The position numbers were made by a program, and so were the translations under genes. Below, one piece after another: positions 1-64,000 of a stretch of 64,000 nucleotides of DNA (within the stretch, counting starts at the first letter, position 1; each line of letters begins with the position of its first letter). This stretch comes from Cannabis sativa (lineage: Eukaryota > Streptophyta > Magnoliopsida > Rosales > Cannabaceae), in contig NC_083602.1 of NCBI RefSeq assembly GCF_029168945.1, forward strand, positions 43,399,442-43,463,441. The letters run 5' to 3'. The notes under the pieces are model-generated. The model was not told the origin of the DNA. It did no database searches and saw only the letters and a program-made list of their open reading frames with translations.

Positions 1-350
1 TTACCCCACAGGGATTTTATTATATTTTTATAATTAATTAGGATAATATATTAAGTTAAATTCTCTTAATTTACCCCACAGGGAGTTATGAGGATTTGAA
101 TTAATAGTGTTATCACAAATTTTAATTAAAGATAGATTTCATTCTTCCATTATTTCTAAATTAAATACTTCATTAAATCTATCATAAAGTTCATCTAATT
201 TTATTAGATTTAAAATTTAGCCCACAGGCAATTTTAGATTTAATAAAATTTTCATCTTCATCATGTTTCTACATTGGTAAAACATGAATTCATTAAAGCC
301 TCAATTCTTTTAACATCTAAATTTTTTGTAATCCTATTCTTGCAGCTATT
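1..350 (+). other. Untranslated leader of copia A
   Basis: This AT-rich stretch precedes the gag frame. TTACCCCACAGGGA occurs at 1-14 and again at 71-84, and a looser copy (AGCCCACAGGCA) lies near 219-230. No open frame or primer-binding site is visible; the latter must lie further left. A CTTGCAG near 340 could be a splice acceptor, but nothing else supports an intron. Confidence 0.6.
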
Positions 351-359
351 TCATCCACC

Positions 360-1159
360 TCTAAATATGCTGAAATCACTAGTGAAATCCCTGAGCTTAG
401 GAGTGACAACTTCAAAATCTGGAAGGAACGAGTTCTTCTCCACCTAGCTTGCACTGACATGGATTATGCAATAAGGAAAGATGAACCAGCTGCTATCACT
501 GATACTAGCACTGCTGTTGAGATTGCACTACGTGAAAAGTGGGAGCAATCTAATCGTCTACTCGCATCATGTTCATTATGTCCGGAATTCCTATGGGAAT
601 GCGTGGATCGGTGGAGCCACCCGAGAAGGTGAAAGACTTTATCAAAGTTATGGATGAGCAGTTTGACACTTCAGATAAATCCTTGTTCATCAACCTCATC
701 CAAGAGTTCTCGTCCACAAAACTCACCGGTGTTAAAGGAGTTCGAGAACACATTTCTAAAATGAGGGACATCACTGCTCATTTGAAGAAACTCGACGTTA
801 TCATTCCTGATACCTTCCTGGTTCATTACATCCTTCACAATCTTCCTCCACAGTATGGGCCTTTCAAAATTTCCTACAACACACATAAAGAAAAATGGAC
901 TATCAATGAATTGATGACCATGTGTGTTCAAGAGGAAGCCAGGCTCCTACAGGAGCAAGGAGAAAGTGTTCACCTGACCACTCAACCTAAGAAACGCAAG
1001 CCATTCAAGAAGAACAAAGGGAAAAAGCCCATGGCTCCCAAGGCTGCCATAAAGAAAGATTCCATCAAATGTTTCTTTTGTAAACAAAAGGGACATGCGA
1101 AAAGGGAGTGCGACGGTTCAAGAAATGGATGGATGACAAAGGTAATCCAATTTCCTTAG
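360..1159 (+). pseudogene. gag: copia A gag (UBN2-type capsid plus zinc knuckle), frame-broken
   Basis: This codes for the structural protein that packages the element RNA. The N-terminal part reads from about 360 to 565. The frame then shifts, and a 196-codon frame continues from 569 to 1159. The second part has the helical UBN2-type gag region followed by a very basic stretch. A CX2CX4HX4C zinc knuckle follows, with Cys168, Cys171, His176 and Cys181 of that frame, as expected for RNA binding. The break near 565 separates the two halves of the capsid domain. The match to the copia gag family is clear from the knuckle and the order of domains. Confidence 0.85.
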
Positions 1160-1189
1160 TATGTTATGAATCTAATATGGCTAATGTTA

Positions 1190-2388
1190 ATCTTAACACA
1201 TGGTGGATTGATTAGGTTCAACAATTCACATAACAAATTCCTTGCAGGATATTCAAAATCTAAGGAAGCCAGTGGCAAGTGAGCAAAGCATCTTATCTGG
1301 AAACAAGATGGGCTCACATGTGGAAGCTATTGGAACATGCAATTTAGTTTTAAGTAATGGTTTTATTTTAAAGTTAGAAAAGACCTTTTATGTACCAAGT
1401 TTCTCTAGAAACTTGATTTCAGTTTCAAGACTTATACCCTTTGGTTTTTCCTTTACATTTTCAGACAAATATTTTAATTTATATTATAAATGCGAATGTG
1501 TTGGAAATGGTATTTTGTACGATGGTCTTTACTGCCTTAATTTACAAAATAATACCACTAATAATGGTATGCATGTTCACGCTGGCACTAAAAGATGTGT
1601 TATGAAAGAGGATTCCCGTACATTGTGGCACGGAGATTGGGACATATCTCCATTGATAGAATTAAAAGGTTGGTAAAAGATGGGGTACTCAATACCTTAG
1701 ATTTTACTGACTTTGATACTTGTGTGGATTGCATTAAGGGAAAGCAAACCTCCAAGTCTGTCAAAACGGTGTCCATAGGAGTTACGAAATATTAGAAATC
1801 ATACATACTGATATATGTAGTCCAGATATGGAGTCACATGGTCAGAAATACTTCATCTCATTCATAGATGATTACTCACGCTACATGTATATCTACTTAC
1901 TTCATAATAAAAGTGAAGCATTAGATGTCTTTAAGATATTTAAAGCTGAAGTAGAGAACAAATGCAACAAGCAAATTAAGATAGTGAGATCAGATAGAGG
2001 AGGTGAGTATTATGGTAGATACACAGAAGATGGACAAGCACCTGGTGCATTTGCGAAGTTTCTTGAAGAAAATGGGATTGTTGCCCATTACACCTTGCCT
2101 GGTACACCCGAGCAAAATGGTGTTGCAGAAAGAAGAAACCGAACATTAATGGACATGGTGCGGAGTATGCTTAGTAGCAACTCTAATCTTCCTAAATCCT
2201 TGTGGACTGAAGCATTAAAGACATCCGTGTACATATTAAACCGAGTTCCAACAAAGGCAGTCTCAAAAACTCCTTTTGAATTATGGAAAGGTTGGAAACC
2301 AAGTTTGAATCATGTACGCATTTGGGGATGTCCATGCGAAGTCGAATATATAATCCACAAGAGAAGAAATTGGACCCAAGGACCATAA
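1190..2388 (+). pseudogene. pol: copia A protease, GAG-pre-integrase and integrase, frame-broken
   Basis: The aspartic protease begins just after 1195 with a W-W-I-D start. The frame is lost exactly inside the active-site triplet, near 1210-1216. The protease body continues in another frame from 1242. A GAG-pre-integrase module with the typical LGH motif is at about 1620-1760, again in a new frame. The integrase core runs from 1828 to 2388. Its three acidic residues are visible: Asp14 in SFIDDYSRY, Asp56 in VRSDRGGEY and Glu101 in [10 protein letters not shown], numbered from 1828. The integrase frame is lost near 2340, where the reverse transcriptase frame takes over. Confidence 0.88.
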
Positions 2389-4412
2389 GCGGATTCTTTA
2401 TAGGGTACGCTGAAAAGTCTAAAGGTTACAAGTTTTATTGTCCATCTCATAGCACAAGAATTGTGGAATCAAGGAATGCAAAATTTCTTGAGAATGCCTT
2501 GATCAGTGGGAGTGATCAATCAAAGGACTTAGGTCCTGAGAAAGATCCTTCAGAACCTTCCACTTCAAAGGCAAGATTGATAATGGTTAACACTCCTGTC
2601 GTTCAAACGAATGTTGAACAACCATTACCAATCACTGAAGATCCACAAGTTGGTAATGATAATCCAGTAGATCAAAATGTTCAAGAGTTGCCTGCAACTG
2701 TTGAACAACCTGCTGAACCTGCTGCTGCTCCCCAAGAGCCTGTTGGTGAAGTCTTAAGAAGATCTACTAGACCTATCAAACCAAGGATTTATAAAGACTA
2801 TGTTGTGTATTTATTAGAATCTGATATTGGAATTGGAAATGATCCAGAAACGTTTTTACAAGCTATGAACAGTAGAGAATCAAAATTGTGGTACAATGCT
2901 ATGGATGATGAAATGAATTCTATGAGGTGCAACAGAGTCTGGGAACTTGTAAAGTTGCCTAATGGGGCGAGAGCCATTGGCTGTAAATGGGTCTATAAAA
3001 CTAAGAAAGACTCATTAGGCAACACTGAGAGGTACAAAGCGAGACTTGTTGCTAAAGGATTCACTCAAGAGGAAGGAATTGACTATACAGAGACTTTTTC
3101 TCCTGTATCAAAGAAAGATTCCCTGAGAGTCATCTTGGCATTAGTTGCTCATTTTGATTTAGAGCTGGAGCAGATGGATGTAAAAACTGCTTTTCTGAAT
3201 GGTGATCTAGAGGAGGAGGTATACATGAAACAACCAGAAGGATTCTCCTCTAGTGAAGGTCAGGATTTGGTATGCAAGCTCAAGAAGTCCATCTATGGAT
3301 TAAAACAAGCATCCCGTCAATGGTATTTAAAATTTCATGATGTCATCTCTTCCTTTGGATTTGAAGAGAATGTCATGGATCAATGCATATACCTGAAGGA
3401 AAGTGGGAGTAAGATCTGTTTTCTTGTTTTATATGTGGACGATATTCTTCTTGCATCCAATGATAAAGGGTTGCTACGTGAAGTGAAACAATTTCTTTCA
3501 AAGAACTTTGAGATGAAAGACATGGGTGAAGCATCCTATGTCATAGGCATTAAGATTCATAGAGATAGATACCGAGGTATCTTAGGTTTATCTCAAGAAG
3601 CCTACATCAACAGAGTTTTAGAAAGATTTCATATGAAAGATTGTTCACCGAGCATTGCTCCAATTGTGAAGGGTGATAAATTAAATTTGAGCCAGTGCCC
3701 AAAGAATGATTTTGAAAGAGAACAAATGAAGAACATTCCTTATGCTTCTGCTGTCGGAAGCCTAATGTATGCTCAGGTGTGCACAAGACCCGACATTGCT
3801 TATTCTGTCGGAATGTTAGGAAGATTTCAGAGTAACCCGGGGATAGACCACTGGAAAGCTGCAAAGAAAGTTATGAGGTATCTTCAGGGTACTAAGGATT
3901 ACAAACTGATGTTCAAACGAACTGACAATCTAGAAGTAGTTGGCTACTCAGACTCGGCATTTCGCCGGTTGCACTGATTCACGTAAATCTACATCTGGTT
4001 ACGTGTTTATGTTTGCTGGTGGAGCTGTGTCTGGAGGAGTAACAAACAAACCTTGATCGCTACTTCTACTATGGAGGCTGAGTTCGTTTCTTGTTTTGAG
4101 GCTACATCACATGGTGTATGGCTAAAGAGTTTCATTTCAGGCCTTAGAGTGGTTGATTCCATTGCAAGGCCGCTAAAGATGTTCTGTGACAATTCAGCTG
4201 CTGTTTTCATGGCTAAGAACAACAAAAGTGGAAGTCGAAGCAAGCACATCGACATTAAGTACTTAGCAATTAGAGAACGTGTTAAGGAAAATAAAGTGGT
4301 CATTCAACACATTAGCACTGAATTGATGATTGCCGATCCTATGACAAAAGGCTTGCCACCTCATAAATTCAAGGATCATGTAGAGAACATGGGACTTGGT
4401 TCCCTTATGTAA
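2283..4412 (+). pseudogene. pol: copia A reverse transcriptase and RNase H
   Basis: A 564-codon open stretch (2283-3977) holds the integrase C-terminal region, a proline/glutamate-rich spacer, and the copia reverse transcriptase. The RT begins near the WKWVYKTK-like motif and contains the catalytic YVDD box near 3433-3445. RNase H follows. Its first acidic block near 3950 is followed by two nearby frame changes (about 3965 and 4040), after which the same frame resumes at 4053. It runs to a stop at 4412 through the STMEAEF and SKHIDIKY motifs. The enzyme order INT-RT-RH is diagnostic of Ty1/copia. Confidence 0.92.
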
Positions 4413-4698
4413 TTTGTACAAATAAAGTTATTATTAATGAAACTCTTATTTTGATTTTTCTCATATTTATGCGCATCTTAATTTTACATTTGAGAAAAAT
4501 TTCAGAGGACCTGAATAAACATAAGGTTTAGGGTTTATTCACTTAAGTACATTGCCACATAAAGTACATTGTTATATAATAAATGTATTGTAATACATGG
4601 AAGATAATACTCGATTCATAATGAGGACATGTCGCTATGATTCGTATGTTTATTATATAATGAGGAACGTTGGGTTTGAATACTTTAGTTTAAATGCT

Positions 4699-4713
4699 GA
4701 CCAAGTGGGAGAA
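4699..4713 (+). other. Polypurine tract of copia A
   Basis: GACCAAGTGGGAGAA lies directly before the 3' LTR. It is purine-rich and of the AAGTGGGAG type usual for plant copia elements, where it primes plus-strand DNA synthesis. Confidence 0.8.
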
Positions 4714-5223
4714 TATTAGAATATTTTTATTTATGGAAATTATTTTCTAATTAAGGAAATGATTTTCTATTTAAGGAAATAAATAAATAATTGATTTTCT
4801 GATAAATGAATATTTTATATTCATTGAATCTGAACAAAATCAATTATGTAATATTCTATATATGGTCAGATTTCTATATTCATTACACGATTTGATTTCT
4901 GAATGAATTGTCAAAATATTCTGACAATTACTGTGGCGCGTATATCTTGATGGAGTATCTCACCTATAAATATAGGGTCTCGGTCCCCGAGCTCCTCACT
5001 CATTCTGAATCCATTCAGCAAATTCCATCTAAAGAGAGTTGAGAGAGCGAGGAAGCCCGAACTCCAATACTGAAGCTATCGCAGGGATTGAAGCTCAAAG
5101 ATCAATGGCTGGAGGTACATCGATCCTTTCATTGCATATATTATAGATATGATTACAGTTTATTTTCCGCATTTCATATCATTGTATATGCTATATTACA
5201 TACACTATATATATAGTCTAACA
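4714..5223 (+). repeat. 3' LTR of copia A
   Basis: The LTR starts with TATTAGA (normally TG...) just after the polypurine tract. It ends with TCTAACA, so the termini are inverted repeats with one mismatch. A TATA box (TATAAATA, 4965-4972) lies where the U3/R promoter is expected. About 510 bp fits small plant copia LTRs. The partner LTR is outside the window, so the ends are inferred from structure only. Confidence 0.75.
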
Positions 5224-5357
5224 TTTTATATACTTGTTTTATTTATTGTTGTTGTTTAGTTGAAGTAACTTGTTCAAGGGTTGAATCAGGGTAGTATATA
5301 TATTTGTATTAATTAATGGTAATTGTAAAGTATTTTATTTGTTTAATCTTGTGCAGT

Positions 5358-5745
5358 AATATGACTTTCGGTGTAATTATACGTGTGGAAAGTGAAACAC
5401 TTCAGGTAATTGTTTGCATATTATAAGCCTCTTTTAGTATATTTCTTTTCTTTCTTATTTATGGTACTATAATAAAGGGGCTCAAGTTACTTTAAAACAG
5501 TCAATACAGTGTTTGCGACTGAAGATTTTGATTTGAATGTAATATATATAAAGGTGACTGCGGCTACTGTTAAGTTTTTTATTTTTGGATTACTATTATA
5601 TATATAATGTAGTAATCACGTTTGCTGCTCTTTGACATATATGTATTAGTAAATCAATTACAGTTTTTTAATTCTCTATATATATTGTTTGTCCTTTTTC
5701 ACTGTTGTGGGAGAATGCGATTATAGCATTCCTATTTCTTTATTG

Positions 5746-5783
<38 letters not shown>

Positions 5784-6571
5784 AATATAATAATTTTAAA
5801 GTAATAATAATAATAATTCAGTAACAATTAAATTTAAATTTTGGTTGAGTTTCAAATAAACTTTACCTAGGTGAATTTTACGTGCCATGTCAAATTTTGG
5901 GTTTAGTGCCTATCTAGCTAATATTGTATATATATTTTGATACATTATTTTAAGACGACGTACGCTGCATAATTAATGGTTATTGGTAATAATAATTTGC
6001 TAGATAGTCCCTAAGAAATAATGGATGCTTTAATGGTGAGGGGAATGGTGTTAGTGATAGGTGAATGGTGAGGAATGGCATAAACAAAATTGAAATATTA
6101 GCTTTTTCTTCATTTACAGGCCTGAAGTTTCCCTTGTCAAATTAAGAGAAATAAAGTGCAAGATCGATAGGAAAAATAATGTCCAAGATCGGTTTAAGAA
6201 TACAGTATCTGTGAAAGATGTTGTTAGGATTGTCGAGGGACCTTGCAGAGTGAGATCTCTATATCTTTGGCTTCTTTATCTTCTTGCAAGATTTGGGATG
6301 AATTCATGTAATCTGATAATTGTTGTTGTCATACTAGGGAAAACAAGGTCCAGTTGAACACATATACAAGGGTGTTCTATTTATCTATGACCGCCAGCAT
6401 GCTGGTTTTATTTGTGCCAAGTCTCAGTCTTGTGTTGCGGTAGTAAAAGAAATAGTGCCTTTGGTCATGGCAATGAAGATAAATGGACTGGTAGATATAC
6501 ACTTCCTTTTCCTCATGAACAATCATTCTGACCATACTGATATAGATCTTAGTTTCGATACCGCCAACTGA
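5358..6571 (+). pseudogene. Fragment resembling transcription elongation factor SPT5 (KOW region)
   Basis: Three exon-like blocks resemble the KOW region of plant SPT5, the partner of SPT4 on elongating RNA polymerase II. Block 1 (5358-5405) reads NMTFGVIIRVESETLQ and sits between an AG and a GT. Block 2 (6120-6249) starts after TTTACAG, contains VSLVKLREIKCKI and ends at a GTGAG donor. Block 3 (6338-6571) starts after ACTAG, contains GKQGPVEHIYKGVLFIYDR and HAGFICAKSQSC, then runs into an unrelated tail ending in TGA. Four residues usual after IYDR are missing, and the coding between blocks 1 and 2 is absent. The start and the rest of SPT5 are not here. It is best read as a degenerate gene piece, possibly captured by a Helitron or left by rearrangement. 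Confidence 0.6.
5747..5782. repeat. (ATT)n microsatellite
   Basis: About twelve uninterrupted ATT units. It lies between the first and second SPT5-like blocks. Confidence 0.9.
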
Positions 6572-7003
6572 ATAAGGATATATTACCAGTAACAATTTGA
6601 AGATTTTGTGCATAAGTTTATAATCCGATCCCTATGTCAAGCTTTCATGCAATTTTTTGGGTGGAAGTTTTTATTGTTTTTAGCCTCTGATTTACCATTG
6701 ATTTCTGAATAAGGATACATTGTTTGCTACATGATGTTTAGTTATGACATATATATACTCAAATTTATTTTCAATAAGTAAATCTTCAAAACTTATGACT
6801 TGTTCTTCCAAATTTTCGATAACTAAATAATAAGTATTATTTAGTTATGACATATATATACCCAAATTTATTTGAATAACCAATAATAATAGCACAAATA
6901 TTACTTTCATAAAACAAATCATTCGTATGATCATACCTTCACATACAATCTAAATAAGAAAAAATAAAAAAAAAAACCTAAGCTTTACCTAAAATTAATA
7001 TTT

Positions 7004-7032
7004 ACGTGCCTCGGCACGTAACTCCTACCTAG
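7004..7032 (+). mobile_element. Helitron 3' terminus (copy 1)
   Basis: A perfect 7-bp stem (ACGTGCC/GGCACGT) with a 2-base loop spans 7004-7019. Nine bases later comes CTAG (7029-7032), followed by T. A short hairpin about ten bases before CTRR with a T behind it is the classic Helitron 3' end. The 5' end (TC) cannot be placed with confidence. Confidence 0.7.
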
Positions 7033-7585
7033 TAGATATATATATATATGTGACACTGTATATGTAAGAGAATTTAATTAAAAAAATATATAAATAATTA
7101 CAGAAGGGGCAACTCATTGCTATCGGAGAAGAAGAAGATTGATTGTGTTGGCTTAAAGATTTTTGGGCTTGGGCTTAAAAAAATAAAAAGAAGATGAAAT
7201 GGGCTGTAATTAGTACTTACCGTATATGTTTGTGCTTATTTTTAGTTTTATTTTTTATTTTACCACCAAGAGGAGAAGGTTGAAAAATATTAGAATATGA
7301 AAATATTATTGGTGATTATTAGTAATTTGCAAAGAATGTGAAAGTCTACAAATATATAGTTGTGTAGCTATTATTAAATATGAAATGAGATAATAAAACT
7401 TTTTTCAATTAGAAGATTAATGTACATTTTACTATTAATAACATACATTATTATAACACAACTATGTTTTACTTACTAAATATACTAACACATATTTTAT
7501 TTTTATAAAACAAATCATTCAAATAATTATACTATTTTAATTATTAATTAAAATAAAAAACTAAAATATTAAATAAAATTAACAC

Positions 7586-7615
7586 TACGTGGCCTGGCAC
7601 GTAACAATCACCTAG
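7586..7615 (+). mobile_element. Helitron 3' terminus (copy 2, same family)
   Basis: The arm ACGTG/CACGT forms a hairpin at 7587-7602, followed by CTAG at 7612-7615 and T. The preceding 150 bases resemble those before copy 1, including the shared TATAAAACAAATCATTC-like stretch. Two members of one Helitron family therefore end within 600 bp of each other. Confidence 0.65.
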
Positions 7616-7709
7616 TATTATAAAAAACGGTACAGTATCTTTGTATCAATAAAAATAATATATCAAAGAAAAATAAAGTGAAAAAATATTTATAACTATA
7701 CATTTGTAT
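7616..7709. repeat. Direct repeat, copy 1
   Basis: This 94-bp block beginning TATTATAAAAAACGGTACAG is repeated at 7862-7951 with few differences. Copy 1 starts at the first base after the Helitron CTAG. Confidence 0.8.
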
Positions 7710-7861
7710 GAGATATTTCAATTCATTTTTTATTATTACTATACAATTATATATATTTATAAATGAAAAAATTAATTTGAATGTTGAGAGATTTTAGTTT
7801 TTTTCTTTAGTGTTAGTTATACATATAAATACAATACAATAATAAATTAAAAATTGACATG

Positions 7862-7951
7862 TATTATAAAAAACGGTACAGTATCTTTGTATCAATAAAA
7901 ATAATATATCAAAGAAAAAGTAAAAAAATATTTATAACTATACATTTGTAT
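7862..7951. repeat. Direct repeat, copy 2
   Basis: Second copy of the block at 7616-7709, about 246 bp further on. It contains no open frame. Confidence 0.8.
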
Positions 7952-8585
7952 AATAACTAATAAATAAATATATACCTTAAACAATTAATCTACACATAAC
8001 TTTTTTTGTAGAGAGAGATATATAACTAATATAATTTATCAAAAAAAGTATAATTAACTAACATATCAAAAATATCAAAATCTTAAACTTAAATTTATCA
8101 CCACCTTTCCCCTCACATAATAAAAGTAAATATTTATCGTTGTTTAATTTATTTTATGTACAGAGTAAAATTATTAGAAAAGATATTAATGATGATTACA
8201 AGTGACATACGGTGATGAAATTAACTTTAAATACAGTGGTGACTATAAATGAGATACGATGATGATAGTTGTTTTGAAATTATATGATGACTTCTCTATA
8301 AATTTGTTACATTCTTTCTATTTTAGATCTATATTTTGTGTAAGAATTGTACAATTTCAATTTTTTTTCACTATAATGTATATATTAAAAAAAAATGCAT
8401 CATTTTTTATTTATATAAAATATTGTATGATAATTTTTTTTCTTTTTAAATTCTTTAGAGGTTTCTATATAAATTTATTTTTTTAATAAATATATATTAT
8501 TTATAAAAAAATATGTATAAAATAAATTTAAAATTATTTGACACTGATTTTATTATTTAATTAATATTTATATAATAATTTAACC

Positions 8586-8612
8586 GATGCACGCGAAGCG
8601 CCTGTTTGCTAG
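8586..8612 (+). mobile_element. Helitron 3' terminus (copy 3, different family)
   Basis: CGATGCACGCGAAGCGCCTG can fold around CGC-GAA-GCG. It is followed by TTTG and CTAG (8609-8612), then T. GC-rich hairpins of the ACGCGAAGCGC type before CTAG are common at plant Helitron 3' ends. The sequence just downstream (GAGAAAGTATAAGCCGG, 8630-8646) resembles 10646-10661, so the two may be related 5' ends. Confidence 0.65.
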
Positions 8613-10660
8613 TGTATATATATATAAAGAGAAAGTATAAGCCGGTGGCGGTCTAAAATTACTCTAAATAACTCTTTCTATTCTTTCATTTATCTATTTT
8701 CTAATTTTTTCTAAATAAAAATATAAATTTTTATTATTTTTAAAATCTAAATATTATTATAATAATTAAATTTTTTAAAAAATCAAGTATTGTAATTTGT
8801 ATTCGTAAGTCTCATTCATTATCTGTTTCAAAAAAAAAAATATAAATAAAAAAAAATTCATTATTTTTAAATTCCGAATATTATTATAATAATTATTTTT
8901 TTTTAAAAAAAAAAAAAAAGTATTGTAATCGTAAGTCTCGCATTCATCATTTGTTTAAAAAAATATCCCTTTTCACAATTTTTTTTATTAAATAATCAAA
9001 CAAAAATTACTCTCTCTCATCTATATAATCAAACAAAAATCAATCTCACTCATCTGTATGCTCACATCTATCTCTCTCTCATTTTTTCTTCTTTTTTTTG
9101 CTTTATTTTCTTATGTTTCAATTTTATAAGGATTATAATAATACTTGTACTATCCATTTCAATTTATACATGTTTTATTTTATAACTATTAGTTTTAAGT
9201 TATTTTCTTTCTCTCTTTTTCTTACGACTATTTTTTACTAGATCTATATACATTTAGTTTTAGACTTTTGAATTTAGAAAAATTCAACTCCCATCGCCTT
9301 CCACACTTTAATACATCTAATATTGATCTCATAATGTGTACTAAAGTTGGTGAGAGTCTGAACTTATAATTACTTAACCATAATACAATCACAATCTCTT
9401 TTCATATATGAGTATATTCCAAGGTATCCCATATAATCTATCTAACGCCCTATCACAAATTAATCCATTATTTATAGAAATAAAAAAGAAGAATATTTTA
9501 ATAAAACAGTTTCATCCAAAAGTTCTACATACACGCGATAATAATTTAGTGTCATATTAAGTTTTCACTCCCTAGCGTAATATTGATTATAATAATATAT
9601 AATAAATTTTGTTAATTGTTTTTTTTTAAATATTTATATTGAAAAATTATGGTTAGTAACTAACATTCATTTTTTTGTTGAAGAATGAACTTATCATTCA
9701 AATAAGAATTGGAGAGTACAAAAATGATGGAAAAAATTCATCAAATCAAGTTTCTTAACCACTCTGAATGTATACACAATTAATTCATGAGATGCCATAA
9801 AATAAGGATATTTCAAGAAAATTGGTACGTATAAACTTGTGAAATTATATAAAGATTACATCGGTGTAAATATAGAGAAAGCAAAGCGCAATGCCAAATT
9901 ACAACTAATCTTAAAGTGTAAATATAGACCAAACAATAAGCAGCTACTTCAAACTCTTATCTATAAATTTGCTTGAATGATTGTAAGAGCCCCTACAAAA
10001 ATATTATAGCAAAAATAAGAGTCCAATAAATTAAAATATAACCATAAATTAATAAATCTAAATTGATTTGATATAGACGAATAGTGAACTTATCTCACTA
10101 ACAAGATTTATGAATCTTCATTAGAATTTTTGGGATATATGCAATAAATCTTTAACATTATCCCAACATCAATTTTTTTTTTCATAATTAACAAAATTTA
10201 ACTTAAACAAAACAAAACCGAATAATAACAACATATATAATTACTTTTAATCACACAAATGTATAATAATATATGAATAATTATAATTCATTTAATAAAA
10301 ATATTATATATCAAATTAATATATTATTAATCTGAAGATACAATAAAATGTTATAAGACAACATAAGTAATAGTAAACAAAATTATTGAAGATAATAAAA
10401 ATAATTAATACAATTAATATGATTCTATAAAATGGTAAAAAAAATATGAGTTTTGAAAGTAGTTTATATGGCTTTAGATATTAAATTAAAAAAAAAAAGA
10501 AAATAAATAATAATAAAGAAAAAGAATTTAATATAAAATATAGGATAATAATTTAAATAATTTAAATAATAATATACAATAAAGTATCAAAGTAAATTGA
10601 ATAACAATAAATAATACAAATCTATATATTTTACTATATATCTAGGAGAAGTATAAGGCG

Positions 10661-10665
10661 GTTAA
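10661..10665. repeat. Target-site duplication of gypsy 1 (left)
   Basis: GTTAA here matches GTTAA at 20163-20167, immediately outside the two LTRs. A 5-bp duplication is typical of LTR retrotransposon integration. Confidence 0.9.
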
Positions 10666-12937
10666 TGTAAAGCCCGCTTAGTTAATTTGGAAATTATCAG
10701 TTGTTTATGATTAATTATGAAATTATTTATAGCTATTTAAATAATTTATTACTGTTATTTATGGAATTCAGAAATGCATGGTTATGTTATTCAGTAGTTT
10801 TCATATTTTGCATTTCCGGTGCCCGGTATTTTGAAACTCGGCGTTTGGCTCAGTAGAAATCACAACTTAGTATGTTAGTAGTTTGGGGACGGGTTTTAGA
10901 CATTGGGAATGTCGGGAATGGCCGGGAATTTAGAATTTCCCAAAAATACCCCTTTAGTATGATTTATGTGGTTTTATGGTGGAGGGGCAAAATGGTCTTT
11001 TTGCCCAATTAGTGTTTTGTCTTATGTGAGTTATTAAATGGAATAAATGTTTAATTTAATGGATTATTTATGGCTGAAATGAAATAATATATGTGATTTG
11101 TTTTCATTTATTCATTTTTCACAAAAAACACAAAGTTAGAAAGTTAGAAATTTTAAAGGAAAAGCTCTCTTTTCCTCTCCATTTCGGCTGGGTATTTGGG
11201 ATTCAAAGGCTGGGTTTTTCAAGCTTGATTCATCACATCTTTGGGAACTCTTGATTGTGGTATGTATTTCTTATTTGTCTTTCTTTGTTTTCTTGAAAAA
11301 AATGATGAATTATGGAGTGAAATGCATGCTTTTTGATGTTGTTCTTCTTGCTTGTGATTGTTGTTGTTTTTATGTTTAAAATGTTGAATTAATTATGTTT
11401 AGTTAGGTTGAAATGCATGCTAGTTGTTCTTGCTTGAGTTGGTTAATTTTCTTGTTAAGAAGCTAAGGTTTTCAAGTAAAAAATTGAGAAATTGGTGGCT
11501 GTAGTTATTGCATGAATTAGGTTTTGTTTTTGCGGTGTTTCTATGCTTGATTATGTGATTCTAAGCTAGCTTTGAGGCTTGTGAGTGAGCTTTAGCCAAG
11601 TTTGAGTTTTAACTCAAAGCTTGGAGCTCACATGGTGATTTTTGTTTCTGAGTATTCTGGGTTGTTTTGAGGCCTTAGAAATGTTCTAGGGAAGGTTTAG
11701 AACAGGTCTGGAAAGTTTGACACAATTTGGGGTTGAATTGGTCGAGTTATGAAAATTTGATGTTCTTTGCGAGGAACCGGAATTCGGTTGTGCATCCGGA
11801 ATTCGGATGGGGGTCCCGAATTTCCGAACCGGAATTCGGTTGGGGAATTTTCGAGACCCGTGTTTTTCCTCGTTTTTATGTTTTAAGGGGTATTGCCATG
11901 CTTTTTATCGATAGGGAAACTTTTAGTTCCTAGTTTAAGTCCCCGGGAAGTGATTTAGTGTATCACTTATAGCGTTGTGATTTTTATGGTTTAGGAGCCG
12001 ATGTCCGCCGCTCGGCTAAAGTTCCGATCGGAGTTGGCCAAGCACACCCGAATTCGGAATCCGAGTAAGATTAGTATAACGGTATGCATATGTAGATTAC
12101 ATGTTTAGCGTGCATGTAGGAAGCCTATTAGATTACATTAGTTGTATGTTGGCTTCGAACCATCCAACCTGTCACGTCGGTACAGCCGGAGTATGACCAA
12201 GAATGGGTTTGACCGGTTTGACCGATCAGCCGACACTTGGTTGGTGGTTCCGTGCTATTGACGTATCCGTCGGTACGAGTGGAGTATGACCGACGGCGGA
12301 GTATGACCGGTTCGGCCGTCGGGAGGATATAGTAACACGTCGGTACAGCCGGAGTATGACCGGCGACGGTATGACCGGTTCGACCGATCGAGTTGTTACG
12401 TGTCAATAGTACCGTCCCTATGAACGTTTAGAACTCGGTACCATGTTGGACATGGCAGTAGTGGCTCAGTTCCATGTTGGACATGGCAGTAGCGGGACTC
12501 AGTATCGTGTTGGACACGGCAGTTAGAATTATGTATGAGTATTATTATACTTTTCTTACTGAGTCTGTCGACTCACAGATCTACGTTTATGTGTAGGTAA
12601 AGGCAAGGCTAAAGCTGATGGACCGTGAGCGAGCTTGTGAAGATTGTACATGTCGGGGCGGTTAGGCCTAAAGCGTACGATCATCGGGACAGCGAGGCTG
12701 ATTTTTGTAACTGGTCGTTAGACGACTTTTATTTTATGTAACAGTTAAACAGTTAAATCTTTTTGTAAATGATTATAAGAGGGATCCCGAGTCTTTTGTA
12801 ATATTGTTTTATAAGTTTAATTAAAAAGCAAAATTTTAATTAATCACGTTTTTCCATAAACCTCGTTGATTAGCAACGAAATTTGCCTGATACGTTTAAA
12901 AATCACGTAATACGCCTAAGTTAGTTAGGGTGTTACA
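10666..12937 (+). repeat. 5' LTR of gypsy 1
   Basis: Begins TGTAAAGCCCGC and ends GGGTGTTACA. It is nearly the same as 17901-20162. Differences include an extra roughly 33-bp unit in this copy (the ATGTTGGACATGGCAGTAG repeat near 12440-12490). Many small changes also sit at CAG/CTG/CCGG sites in the 11765-12370 part. Confidence 0.95.
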
Positions 12938-12940
12938 ATT

Positions 12941-12953
12941 TGGTATCGTAGCC
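12941..12953 (+). other. Primer-binding site of gypsy 1
   Basis: TGGTATCGTAGCC begins three bases after the 5' LTR. It resembles the initiator-Met tRNA site (TGGTATCAGAGCC) with two adjacent differences. Confidence 0.75.
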
Positions 12954-13218
12954 GCGTGTTGTCTTCCGAAGATCGTCACGACATGTACAATCATCATCAG
13001 CAGTTAGCTCGTTTCACTGTTCAGTAAGCCTTTATTGCTTTAGTAGATTATTTTATTCAGTTATGAAAAAGAAAAGCCTGTTAGGAAGCATGTTAGTAGC
13101 CTGATAGTAGAATAGACGCATGTTTCGTTTTTAATTTCCAAATTAAGCGGCATTAGTAAGCTCTCCTTGAATACGACCTGATATGCCAACTCTTGGTTTC
13201 GCAGGCGGTTCTAATTAG

Positions 13219-14400
13219 ATGGACGCCAGGCGGACCACCAGGAGTCAGGGCAACTCAGTGGGGTCGAATCAAGGTCAGGGAGCTCAGTTTCCCCACTCGT
13301 TAGGGGGCCGAGGTAGAGGTCCCCGAGGCGGGGCTCGTGGTCGGGGTGATGAGAACCCACCACGGGCTGCCCGAGCTCCCCGGCCGATCGGGGAGCCGGG
13401 TGGGAGTTACGGTTTGCGGAGATGCAAGCCCGGATAGAAGAACAAGACCTCGAGATTCAGAGGTTGAGACAGCAGGGTGCTCCTGCAGTTCCAGTGCCCG
13501 TAGTTCCAGTGGCACCTGCCCCTGCTGCCCAGGCCGAGATTGTGGTGGCGGCCCATAGATTGGAACCATTGTATGAGCGGTTCCGGAAGCAAGCACCTCC
13601 GGTTTTCCTGGGAGGTCCGGACGTGATGAAAGCCGAGCAGTGGCTGACGGTGATCACCAAGATTTTGAACTTCATGGGTGTCACCGGTAACGACAGAGTG
13701 GTGTGCGCCACATTTCAGTTCTAGGAGGACGCTCTGGTATGGTGGGACATGGTGTCTCAGATCCATGACGTCACCACCATGACCTGGGAAAGGTTCCAGG
13801 AACTCTTTAATGCGAAATACTACAACGAGGCGGTCAGAAGCGCCAAGAGGAAAGAGTTCGCTCACTTGACCCAGCGTGAGAATATGAGCGTCACTGAGTA
13901 TACGACTCAGTTTGATCGGTTGGCGAGGTTAGCCTCGGGAATTGTGCCAACCGACTTCAGTAAGAAGGAGAAGTATCTGGACGGGTTGAATGCCAAGATC
14001 AGGCATGATCTGATGATTACCACGGATGACAGCACCAACTATGCTCAGATGGTGGAGAAGGCACTGGGAGTTGAGGGCGCAGTTGGGTGCATGTCAGAAT
14101 CAGCCAGTACTCCGGTGAGTGGCGGAGCTCCTACCCCTCCTGCATCAGGCTATAGCAGGGGGAGTAGTGGTTCGGCCATTGATCAGAGGAAGAGAGCACC
14201 CACTGCTTCCGTGGCTCGAGTCGAACAAAAGGTTCGGGGAACCGAACGAGGGAGTCGTCCTGGTGGTACTGAGACCCGATTCTCCTATCCCGAGTGCCCT
14301 AGCTGCAAGAGGCACCATCGGGGTGATTGCAAAGGTCAGGGATGCTTTCACTGTGGCATGCCCGAACACTTCAAGAGGGACTGTCCCCAGCTCCGATCAG
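13219..14400 (+). pseudogene. gag: gypsy 1 gag, frame-broken
   Basis: The start at 13219 (MDARRTTRSQG) opens an Arg/Gly-rich N-terminus. The frame shifts near 13405 and continues in the 13422 frame. A TAG at 13722-13724 interrupts the conserved capsid region, and the same frame goes on from 13725. The retrotransposon-gag domain spans about 13600-14040. Two Cys-rich fingers follow, numbered from 13749: a CX2CX3HHX3C-like cluster at 183-194 and a CX2CX4HX4C knuckle with Cys199, Cys202, His207 and Cys212. The protein would coat the element RNA in cytoplasmic particles. The same protein is found, decayed differently, in gypsy 2. Confidence 0.9.
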
Positions 14401-14429
14401 AGGCACCGAGAGCTCCAGCGATACCCACT

Positions 14430-16300
14430 CCAGCCAGGGTATTCGCTATCACGCAGGCTGATGCAGATGCCAGCCCATCAGTTGTCACAGGTCAGCTATC
14501 TATTAACAACTCGCTATATTTAGTACTGTTTGATTCTGGGGCTACACATTCTTATGTGGCGGCCAGAGTCTTTAGTAAATTGGGTAGACCCTATGATAGA
14601 TATGAATCAGGGTTTGGAACCCTGTTACCTGGCGGAGAATTGGTTATCTCCAATAGGTGGATTAGGTCTATGCCAATCAGGATAGACGGTAGAGAGTTAA
14701 GTGCTGATCTGATAGAGATGAGTTTAGTCGAATTCGATATTATTTTAGGAATGGATTTCCTATCTAAATATTCGGCGAGCATTGATTGTAAAAGGAAGAT
14801 GGTGATCTTCCAACCGGAAAGTGAAGAACCGTTTGTATTTGTTGGTTCGGTTCAGGGATCTCAGATCCCGGTGATCTCGGCTATGTCAGCGAGAGAATTG
14901 TTGTACGGCGGTTGCTTAGGGTTTCTGGCCGTGGTGGTGGACACCACTCGGCCAGATACCATTCGGCCAGAAGACATCAGGGTGGTTCGGGAATTTTTGG
15001 ATGTTTTTCCCGAAGAACTTCCAGGGTTACCACCTCAGCGGGAGATTGACTTTGTGATTGACTTGGCACCAGGGGTGGAACCGGTTTCCAAAGCCCCGTA
15101 TAGAATGGCTCCAGCTGAACTTAAGGAATTAAAGATTCAGCTCCAAGGGTTGCTTGACATAGGGTTCATTCGGCCCAAGTGTGTCACCCCCTGGGAGCCC
15201 CGGTTTTATTCGTCAAGAAGAAGGATGGATCTATGAGGATGTGCATCGACTACAGGGAGTTGAACAAGCTGACGGTAAAGAATAAATATCCATTACCTAG
15301 GATCGATGACTTGTTCGATCAGCTTCAGGGGAAGACAGTCTTTTCTAAGATTGATCTCCGTTCGGGTTATCATCAGTTGAGAATCCGAGAGGAGGACATT
15401 CCAAAGACGGCCTTCCGCACTAGGTATGGACATTATGAATTTTTGGTTATGTCATTCGGACTAACCAATGCTCCCGCAAAGATTCATGGACACGATGAAT
15501 AGAGTATTCAAGGATTTCCTCGATATCCGTGTGATTGTGTTTATCGACGACATCCTCGTGTACTCTCGATCGGAAAGAGGAGCATGAGTTACATCTTCGG
15601 ATGGTACCGCAACGGCTTCGAGAACATAAGCTCTATGCCAAGTTCAAGAAATGTGAGTTCCGGCTATCTCAAGTGTCCTTCCTAGGGCACATTGTGAGTA
15701 AAGACGGGATCAAGGTGGATCCCGGGAAGATCGAATCCGTCAGGGATTGGCCGAGACCGAAGACAGTGACAGAGATCAGAAGCTTCTTGGGTTTAGCTGG
15801 GTACTACCGTAGGTTCGTTGAAGGGTTCTCTAAAATTTCAATGCCCCTAACTGAGCTTACAAAGAAGAATTAGCGGTTTATCTGGTCAGATAAATGTGAA
15901 GCTAGTTTTCAGGAGCTGAAACAGAGGTTGATTACTGCTCCAGTGCTAGCTTTGCCTTCGGACAAGGAGAAGTTCGTAGTATATTGCGACGCATCCAAAC
16001 AGGGTTTGGGGTGTGTATTGATGCAAGCCGATCGGGTCATCGCCTATGCCTCCCGTCAGTTAAAGGATTATGAACAGCGATACCCGACTCATGATCTAGA
16101 ATTGGCCGCAGTGGTTTTTGCACTGAAGATTTGGCGGCATTACCTTTATGGAGAGAAGTGTGAGATCTATACCGACCATAAAAGTCTCAAGTATTTCTTT
16201 ACTCGAGAAGATTTGAACATGAGACAAAGGCGTTGGTTGGAATTAGTGAAGGATTACGATTGTGAGATCCTCTATCATCCGGAAAAGCCAATGTAGTGGC
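14430..16300 (+). pseudogene. pol: gypsy 1 protease, reverse transcriptase and RNase H, frame-broken
   Basis: The protease active site FDSGATHS is at residues 261-268 of the 13749 frame. RT starts near 15020. The frame changes near 15175, 15480 and 15575, and a TAG ends the frame at 15871-15873. The catalytic FIDD box (the gypsy form of YVDD) is at about 15540-15552. RNase H spans about 15960-16290, with the CDASKQGLG and YTDHKSL motifs, and the frame shifts again near 16290. Together these enzymes would process the polyprotein and copy RNA to DNA. As written, none can be made whole. Confidence 0.92.
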
Positions 16301-17899
16301 CGATGCCCCGAGCGTAAAGGGTCCCGGGCAAGTAGCTAGTATGGTTCAGATCTCACCTCAGCTAGCAGAGGATATGGTTAGATCCAGCATTGAGTTTGTG
16401 ATAGGTCAGCTTCACAACTTAACGCTGCAATCTGACCTGTTGGAAAGAATAAAAGTCGCTCAGATGACAGATCCGGAGTTAGTAAAGATCCGAGATGAGG
16501 TGTTGGCTGGTCAAGCCAAGGACTTTTCAGTGTCAGACAGTGGGATGCTTTTATATAAAGCCAGGGTTTGTGTTCCGAATAGTGTGGAACTTATAAATGA
16601 GATCTTTGAGGAGGCTCATTCTACCCCGTATTCTCTGCATCCCGGCACCACTAAGATGTACCAAGATTTGAAACCGTACTTCTGGTGGAGCGGTATGAAG
16701 AAGAATTTGGTAGAATTCATATCGAGATGCCTCACTTGTCAGCAGATTAAGGCTGAACATCAGAGACCAGCAGGGTTGTTACAGCCTCTAACCCTACCAG
16801 AATGGAAATGGGAGGATATCACGATGGATTTTGTGGTCGGGTTACCTAGGACCACGGGTTTATTTGATTCCATCTGGGTAGTGGTGGATCGATTTACGAA
16901 ATCTGCTAATTTTCTGCCGGTTAGAACAACATTTTCAGTGGATCAGTTGGCAGAACTGTATGTCAGAGAGATAGTAAGACTTCATGGGGTACCGAAGTCT
17001 ATAGTTTCGGACAGGGATCCGAAGTTTACCTCCAAATTTTGGCAAAGTTTGCAACGGGCAATGGGTACGAAGCTGAAATTCAGTACAGCATTCCATCCTC
17101 AGACAGATGGTCAGTCCGAAAGGACAATTCAGATATTGGAGGATATGTTGAGAGCCTGTGTTATGGACTTTGAAGGCTCATGGAATAAGTATCTACCATT
17201 GATAGAATTTTCTTACAACAACAGTTATCAGAGTACGATAGGGATGGCTCCCTATGAACTGTTGTACGGTAGGAAATGTAGATCCCCTATCCATTGGGAT
17301 GAGACAGGGGAGAGGAAATACCTAGGTCCAGAGTCAGTTCAGCGGACCAATGAGGCGATAGAGAAGATAAAAGCTAGAATGCTTGCCTCACAGAGCAGAC
17401 AGAAGAGTTACGCGGTCAGAACGCAGAGATGTTGAGTTCCAAGTAGGGGAACATGTGTTTTTACGGGTATTTCTGATGAAGGGGATTAAACGTTTCGGGA
17501 AAAGAGGCAAGTTATGCCCTAGATTTACAGGACCTTTCGAGATTCTCGAGAAGATAGGTCAAGTGGCATATCGGTTAGCATTGCCTCCAGCCTTATCAGC
17601 AGTTCACAACGTATTCCATGTCTCGATGTTGAGAAAATACGTTTCAGATCCCTCTCATATACTCAGTTATGAGAGCCTTCAACATGTACCCAGACATGAC
17701 TTATGAGGAACAACTAGTGCAGATCCTGGATCGAAAGGATAAAGTCCTTCGGAATAAGACCATAGCATTGGTCAAGGTTCTCTGGAGAAACAGCAAGGTG
17801 GAGGAAGCCACTTGGGAGCTAGAGACAGATATGAGAGCTCAATATCCAGAGTTATTCAGGTTAGATTTCGGGGACGAAATCCTTTTAAGGGGGGGATAG
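16296..17899 (+). pseudogene. pol: gypsy 1 integrase with chromodomain-like C-terminus, frame-broken
   Basis: A 379-codon stretch holds the H2C2 zinc-binding region (HPGTTKMY ... CLTCQQIK). The integrase core follows, with Asp in TMDFVVGLP, Asp in VSDRDPKF and Glu in DGQSERTIQ. The frame shifts near 17405 and near 17690. The last part carries the GPFEILEKIG motif common after gypsy integrases, then a chromodomain-like segment (VLWRNSKVEEATWELE). This is the chromovirus signature and is thought to steer integration toward marked chromatin. The frame ends at 17899, just before the LTR. Confidence 0.92.
17887..17896 (+). other. Polypurine tract of gypsy 1
   Basis: AAGGGGGGGA lies four bases before the 3' LTR and overlaps the last codons of pol. 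Confidence 0.75.
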
Positions 17900-17900
17900 T

Positions 17901-20162
17901 TGTAAAGCCCGCTTAGTTAATTTGGAAATTATCAGTTGTTTATGATTAATTATGAAATTATTTATAGCTATTTAAATAATTTATTACTGTTATTTATGGA
18001 ATTCAGAAATGCATGGTTATGTTATTCAGTAGTTTTCATATTTTGCATTTCTGGTGCCCGGTATTTTGGAACTCGGCGTTTGGCTCAGTAGAAATCACAA
18101 CTTAGTATGTTAGTAGTTTGGGGACGGGTTTTAGACATTGGGAATGTCGGGAATGGCCGGGAATTTAGAATTTCCCAAAAATACCCCTTTAGTATGATTT
18201 ATGTGGTTTTATGGTGGAGGGGCAAAATGGTCTTTTTGCCCCATTAGTGTTTTGTCTTATGTGAGTTATTAAATGGAATAAATGTTTAATTTAATGGATT
18301 ATTTATGGCTGAAATGAAATAATATATGTGATTTGTTTTCATTTATTCATTTTTCACAAAAAACACAAAGTTAGAAAGTTAGAAATTTTAAAGGAAAAGC
18401 TCTCTTTTCCTCTCCATTTCGGCTGGGTATTTGGGATTCAAAGGCTGGGTTTTTCAAGCTTGATTCATCACATCTTTGGGAACTCTTGATTGTGGTATGT
18501 ATTTCTTATTTGTCTTTCTTTGTTTTCTTGAAAAAAATGATGAATTATGGAGTGAAATGCATGCTTTTTGATGTTATTCTTTGTTGCTTGTGATTGTTGT
18601 TGTTTTTATGTTTAAAATGTTGAATTAATTATGTTTAGTTAGGTTGAAATGCATGCTAGTTGTTCTTGCTTGAGTTGGTTAATTTTCTTGTTAAGAAGCT
18701 AAGGTTTTCAAGTAAAAAATTGAGAAATTGGTGGCTGTAGTTATTGCATGAATTAGGTTTTGTTTTCTGCAGTGTTTCTATGCTTGATTATGTGATTCTA
18801 AGCTAGCTTTGAGGCTTGTGAGTGAGCTTTAGCCAAGTTTGAGTTTTAACTCAAAGCTTGGAGCTCACATGGTGATTTTTGTTTCTGAGTATTCTGGGTT
18901 GTTTTGAGGCCTTAGAAATGTTCTAGGGAAGGTTTAGAACAGGTCTGGAAAGTTTGAATCAATTTGGGGTTGAATTGGTCGAGTTATGAAAATTTGATGT
19001 TGCTGCCTGCGAGGAACCGGAATTCCGGTTGTGCATCCGGAATTCCGGATGGGGGTCCTGAATTTCCCAGAACCGGAATTCCGGTTGGGGAATTTTCAGA
19101 ACCCGTGTTTTTCCTCGTTTTTATGTTTTAAGGGGTATTGCCATGCTTTTTATCGATAGGGAAACTTTTAGTTCCTAGTTTAAGTCCCCGGGAAGTGATT
19201 TAGTGTATCACTTATAGCGTTGTGATTTTTATGGTTTAGGAGCCAGTAATCCGCCGCTCAGCTAAAGTTCCGATCGGAGTTGACGCACACCTGAATTCGG
19301 AATCCAGGTAAGATTAGTATAACAGTATGCATATGTAGATTACATGTTTAGCGTGCATGTAGGAAGCCTATTAGATTACATTAGTTGTATGTTGGCTTCG
19401 AACCATCCAACCCTGTCACGTCGGTACAGGCTGGAGTATGACCAGCAGCCGGGGTTTGACCGGTTTGACCGATCAGGCTGACACTTGGTTGGTGGTTCCG
19501 TGCTATTGACGTATCCCGTCGGTACAGGCTGGAGTATGACCAGCAGCCGGAGTATGACCGGTTCGACCGATCAGGAGGATATAGTAACACGTCGGTACAG
19601 GCTGGAGTATGACCAGCAGCCGGAGTATGACCGGTTCGACCGATCAGGTTGTTACGTGTCAATAGTACCGTCCCTATGAACGTTCAGAACTCAGTACCAT
19701 GTTGGACATGGCAGTAGCGGGACTCAGTATCGTGTTGGACACGGCAGTTAGAATTATGTATGAGTATTAGTATGCTTTTCTTACTGAGTCTGTCGACTCA
19801 CAGATCTACGTTTATGTGTAGGTAAAGGCAAGGCTAAAGCTGATGGACCGTGAGCGAGCTTGTGAAGATTGTACATGTCGGGGGGGTTAGGCCTAAAGCG
19901 TACGATCATCGGGACAGCGAGGCTGATTTTTGTAACTAGTCGTTAGACGACTTTTATTTTATGTAACAGTTAAACAGTTAAATCTTTTTGTAAATGATTT
20001 TATAATCGGGATCCCGAGTCTTTTGTAATATTATTTTATAAGTTTAATTAAAAAGCAAAATTTTAATTAATCACGTTTTTCTATAAACCTCGTTGATTAG
20101 CAACGAGCTGCACAGTACGTTTGAAAATCACGTAATACGCCTAAGTTAGTTAGGGTGTTACA
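17901..20162 (+). repeat. 3' LTR of gypsy 1
   Basis: Begins TGTAAAGCCCGC and ends GTGTTACA, followed by target duplication GTTAA (20163-20167). It matches the 5' LTR closely over its whole length. Confidence 0.95.
19416..19652. repeat. Tandem repeat inside gypsy 1 LTR
   Basis: Three units of roughly 85 bp each start with CGTCGGTACAGGCTGGAGT, then GACC-rich text and CCGGTT(T/C)GACCGATCAGG. The matching array in the 5' LTR is at about 12172-12390. Each unit contains short inverted GACCGGT/CCGATC-type segments. Long minus-strand open frames over the arrays are by-products of this periodicity. Confidence 0.8.
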
Positions 20163-20167
20163 GTTAA

Positions 20168-21340
20168 TCTCTCTGAAATTATTTTTCTTTTTTTTTCCTT
20201 AATTTTCTCAATTTTTTTAATACTTTATTAAAGTATAAATTTACAAATTAATATTTTACTATTATTTTAATAAATCTTCTATAAAAATATCTATCTTAAA
20301 TTAATTATTTTTTAAAAAACACATAATAATAAATATAATTATAAATTAATTAATTATTCGATTATTTATATAGATATGTATTTATAGCTATATATATGTG
20401 TGATGTTTTTTTTACAGGTGTGAGATTAAGTAGAAGAAGAAACAGGTATGAGATTATGAATAATTTTTTTTTTTTTTTATAATGTATTATTTTTATATTC
20501 CAATCATATAAATTTGATGTCAACAGTTCCTATTTATATCCTCAAATTTCTAAACTTAACACTCAATTTGCTGTTCTGTTAGTTGATCAATAAAGTGCCA
20601 CATGTTAATATAGTATTGGCCAAACTAATAATTTTTTTTTTAAAAAAAAGAATTTGAAAAAAACAAAAAAATAACTAAAATAACTTCATAATATTCAAAA
20701 AAAAAATATTATATACATATTAAATGAAATAAAAATTAATTTTTCCAACTTCTTCCAGCCATATTATCTTTACAGATTAACAATAAATATTTTTTTTGTA
20801 TACGGAGATCAACAATAAACTTTGATTCTCGATTCAAATGTTATTTTCATATATTTAAAATTTTCATTCCATAAACTTTCTACTAATATTTTTCAATCAA
20901 TGAAACGAAAAGACAAACTTGAATTCCCGTATGAAAAATTAAACTTCCAGTCCTAATAATCAATAAAAACAACATTAAATTTTAAGCTCTCAAAATCTAT
21001 AAAAATAAATAAATAAATAAAAACAGATCTCATAAATACAAACTTAAACATTAGAACTCCAATAAAACACTAAAACTCAAACATTAAAAACACACACAAT
21101 AAAATTCGAACTCAAAACTTAACAAACACTTCAGAATAAAAACTAAACCATAAATGAGAATTTATTTATTATTTTTCGAATTTTTGTATTTATTAGCAAC
21201 AAATTTAATATTTTAAGTATTTATGTAATAAATTTTTTAATAGTAAAGTTAAAATTTTAATACAATTTTATTAAGTAATTATCATTAATTGATTTATATA
21301 ATTTATTTTTAATATATAATTTAAAATATTTTATATATTC
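20168..21340. other. AT-rich non-genic stretch
   Basis: No gene is seen. The region is rich in A/T runs and short AAATAAAT repeats. It probably belongs to the same Helitron-like sequence into which gypsy 1 was inserted, because it ends in a Helitron-type hairpin. Confidence 0.5.
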
Positions 21341-21366
21341 ACCGCTAAGCGCGGGATGTTTACTAA
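21341..21366 (+). mobile_element. Helitron-like 3' terminus (copy 4)
   Basis: ACCGCTAAGCGCGGG forms a short CCGC/GCGG-type hairpin. CTAA (21363-21366) and T follow twelve bases later, matching the CTRR-T rule. The 5' end may be near 10632-10660, which would make gypsy 1 nested in this Helitron. That pairing is inference. Confidence 0.5.
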
Positions 21367-21378
21367 TTATCACTAAAC

Positions 21379-21394
21379 AAAATAAAACCTCCTC
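21379..21394. repeat. Target-site duplication of LINE-type insertion (left)
   Basis: AAAATAAAACCTCCTC is repeated exactly at 23994-24009. A 16-bp duplication is in the normal range for target-primed LINE insertion. Confidence 0.8.
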
Positions 21395-21434
21395 TATTTT
21401 TCTCTGTTTGTCACAAAAATCTCTCTCTGCTTAT

Positions 21435-21734
21435 TCAAATCTTACCCATTTGAAATTCTTTCTTGCCCTTTTCCGATTTCCTAGATTTCTTTCTCTTGGA
21501 AGGTGAAGCTCTAGAATTTGAATTTCTAGTCTGCTCATTAAACAACCAAACCTTTCCTATAATCATTGGAGCGTGGTGGTAGATAACTATGCCCACTACT
21601 ATACCAATAAACAAAGCAAGAGACAACGCAGTTGACCAATCAAATAAGTTACTCTTACTTAATATACTATCATGCCCAAGGGCCTTGGAGCTTCGAAAAA
21701 TTGAACGAAGCATCAAAGGAGAACAAGAATTCAC
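21435..21734 (-). other. Short open frame of unknown status (99 aa, one membrane segment)
   Basis: Read on the minus strand, it encodes a 99-aa peptide with a hydrophobic stretch (STALSLALFIGIVVGIVI) followed by a basic linker (SPSKRKKSRKSEKGKK). The layout of membrane span plus Lys/Arg-rich linker faintly recalls the juxtamembrane region of plant IRE1 kinases, but no kinase follows. It may be a captured exon fragment or chance. No promoter or neighbouring exon was found. Confidence 0.25.
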
Positions 21735-21775
21735 CCAAGTTCAAGGTAATCCTACCTCTTATTCTTAATTTTTTC

Positions 21776-21776
<1 letters not shown>

Positions 21777-21830
<54 letters not shown>

Positions 21831-21831
21831 T
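21777..21831. repeat. (ATT)n microsatellite
   Basis: About eighteen uninterrupted ATT/TTA units. Confidence 0.95.
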
Positions 21832-23715
21832 CATGAATTCTAAAAGAACCGTAAATTATTAAATTGATTAATAAAAAGCAAAGAGTTCTCCGTTGATTGG
21901 ATCAGCCAAGTGGGTGTTGGAATGTTTTGTTAAGTATAATATCAAGTATACTTGAATCAGTCGTGGTTGATATAGTTGGCTTTAGTTTTCCTAAGACTCT
22001 CAATCAAATTACTCCTTTCACTAGCACCGGAGGTAAGGTTCATTCTGGCATTCTTTTATCTTGTTCTCTTTAATAAGATTAGAGTTAAGTTCTCTTTAGT
22101 CTTTTTGTCATTTTTTCATCAATAAAATGGTGTAGGGTTGTTCTGTTCTAATCAATGTCAAAATATATGAAGAAAATCTTTAAAGTTTTATATGGTGTTG
22201 TTTTCTTATAAGATGTACCATCAATTTTTTCTTTTGCATTTTAAATTTTATATATTTTGTTCTTATTTTTATTATTTTTCTTGTATAATCTTGTTTTGAT
22301 AGTTGTAAGAGGAAAGAGTACGGATGAAACTATGAAGTTTTCTTCAAAGAATTTGTTGTCCGAAAATTTCTTGTTTCTGTAGAGTTGAATTGTTATAATG
22401 GGATATATTGTAATATTTTTGTTATTGGTTTGTTCTATTTTTGCGCCATTTTTATGGCTTTGGCGCCTTACAAGGCTATAGCGCCTATTACATGGCTGGC
22501 CCCTAATTATTTAGGGTAGTTTGTTTAAAATTTTCACGGCTTCTTGTATTGAAAATATAATAAAATGTTGGCACAATAAAATTACAAAATAAACAAGTTA
22601 TGCACTAGACAAATTTTACTAGTTGGAATATAAGGGTTATTTAAGTTAAGGTATGATGTAAAGAAAATTTTAAAATGATATTTTAAAAATATTTTCAAGT
22701 GAAATAAGGTTTAAGGATGATTAAGTTTAAACGATAATAGCTTTTAGCTATGGTTAGTTCATATTTTTAGGAATTATTAGCAAAAAGGGAAAGGGGTGGA
22801 ATTTAATAGTCAGATTCTAATATTTTTATTTAAAATTAATCAAGTAATTTAAAGAATAATAAATACGAAGATATTGTAATAAAATGAGGTATCTTGTCAA
22901 TTGCGAATTTATTGTGTTCAGATATATTTGGGAAGTAAAATTTTATGGAATTTGGTTTGTAATCTATGTGGTATAGGAAGGTATCATTATAAATATTTTA
23001 TGGTAACTTAAAAGGATACAATTTTTGGAAGTTTTACAACTTTTTGGAAATTAAAATAGGAATAATTATGTCATAATAGCTAAATTGGATTATTTTAAGT
23101 AATTTCAATTCAATATAGATTGATTTGATTATAATAAGGTTTACCATAAATAAATATGTATAAAAATTACTTTTTTAGAATAAGTACAATAAAGGAATTT
23201 ATAATATTTTAGAAATGGGGACATTAATAATGAATTAATATGGTTGATTTTGTCTATTTTGGGAAGGATTATGGAATTAATGGGTCTTTAATGCTTAATA
23301 ATCAAGGTTATTTGTTTTATTGTATTGAATTACACTAATAATTGATAATCAAGGTTATTGAAGTACATTATTCGTTGCTTACTTTATTATTGCGATAATT
23401 TTCAAAGTAAACTTTTGATATCCTATGGATTGGAGCATTGCAGGATTTTTGTTATTACTAGATTACATATCAAAATTTTTAGGTTTTAGGGTCTTAGTAA
23501 TCCTAAGACCCATAGGATAGTAATCCTAAGATGATGATGAAGTAAAATACAAGAGTTAAGTTGCTACTAGCCAAAGGGTCTCCCTTTGGCTAGTTATAGT
23601 ATTTTGGGATCTAGTTTTTCAATTTTTGAGTTTTGAGTGTTTTGATCGGATTGATTATTTTCTAATAAATTTTTTTGGTTTTTTGATTTGTTTTCAGTTT
23701 ATTCATATTCGTTAG

Positions 23716-23951
23716 CTTTGGTGACGGCTATCAACAATGGGGAGATGTAATTCAACAAGTTAGGAGCGTTGTTTGAAGATGTTATAGCTTTATTGTCTAA
23801 ATTTCCGAGGGCAGTTTTGTCCCATGTGGCTCGCTCTGAGAATTTAGCGGCCCATGGCTTGGCAAAGCATGCTCTGCGGTTAGACGATGAGCTATCCTGG
23901 TTCGAGGAGGTTCCAGCGCCGGTGACGGACGTGGGCGTCGTAAATTCATGA
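23716..23951 (+). pseudogene. C-terminal RNase H fragment of a LINE
   Basis: The readable part contains ALVTAINNGEM, then after one in-frame stop ALFEDVIALLSKF, LSHVARSENLAAHGLAKHAL and WFEEVPAPV, ending in TGA at 23949-23951. SHVxRxxNxAAHxLAxxAL is the usual end of the RNase H domain in plant non-LTR retrotransposons and of host proteins derived from them. The poly(A) run 20 bases later supports a LINE 3' end. Upstream RNase H motifs are absent. Confidence 0.7.
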
Positions 23952-24009
23952 GTAATTCTAATCACTTTGTCAAAAAAAAAAAAACATAAAATAAAAATAA
24001 AACCTCCTC

Positions 24010-24297
24010 ACTTTGTTTCCTAGTTGTATAGAAAAAGAAGGTAAAGGTCGAGAAGTACAATGACTTAAATAACCCTTTTATTTTTGCAATGACTTAAATA
24101 ACCCTTTACTCCACTACAATTTCTCGTTACTCTCGTCAAACAAACAAATCCCCCTAAAGCTTTTGTCAAAAAAAGAATCTCTCTAAAGGTAAAGTCTATA
24201 TAAATAAATAAGAAGGAAGAAACCCAACACACACAGTAGTAGGGAGGTAGATTTCCATTTGTGTGCGCCACCAAACTACAACCTCCCCAAATCCTCA
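24010..24297 (+). promoter_or_regulatory. Proximal promoter and 5' UTR of the RER4-like gene
   Basis: TATATAAAT at 24198-24206 is the best TATA box, about 100 bp before the start codon. The LINE-type insertion ends at 24009, so only about 190 bp of the original upstream DNA remains attached before the TATA box. Confidence 0.5.
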
Positions 24298-26686
24298 ATG
24301 GCGATCGCCTTTTGCCTCTCTCCAGCTTCCTCTTCTTCATCGTTATCATTTTCTAATCTCAATCCCCACCGTTCACTTCTCTCATCGTCTTCATCGTCCC
24401 ATCTTCACCTTCGTTTCTCTTCCGCAACCGTTAACTCCCTTACCTATCCCAACAGCCGCAGTTTGTCTCATTTTGTTGCTGCTTCCACCGGTGGCGGAGT
24501 GGGTGGATTCAACGGTGGAGGATCTTCAGGTGGCGGCGGCGGCGGCGGTGATGATCACGGCGACGACGGTGGTGAATCCGACGAAAATGCAGGCGGAAAG
24601 AACAGAGCGGAGGCTTTTTTGGTTCTTAAAGAAGCGGGGAGGTCTCTGGAGAGTTTGCCTAAGGACTTGGCGGCGGCTATTGAGGCGGGGCGGATTCCTG
24701 GGTTGGTTGTCAGTAGGTACTTTGCGCTTGAGAAGTCGGGATTGATCCGGTGGCTGATGCAGTTCGCTGGATTTAGGGAGAGGCTTTTGGCTGACGATTT
24801 GTTCTTGGCTAAGGTTGCTATGGAGTGCGGTGTTGGAATGTTCACTAAGGTATACTCTTTCTAACTTTCTTTTTTCAATCACTGTCATTGTTCTTTGATT
24901 TACATGTAAATAATAAATGTGGGTGATCTTGATATCATTTTCAGCAATAACCAAATAATAATAAAAATTAAAAGATGAAAAAGATAGCCTTCACTTTCTG
25001 AGTAGTTAGAGATCAAAAGGTCTTTTAAGCTCCACAGTTCTGTTTCTATTTCAAAATCTGAGATAGTCGTATATATTGTTTGATAGGTTTGATAAAGTTT
25101 ATCACTTTTGTTGGTTTCTGAGTTTTGATTTTTACATTGATCATAGACTGCTGCTGAGTATGAGCGCCGAAGGGAAAACTTTTTCAATGAGCTTGAAGTT
25201 GTTTTTGCAGATGTGGTATGTATTGTTTTCTTACCATTTCTCTCGTCGATTGATATATTATTTTGATAATTTATTTACACTCTGAATTATGCAAACTATG
25301 AGTACGGGGCCACCCATGGCCTAACTTCTCTTGTTACTTTCCATGACAAATCATAAAGCAAATTTCGCTTTGCTTTGAAAATCTTATATGAATCATGGTA
25401 ACTTAATATTTTCATTGAATAAATTTAAATTTATTTCTAAAAGTTCGTTCTATCTATTTTTCTTAGGTAATGGCCATAATTGCAGATTTCATGCTTGTTT
25501 TTCTTCCTGCCCCCACTGTTTCTCTACGACCTGCGCTTGCACTCAATGCAGGATTCATTGCCAAGTTTTTCCATAACTGCCCTGATAACGCCTTCCAGGT
25601 TTTTATCTTTTTCTGTCAACAATTTACAATTCTTTCCGAGGTTTGTTTACAGCTACTCATATTATTCTACATATTTATCGGCAGATTGCTCTCTCTGGAA
25701 CATCATATTCAGTAATGCAGAGAATTGGTGCCATATTGGTAAGGAGAAGATGCCTCCTAGTTTTCAGTGGAGAAAAATAAAATGATTTTAGGTACTTACA
25801 CTGACTTGATTGTTCTTGCAGCGCAATGGTACCAAGCTTTTTGCAGTTGGCACTGCTTCATCACTGGTTAGTTTCTGTTTGCTTATGTAACTGTTTCTGC
25901 TACTTCTTTCTTTCCTGATAATGCTGTGATTTAAAAAAAAAAAGAAATAAAAATGAAATCTAACTTTCACAAATCTGAAGCTGGCGTAATAAAATTGGTT
26001 AATTATTTTTATTTAGGTTGGTACGGTTGTGACAAATGCCTTGATTAATGCAAAGAAGGCAGTAAATAAGGATGCTGCTGTTGAAGTTGAGAATGTGCCT
26101 ATAGTATCCACCAGTGTTGCCTACGGTGTGTACATGGCAGTTTCTAGCAACCTCAGGTACGTGACTTCTCCAGTATCACTTTAACTATAAATGGACCTTT
26201 TAGTTTAGCAATTCATCCTCGCTTATGTGCTAAGTTGGTGTGACGGATTTGTTAAACTTGGCACACGATGTGCTCATCAGTTTATTACATAAACTTAGCT
26301 GAATTATTAAACTATTTATTCTTGCTAGAGTGCTTCAACTGTCTGTACATGTAACTATTGGTTTCATGACTAGCATTAGCATTGGAATAACTTTACCAAA
26401 ACGATAATTGTGACTGACAGGTATCAAGTATTGGCCGGTGTTATTGAACAGCGTTTCTTGGAACCCTTACTACACCAACACAAGCTCATGCTAAGTGCAA
26501 TGTGCTTTGCTGTTAGGACTGGCAATACATTCTTGGGTTCATTATTGTAAGAATTATTCTACTATCAGCATTTTTTATTCTCAAATGAGTCTTTCCCCTT
26601 CGTGTTTATATTCTGATCATTTTCTAAACTCTAATCACAGGTGGGTGGACTACGCTCGTTGGATAGGAATCCAGAAATCCCATTAG
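24298..26686 (+). CDS. RER4: RETICULATA-RELATED 4-like protein, chloroplastic (DUF3411 family)
   Basis: Eight exons join in frame: 24298-24849, 25147-25215, 25467-25598, 25685-25738, 25822-25866, 26017-26156, 26421-26546 and 26641-26686. All introns are GT-AG, giving 387 aa. Residues 1-60 are Ser-rich like a plastid transit peptide. Residues 65-100 are Gly-rich then acidic. The DUF3411 domain follows from about 103 to the end, with hydrophobic membrane-type segments such as MAIIADFMLVFLPAPTVSL. Arabidopsis members of this family are plastid envelope proteins; loss of RETICULATA gives reticulate leaves through altered mesophyll. Its biochemical role is not established. Length and the Gly-rich N-terminus fit RER4 best, with RER3 the alternative. 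No break or stop is seen, so the gene looks functional. Confidence 0.93.
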
Positions 26687-27577
26687 TAATTGTTGGTTCG
26701 CCTTCACTGCCATTTCTATTTTTCTTTATTTAAAAGGAATCATATAGAGTGAAGTTAGTCTCCCTTGCTCCACTACAGAGATGTTGTAAAAGAATGGCAA
26801 ATTGCTAAAAATTGGATTTGTGGGGGAGTTTTTGGTGCTTAGGATGCTTTGGATATTCTTTGTCGTAGTACATTTACAGCTCTTGACAGTGCTAACACAT
26901 GGGATTTTGATAATTAGTTTCTGGTCCATTATAATTTCAACCCCATTCATGAGGATTTGTGGTACACTGTTACATAAACTTGAATTGTTGTTGTTTTCTT
27001 TATTATGGAATGAGTTTTTGTAATTATTGAAGAGATCTGTATTCTGTGGTTCGAGCAAATTACTATAGTTTTATGGCTCCAAAAATATTGTAGTATTGCC
27101 TTTTTTATTAGTTCAGTTATTAACGAGAATACGTATGCACAACAAGCCAAGCGAATCATGACCATGAGTTTTGTTTCTTGTCATTAGTGGTTCCTGTGAA
27201 AATCACCAACCATTGAAAACTCTTATGCATGATCTTCTTTATCCCGAAGCTGTATGATTATCAAGCAATTATTGTTCAACATATCTAGTATTCATTTCCG
27301 TCGCAGTCCATATAACTTACTAATCGGAAAGTTAAATCTAAATTTAAGCTTAGTACATTCATGCCCTTCTCTTGTTAAATTAAGCTGTGACATCTTCCTT
27401 GGTACATGCTCTGTATCTGACCTCTGTAGTGTTTTCTCCATCTCCATATACCACGTCGCAACAGTCTCTTCCATTACTCTATTACATTTTCACAGAAAAA
27501 CACACAATAATCAAAACAAACAAATAAATTAGCAAAACATAATGCAGATTGCTGTATACAATCATAATCATTTATGA
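26687..27577. other. 3' UTRs and short spacer between convergent genes
   Basis: The RER4-like 3' UTR probably extends to about 27050. The glycosyltransferase gene ends at 27578 on the other strand. No credible gene is seen between them; short open frames on both strands are low-scoring and overlap. Confidence 0.6.
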
Positions 27578-30500
27578 CTAAGTACTGACCTCCAGTGGCA
27601 GTTTTGCAGGAGAAAAGACTCGAATTCTTTGAATGTGATTGGCAGAGTGGTTACCACAAGGTGCTAAGGTTGGAGAAGATGCTCTTACATAAGTGTTCAT
27701 AATTCGATCATTGGACTCCTGTGTGGAGTGGAAGAAGAAGACATGAGGAGTTTCACAGGGATTGTTGGTCGGCCACCGTGTGTTGAACATGTAGAAAGGT
27801 GACCTACTTGATCTTTGTCCCCGCCATGGGCGAAAAGTCTCGAGTGGTCTGCGCAGAAAACTGCGAGGGAGTGTGGCTTCATAGATGTTTGTGGAGTAGC
27901 CCCATGAGATGGAGATAGACCAGTTGGTGGGCCTGTGGTGGCATATTGTCTGTTGGAGAACACGAGAGGGGTCAACTTTAACTGCCTTCATGAGGTGTTT
28001 GATGGAGTCGAGTCGGGTTTTGTTGGGGAAGATCGGGTCTACGGTGTCAATGTGGTGGAGGGAGAGGAATGGAGTCTGTGGATGAGCTGAAAGTAGTCCT
28101 GATATGTCACCATGTAGATCAATCTACAACCACAAATTTTAAGTAATGATCAAAATTTACGGCGTTTGGACCTTTGATTGTTATAATTGATGTATATTTA
28201 ATAATACATATAGTTAATCAACATTATGGAAGGGTTAGAGTAACTATAATATGAGAGAAGTATTCTATGAACGTATGCATACAATGACTTATTTATGTAA
28301 TTTGATATCGTATTAGATTTTTTAATATAAATTAAACTATATATATAACATTCACAACAATTATGGGTTAAAAGAGAGTTTTTCCTCCGACCTTGTAAGA
28401 GGAATGGTAAAAAGTACTAGTGGTGCTTAATATTTTTCTATGTGTTAATATTTCTATTGGTCAAATTAAATATCGGGTCTCATAGAGTTTAATGTAAGGG
28501 TAAATACTATTTTAGATCATGTGTTTTACAAAAGTTACTAATTGGACCATCTGTTTTGTTAAATGACAAAATAGACCATGTATTTTTTAAAATGGTACAA
28601 ATAGGTTCCTGAATTAATTTTTTATCAAAATAAAATTTAATTATAATCCGATCTAAAAGTGGTATGATAAAATTGTTTACATTTTTTGTATATATTCGTA
28701 TTAGGAATTATCTTTAAGTTGGTTATATTAAAAAAAAATTGTCAAAAATTAAGAATAAGGTCTTATTTTTATCATTTTAGAAAATACATGGTCTATTTTA
28801 TTATTTAACAAATCAGATAGTCCAATCAGTAAGTTTTGCAAACCACAGGGTCTAAAATAGTATTTACCCTTAATATAATAACTTTTAAAGAGTATCGCTA
28901 ATCAATCACAAAGTGATATGTGAAAAGATGATAGGCACTACTGGTATCTAATAGCAACGCTCACTTTTTTAATTATGAGTGACTCTTAAAAATTTCTTTG
29001 TGTTTTTGCTCATCACCTCTTTCAATTAATTAATTAATATATATATATATATATATTAAAACATAAAAATATATATTTTCTTGTACTCATCTAGAGTATA
29101 ATATATTAAATATTTCTTTTTTGTTATTCTTATTTTAATTAAAAAGTACATTTTCATTTTCTAAGAAGAATAAAAAATAAAGTAGTTATACACATACTGT
29201 AAATGGTTCTACACTTTTTCTAATAAAAAGGTCCTAAGTTAGAATCCCCCTTTTCCATATAAAGAAGAATGAAAAATAAATATATTGATTTATTTTAATA
29301 ATTTTTATTCTAGTGATATATATTTTTAATTATTCATATTTATATTTTGTTCTTAATTTTTTTTTAAAGAAATCATATAATTTTAATATCACATCAACTT
29401 AAAAAAATTCATGACACACCGATAAGACGAATCGTAATAGCGAAACTCTGACCAAGCCACGTCTAAATTTAAGGAGGACTGACAGGCCTGGCTAGAGAGA
29501 AAAACAACCTTAGGAGGCTAAGAATTTAGGAAAAGAAATCCAAGCAGATAACATAATCAGTAGGCATGGCAAAAAGATTCGTTTATTCGTATCAGATCGG
29601 ACATCTGAATCAACGGATTATTACTGATTCAAAACATTCGAATACTTATCGGATCTCAGATCAGATTCGCTTTACCCCACCTAATTTTTTTACGGATCGA
29701 ATTTGACCTCATCTGTTTTCAATATATTAAAAAAAATAAAAAGCTTAAGATTAAATCCCCTTTACTTATGAACTACATACCTGTGATAAGAAGTACAAGA
29801 AATGTTCATATTCAAAAATATAATTACCTAAAAAACTAGAAACAATTCTTAATGTGTTTAGGCCAAACTAATAAGACTTAGAAAGTCAAATATTAATTTA
29901 ATCGATTCTTCCACTTGAGTTTACGTTTGAGATTAAATATTTTGTATTGTACATTCCAACAAAATGATCATTTTTTCATACATAAGCAAAGCATGTAAGA
30001 GATTTGATATTAGTTGAGTGTTTTTCAAATATTTTTTTTTGGATGTTTGTCCTATTTGCATGGTTTGTTTGTTTAGAATAACGTAATCTATCAAATAATT
30101 AAAAAAGACCAATTTTTTTTTTTTTTCCTTTTATGCTTATACATACATACATAAAAATATTAATTTTTATCTAGAATTTTTTATTGCACATACATACCTA
30201 AAAAATCTTTGTTCAAAAAAAAAAAAAAAAATCTAATTTTTTAATTTTTAGCAAAATTACATATTTATTTTTTATGTAATAAGAATTTAATATTTTCTTT
30301 CTCTTTTATTAATTTTGGCAAATAAAATAAAAATATATAGGAAAAAAATAATGCATTACATTAGATTTTTAAAAAATAGATTTAGGAAAATAAATTATAA
30401 ATTTAGATATAAAATTAATTTTTTTTTTAAAAAAAAGTTGGGTTTGATTAGATCCGCTCCGTATAAAGCGGGTCGGATCTGATCCGGGTAACAAGTCTAT

Positions 30501-31588
30501 CGGGGCGCAGCGGGGCGGGGCCAATTATTACATGATCCAGATCAGGTCGGATTATAACTGGATCAGATCCGACCCGCTCCATTAAGACTCTTAATAATCA
30601 CAATCATTAGTGTGAAATGATTGACAATTCTTGCTCCTAGTGTTAATACGAATGTTAAATTACTTAATCATCATAACCATTAAAACGTTATTAAGATTAT
30701 GATGTCACGTCATTAAAAAATTCAAAATAATTAATAATACATAATAAAATTTATCACCTGATGAAAGCCATTGTTATGAGTGAGGGCAACACCAAGATCA
30801 GCCAAACAAGAATACAGCATGAAATCACTGACTCTCAAAGTGGGATATCTCTTAAGACAGCCATCCAACTTGGAAGCCACTAAGGAAGCCAAAGGATAAC
30901 TCAACGCATAGCCAGCTCCCCCAAAGGCCATCTCGAACGAGAAATCGTAGTTGGACCTGATACACTCAGAACTGGTACCAATATAATGGTACTTAGTATG
31001 ATCATACTTGCTCAAAACTTCTACCAAGTTATCCAATGCCAGAACGGTGTCGTCGTCAGTCATCACATACCATCTAACATTCTCGTCACCTTCTCTAACC
31101 ATCTCAAGAATCGTCCGCACAATCCTAACCTGAGAAGGGTTCGAGGCTCTTTCGTATATTGCCTTGACCTTTTCGTTCACGCGAAATGGTGGGGCCGAAG
31201 ATGGCCAAGGGAGGAACTCGTTTTTGGGTGGTTTGTCTAGAAAAAGATATCCTCGAGTCACGTTGGGTCTCCACCAGGCTTCGGAGTAGTGCCTTTTGTT
31301 CTTCCACGTGTTCATGGAGCCAACTATGCTGAAAACGAGGTGGCTTAGGTTGGTTTTTATCATGGGGTTATTAGGATCAGGAGTACTTGAAATAAGATTA
31401 GTGCTGTTTGTAATTGGTATTGGCCATTTCTGTATGAGGGAGTTGTGTGTAGTATTGTCGAACAAAATTATGTAGAAGAGGAAGATGAGTAGACCTGATA
31501 TGGCTAATGATTTGAATAAGTCTCCAAATAATGACCCCATTTTTGGTTTTTTTGTGGGAGAATCTGTCGCTAGTACTGGAGATGTCAT
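27578..31588 (-). CDS. DUF604 fringe-like glycosyltransferase, two exons
   Basis: Exon 1 (31588-30758, 277 codons) and exon 2 (28123-27578, 182 codons with stop) join in phase 0 at CAG|GT ... GTAG|AT, giving 458 aa. Residues 27-44 form one hydrophobic segment after a short basic N-terminus, as in a type II Golgi membrane protein. The fringe-like domain has YVMTDDDT with Asp168-170, the DxD motif that holds the metal and nucleotide sugar. The FGGAGYALS motif is at 212-220. The DUF604 region continues through exon 2. Family members are predicted beta-1,3-type transferases, but the sugar and acceptor are unknown. Likely TATA sequences lie at about 31657-31672. The 2.6 kb intron carries a MITE. 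Confidence 0.9.
28498..28869. mobile_element. Mutator-type MITE in the glycosyltransferase intron
   Basis: This 372-bp element has long inverted ends of about 100 bp: GGGTAAATACTATTTTAGA at the left and its complement at the right, with a few differences. It is flanked by 9-bp TTAATGTAA and TTAATATAA (one mismatch), the duplication length of Mutator-like transposons. It has no coding capacity. Confidence 0.8.
28870..30757. other. Remainder of the glycosyltransferase intron
   Basis: AT-rich, with a short (AT)n run at 29036-29055. Two GATC-rich blocks lie at about 29590-29730 and 30440-30590. No gene is seen. The second block has GGATCTGATCCGGG and related segments and may be part of a small non-autonomous transposon with the first block. 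Confidence 0.5.
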
Positions 31589-32602
31589 TTTCGTTTCCCT
31601 CTCTGCTGTTCTTTGATGACCCTCTTAACTCAGTACTCACTCGTTAGTTTTTCTAATGTATATAAATATATACATTGGAGTATTTTTCTTTTTTTTTTTT
31701 TTTGGATTAAGTGGAAGAGAAAGTGGGTGAAGAAAGAGAGTTTAGAGGAAAACAAACGTAAAATTCTTTCTGAATTTATAAATTTAACGTTCCCAGGAGA
31801 GGAAGAGAGAATTGAATAATAATTACCATTTTTTAATGGATTGACAGATGTTGAAAAAAAAAAAATCATAGAGAAGGAAAATAAAGCCTCATTAAGCCTT
31901 GAATAATTTAAGATTTTTTATTTCTTCATTTTGAATTGTCATATATGTCCTTTATTTTCACTAGGTAGTTGTTTTTTTTAGAGTATTATTATTATAGTTT
32001 TTGTGGAGTTCAAAAAAATTTATGTCTATTTTCTTTTTTACATATAAGTAATCTTTATTAAGAAAAAAATCTGTTCTCTACAAAATTCCATAAATACACA
32101 GCAATAACATAACTTTTTGATTTGTTGTAAAATAATAATGATAATAATAATAATAATAAAAACTTATTGGTGTGAATTGCATTTTTAGTAAACATTTATA
32201 CATATATTTGAAGGAAATTTGAAAGAAAGAAAACAAGAAGAAGGAAAACTACAGATTCTAAATTTTTATTAGATTGAACTTTCTGAGTATATATATAGAA
32301 AAATCTAACGTGGAAAGTATATTATTTAAAACTCTACTTTCTTTATTTTATTTCGTACACTTTTATATTACACTATTTTGTATTCTTTTCTTATATCATT
32401 TAAAGAATCTATTTTAAAATATTTTAATTATTTAAATAATATAAAAGAATAATAAAATATTTATTAAAAAAGAGAGATTGACATAAAATGATTAAAATAA
32501 TTATACCTCAAATATATTATTCTATCGCTACATGCTACAAAGCAGTATTCTTTTATTTTACTTTTAGAGTATTTTTTACGTTACTTTTTGATTTACCTCG
32601 GC
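31589..32602. other. Upstream region of the glycosyltransferase gene
   Basis: This kilobase is AT-rich and without credible genes. GTATATAAATATATAC at about 31657-31672 reads as TATA-type sequence on both strands. A (T)15 run is at 31691-31704 and short (AAT)n units are near 32138-32158. Confidence 0.5.
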
Positions 32603-32643
32603 TAATGTATGCTTGATATAAGATTCTCACTATTTTTTTTTAG
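32603..32643. repeat. 41-bp direct repeat flanking the Mutator-like element (left)
   Basis: This 41-bp block, starting TAATGTATGCTTGATATAAG and ending in nine T and AG, is identical to 41280-41320. It stops abruptly at both element borders. Confidence 0.9.
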
Positions 32644-32699
32644 GGAAATTTGATAATTTATGCTAAAAAATTAGATAGGGTGTTTAATTATACCCAATT

Positions 32700-33117
32700 A
32701 TTACACATAAAAAAACTATACCTATCTTTTAATTATCTTCCAAAAATACCCCTGTCTTTTCAAACTTCTCTCATTCCCTCTAACTCTATTCTCTCTCTTC
32801 TACATTCTCTCTCTTCATTCCCTCTCCCCACCGACGCTGCAAACAACAACCACACCAGACGACCAAACAACCAAAACCCACTAACCCCAATCGCAGTCGA
32901 CCACCAAACAACCACCAGACGACCACGAACCCACAAACCCACAAACCCACGAACCCACGACGACGACGACGAACCCACGAACCCACGGGCACGAACCGAA
33001 CCCTTGAACCCACGACAACCCAGACGAACCCTCGAACCCACTCCAATCGACCCCATCGACGGACGCCCGAGCGAACAAGGAGACCCTGGGCCGAATCCCA
33101 CGAACCCAGCAATCCAG
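32700..33117 (+). other. CT-rich leader exon of the DUF1985-ULP1 gene
   Basis: A CT-rich run (about 32765-32830) is followed by repeats of CGAACCCA and CGACGA (32930-33040). It ends at a CAG|GTTAG donor at 33117. This is probably an untranslated first exon spliced to 33786. An open frame across it encodes only low-complexity Pro/Thr/Arg text. Confidence 0.45.
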
Positions 33118-33290
33118 GTTAGTTTCCGTGGAATTTTTCTTTGAATTTTCTTCTTTAAAATGCATACATTTGTGGTTGAATCTGGTATTGAATTGAAAGT
33201 TGTTATTTTGTATGTTTTTTGGGGATAATTTGTGCAATAAAACTGTGGGATGAATGTGGGTTTCGAACAATAGCTTTTTCTGGGTTTTTA

Positions 33291-33765
33291 GGTTATTGTG
33301 CGATTTTATGCGATTCTATGTGCGATTTTGTGCGACGTATCTGGAGTCTGTACAGGCATTTATTGTGCGACTTTATGCGATTACTGTGCGATTTGTGTGC
33401 GATTTTTACCTGGATTATAACTGTTTGGTATGTTTAGCGACTTTAGGCGATTACTGTGCGATTTTGTGCGATTGTTACCTGGATTATAACTGTTTGGTAT
33501 GTTTAGCGACTTTAGGTGACATTAGGCGATGTGTGTACGATGTATGACATATTGAGTAGGTTGTGCGATTTTAACAATATTATGCGATTTAGGTGCGATT
33601 TTTGTGCGATTGTAACTGGCAGGATCTTATTTTTTGTTTGTTTTGTACTGTTTTTTAGCGATATTGTGCGATTTATGTGCGATGTTTATGCGATTGTATG
33701 TCACAGTGGCAATCTTTATGCAATTTTTGGGCGATTTTTGTGCGATGTTTATGCGATAAAGTCTA
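33291..33765 (+). repeat. TGCGAT motif cluster 1 (first intron, sense)
   Basis: By hand count about 19 copies of TGCGA lie in 475 bp, mostly within GTGCGATTT or ATGCGATT. AGCGAC and GGCGAT variants lie between them. A segment of about 45 bp starting TTACCTGGATTATAACTG occurs twice (33406 and 33475). All copies are on the + strand. Confidence 0.9.
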
Positions 33766-34747
33766 ATTAATCTTTGTAAATGCAGATGGCTCCAGAACTT
33801 ATTCTCCCAGTGTCAGAGCACTTTCCAGGGCGTATAACATACAGAGGGAACGGATATTTTGCATCAATCAAGGCTAAATTTGAAGCTTTTAACTTGACTC
33901 AGAAGGTGAAGGAGACGCCCTTTGGTGTTTTTTGGAATGCCAGCGATTTGAAATTCAGTGGGGTTATTGTGCATCAACTGTTACTAAGGAAGAAGAAAGT
34001 GAGTGAAGCCAAAAACGATGAAGTGTGGTTTTACGTGGGTAAAACCGAAGCTAGATTTGGGCGCTCTGAGTTCGGTTTGATCATAGGCTTAAAGATGAGC
34101 GGTGGTCCTTCGTCAGAAGAATTGACTGCACAGTGTGATTCTGATCGGATCTTGCGAGACTATCTCAACAACTCAAAAAGGGTGACCTTTAAAACCCTTT
34201 GGCTAGCGTTTGAGGCATGCGATGTGGCTGACGATGTATACAAGTTGGGGTTGTGTGCATTTGTCGAAGGTGTTCTGCTGTCACGGGCCGAGGGTGTGTA
34301 TATCTGGACAGATATGTTAAAGTTGGTAGAAAATGAAGACAAGTTCTTCGAGTATCCTTGGGGTCTTCTTTCTTATCAGAAGTTGTTGTCTTCCACAACT
34401 AAGAATATGCAACAACTTAGGCAAAACTACATGGATAAGAACGATAAGACCAAGAAGAAACACAAGAAGGAGAAAAAGGTTACTCAACCTAAAGCGAAGT
34501 ACAACGTGTACGGATATGCTCCTGCGCTGCAATATTGGGCATTTGAGGCCATGCAAGTTTTGGGGAAGAAGTATGGCCAGTGCAAAGGGACTCGATTCCC
34601 TCGAATGTTGAACTGGAGCACCCCCGACACAGTCACGAAACATGATGTGAAGCAAGCTGATGTGGCTGCACTCTTTGAGAAAAGGGTATGTGAATCTTTC
34701 TCTATTTTAGCGCAATTATTTTTTGCTTTAAGTGTAATCTGTGTTAT

Positions 34748-35180
34748 ATGCGATATTTGATGCGATATTGTGCGATATTTGTGCGATTTACTTTACAGTG
34801 CATTATAAATGTTAAGTGATTAATAAGTTTTTTGGCGACTTTGTGCGATCATTGAGCGATTTTGTGCGATTTTACTTGCACTCCTTATAAATTTTTACTT
34901 GTATTGTTTTATTTATTTGTTTAGCGACTTTATGCGATTCTTGTGCGATTGTTGTGCGATTTGTTAGAAGTCTCATCACTTGTATTGTTTTAATATTTTT
35001 TGGCGACTGTATGCGATGACTGTGCGATTTTGTGCGATTTTTGATGACAGTAGCTAATATACTTTTCTATGTATATGTAATAGATTTTTGGCGATATAGT
35101 GCGATTTTTGTGCGATATGTATGCGATTTTTTTTGTTTTTGCGATTTATTTGCGATTTTTGTGCGACATGTTTGCGATTT
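34748..35180 (+). repeat. TGCGAT motif cluster 2 (second intron, sense)
   Basis: About 19 TGCGA copies lie in 430 bp of the intron 34686-35203, with GGCGAC and AGCGAT variants. All are on the + strand. Spacing is irregular, mostly 8-30 bp. Confidence 0.9.
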
Positions 35181-36214
35181 AACGTGATCTTGTGTTTTTG
35201 CAGATGGTTGTGCTTCAAATCTTGTATCCTCGGAATTGGGAGGTTGATTACTGGAAGGACAATTGTGAGGGTGAGGTCCCCACAGTGGAAATGGGGTTGG
35301 ATGAGGTCGAAGAAACACAAGCCGGGGCGCAAGATTCGACCGCATTCGAGACCCAAGCCCAACGGGTGGCAGAATATGTGGAAAGGTCCAAAATTATTCC
35401 ACCATCCCCACCCAAGGAAACAGCAGACGCCTCCACATCTGCCACTGTGCCCCCAACCCCTGCCACTGTGCCCCCAAGCTCTGCTCCACCCAATGACTCC
35501 GACTACCTCTTGTTGGCTAAGAGATTGGAGAAGGTAGAAGCGCAACAACTTGCGATTCTCACTGCCCAGACTGAGATGAAGGCTGACTTCAAGAGAAGTC
35601 AGAAAGAGATGAAGAATCTTATCATGGATCAAATTGCGACCGTGATAAGTTTGTTACAGAAGCAGCCTTCGGAGCCGACACAACCATCAGGGCCGGCACA
35701 GCAATCAGACCCCACACATCCATCCGACACGGCAGAGCCATTACAGACGGTACATCCATCACCGCCGACATATGATGATGATGATGATGTCTACCCAGAA
35801 GATTGGCAACCTGACGTATGTGACGTTCCTTCTACTCCTGCAAACGCCATTGTCATTTCGCTGGGTGATACAGAATCTCAGGATGTGGAAGAGTTGCAGG
35901 GGCCACCAGATGGGGTGGAGTTCTGTAGGCTTAGGCGAAAGCGGAAGCCGGTTTTCTTGAATGACTACACAGCTGGGAAGAAGAAACAACGACATGGGCC
36001 CGTGGTAGTAGACACACTGAAACCGGCGGACCCCCGGCTGTTAAATTTTTTCCAGAAGTGGATTACTTATGCTAGGGACAATAGCCGTCCTAGGGATGTT
36101 CACACTGGCGAAGCCACTAGATCCTAGTTCGTGAAGTTGATGGTGCTGAACGAATGGCTCGACGATGATGTAAGTTATTTCTTAACAGAATTACTTTATT
36201 GTGTTTTTCATTGT

Positions 36215-36445
36215 TTTGTGCGACTTACATGCGATTTATATGCGATTTATACTCACTTTATGTATAACCTGGTGATGCAACTTTTATGCGATTTATATGC
36301 GATGTGCGTGCGATTATAAACTGATTTATGATTGTTTGCGACTTATGTGCGATTATTGTGCGATTTGTGTGCGATTTTTGTAACAATTTTGGTGATTTCT
36401 TTGTGCGATTTCCTGCGATTTGTTGTGCGACTTTTATGCGATTTC
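36215..36445 (+). repeat. TGCGAT motif cluster 3 (third intron, sense)
   Basis: About 14 TGCGA copies lie in 230 bp of the intron 36170-36473, all on the + strand. Confidence 0.9.
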
Positions 36446-37424
36446 TTTCTTACTGTTTTCTTTTGAAACACAGCAAATTGATGCCATGGCGCACTTATTG
36501 AGGAGAAGACGGACCCTGTACCCAGAAGTCTACACTCGAAAAGGTGTAGTTTTGGACACATCTGCTCCACAGTTCTTTTCCATGTTTTGGAATATGTATG
36601 AGGGTGACAAGAGCAAGATGAAATGGGATGAGGGCGTTATGAGTTACGTGCAGGGGATACCGCACAGATACTTGCCATGTTGGGAGAAGCAGGAGTACAT
36701 ATACTTTGTGTTGCACCTTCCCAAAGAGCGCCATTGGGTGGCAGTTGAGGTGGATATCGAGAACTGGGAGATCATTGTATATGATTCTGATATCGGTGCC
36801 ACCGTTGAGGCAGCCATGGAGTCATATTTGAAGCCTTACGGCGAGCTCTTTGCAAATCTAATTCGAGATAGCGGTTATTTCCAATACAACAATTATGTAC
36901 ATCCGGTGGAGTTGGGCGATCTCAGTCAGCTCCTACCCCTCCATTATAGACGAGCTACCTCGGAGGTTGTACCACAAACGAAGAGTAGGTCAATCTCTTT
37001 TTCTTTTGTATATTTTGAGTAATTTATTTAATTTTGCACTCCATTATGAATTACTTAACTTAATTGTTGCTAATATTTAGTTTTTTTTTAGTGGCAATTG
37101 TGGAATGTATGCCATGGAGCACATTGAGCACTTGCTGCTGGATCGGTCGTTGGAGCATGTGCATGCTGATAACATGCTCACCTTTAGACATAGGTGGTGT
37201 GTGGACCTATTTTACCAGAACTTAACGTGGTAGTTTTTTGTAGGTTTTTGCAATGTTAATCTTGTACACATAAACTCCCCTTTTGTAATTGTATTATAAT
37301 CTCACCAAAATTATATATAACAAGTAAATTTAAAGTTATTTAAATTGTTGCTTGTATCAATTTATTTCTTTTTTAAATTTTTGATAAATACTGTGAAATG
37401 ATGGCTTCTTGAAAAAAAATTTCG

Positions 37425-37790
37425 CTAAGAATCGCATCAAAATCGCACATTCATCGCATAATATCGCCAAAATACACAAACTAACAAATCTAGATTAGTT
37501 CACATCGCAGAAAAATCGCACTATAATCGCACAATGTCGCCAAAAAATACAGAACCAAAGCAAACTCAAAAACAGGATCCTGTCAGTTAATATCGCACAA
37601 AATCGCACCATAATCGCAAAAATATCGCCAAAAAATACAGAACCGAGCAACCAAAAACAAGATCCTGTCAGTTAACATCGCACAAAAATCGCAGGATATC
37701 GCCAAAAAATACAAAACAAACTAAAAACAAGCTCCTGTCAGTTACAAATCGCACAGTAATCGCATAATGTCGCCTAAAAATCGGTAAACA
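37425..37790 (-). repeat. TGCGAT motif cluster 4 (between the convergent genes, minus sense)
   Basis: About 13 TCGCA copies on the + strand, that is TGCGA on the minus strand, lie just downstream of the transposase stop. A unit holding TCGCCAAAAAATACA and GATCCTGTCAGTTA recurs about three times at 75-100 bp spacing (37539, 37626, 37699). The strand is opposite to clusters 1-3. Confidence 0.9.
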
Positions 37791-37880
37791 AACCAAAAAA
37801 GTATTAATCTAGGAGAAAAAAGCACAATATCCAACAACCAGCAATACAACACATATTCATTTAAATATTAGAGAAATGGT

Positions 37881-40402
37881 TCAAACTCGAGCTTTGCATG
37901 TAGCTCTGTTGTGCCCTAAACCGTGACATAGCGAACAATGACGAGGTTCCACTACCACCTGACCACTAGACGGTCTACGCTTCGTCGGTCTTCTACCTGC
38001 ATTGCTCTTCCTAGGCCGACCTACTGGTTTTTTCTCCACTGGTACCCCGATTCTTATGTTCTTGATATGTTCCGGTAGTACCCACTCATCCTCCTCGCCA
38101 ACAATATTAATTGTGGCATCGTAGGTTTTCTTCCACGTTTCTTTAGTGTAATATGGAGAGCAAAGTGTGTACACGCTCACATTCTGACTAACTGCTGCGG
38201 CACATGCATGGGGACAAGGGTTTTTGAGCGTTTGGAAAAGTCCGCAAGTGCATGTTCTCTCCACTAAGTTCACATCACCACCTCTCTCACCTTGAGGACT
38301 CGTACCAACGTTGAACAATTGGGCACCATTACGAAGGACACTCCTGAACATACCATCTTTGTGTTGATCCTTTAAATCATTTTCAAAAGTAGTAGCCAAA
38401 GGAGTAGCGCACTTACTAGCCTTTTCGAGACGAGAAGCAAACCAACTTTGAATTGTGAACCTGATGAAGTCAACCAAAATAGTTACTGGATATTTTCTGA
38501 ATTCTTCTGTCACCTTGTTGAAGCTTTCGGCAGCGTTGCTTGTCATTATGCTGTACCGATCGCCTGGACAATAAGGACGAGCCCACTTTTCAAACCCTAT
38601 TTGCTCGATGTATGTAGCAATGGCAGGGTCCATCTGTTTCAGCACCTCAAAATGCCTATCACATTCCGTCTTGTTCCATGCGTAAGCTGCAAGCCATATT
38701 TGCTTGTTGCATACATCAGTCTTAAACTTGTGATTGACATTCATAGTAATATGCTTGAAGCATGCACAGTGGCATGCTTCTGGGAAAACAACATCAACAG
38801 CATGTTCAATGCTTTGATGCCTATCCGATATGAACATAAGATTTTCAACCTCACCAATGGCTTCCTTCAACTTCCGCAAGAAATACTTCCAAGAGTCATG
38901 ATTCTCACTGTCAACAATTGCAAAGGCTACCGGAAACAATTGGTTGTTTGCATCGTACGCAACAGCAACTAACAGTGTTCCTCCATACTTCGTCTTCAAG
39001 AATGTTCCGTCGATACTAATCACAGGACGACAATACTTAAATCCCTTCCTACAAGCATCGAGTGACCGTAAACGATACTTGAACCGGTTATCCTCGCCGA
39101 CAATGTCGGTAATAGTGCTCGGATTCTTACGTTCCAAAGATGTAGAAGTAACCATATAATTTCGTATAAGATTCTGCTGGAGTACCCCTCTTGTACATAA
39201 CTGCCTTCTCTCTACATCTCCAAGCTTTCTCATAACTCATCTTGATGCCATATTCATCAAACATATCCCTCTGTATGTCTTTTGCTTTGTAGTTAGATCC
39301 ATAAGATGTGTACTTGTTCTTAATAATGTGACCAATGACCCACGGTGCTGCTTGCCGGTGATCAGAATGTCTAGAATCCAAGTTACATGTGTGTTCGTTG
39401 TGAAACACAGTAACCTCAAAAATGTCACAAAGTGCCTTCTTCTTCCCCCTTAATCTCCATTTACAATTTTCATCCTTACAAGTAACGTAAAACACATCAG
39501 TGTCAGACTTACTTACCATCCACTCAAAATTATTTTTCAATGCATACCTACCAACTACATTCTTCAATTCTTCCTTGTTTTTGTACAACTTGCCAAGATA
39601 TATCTCCCCTGAAGGCGTACCACTAAGAGATGTTGTATACACATTATTTTCCTCTATGTCTTCCCTTTTCCACACAAGAGGTTTGAATTTAGTAGAAACT
39701 TCAAATTCAGATACAGGAGCACTATCAGAAGGACCTGGCCGACTGCTACTAGTTCCTGGTGTTTGGCGATTCTCACTACGGGGGGGTCTTCTTTGTCGCT
39801 CTACTTGGTTGCTTGGAGTTAGTTCCATCCTCAGGGGAGGTACATCTGTAGCCACATCATCATCCACACCCAAATCAACCACAGGATCATTGTTGTAAAA
39901 GGGAGCATCGAACTCATCTGAATGATGAAATTCGATACCCACTCTCTCATCATCTACATTAGTGCCAACTTGCTCGTCCAAACCAAACCCCATATCAGTT
40001 TCTGGGACAAAGGTCCCAACAACACTTCTAGGGGTTACATTTCGGGGAGTCTGCTCCAAATTCACATTCTTCTTCACCTTTGTCACAAATAGTCGCAACA
40101 AGTTGTCCACACTCATTTTTGCCTTCATGCTCAAGAACACTCGTAGTTGACTATCTTTCACTAAAACCTCAGGTGGAAACTTAGTGCCTTTCATGTACAT
40201 GTAAAGAACTTCTAACTTCAATTCATACACCAAGGGGTCCACCTCCAACTCTTCATGCAAAACTTCACGCAACTTTTTCAGTGTACACTCAACGTCCAAT
40301 ATCAATGTCTTACTTTTTGAGGAATCAAATACCCAGTTGAAACCCTCCACAGTCCAAACGCCATCATACAAAGACACGGGCACAAATACGGTATGAATCG
40401 TC
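37881..40402 (-). pseudogene. MURA-type MULE transposase with SWIM finger and zinc knuckle, one frameshift
   Basis: The N-terminal part reads from about 40402 down to about 39150. Its acidic/Ser/Pro-rich linker is followed by a WRKY-GCM1-like MULE DNA-binding region (CKDENCKWRLRGKK). The frame shifts near 39150, and a 450-codon frame runs 39233-37881. In it the DDE core shows Asp75 (SIDGTF), Asp137 (ISDRHQS) and Glu236 (NAAESFNK). A SWIM finger CXCX9CXH uses Cys328, Cys330, Cys340 and His342. The end has an AT-hook-like GRPRK (415-419) and a CX2CX4HX4C knuckle (Cys433-Cys446). The protein would cut and move the element. Upstream, the open frame to 40668 runs through motif cluster 5 and is probably intron (acceptor ACGTAG at 40403-40408). 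Confidence 0.88.
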
Positions 40403-40440
40403 CTACGTAAAAATACAAAGAAAAACACAGAAAAAATCAG

Positions 40441-40790
40441 CATACAATATCGCACATACATCGCACAAGGTACTACAGAGGTCGCACAACGTCGCCTAAT
40501 ACAACAATAATATGTTGAAGTATGAAGTCGCACAATAATCGCACAGACAAGGGACAATATCGCATAAAGTCGCACAAGAACACATACATGACAAAATCGC
40601 ATAATGTTGCACAACAAGTCGCACACAAATCGCCTAACATCAAAAATCGCACATAATCGCATAACCATCGTACAATGTCGCCAAAATTAATCATGTCATC
40701 ACTAACCTCAGATTTCTCATGAAATCGCACAAAGAATCGTATAAAGTCGCATAAAATCGCACAAAAATAAAAAAACCCAGAAAACCACAG
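40441..40790 (-). repeat. TGCGAT motif cluster 5 (5' intron of the transposase, minus sense)
   Basis: About 14 copies of TCGCA on the + strand, so TGCGA in the direction of transposase transcription, lie in 350 bp. They fall between a possible first-exon donor at about 40911 (ATGG|GTAAGT on the minus strand) and the acceptor at about 40403. The phase of that donor does not fit the downstream frame by one base. Confidence 0.88.
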
Positions 40791-41022
40791 ACTGTTCGAA
40801 CCACACTCTACCTCTATTTTAAGGACACAAATGACACAAATTACAACTAACAACGTTCAGATCCATACAATATAACAAAAAACAACACTATTTACTAAGA
40901 AAAACACTTACCCATTGCTTTGTTGAGTGTGGTTGACCTTGAGGTTGAAAATGGTGAAGGTGTAGGCTGGCCGAGACGTTCAGTTGGTGGTGGTGGTGGT
41001 GGCAGCCGGCGGCAGTACGCAG

Positions 41023-41026
<4 letters not shown>

Positions 41027-41092
<66 letters not shown>
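41027..41092. repeat. (AG)n microsatellite in the transposase 5' leader
   Basis: Thirty-three AG units without interruption. On the minus strand this is a CT-rich leader, mirroring the CT-rich leader of the other MULE gene. More GA-rich DNA continues to about 41175. Confidence 0.95.
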
Positions 41093-41093
<1 letters not shown>

Positions 41094-41279
41094 AAATGAG
41101 AAAGAGAGAGAAAGTGAAAGAGAGAGAGTGCGAGTAGAGAGAGAGATCAAACGAGAGGGAAAGAGAGAGAAGGGGAGGCTGTTAGATAGGGAGGGCATTT
41201 TGGGGTTCCCATGACAAAATAGGCATATTTACACAATGTGTAATTTTTTGGGTCAAAATAACACCATGTGTTATTTACA

Positions 41280-41320
41280 TAATGTATGCTTGATATAAGA
41301 TTCTCACTATTTTTTTTTAG
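41280..41320. repeat. 41-bp direct repeat flanking the Mutator-like element (right)
   Basis: Identical to 32603-32643, including the nine-T run. Confidence 0.9.
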
Positions 41321-41446
41321 CTATTTAGCTACTATACCTCAACTGATGGGGATGCTCTAATTAGTGTGGTCTTTTACGACGTGAGCTTTCATTCCCATCA
41401 GAACAAGAAAGAAGTTCCATAGAGAATTTTTTTTAACCTCAATTGA

Positions 41447-41902
41447 TGTGCACAAATCACACACAAATGTAACACATACTTAAGGCATCTCCAATGGGAG
41501 TTGCCATGGAGTAGTCTTTGCCACGTGTGTATTTTGGTCAATATTTTAAACTAATTTTATGAGCATAATTACTTTATCACCAACTAATTTTTTGAGAATA
41601 TATACAATTATAAAATTTGATTAAAAAGTGGTATGTGGGACCTTGGTGAACAACTTTTGAAGTTGACTACTATTGGAGTAATTTTTGTGGAAAAATGTGT
41701 CAATTCTTATGTGGATGAGAAAGAAAATACAAACAAATAATATTTTAAGATGAAGTGTGTATTTTAGTAATTATGGGTGTTACCCCATTGAAGATGCTTA
41801 TATTTGTCAAATTACTTCAACTAATTATTTTTATTTAAAGAATGGGTCCTGCTTATCAAAAATGATTTGTCACACATTTGTGTGTAATTTATGAATGCAC
41901 AT
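41447..41902. mobile_element. Outer MITE
   Basis: The left end (41447-41470, ATGTGCACAAATCACACACA...) is complementary to the right end (41874-41902) apart from two short gaps. A second MITE lies inside. There is no coding capacity, and the target duplication is unclear. Confidence 0.55.
41483..41797. mobile_element. Inner MITE with TTA duplication
   Basis: The 315-bp element begins AGGCATCTCCAATGGG and ends CCCCATTGAAGATGC, an imperfect inverted pair, with TTA on both sides (41480-41482 and 41798-41800). A TTA duplication suggests the PIF/Harbinger group. The GCATCTCCAATGG end is common among plant MITEs. Confidence 0.65.
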
Positions 41903-41986
41903 ATATTTACTCTCTCAAATGTAATCCTTCCATTCAACAAACAACATTACCCGTTATAAGAATTTTACACGTCAAGTTGTACTGAG

Positions 41987-44025
41987 TGTTGGCGCTGAAA
42001 AGTGGCCAACACCAGCTCACTAGATTGGCTAGATGAATAATAATAAATAGAAATGTGTAAATTAGAGAGACACATAAAATTTATAATAGTGTACTCCCCA
42101 TGCTGCGCTAGTAATGGAGCTACATTAACTTTGAGTTTTTATTTCTCACGAGATAGTAATTATAGAAAAAGGCTAAGTGTTTAAGCTTTGATTTCTAGAG
42201 AGAGATGCTCTGATATTGTGTGTAGTTTTCTGAATGTAAAAAATGAACTAAGTTAGCTCTCCTTTTATAGGTGAATGAGGCCCATAAAAATATGGAAAAA
42301 TAATTTAACTATGAAAAATCTAAATTGGCTAATTTTGACTGTAGATGATGATCCAACGATCAAAAGTGCGGTAAAATTTTAGGTCAATAACTTTAGAATT
42401 TTGATTGATGCGTGAGACACAACTTGATAGAACATTGAAATAGCTTCTAAACTCAAGTTGAATTGCATCAATTTGATCAATATTGGGTGAGTTATGACTA
42501 TTTTACTGAAGGTAGTTCACAACCCAGGGCCTAGTTGACATCCAGCGCCCACGTTGACATATGACATCAACCTGGACGTGGGGTCAGTGAAAAAACGTCC
42601 ATGGGGTGTACTTTATGATGTCTAAGTGATATTTTGACATCAATTAGTTTATTTTTATTTTCTGGCGAAGCTAGTCACTAGTTCTTGGAAATGTTGCTAT
42701 TCTACGGAAATAAGAGACTCGAAACTCTTCATTTCCCTGTAAATTTCCCATGTTGGAAATGAGAAATGTAAAGTTTTGAATTTGACTTCTCTGACTTCAT
42801 AGATCTTAGTCATTGTAAAAAACTAGACAGACGGTCGAAACATAATTAGAATCGAATAAGCAGAACCAAGCGCACCAGACCATTTATCAACCTGTGCGCT
42901 AGGTACTCATTTCGAAGCTTCTAGGATATCGTTTTGATACTTCCAAGTTTCTAGAACTTGAGGATGAGGTATCCTACCCCATTTTTGACCATTCTAGATT
43001 CTACAATCGAATCATATTTGGCATTTGATTCATCAAAATCATCGTACTAGGCTGATTGTCAACCTTGGCGCTGGGTCTGCTTCTAGGGCCTCGAGTTTGT
43101 GGTTTTCTCCCGAGTTTATTTGAATCTTCATTTTTTTTTGAGGATGGAAAAATTTCCCTAAATACTTTTTTAAGAACTTAATTAGAAAACCAAGTTGACA
43201 ATTTGTCAACCTCGGCGCTGGGTTCCCTTTATGGCCCTTTAAAAGTTCTATTTTGTCCCTAAAAATAGTTGAATCTTAATCTTTCCTGAAAAGAGAGAAG
43301 ATTCTTGGAACAGTTCTCAAAAAACATCATTGAAATTGGCCCAATTTAAAAAAATATAAACCTAGGCACTAGGCCAGCCCCAGGTGTCAACGTGGGTGCT
43401 GGGTCTTGCTTCTAGCACCCAAGAAATATTGTTTCTTCCTCAAAAGTACCTATTACCTCATTTTTTATGAAGACGATGAAGATGGAAAATTCAGATCGTC
43501 GATATGATACTTGGAAGGTGCCCATATTGACAAATTATTAACTTGGGCGTTGGGTGCCCAGGGACTGGGTGCTCAAAAATGAACTTTCTTCGAATTTGAT
43601 TATGATGCCTCTCAAATATGTTCGTGGCATGTCTAGTTCATGTACAAATGAAAATTTTGACCCATTTTCACTAAGACGGTCCTAAAAATAGAAACGTTAG
43701 TTAAGGATGTCAACTTGAGCTTTGGGTAAAGTCCAGGTGGCCAAGTTGACTTTTGGGGTGCAGGTTCATGCAATTTCAACTCTTAAGGTCCGGATTTAGT
43801 TGCTCCATGTCTTCATGGTCCAGTGTTATGCCGATATTTTGAGCGATAAATATAGACATGACACGTGGAAAGTTAGACATAGAAATTGTGAAAAACTCAG
43901 TAATAAATGAAATTATCTCACACAGATAATTTATTATGAGCAATATCAGTCTTGCATTAGACATTGACAGTAAGACTGTTAGATAAGAAACATATGTCGA
44001 GATGTAATATTATCCCGATTTTCCC
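41987..44025 (-). repeat. LTR-like block with internal ~160-bp degenerate repeats
   Basis: No open frame is found. On the minus strand, a purine-rich AAGTGGGGGAAAATCGGGA (about 44019-44037) looks like a polypurine tract before an LTR. TATAAAA (42263-42269) could be its promoter, and the far end CGCCAACA (41987-41994) ends in CA. Inside, variants of GTCAACCTNGGCGCTGGGT recur near 42572, 42889, 43059, 43206, 43388, 43539 and 43709. It may be a solo or truncated LTR of an unidentified element. The ends are uncertain. Confidence 0.4.
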
Positions 44026-44177
44026 CCACTTGATGTGGCATGTACATGTGGGCAAGATCATTGCCACGTGAACTATAACTTGTTAACAAGAAGGCCAAGT
44101 TATCTACATAATACATATATTGTAGGGAAGCTAGAGTGCTTGAGTGGGACGATGAGACAACAAACCGATCACCTTGA
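44026..44177. other. Short unassigned spacer
   Basis: These 150 bp contain TGGCATGTACATGTGGGC and CTTGTTAACAAG palindromic stretches and no gene. They may be the remains of the interior of the LTR-like block on the left. Confidence 0.4.
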
Positions 44178-45986
44178 TGTTGGAATATGTTTTACCAGAA
44201 TCTAGATTTACTACCACGTATGTTGTTTAACATCCTAATTATGAATTTCTAAAACAATGTAATTTAAACACATATAAAGTTTGAGAAACCTTACATTGGG
44301 TGTAGCAGAATTAAATGACTCCTTCCGCTCAGATCTCTAACCCTTGTATCCTTTCTGTAGCAGAGTATCTCCAAGATCTGAGCCCGATATTCTTCACAGC
44401 CTTACACACTATGATTGAGTACAACTTGATGTGTGTGGGCAATTACTCTATCACTATAGGGTTCGAAATAATGAAGAGAGAAAGAGAGAGGAAGGGTTCG
44501 AATAAGGTAGAATAGATGGCTCAAAATTTTGACTGAAGGCCATCACTATCTATTTATAGGAATCCAACTAGGTTTAGGTTTGAATTATTTGGAATTAAAA
44601 AAATAATAAAATAAATGGTAAAATAAACCATAAGTGGCCGGCCATGGATGTTGGCCCCCACTTTACAATTTTACCATTTTTCAACTAATTATCTTATGCT
44701 CTCAAAAATGCCATTTTTCTAATTCAACCACTTAAATGCCAAAACTATTTATTTAATAATTAAAATTAATTATTAAATAAAATTGTCATTTAACATATTT
44801 ATTAATTAGACTTAATAAAATCTCTTAATTAACAAATAAACCCTAGAATCTCTTTTTTTCACAATTAAGCCATAGCTTAGTGAAAAAAACATAAACTAGA
44901 CATAGTCTAATTTTAGAATTATAATTGATTAATTAAAATCAATTAACTGAGTCTTACAAGCAGTATTGTCTCAACTAGTATGGGGACCATGGGCCTATAC
45001 GACCGAGCTTCCAATAAGCAGAACTAGAATTTACCAAGTAAATTCCCTAACTAATTTATTCCTCATTGCATCCACCATAGAACTTGGAATTGCACTCTCA
45101 GTTATATAGAACGCTTTATATGTTCCACGATATAGATACGCTATAAACATTTAACCATCGTTCTAATCCTAATAATCAAAGATCATTTATAGATGATTTA
45201 CACCGAGTGGGGACAAATTTACCGTTTCACCCCTCAATGTATTTTATCCTTAAAATACTTAGCTTCCTATAAATAATATTTCGCTAAACTAAAATAATCA
45301 CTGAAATAAGAGCTCTTCCATTTATCTCTATTAAGCCAAGCTTGAAGGAAATCATCGTTTCACTTCTATGTCCAGATAGAAGCTATAGATTCCATATCTA
45401 TGTTTAGCGCTCCCACTCAATTGTACTATCATGTTTCCAAAATGTACGTATCTCCCAGACCAAAAGGTAGGCTTAACTAACAAATCAAAGAACACAAATA
45501 ACACTCCTGAGATCGAACCTAAGCATGTCAGGATTAAGATCTTTTGATCTAAGATCAACCAGTGATATTGACTCAAAAAGATACAACGGTAAGATTATAA
45601 TATCTTTACCAAGATCAATATCGGTTCCAGTCCAATGTATACTCCATACATCGGAAACTAGTATATGTTGCCAATGTCCTAGAAAGATCATAAGACTTAT
45701 CCAAGGTGTAAGTATACTTTATTGATGATTATCACATCAGTGTAAATCCAGTGCATTGATGAGAATGAAGGACATTATCTCTTGAAGTATATAATTACAA
45801 TTACATTTCATTGTGTTGACATCACTGTAATTGTGAATGACTATATATTCTGGACTTAACAGATTTTGTACACAGTAAACCATAAACATGAAAACTACAT
45901 GTAAACATAAATGATTTCTAATCTTCTATTGATAACAAATCCGATTACATTGAAATGGGTTTTATTTAGGGCATAAATCCTCAACA
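44178..45986 (-). repeat. 3' LTR of copia C
   Basis: Read on the minus strand it begins TGTTGAGGATTTATGCCC and ends CATATTCCAACA. It is a diverged relative of the copia B LTRs over its length. A TATAAATAG promoter box lies at about 44552-44560 on the minus strand. Confidence 0.85.
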
Positions 45987-47943
45987 AACTCCCACTTGCA
46001 CTAACATAAAACAAGTAGTGCATTTCAATCAATCAATTGTCTTGATATCCAGATTAAGTGTAGTGTATTTGACTTAACCCAAATTACTGGAATCGTAAGT
46101 CTGTGGTAAGCTACTGCTTTCTCCACCATTACTTCCTTTGTGTTTATAAAAAATTATGCAACATCATTTACTATATGCATTACTCATCTAGGGATACTAA
46201 ATTCTTTACTGTTTATGAAGTGCATCTGAATATACAGATTACTTGTCTCTAATTCTATCCAAAATGGAATAGAGATAACATAGTAAGAACTTTCTCCAGT
46301 TGAATAACTTTTCAGTGCTTTTCAAAAGCAACAAAGTTATGTGTCTTCATTGATGGAGCTTAAATTATTATAAAAGGATTTTTACATCCTTCTAGAATAA
46401 TTCCTCCACCCGCAGAGTAACCACCATCTCGAATAGGTTATGAGTTGGTGTAGATATAAGGATTCTAATATGCACCATTATCATCTAACATATAGGTCAC
46501 TTTCAGAGATTCTTCTTGACTTTCTCATAATGTTCCTTGTTTGATTACATCTTAGATGGCTCCCACTCAACAGTAGGAATCTAGTTAAAGTCGTACATAG
46601 GAGTACATTTAACCTCTTACTAGGTACTCAGGGACATCTTGTTGTGACATATTATCTTAGTTTGAAACTATAAGTTTCTTCTAGACTAAGTCATCAACAT
46701 AACAATCTAGTATTAACTTTAATGTAAAATACTTGCTTCATATTAAGTAATCATTATAGATATCATAAAATATTTCATGAGGATTAGGTGTTTTTCCCAA
46801 GTCATTCGAATAGACTTTGCAAAATTCTCCTATCTTATCCTTAAAATTTTGATAAGTTATTTCTATTCATGTGAATGGTTAGATTTACTTTTTAGTTAAA
46901 TTCTAAAATTCCTATCATGATCATAACATGGTTAGCCGTCACAAGTGTTATCCAAATAAAGATAGGCTTAGAATTTTAAAATTCTCCCACTCAGATAAGG
47001 TACGGTGGTACTATGTCCAAGAACTTTATTGGTATCAATTTCTATTACTACGAAAACATATTAATTAGAACAAAATACATGATCAAGAATAAGCTTTAAT
47101 AAATTTGCTAATTTGTTCATTATATTACATCCATGTCTAATGAAAATAGATGTGTTATAGAGATACTGTGGTGTATTGAGTATAATCTAGAGTTCAAAAT
47201 GAACTACATATGTCAATAGCTTCATCCACCCTCAGTGTCATAGAGATCATGTGGAGTTATGAATATAGTCTAGAGTTCAAAAGATGTAAAAGATCGTTGA
47301 ACTGCATATATTACTACTTAACTTTTTCCACCCCTATCAGATCAAAAGATCTTTTTATTAAATAAAATCTTAATAATTGCTTGAGAAATTACAATTATTC
47401 ATAAACATTGAATTTGAATTTGAGGTGTTTATGTGGTATGATCTCTTTGCAGAGATGAATTTACCATAGATTTTGTATCAATAATAAAACACAAAAACAT
47501 ACAAATATTATAAACATATAAATATAATTGGTATTGGCATACACAAGATAAAGAAAATATGAAGCTTAATTCATAAATGCAAGTTATAACTAAAAGAGAA
47601 AACTTTATCAATATTCTCAAAACAAAATGAATTGTCTGCATAAATATGAAATAGGGAATAAAATTCCAAACTAATAATTGAAATCAAATTGTTCATAAAT
47701 TAAAACAATTAATTCAAAAATTAAAAGAAGATTCTGAGCTTCATCTTTAATCTTGGACATTTTCCACCCTTCTGTCCAACTATCCGACTCAACTCATTAG
47801 GATAGCAATCCAAGTTTAAGCAACTGGAACTGCAATAAGAAGAAAACAAAAATGGTTAGTAGATCTAGAATTAATAACCCAAGGGGATAATAAGTCTCTA
47901 AAACACATGAGTTTTTTAGCATAGAAAGAAATACCTTGTTTCT
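45987..47943 (-). pseudogene. Decayed pol interior of copia C
   Basis: No frame longer than about 70 codons survives. Fragments on the minus strand match the spacing of a copia polyprotein: an integrase-like AGGGGTGG segment (about 47330) and RT-like pieces. The interior is much shorter than normal, so large deletions are likely. Confidence 0.5.
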
Positions 47944-47959
47944 TTGCTAGAAACTTAGG

Positions 47960-48001
47960 GCATTGGAGTTTCCAATGGCTTTTTTCATTGCAATAGAAGC
48001 A
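47960..48001 (-). pseudogene. gag: Gag zinc knuckle of copia C
   Basis: The minus strand reads CFYCNEKSHWKLQC, a complete CX2CX4HX4C knuckle, followed by PKFLAK. Just upstream in the gag direction is a Lys/Asn-rich stretch (about 48003-48090). It is the best preserved part of copia C and fixes its orientation. Confidence 0.75.
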
Positions 48002-48100
48002 TTTTACTTTTGGCTTTGCCTCGGGATTAGCAGCCTTTTTCTTTTTAATTGTTTAGGCTTCTTGCTATTCTTCCAATTCTTCTTGTTACTGGGTCTTGAA

Positions 48101-50154
48101 TGTAATGACCGCTTTAGTAATTTAGATTAGTAAAAGCAATTAGCACTAATTTCTGTTAATTTTATAATTATTTATGAATTTATTTGTGGACCCCAATATT
48201 AGAAATGAATATTAGAGTTATAATTTCTCAATTTTGGAGATTTTATTAAACTCTAGGGGTGTTATTTGACTTATATGTGAAATATGTTATTTTTGTAATT
48301 TTTGCTCGGCGACAACGGAAAATGCGATGGATGGCTAGTCTAATCACATGGGTAACTTTAGAACCTTATTTCTTAGTGGGAAATATTTTAGAAAAAATAA
48401 AATATTGGGATTAAGCGGGGTTATGGAATTTGACCATTTTACCCCTAGCTTTAGAAATACCTAAGCTTTAACCTAAAGGGCATTTTACTCATTTGGTTAA
48501 GTGGTGTGTTAGGTGGCTACATAGCCTTGTCACACCTAGCAAGCTTTATTTCAGCAAGGGAATAGTTAGGAAACCCTTTTCTCATTTGAAGAAAAATAAA
48601 AAAAAAATAAAGAAAAAGACTTTTCCTCTTGAAGCTCTCTCCCTCTCTCTTTCGGCTGGGACAAAACCAGAGGGAATCACCCTCAAAGCTTAGTGTTTTT
48701 CTAGTTTGAAGCTAAGGAAACAAGCACTCTTGAAGCTAAGGTAACCCTAGACACTCTTAGCTAAGTTTTCTTAATGTTTTAGTTGGTTTCATGTTGTGAT
48801 TTTAAGAATTAGTGGCTGTTAGGGTTTGGGATGTTTAGGATTTGAATTTTAGGGTTCATTTGAGTTGGTTTCAAGTTCTTCCAGCTGTTTTTAGTGTGTT
48901 GTGTTAGATTTATGCAAGTTTGAGCTTTGAGCTCAAAGCTTTCATCTCTAATGGCATAATTTGATTCATTGAGTTTTTCTGTGAAATACTGGTTGGAAAA
49001 TATTGTTTATGCATTGTTTAGGTACTTTGGAAAGTTGGGTGGCATTTGGTGGAAAATTTAGCAACAGGTGAAGGGTTTGGGGAGAATTGGTGCAAACCGA
49101 TTAGCCGGTTTTGCCAGACCTCTAAAACCGGCTAGGCGATTTTGGCAAGATCCCCCAAACACTTCATTTCCTCTATTTTGTCCATTTCAGTGCCGTGGTT
49201 GGGTGTTTCCCTAATTCCAGAGTATGAGTAACCTATAGAGAGTATAATAGAACCTAGGGTTATGGGTTCGGGTTTCTCGAGATTAGTGTTTTGATCATGT
49301 AGCTTACCCAGTTTCGTAATGTGAATAGGGCATCCATCTAGCACGAGGCTTCCGTTCAGGTCGGCCAGTGCACTTGAATCTGGAAAGAAGGTAAGAACTG
49401 AATATAATGTGTGATATCAATATCTGAATGTATGTATATGTTATGTGTATATGCATCCTTGATGTGTTAGTTGCACTACCAACACTTATGCAGTTAAGGT
49501 ATAGAGTGCATTGGTATAGTGAATGTTATCTGAGAGTATATTTCAGTGATACCAGCACAAGTACGGAGAGGGACTGAGTGTGTGTGGTATATCACTCAGG
49601 GGTACTCAAGGTATGAAACAAACCCTACCAACAGTCGTACAGTGAGGTACGTAGTGTATGTGGTATAATGGCTATACCCTAGTATGGAACGTTCTTACTC
49701 ATCTGTTGAGCCTTGTAAATAGGTGTATGGGCACCTAATTACAAGTTGGAAATTATATGATATGTTATATGCTTTTCTTACTGAGTCTGTCGATTCACAA
49801 TTCTGCTTCCATGTGTAGGTAAATGAAAGGCGAAAGCTGAACAAGAGTGAACCTGAGCTAGGATGAGATTGTAAATGTCGAAGCAGCGCGGCATGGAGTG
49901 TTTGGTCTCGGGACATCTAGGAGTTTTATTTTGTAGTCGCTGTGTGACCTGATTAATATGTATTTTGGTATATGATATTTTAGAAGTTTGAAAACGGGAT
50001 CCCGACACTTGTAAAAATTTTGATATAATATAAAGTTTAATATTTAATATAAAAGTTTTAATTTGACAAGTTTTTCAAGAAAATTCTTTGATTAGCAAAG
50101 ATTTCACTGTAATTCAAAAAGCACTGTAGCGTGGCTTAGCATTAGGGCATTATA
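48101..50154 (+). repeat. 5' LTR of gypsy 2
   Basis: Begins TGTAATGACCGC and ends GGGCATTATA (TG...CA expected, so one end base is changed). The first 320 bp match 63678-64000 with a few small indels. It contains a degenerate GTACxGAG/GTATxG-rich region (49490-49690) like the tandem part of the gypsy 1 LTR. Confidence 0.88.
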
Positions 50155-50158
50155 ATTT

Positions 50159-50171
50159 TAGTATCAGAGCC
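50159..50171 (+). other. Primer-binding site of gypsy 2
   Basis: TAGTATCAGAGCC matches the initiator-Met tRNA site except for one G-to-A change, five bases after the LTR. Confidence 0.8.
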
Positions 50172-50415
50172 GCCAGGTTTGTCTACTGAAACTTTCCAAG
50201 ACATGTACAATCTTCATTATAGAAAGCTCGGTTCACGGTTCACTAAGCTCGTACTTGTTTAGTGTTTTAAATGATTATTAAAGCATGCTAGGAAGCATAT
50301 TAGATTTTAATTATTTATTTTAAGTGTTATGCCTTTAAGTCCGTAAGAGCGGTAATAAGTTTTGTGATCGCTGTCTAACCTGCCTGGCTTATGGGTTCGC
50401 AGGCTGTCCTATAAA

Positions 50416-50914
50416 ATGGACGCCTAGCGAAATACAAGAAGTCAGGGTAATATGGTTGAGACCGGAGGCGGTCAGGGAAATCAAAATCCTTAGAATCCCC
50501 GTGGTCACGGCCGTGGCCGTGGCAGAGCTCAGGGTGGTCGCCCTGTAAATCCACCACAAGCTCCTCCGGATTGGGAGCAGAGATTTGCGGAAATGCAAGA
50601 TCGAATCCGCCAGCAGGATGAAGAAATTCAGAGGTTGAGGCCGTAGGGTCCTCCTGCCGTGCCTCCTTAGCAAGTTGCTCAGGCCGTTGCAGTTCCATCG
50701 GTGCCAGTAGAACAACCTGTTGCTTGCAACCGTATGGAGCCGTTGTACGAAAGATTCCGTAAGCAAGCACCTCCAGTGGCTCACAGCAATTGAGCGCATT
50801 CTAAACCTTATGGGAGTGGTTGGTAATGATCGGGTGACTTGCGCTACTTTCCCATTCCACGAGGACGCTCTCGAGTGGTGGGAGTTGACAACCATCACTC
50901 GGGACGTCACAGTT
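50416..50914 (+). pseudogene. gag: gypsy 2 gag, N-terminal part
   Basis: It starts ATGGACGCC and aligns with gypsy 1 gag. Early in-frame stops are present (for example at 50425 and 50491), and about 40 bp are missing near 50778 compared with gypsy 1. The capsid part is readable up to the point where copia B inserted. The reading resumes at 59580. Confidence 0.8.
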
Positions 50915-50919
50915 ATGAC
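50915..50919. repeat. Target-site duplication of copia B (left)
   Basis: ATGAC here matches ATGAC at 59580-59584. Confidence 0.9.
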
Positions 50920-52760
50920 TGTTGGGTTTTGTGCCCTAAATAAAACTCATTTCAATATAATCAGATTTACTTATTAATTAAGATCAGAAATAACATTTTA
51001 TGTTGCATATTTCACATGATTTATTTCATGATTATATATATAATGTATGAATTCTATTTAAGTCCAGAACATATGAATTTATTAAAGATTATAGTGTTGT
51101 CAGCACAGTGGAATATAATCTTAATTATATGTTCGAAAGTTTATTCCCTGATTTGTCAGTTCACTGGATTTAGACTGACATGATATTCAGCGATAGGTAT
51201 TCTTACACCTTGGAAAAGTGTTATGTCCTTTCCAGGGCATTGGCAAAGTTTACCAGTATCGGATGTATGGAGTATACATCGGAAGGGACCGATATTGAAC
51301 TTTGATTAGAAATATTAAAATTTACCGTAATATCTATTCAATTCAATATCACCTATTGATCCTAGATCAAATGATCTTAATCCTGATATGTTTAGGTTCG
51401 ATCTCAAGAGTACTATACGTGTTCTTTGATTTGTTAGTTAAGCCTACTTTTGGGTCAGGGTGATACGTACATTTTGGGAACATGATAGTATGATTGAGTG
51501 GGAGCGCTAACATAAATATGGAGTCTATAACTTCTATAGGAATTTAGAAGTGAAACCATGATATCCTTCGAGCTTGGCTAAATAGAGATAAATGGTGGAG
51601 ATCTCATTTCACTTCGCTGAAATATCATTTATACGGAGCTAAGTGTTTTAAGGATAAAATACATTGAAGGTGTAACAGTAACTTGATGCCTATTCAATGT
51701 AGATCATCTATTAGAGGGTCATTGATCACATTAGGATTATAACAATGGATAACTAATGACGTATCTACATCGTGGAACATATAGAGCGTTCTATATGACT
51801 GAGAGTGCAATTCCAAGTTCTAAGTGTGGATTCAATAAGGAATTAATAAGTTAGGGAATTTACTTGGTAAATTTGGTTCGACTTATTGGAAGCTCGGAAA
51901 TATAGGCCCATGGTCCCCATACTAGTTGAGACTATACTGCTTGTAAGACTCAGTTAATTGACTTTAATTAATCAATTATAATTCTAAAGTTAGATTATGT
52001 CTACTTTATGAATTTTCACTAAGCAAGGGTGAAATTGTAAAGAAAAGAGATTCTAGGTTTATTTATTAATTAAGAGACTTTATATGTTTAAATTAATAAA
52101 TATAGTAAATGACAATATTATTTAATAATTAATCTTTAGTTGTTAAATAATTAGAATTGACATTTAAATGGTTAAATTTGAAAATAGGCATTTTTGAGAA
52201 AAAAGGAATGAAAAATAACAAAATGGGAAAGTTGCAAAGTGAGGCCCAATTTCCTTATATGGCCGCCCACTATGCAAAGCTTTTACCATTTTTATTTTTC
52301 CATTATTTTAATGCCATACAATTCTAACCTAAACCTAGAAGGCATTCTATAAATAGAAAGTATTGGCTTCAGGAAACTTATGACTTGCACATTGTTTCTT
52401 TCAGAAAAAGCCTACAACCCCCTCTCTCTCTTTTCTTTAGATTTCGAAATCCTTTAGTGAATGAGTAGTGCCCACACACATCAAGTGGTATCTCAATCAT
52501 AGTGTGTAAGACTGTAGGAGAATCCAAACAACAGGAAGGAGAATTAGCATCAAAGGAAGGAGAGAAAAAGATCCAAGTTCAGATCTTGATTATGCTCTGC
52601 TACAGAAAGGAATCAAGGGCTAGAAATCTGAACGGAAGGAGTCATTATATTCCACTGCACCCAATGTAAGGTTTACTAAACTTTATATGTGTTTATTTCA
52701 TTGTTTTAGAATTCATATTAGGATGTTAATCAAACATACTTGGTAATAAATCTAGATCCT
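50920..52760 (+). repeat. Left LTR of copia B, 3' end lost
   Basis: Begins TGTTGGGTTTTGTGCCC and matches the right LTR up to TCTAGATCCT (52760). The last 19 or so bases of the right LTR (ending TCTCCAACA) are absent here. No primer-binding site is recognisable just after it. Confidence 0.85.
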
Positions 52761-55400
52761 TGTTTAAGAATAATAATTTAATTATATTAATATCTTATTT
52801 CACATCTGTTACATGGACAATATTTGTTTATTTATTTATATTATTTATTTAAATTTTTTTTTAACAAACCTATTATTTATTTGATCTAAATTGCTATGAT
52901 TAACTTGTTGACAGATCTAATGATCTGATTTTAATCATTGTCCAATTGTCAATAGATCTTATAAATAATTTGTAACAGGTAAATTTTTTAATTTTTTCAT
53001 CTGTGTAAACCTAGTAACATGATAGGGCCTATCCAAATTATTTAACCTGTGTGAGCCTATATGTTTGCTATTGGGCTTAGATGCATATAGGAAGCCCATT
53101 TAAGTTTTTACTAAGTAAATAGACTAGGTTGCTAAAATAAAATTTGACATAAGTAATTTTATTTAGGCCCAATTAGATTTGGGCTTATTCAATGAATAAA
53201 AATTGTTTATTTAAAGGTTACATTCCTCTCTTTTGGGCCTTGTGTGAGAGTTGGGGGCCAATAGAAGTGGGTACGACATACTGAACGCAGCTCCCCCTCA
53301 CATGAACTACCCCAATTGTGAAGACCCATTTGCCTTATTTAAATAATTGTATTAGGTTAATTATATTAGTCTAACCTAATTAAAATTGAATTAGCAACAT
53401 AATTAACTTTTAAAATATATGAAATTTATTTTTCATTTTAATATTTTAAACTTAATTTTAGAAAAACACTTAGTTAATGATATATATTCTAGATAGTTAT
53501 TTCTATACTAGTTATTATTTCTAATATTAAATAGGAAAATATCATTGATTGTGAAATTAATCGTTTAATAATTAATTTTGGTACAATCTAAGTTTAGTAT
53601 ATTTTCCTAGTATTAAACTAGAATTAATAATTAAGTTTCCTCTATACTTAATTATTTATTTCTTGAATTTAATACATTTAATTAAATTGAAAATTTCAAT
53701 ATCTAAGTTGATTTTCATCATGATACTTATTTATTGGTATTTTCATGTTATTTAATTAAAGTTGAAAATTATATTAAGTTTGGAATATTATTTTAGAATA
53801 ACTTGAATTTGAATAATTTTCAAAATATATTTTATTTTATTTTATTAATCTTTTTCCCACAATTTCGAAATTGCATTTCTTTAATGCAGAAATTTCGAAT
53901 TTTATTTGGAAATAGATTAAAGTTGAAAATTATTTATTTTAATTTTGGACCAACTTAAATCAATGATTTTTCTATTTAATGATTAATTAAAATAAATGAA
54001 CTAAAGTATATTATAATTAGAAATTAAATTAATTAGTCAATGAAAGTCTAGATAGTTATTATCTGTTTTGCTTGAAGTATTTTTCTAGTGTATTTAATTA
54101 AATAGAAAATTAATATTTAAGTTGATTCTTAATAATGATACTTAAATATTTGAAATTTTTCTTAAATATTTAATTGAATAGGAAAATTATATTTTTGTTG
54201 TAAATTAATTTTATTAATTAATTTTGGGCCAACATAAAATTAAGATAATTTTTTCAGGATTTATTTTTATTTTATTTTAAAGCATTTTCGAAAGTAGTAT
54301 TCTTATACACTTCATTTTTCGAAATGCAATATATATTTATAGAAAATTAAATTTGAGTTGTAAATTAATTTAAATTAATTTTGAAACAGCTTAAATTGAA
54401 TAATTTTCTAAATATTTATTGGAAATTATTACTAAGATGGAAATAATTCACGTTATTTCCATATCCATCTAAGTATAATTTATAAATATTAAATTAAAAT
54501 TTAGATTTAGAATTTTTTATTCTAATTGAAATTTTAATTAAATAAATATACATTTAAAATAAATTGATTAAAATAAATATTAGAAGAAAATACAACTTTT
54601 ATTAAATAATGAGCTTTATTATTATTAGGACATTCGATCTCCATTGTTGGTTTTACATAGCAATTGTTTTAGTGAGTAATCCTCCCTAACGTAGGAATGT
54701 TCATTAGCAAGTTAGCACCGTTTAATCTCGAAAGATAAGTATTTTTGTAAGTTTTTTATATAGTATTGATCACCCTAATGGTGGCGACTGTATAAGACTT
54801 GCAAGAGTATGAAACAATGGTGGAAGCTCATAAGATAGAATAGCCTTGACTCTCGCCTAAACGGGACAACGATGGATTCCAATCTTGATCGAATAAAAGG
54901 TTGCTAGAATGTTTATCATTTTAGATGAGCTGACAACTCTATTCAATGGATGGTAGCTTTGACTCTCGCCTAAACGGGATACTGATATCAGTTTGTTGAA
55001 GACCTTGGAAATTATTTAGGATTATATGTTCTAGTATTTTCACTTGTCATTCCTACTTGCTATGTGTTTAATAATTTCTGAATTGTGTATGAATTTATAG
55101 TGAACCATGTTATTTTCTGTTATTAAATCGTAGTTTAATTTTGAATCTTCATTCTTGGTCTAACTTGGTTTGTTGTTCTAATGAGATAATCCCTAATAGA
55201 TTTTCACCATTAGACAAACATAATAGTGTTAGATCTCGAAAGATAAATATTGTAAATGCAACATCTAGCTGTTCATGAATTGATGACACCTTAGACTAGT
55301 ATTTACAATATGAAACAAGAAGATTGTATAAATAAGATTACTTTGTCCCTCGCCTCTCGAAGCATCGTTGGATTCTTATTTAAAACGAAATTATCCTAAT
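52761..55400 (+). other. Non-coding leader of copia B
   Basis: Very AT-rich DNA without genes. Segments recur: about 53640-53900 and 54060-54300 share the same order of words around AAGTTGATT and TTTCGAAA. ACTCTCGCCTAAACGGGA occurs at about 54851 and again at 54961. Such long leaders are common in plant copia elements with large interiors. Confidence 0.55.
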
Positions 55401-57724
55401 TCCTCTTATCGTATTCATTTCGAATTAGCTCAATAACATATCATTGGATGAATGGTCTATAATCATTTCATGTCATTCTATATTTTCTCTTAAGAAATTA
55501 AATGACACATATGATTATATTCCCGAAATTCTATCCCAAAATGATATAAATCCTCAATCTTAGAAATCTCCTACTTGTATGGGCAAATAAAACTTAGAGT
55601 TAGATTAGTAGTGGTGGTCCAAGAAAGAACTACTCTTTACACAGTTAAACTTTCACAAGTGTTTAATAACCATTTTCTTTCAATGTATTTAAACTGTATG
55701 ACTTTAGTATTCTGTGACCAGATTCCACTTACACTATTCTAAGAACTGTTTGATGTAACTAAACCTAAGTCATTAAAAGAAACAACCATATTTTATATCT
55801 ATGGCATTTGTATCTTGTTCATTGTGGTTTTGACAAGATCAATCTCTGCAAAGAGTTAATATGTCTATATCCACTGAAAGTATAATCATCTCATTTGTAG
55901 ATGGATGTGCATTCAGGGGTGGATATGAGTTTTCGTTGTATTCTTAAAACGATCACTCTAGATTTTACCTTAAGCAAAAGAAATTCGAAATGTTTGAAAA
56001 ATTTCATGAATTTCTAGCAATGGTGAAAAACCATTAAGGTAAGTGGTTAAAGATCTTGCGAACTGATAGGGGTGGAGAAATAGTTAGTAGATATGCAGTT
56101 CAAAGTTCATTAAATTGATTTTTTGAATTATATACAAACTTACCTCCCCAGAAATTGGATTTGCATATTGATGATTAAGTTGCTAGTCGTTGCCTAAGTC
56201 CTTCTATGGTAATACAATTTCAGAATGATGCAATGGTTGTATACTTAATGTAAATCATTACTAGATTCGTGGATGACCTAATCGAAATCTTAAGAAAAGC
56301 TAGAACTCTTAACCATGGTTTGCATGTTTGTTAGCTATTCTAAATGATTAGGGGTGGACCATCCCATAGTCATTAGATAAGAAAGTGTTTGTTTAAACAA
56401 ATACTACTTTTCTAAGAAAATGACTAAGTCTTAAAATAAAGTAGCAAATAAAGGAGATAATTTTTATTGATTCCAAAAGTGTTCTATCATCTTATTCTAC
56501 ATATGATGATCCCATTGCCTCTGTTGTCTTGACACAACCGAAGAGGTTAATACCATTTAGTTTTCTTAGACATAATTCACGGTAGCTTGTCGTAGTGGGA
56601 GGGTTTCAAGGAACTCACTCTTCTTATCACTTGGAAGACACTAGTGATTAAAATCCATTGTGAGTTTAAAAAAGTAATGGATTGTCAAGATAAGAAACTA
56701 AGAAGAAAAGCCAAGAGAACTATGATTTAATCCATTCACATGGAGTAACCTAAAGTTTTCTAGTACAAGGACATAAAAGGAAATTTTCGTTAATAAGTCT
56801 ATTCAATGGACTTAACAAAACTTCCTCTTCCTAGTATTATAGGTTTGAGTTTATCTAAACCTATGGCTTGTGGTATACCTGGTAATTACTTACTCTAATG
56901 CAAGCAACTTACTTTAGTAAGATGCTGAAGCATTTTCTTTCCAATGGCAATCTATAGAAGCTTCGTAACTTCTAGACACAGATTTTATTTATCTAAGGAA
57001 AAATCTCAACTATTCCAGAAAAGATAAAGCCATGAAAGAATTTCTTAAATCAACTGTGAGAGGTCTCAGATATGCTTTAGTATGCCTTAGACAAGACACC
57101 TGTTGTTGAGTGGTAGTAATGAGTAGGTATCAGATTAATCTTGGAGAGGAACATTGGAAGACAATCAACTAAATCTTAAGATTAAGGAGAGAAACTATAT
57201 GTTAGTCAATAAGGGTGTGTTTAAGACTCTTAGACTACACCACATTAGATTTCGAGACTTGCCTTTGTGCTAGAAAGTCTGCTGATAAGATGGTGATTAC
57301 TCTGGGGGTGGAGTAGTGATTTTGGAGAAGTGTAAAAACCTATCTGAAGTCTCTAGGTCTACCAGAGAGAGACTGAATGTTAAAGTTGTAGGAAAGGTAC
57401 TTATTCAGTATAAGGAAAGTTCTATACATTTGTGGCAGCATTCCAACTTGTCTTAACTACTAGTGTTATTTCCTGAATAACCAAAAAGTAGTTGCCAAAA
57501 GTATAGAATCCAGTATCCCAAGAGAGTAGACATATAGAGAGGAATTTAACAATATCAAGCATTTTGTGATTAAGGGAAAGTAATGGTGGAGAAAAGGTTG
57601 TTGTTAATTCAACCTGTCAGATCCTATTACGAGGAGTTTACTACTACTACACTTGATTTGTATATCAAGGTGTTGAGATTATTTGAAATGCACATTTTGT
57701 TTTATGTTAGTGCAAGTGGGAGTT
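55400..57724 (+). pseudogene. Decayed polyprotein interior of copia B
   Basis: No frame of useful length survives. Reading across stops shows a GAG-pre-integrase-like segment (about 55800-55860), an integrase-like DRxGxE segment (about 56060) and faint RT/RNase H parts before the polypurine tract AAGTGGGAGT (57714-57723). No gag knuckle was found. This copy needs proteins from elsewhere to move. Confidence 0.55.
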
Positions 57725-59579
57725 TGTTGGGTTTTGTGCCCTAAATAAAACTCATTTCAATTTAATCAAATTTACTTATTAATAAAGATCAGAAATAACA
57801 TTTTATATTGCATGGTTCACATGATTTATTTCATGATTATATATAATGTATGAATTCTATTTAAGTCCAGAACATATGAATTTGTTAAAGATTATAGTGT
57901 TGTTAGCATAGTGGAATATAATCTTAATGATATGTTCGAAAGTTTATTCCCTGATTTGTCAGTTCGCTGGATTTAGACTGACATGATAATCAGCGATAGG
58001 TATTCTTACACCTTGGAAAAGTGTTATGTCCTTTCCAGGGCATTGGCAAAGTTTACCAGTATCGGATGTATAGAGTATACATCGGAAGGGACCGATATTG
58101 AACTTTGATTAGATATATTAAAATTTACCGTAATATCTATTCAATTCAATATCACCCGTTGATCCTAGATCAAATGATCTTAATCCTGATATGTTTAGGT
58201 TCGATCTCAAGAGTACTATACGTGTTCTTCGATTTGTTAGTTAAGCCTACTTTTGGGTCAGGGTGATACGTACATTTTGGGAACATGATAGTATGATTGA
58301 GTGCGAGCGCTAACATAAATATGGAGTCTATAACTTCTATAGGAATTTGGAAGTGAAACGATGATATCCTTCGAGCTTGGCTAAACAGAGATAAATGGTG
58401 GAGATCTCATTTCACTTCGCTGAAATATCATTTATACGGAGCTAAGTGTTTTAAGGATAAAATACATTGAAGGTGTAACGGTAACTTAGTGCCTATTCAA
58501 TGTAGATCATCTACTAGAGGGTCATTGATCACATTAGGACTATAACAATGGATAACTAATGACATATCTATATCGTAGAACATATAGAGCGTTCTATATG
58601 ACTGAGAGTGGAATTCCAAGTTCTACGTGTGGATTCAATAAGGAACTAATAAGTTAGGGAATTTACTTGGTACATTCGGTTCGACTTATTGGAAGCTCGG
58701 AAATATAGGCCCATGGTCCCCATACTAGTTGAGACCATACTGCTTGTAAGACTCAGTTAATTTATTTTAATTAATCAATTATAATTCTAAAGTTAGACTA
58801 TGTCTACTTTATGAATTTTCACTAAGCAAGGGCGAAATTGTAAAGAAAAGAGATTCTATGTTTATTTATTAATTAAGAGACTTTATATGTCTAAATTAAT
58901 AAATATATTAAATGACAATATTATTTAATAATTAATCTTTAGTTATTCAATAATTAGAATTGGCATTTAAATGGCTAAATTGGAAAATTGGCATTTTTGA
59001 GAAAAAGGGGATGAAAAATAACAAAATGGGAAAGTTGCAAAGTGAGGCCCAATTTCCTTATATGGCCGCCCACTAAAAGCTTTTACCATTTTTATTTTTC
59101 CATTATTTTAATGCCAGACAATTATAACCTAAACCTAGAAGGCATTCTATAAATAGAAAGTATTGGCTTCAAGAAACTTATGACTTGCACATTGTTTCTT
59201 TCAGAAAAAGCCTACTCGCCCCTCTCTCTCTTTTCTTCAGATTTTGAAATCCTTGAGTGAATGAGTAGTGCCCACACACATCAAGTGGCATCTCAATCAT
59301 AGTGTGTAAGACTGTAGGAGAATTCAAACAACAAGAAGGAGAATCAGAATCAAAGGAAGGAGAGAAAAAGATTCAGGTTCAGATCTTGATTATGCTCTGC
59401 TACAGAAAGGAATCAAGGGCTAGAGATCTGAACGGAAGGAGTCATTATATTTCGCTGCACCCAATGTAAGGTTTACTAAACTTTATATGTGTTTATTTCA
59501 TTGTTTTAGAATTCATATGAGGATGTTAATCAAACATACTTGGTAGTAAATCTAGATCCTGGTAAAATAATCTCCAACA
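57725..59579 (+). repeat. Right LTR of copia B
   Basis: 1855 bp, beginning TGTTGGGTTTTG and ending TCTCCAACA. It is highly similar to the left LTR. A TATAAATAG box lies at about 59149-59157. Confidence 0.92.
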
Positions 59580-60200
59580 ATGACCTGGGAAGAATTCAAG
59601 GAGTTGTTTAACTCTAAATACTATAATGAAGCTGTCTACAGTGCAAAGCTGAAAGAGTTTACTGAGTTGGTGCAAACTGAGGGGATGTCGGTTACTGAGT
59701 ATACTACAAAGTTTGACTGTCTGGCCAAGCTTGCCGTGGGTATCGTGCCACTTGACTTTAGCAAGAAAGAGAAGTATTTGGCTTGTTTAAATGTGAAGAT
59801 CAGACATGATCTAGTGATCACCACCAATGAAGCAACCACATATGTTGAAATAGTTGAAAAAGCTTTGAGAGCCGAGGGTGCTGTGAAATTCCTTCAGGAG
59901 TCCCGAGTGACTCCGAGTGTTGGTGTAACCCCCACTTTTCCTACTCCTGTTTATGGTAGGGATGGTGGTGACTCCACCACTGATCTATCAAGGAAGGTTA
60001 CCTCGGAATGTGGTGGTTCAGGGCAAAGCAAGCGGTTCCGTGGGAACCAAGGTAGAGGTGGACGTCAAGGTTACTCTAACCCTGAGTGCCCTCGTAGCAA
60101 GAAACATCATCCGGAAGAGTGCAACTGAAAGACATGATTTCTGTGTGGCATGGTGGGGCATTTTAAGAAAGATTTCCCTCAGGCAAAGAAGGAAGAACCG
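59580..60200 (+). pseudogene. gag: gypsy 2 gag, C-terminal part
   Basis: The capsid continues with MTWEEFKELFNSKYYNEAV and remains open to a TGA at about 60126. The CPRSKKHHPEEC finger is present. The zinc knuckle after the stop is damaged: the first Cys region lies around a stop, and the last Cys is replaced by Phe (KKDFPQ). Confidence 0.85.
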
Positions 60201-61404
60201 AAAGCAGAGGCAAAACCTGTTCCTGCTCGAGTGTTTACTATCACCCAAGCTAATGCTGCAGCCAGTCCTTCTGTGGTGACAGGTCAGCTTCCTGTCAACA
60301 ACTCCTTGTATACTCTATTATTTGATTCGGGAGCTACACACTCATATGTGGCTACGTGAATAATTGATCTTTTGGGTAGGCCTTGTGATATTTTAAAAAG
60401 ACGGTTTGGAACCCTACTGCCTAGCTGGGAGTTGATTATCTCTAATTGGCGCATTAGGTCTATGGCGGTTAGGATCGAGGATAGGGAGTTGAGTGCTGAC
60501 CTTATAGAATTGGAATTAACTGAGTTTGACATCATTTCTGTCCAAGTATTCGACAATTATAGATTGTAAACGGAAAATGGTGACTTTTCAGCCAGAAGGT
60601 GAAGATCCATTTGTCTATGTTGGATAAGTTCAGGGGTCTCGAATCAAGATTATTTCTATGCTGAGGGCTACAGATCTACTACACAGTGGATGTGTAGGAT
60701 TTTTAGCAGTAATGATTGACTCCAGCAGACCCGAAAAATTTGGGACTGAGGTAGTCAGAGTGGTAAAAGACTTTCTCGACATGTTTCCCGAGGAGTTACC
60801 GGGATTGCCGCCGCAACGAGAAATTGATTTTGTGATTGATCTTGTACCTGGAGCCGAACCTGTTTCTAAGGCTCCATATAGAATGGCTCCAGCAAAACTC
60901 AAGGAGCTTAAGTTACGGCTTCAGGGGATGCTTGATGTTGGGTTTACTCGACTCAGTGTATCGCCCTGGGGAGCTCCGGTTCTGTTTGTGAAAAAGAAAG
61001 ATGGTTCCCTCAGAATGTGCATTGATTATCGGGAGCTAAACAAGTTGACGATTAAGAACAAGTACCCGTTACCCAGAATCGATGATTTGTTCGATTAGCT
61101 TCAGGGAAAGACAGAGTTTTCGAAGATTGATTTATGATGTGGTTATCATCAACTCAGAATCCGGGAAGAGGACATACCAAAGACTGCTTTTCGAACCAGA
61201 TATGGGCACTATGAGTTTCTGTTAATGTCATTCGAATTGACTAATGCTCTTGCAGCCTTTATGGATCTCATGAATAGGGTATTAAAGGATTTCCTCGATA
61301 ACTGCATTATAGTGTTTATCGATGACATCCTTGTATACTCCCAGTTAGAAGAGGAGCATGAGCATCATCTTTGAATGGTGTTGCAGTGACTAAGGGATCA
61401 CAAG
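60200..61404 (+). pseudogene. pol: gypsy 2 protease and reverse transcriptase
   Basis: The protease motif FDSGATHS is intact at about 60321-60344. One frame change and a short deletion occur near 60540. From 60658 the RT is in a single frame, interrupted by stops at 61096 and 61135 and near 61372 and 61387. The catalytic FIDD box is at about 61317-61329. The stops look like C-to-T or G-to-A changes of Gln, Arg or Trp codons when compared with gypsy 1. Confidence 0.88.
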
Positions 61405-63720
61405 TTGTATGCAAAGTTCAAAAAGTGCGAATTCCGGTTGTCTGAGGTATCTTTTCTGGGACATATTTTCGGAAAGAATGGAATTATGGTTGATCCAAGT
61501 AAGATTGAGTCAGTGAAGAATTGGCCGAGGCCAAAATCAGTGACAGAAGTTCAAAGTTTTGTCGGTTTAGCAGGGTATTACCGACGTTTTGTCGAGGGCT
61601 TTTCTAAAATCTCTATGCCCCTAACCGAGTTGACTAACAAAAATCAGAGATTTGTGTGGTCAGACAAGTGTGAAACAAGTTTTCAGGAGTTGAAGCAACG
61701 TTTGGTAACAGCTCCAGTGTTCGCTTTGCCATCAGATCAAGAGAAATTCGTTGTTTATTGTGATGCATCCAGACAGGGTCTAGGATGTGTTCTGATGCAA
61801 GCTAACAGAGTCATAGCCTATGCCTCTCGTCAATTGAAAGATTATGAGCAGCGCTATCCAACTCATGACCTTGAGCTTGCTGCTGTGGTTTTTGCTCTAA
61901 AGATATGGCAGGATTATCTTTATGGTGAAAAGTGCGAGATTTATACTGATCGTAAGAGTCTAAGGTACTTTTTCACCCAGAAAGATTTAAACATGAGGCA
62001 GAGGAGGTGGCTGGAATTAGTTAAAGACTACGACTGTGAGATTCTGTATCACCCCGGGATGGCCAATGTTGTGGCTGATGCTTTGAGTAGAAGGGGTCTC
62101 GAGCAGGTTTGTAGCACGGTTTTGATAGCCCCTCAACTAGCCTCTAAAATGGTTAGTGCAGTGATTGAGTTTGTAGTTGGGAAATTGCACAACTTGACAC
62201 TTCAATCTGATCTGTTAGAGAGAATCAGAAAAGCTCAACTAGAAGATCCTGAGTTAGTTAAAGTTCGAGATGAAGTAATGGCTGGTCGGCCTAGAGACTT
62301 TTCAGTCTCGAATAATGGAATGTTGTTGTACAAAACTCGAGTTTGTGTTCCTAGCATTGACGAGCTTAAGAAAGAAATACTTGATGAAGCTCATACCACA
62401 CCTTATTCATTGCATCCGGGAACCAAAAAAATGTATCAGGATCGAAAACCCTACTTCTGGTGGTATGGGATGAAAAGAGATGTGGTGGACTACGTGTCCA
62501 AATGCTTAAACTGCCAGCAACTTAAGGCTGAACATCAAAGGCCGACAGGGTTATTACAGCCTTTAGTCCTTCCTGAGTGGAAGTGGGAGGACATTGCAAT
62601 GGACTTTGTAACTGGATTGCCTAGAACCACAGGAATGTATGATTCGGTATGGGTCATAGTGGATAGCTTCACAAAGTTAGCTCATTTCCTGCTAGTGAAA
62701 GTTACATATTCAGTGGATCAGTACGCTGAGCTGTATGTAAAGGAGATAGTTCATCTCCATGGAGCCCCTAAATCTATTGTGCCAGACAGGGATCCAAAGT
62801 TTACATCGAAGTTTTGAGTGAGTCTTCAGAAGGCTATGGGTACCAAGCTAAAGTTTAGTACAACCTTTCACCCTCAGACTGATGGTCAGTCAGAAAGAAC
62901 GATTCAGATTCTGGAAGATTTACTACGAGCCTGTGTCATAGACTTTGAGGGTTCATGGAGTAAGTACTTGCCTCTAATTGAGTTCTCCTATAACAATAGC
63001 TACCAGAATACAATAGGAATGGCTCCCTATGAGATGTTATATGGTAGAAAATGTTGCTCCCCTATTCATTGGGACGAATCTGGAGAAAGGAAGTACTTGG
63101 GTCCAGAATTAGTTCAGAGGACCAATGAAGCTATTGACAAGATCAAGGCTCGGATGCTTGCTTCTCAAAGCAAGACAAAAAGTTATGCTGATCAGAAGCG
63201 CAGAGATGTTACATTTCAGGCATGGGAACATGTTTTCCTACGGGTTTCACCAATGAAGGGTATTAGGCGCTTCGGGAAGAAGGGTAAGTTGAGCCCTAGG
63301 TTCATTGGGCCATTTCAGATACTTGAGAAGGTCGGGCAGGTAGCGTATCGGATAGCCTTACCACCAGCTTTGTCGGCAGTTCATGACGTATTTCATATTT
63401 CTATGTTGAGGAAATACGTGTCAGACCCGACTCATATCTTGAGTTATGAAGCCCTTGAACTGCCATCAAACTTATCCTATGAAGAGAAACCTGTACAAAT
63501 TCTTGATAGGAAAGAAAAGGTTCTTCGGAACAAGACCATTGCCTTGGTTAAGGTGCTCTGGAGGAATAGTAAGGTGGAAGAAGCCACCTGGGAGTTGGAG
63601 TCTAATATGAGGACTCAAAGATCCGCAGCTATTCGTGTTAGATTTCGAGGACGAAATCCTTTTAACGGGGGGATAATTGTAATGACCGCTTTAGTAATTT
63701 GGATTAGTAAAGACAATTAG
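61405..63720 (+). pseudogene. pol: gypsy 2 RNase H, integrase and chromodomain-like end
   Basis: A 470-codon open stretch carries RNase H (CDASRQGLG; the usual His of YTDHKS is Arg here), a conserved [12 protein letters not shown] linker, the H2C2 zinc region and most of the integrase core. One TGA (62815-62817) replaces a Trp codon. The same frame then continues for 300 codons with the integrase Glu (DGQSERTIQ), GPFQILEKVG and the chromodomain-like VLWRNSKVEEATWELE. The frame runs a little into the LTR before its stop. Confidence 0.9.
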
Positions 63721-64000
63721 CACTAATTTCTGTTAATTTTATAATTATTTATGAATTTATTTATTTGTGGACCCCAATATTAGAGTTATAATTTCTCAAT
63801 TCCGGAGATTTTATTAAACTCTAGGGGTGTTATTTGACTTATATGTGAAATATGTTATTTTTGTAATTTTTGCTCAGCGACAACGAAAAATGCGATGGAT
63901 GGCTAGTCTAATCACATGGGTAAGTTTAGAACCTTATTTCTTAGTGGGAAATATTTTAGAAAAAATAAAATATTGGGATTAAGCGGGATTATGGAATTTG
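63678..64000 (+). repeat. 3' LTR of gypsy 2, cut by window end
   Basis: Begins TGTAATGACCGC after the purine run ACGGGGGGATAA. It matches the start of the 5' LTR, with a 4-bp insertion and a 17-bp deletion near 63755-63785. Confidence 0.9.

Follow-up and report, generated by a model that had tools for sequence, protein, structure and literature searches.

The window, a stretch of 64,000 nucleotides of Cannabis sativa DNA, carries a Mutator-like element of the VANDAL/VANC type. Within it lie a VANC-like gene, a MURA-type transposase gene, and five non-coding blocks filled with a short, repeated word (Table 1).

Table 1. Features of the element and its immediate flanks, in window coordinates
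Feature	Position	Strand	Details
Mutator-like (VANDAL/VANC-type) element	32643..41279	.	left terminus GGGAAATTTGAT; right terminus atypical
41-bp direct repeat, left copy	32603..32643	+	100% identical to 41280-41320
41-bp direct repeat, right copy	41280..41320	+	100% identical to 32603-32643
Array 1	33299..33756	+	19 TGCGA, 25 GCGA; 5' UTR intron of VANC-like gene, GT..AG at 33118/33785
VANC-like gene, DUF1985 exon	33786..34685	+	300 aa; Pfam DUF1985 E=1.4e-19 on enclosing ORF; VANC21 match
Array 2	34749..35177	+	19 TGCGA, 24 GCGA; intron following DUF1985 exon, exon join as in P0001
VANC-like gene, exon 2	35204..36169	+	in-frame TAG at 36125-36127
Array 3	36219..36441	+	14 TGCGA; intron preceding Ulp1 exons
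VANC-like gene, Ulp1 exon	36474..36988	+	Peptidase_C48 E=7.3e-8 on enclosing ORF
VANC-like gene, last exon	37092..37233	+	cysteine motif of Ulp1 domain; comparison with P0001
Array 4	37432..37764	-	13 TGCGA; between 3' ends of both genes, past transposase stop codon; sense to transposase gene
MURA-type transposase gene	37881..40403	-	split over two frames near 39130-39236 (overlapping ORFs); unbroken in P0012
Array 5	40450..40761	-	14 TGCGA; intron-like 5' region of transposase gene

Genes, ends, and state of the element

The domains of the transposase (MULE PF10551, E=1e-25; DBD_Tnp_Mut, 5.1e-11; SWIM, 2.6e-6) place the element among the Mutator-like (MULE) DNA transposons. No VANB-like gene was identified among the listed ORFs, which were surveyed without a VANB sequence as comparison. 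Proteins of the element are 97-99% identical to Cannabis sativa sequences. VANC21 is a protein that removes silencing marks from its own transposon, and it was the best Protein Data Bank match of a family profile built from 11 sequences (E=4e-9, residues 96-332); the Ulp1 part matched SENP1. A single-sequence comparison of the DUF1985 protein with VANC21 was weak (E=0.024). Judged from the profile, the DUF1985 and Ulp1 protein and Arabidopsis VANC21 are homologues. Both domains (Ulp1 as C48) occur together in P0001, P0004, and P0007, while in the window copy they are separated by a stop codon that is read through in relatives spanning that position. The last exon carries the Ulp1 cysteine motif, GNCG. 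For the DUF1985 exon, an AlphaFold model made with 11 sequences had a mean pLDDT of 43.5 and was discarded.

At the left end, 27 of 43 loci in the same genome begin to match at or within ~15 bases of it and have unrelated flanks; locus L255 has the same left flank as the window copy. The two ends share degenerate inverted similarity, with a score of 110 (derived partly from CT-rich sequence), whereas 200 letter shuffles scored 66 at most. Target-site duplications of MULEs are short, at 8-11 bp. At the window copy, neither a short duplication nor a TCAAATTTCCC-like right terminus is present, and a 41-bp direct repeat is found instead. Each of the four relatives in which both ends were seen (L280, L281, L283, and L284) has an 8-bp duplication, so we take the missing duplication as damage rather than as evidence against the family. 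Copies of groups F3 and F4 have clean 10-11 bp termini. The window copy looks defective, given the stop codon before the Ulp1 domain, the transposase frameshift, and the odd right end, and it has probably lost the capacity to make the complete VANC-Ulp1 protein and an undamaged transposase.

Motif arrays and their helical spacing

Recounting the blocks gave 19, 19, 14, 13, and 14 copies of TGCGA, identical to the first-pass annotation. All 79 copies lie on one strand per block, with none antisense in any block. Dinucleotide-preserving shuffles (1000 per block) averaged 1.1-2.8 copies, with highest counts of 5-9, and the rate in the rest of the window would predict ~0.6 copies for all five blocks combined. 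CpG is concentrated in the word, as 99 of the 112 CpG dinucleotides in the blocks fall inside GCGA.

The earlier estimate of one TGCGA per 15-30 bp proved wrong. Of 94 pairs of neighboring GCGA cores across the five blocks, 65 have a spacing of 10-12 bp, and the spacing is therefore helical. Under our own grouping rule, 25 of 27 groups contain three or four cores, with gaps of 17-58 bp between groups. A circular test on all GCGA distances no longer than 60 bp had its maximum at 9.6 bp (R=0.58), with R=0.47 at 10.5 bp; between groups, phase at 10.5 bp was weak (R=0.12). Phasing thus holds within groups but not between them. In each of the four groups of related loci, spacings of 10-12 bp greatly outnumbered those expected if cores were placed at random: 642 of 902 in F1 (77 expected), 246 of 367 in F2 (27), 42 of 77 in F3 (3.9), and 24 of 45 in F4 (3.9). 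A 2022 EMBO J study of VANC evolution in eudicots is said to name motif sequence, density, and helical periodicity in its abstract; our literature search for VANC with "helical periodicity" returned unrelated papers only.

As a separate observation, the start of the array 5 region is an inverted homologue of the array 1 intron over ~240 bp (score 101, without shuffle control). The N-terminal stretch of the Cannabis protein P0005 resembles a translated array, which is suggestive only.

Array words across VANC lineages

Searching its own genome with the DUF1985 exon yielded at least 132 matches, 45 of which were examined, including 15 picked by hand. Phased sense-strand arrays were present in all 30 best-scoring loci, the window locus among them. 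The word is TGCGAT in 21 F1 and 11 F2 loci, (A/C)GCGACAT in 6 of 6 F3 loci, and TGTCGACA in 2 of 2 F4 loci. More distant VANC lineages thus use other words, yet keep the same spacing and a CpG. Two odd lineages, L279 and L282 (49-51% identical), code for the exon but have no clear array. Loss of TGCGAT from relatives had been raised as a refutation of a kept word; the word persists in the 30 best-scoring family loci, and lineages farther away have another word in its place or lack it, as expected of a VANC system. Array word and VANC lineage are shown to differ together, through three words and few independent changes among 45 of at least 132 matches.

Related elements in the same genome retain the arrays. 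Their spacers diverge rapidly, with 54% of non-GCGA 4-mers identical even between copies whose VANC exons are 97-99% identical. Between F1 and F2, GCGA retention was 55% against 6% for other 4-mers. Aligning non-homologous blocks in a swapped-block control gave 60% against 7%, so this retention is no evidence for positional constraint, and we dropped that idea.

In the same genome, the pattern TGCGATTGCGAT gave 24 matches, compared with 0 for its reversed control; none of the eight loci listed for it held matching arrays. The phased TGCGAT triplet by itself is not specific: it occurs at no fewer than 240 loci in viral and prokaryotic collections, where the three densest listed are short-period satellites.

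Candidate recognition of the arrays by the VANC-type protein

By its sequence features, the element belongs to the VANC/VANDAL anti-silencing system described in Arabidopsis, with words that in this case contain CpG. It combines a VANC-homologous DUF1985 protein, dense non-coding motifs in one orientation, a lineage-dependent motif, and degenerate ends. The VANDAL analogy drawn in the first-pass annotation is upheld by the VANC21 homology, the VANC-like features of the arrays, and the lineage-dependent word. VANC21 and its transposon VANDAL21 (Hiun; PMC5735166) share with the Cannabis element a Mutator-like body with degenerate ends, a homologous DUF1985 protein, dense motifs of one orientation in non-coding DNA that includes introns, some of them as tandem repeats, and a motif that varies among related families. 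Degenerate TIRs are described for VANDALs. The VANC21 word is YAGTATTAY, whereas TGCGAT, (A/C)GCGACAT, and TGTCGACA all bear CpG. The Cannabis element also differs in having an Ulp1 domain in its VANC-like gene and two genes found, with no VANB identified. VANC6 and VANDAL6 offer a parallel for a second word matched to a second VANC lineage within one genome; the VANC6 words, AGTTGTCC and AGTTGTAC, differ from the VANC21 motif and, like it, lack CpG (PMC5735166). Kaonashi/KIU elements, whose VANC genes have an Ulp1 domain, likewise join DUF1985 and Ulp1 in a single MULE gene and are said to target only motifs of their own kind (PMC13317346, excerpts). The element studied here differs in being of a Cannabis lineage, and the papers covered by our search contain no description of its words.

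Phased word repeats beside a VANC21-related gene are probably landing sites for its product. We consider it likely that the arrays are clustered binding sites of the element's own VANC-type protein, through which methylation would be lost and gene expression allowed. The protein, with its DUF1985 and Ulp1-like protease domains, would recognize a CpG-containing word at each helical turn, in runs of three or four, within introns, upstream regions, and intergenic stretches of elements that belong to its lineage. Binding would lead to loss of DNA methylation at the arrays, making the transposase and VANC genes expressible. Arrays of the window copy, though it is defective, would still be targeted by VANC from sister copies. 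Direct binding, its placement along one DNA face, and demethylation are steps that we infer.

The DUF1985-Ulp1 protein and the transposase had both been put forward as binders. The evidence favors the former because of its VANC21 homology and because the word changes with VANC lineage. It is unlikely that the arrays are internal sites for the transposase, even with its DBD_Tnp_Mut domain and with arrays 1 and 5 situated toward opposite ends of the element. Internal introns and the intergenic space are filled with arrays as well, and VANC is the protein known to bind arrays of this kind. Furthermore, in L280, L281, L283, and L284, the word changes where VANC has diverged strongly (48-50% identity to P0001), whereas the transposase pieces are mostly closer (49-80% to P0012).

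The blocks contain higher-order tandem repeats of 69 bp (96% matches), 79 bp (76%), and 88 bp (85%, in array 4), and some array content therefore came from local duplication. Local duplication had been raised as a second possible refutation, and it is partly borne out. The tandem repeats, together with the rapid spacer turnover, raise the option that slippage or unequal exchange produced the arrays with no bound protein. We regard this as quite unlikely: the same word at 10-11 bp spacing occurs on both genes in blocks without recognizable spacer homology, the CpG excess is restricted to the word, and other VANC lineages have different words with identical spacing. The stop-codon-riddled copies L288 and L291 retain just 6-7 TGCGAT, although age alone could account for that. 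A role in RNA, for instance in splicing or stability from within introns, would fit the lack of antisense copies and the location of four of five blocks in introns or intron-like regions, but it is highly improbable given that array 4 lies past the stop codon of the transposase gene, the F4 word is palindromic (and was counted on both strands), the helical spacing indicates double-stranded DNA, and VANC21 DNA sites are likewise reported to have one orientation (PMC5735166).

For the VANC-type protein as binder, CpG words placed once per turn in threes and fours tentatively raise a further possibility, in which binding depends on CG methylation, and an unmethylated array admits VANC and so stays unmethylated. 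As part of this tentative reading, word and protein may have changed jointly at least twice in one genome, with spacing and CpG held constant. Such a switch is impossible for the CpG-free VANC21 and VANC6 words, which cannot pose the question of methylation-sensitive binding that a CpG in every Cannabis word does. The VANC anti-silencing system is hereby extended to Cannabis. A single genome holds several protein lineages, each matched with its DNA word, and these matched pairs make the rules of DUF1985-DNA recognition testable through domain swaps between lineages. That all three words share the helical grouping suggests recognition of spacing in addition to sequence.

Word composition and helical spacing

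The five non-coding arrays contain 79 sense-strand copies of TGCGA (19, 19, 14, 13, and 14 per array) and none on the opposite strand of each array. Dinucleotide-preserving shuffles averaged 1.1–2.8 copies, which upholds the counts and the excess over chance claimed in the first-pass annotation. A k-mer count with no pre-chosen word returned TGCGAT, GCGATT, and GTGCGA as the top 6-mers. Copies had also been described as 15–30 bp apart; a step of about one helical turn had been overlooked, with 65 of 94 neighboring GCGA pairs across the five arrays lying 10–12 bp apart. By our own grouping rule, 25 of 27 groups comprise three or four cores and groups stand 17–58 bp apart; the leading position is frequently taken by a variant, AGCGA or GGCGA. 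In a circular test of GCGA distances up to 60 bp, the maximum fell at 9.6 bp and phase between groups was weak; the phasing claim is therefore restricted to within-group neighbors. GCGA accounts for 99 of the 112 CpG dinucleotides in the arrays, where CpG observed/expected is 1.6–2.2, compared with 0.64–0.70 in exons and in the remainder of both the window and the element. On a bold reading, the CpG-containing word is possibly methylation-sensitive.

Element anatomy and protein homology

Positions of features in the window
Feature	Position	Strand	Content or placement
Mutator-like element	32643–41279		carries the five arrays
Plus-strand gene		+	DUF1985 (E = 1.4e-19); C48/Ulp1 (7.3e-8)
DUF1985 exon	33786–34685	+
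Minus-strand (transposase) gene		−	DBD_Tnp_Mut, MULE, SWIM domains
Array 1	33299–33756	+	plus-strand gene intron
Array 2	34749–35177	+	plus-strand gene intron
Array 3	36219–36441	+	plus-strand gene intron
Array 4	37432–37764	−	between 3′ ends of both genes
Array 5	40450–40761	−	intron-like 5′ region of transposase gene
In-frame TAG	36125	+	precedes Ulp1 domain
Perfect 41-bp direct repeat	32603–32643; 41280–41320		flanks element
DUF604/Fringe-like gene fragment	30731–31624		immediately left of element
Further retroelement stretches	1738–3977; 13725–17435; 59571–63720		RVT_2 and rve; gag, protease, RNase H, integrase domains

The arrays occupy introns, an intron-like region, and the intergenic gap, as the annotation had placed them. 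The proposed exon joins of the plus-strand gene match Cannabis sativa protein P0001, and its DUF1985 part is 97–99% identical to P0001–P0003, 87–88% identical to a second Cannabis group (P0004–P0006), and 44–45% identical to Humulus lupulus proteins, from which Cannabis sativa is the likely host. Two H. lupulus proteins (P0009 and P0132) are predicted fusions of the DUF1985 part with PF14223 or a lectin receptor kinase, likely annotation joins across a transposon. Using phmmer against the PDB, the sole match of the exon at E up to 1 was the Arabidopsis anti-silencing protein VANC21 (9lnj; E = 0.024, weak by itself). A profile of 11 sequences, namely the exon and ten of the 13 proteins found (P0001–P0008, P0010, and P0133), gave VANC21 as its top PDB match (E = 4e-9, residues 96–332), and its Ulp1 part matched SENP1 (2.4e-8). 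The proposed analogy to VANDAL elements is thus supported by homology of the DUF1985 protein to VANC21.

Relatives covering the in-frame TAG read through it; the window transposase is broken across two frames, and the related P0012 is continuous. Given the TAG and the broken frame, the window copy is probably not autonomous, barring assembly errors. Intron 1 of one gene is homologous, in inverted orientation, to intron 1 of the other over ~240 bp, and the element ends retain degenerate inverted similarity, a trait described for VANDAL elements.

Lineage-specific words and their candidate binder

Searching the source genome (771 Mb, 18 contigs) with the exon yielded at least 132 matches, of which 45 loci were read: the 30 with the highest scores, the window's among them (3.9 kb each), 13 picked for diversity (9.9 kb), and two additional loci of lineage F3 (3.6 kb). 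All 30 best-scoring of the at least 132 loci carry phased GCGA on the VANC-sense strand, with 24–43 phased cores per locus versus 0–1 antisense. The expectation that relatives share the word held for these loci but not in more distant lineages, where word and protein differ jointly: F3 (51–54% identical) carries CGCGACA or AGCGACAT at 6/6 loci and F4 (50%) carries TGTCGACA at 2/2, while no clear array was seen in L279 or L282 (49–51%). In the counted stretch of stop-ridden L288 (64%), TGCGAT occurs six times and TGCGACA four times. A tree of 43 exon sequences keeps the groups apart, with support of 1.0 for L279–L286 (eight loci), F3 (four loci), and F2 (eleven loci), and of 0.91 for F1 together with L287 (22 loci). 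Adjacent pairs at 10–12 bp numbered 642/902 in F1 (77 by random placement), 246/367 in F2 (27), 42/77 in F3 (3.9), and 24/45 in F4 (3.9); L292 (13/21) and L293 (15/22) add to these counts. The non-coding CpG excess is retained in relatives (1.26–1.90 versus 0.66–0.83 in the exon). On the 5′ side of the transposase, F4 elements carry an additional set of TCGACA arrays (L280, 7372–8677; L281, 7395–8677), again mostly in 11-bp steps.

The annotation had asked whether the word is kept while spacers diverge; between the window copy and eight copies with 97–99% identical VANC exons, 88% of GCGA align identically versus 54% of other 4-mers. Against seven F2 loci the values were 55% and 6%. Positional retention between F1 and F2 was rejected, as aligned non-homologous blocks scored no lower (60% and 7%); these lineages, both using TGCGAT, therefore have word and spacing in common, not positions. 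The text between words has so turned over almost completely. L288 and L291, with many stop codons, hold only 6–7 TGCGAT, which fits decay after element death and is compatible with both selection and array youth.

The best-supported explanation is that the arrays are clusters of predicted sites where the VANC protein that the element itself encodes would sit along one DNA face and may counteract silencing. VANC proteins are annotated with DUF1985, and ChIP-seq and EMSA showed that VANC21 binds short motifs in VANDAL21 non-coding DNA, with methylation lost upon its expression (PMC5735166). Those motifs are dense and same-oriented, tandem-repeat evolution is reported, and the VANC6 motif differs (PMC5735166). 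A 2026 review describes KIU as VANC genes bearing Ulp1 whose targets are motifs of the same type as their own (PMC13317346). The transposase is less favored as a binder, because the arrays also fill internal introns and because, in lineages that use another word, divergence is mostly greater in VANC than in the transposase. Relative to VANC binding as already known, the host, the CpG-containing words, and the several word-protein pairs within one genome are new; a literature search of limited coverage found no earlier description of them.

Termini and flanking duplications

The match to the window element starts at or within ~15 bases of 32643 in 27 of 43 loci, beyond which their sequence is unrelated; it starts elsewhere or is absent in 14 and continues into the flank in two (the window's own and L255). 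In four related loci with both ends visible (L280, L281, L283, and L284), the termini are clean (GGGAAATTT...AAATTTCCC) and an 8-bp duplication is present in each. No such terminus was found at the window copy's right end, and its 41-bp flanking repeat, far exceeding the relatives' 8 bp, perhaps arose from repair after aberrant insertion or excision. L255 (G000:C2:50367387-50368286) is 99.3% identical over 3.9 kb to window 32284–36189. This identity extends into the left flank, and one insertion is therefore present twice on contig C2, ~7 Mb apart, through either segmental duplication or an artifact of assembly.
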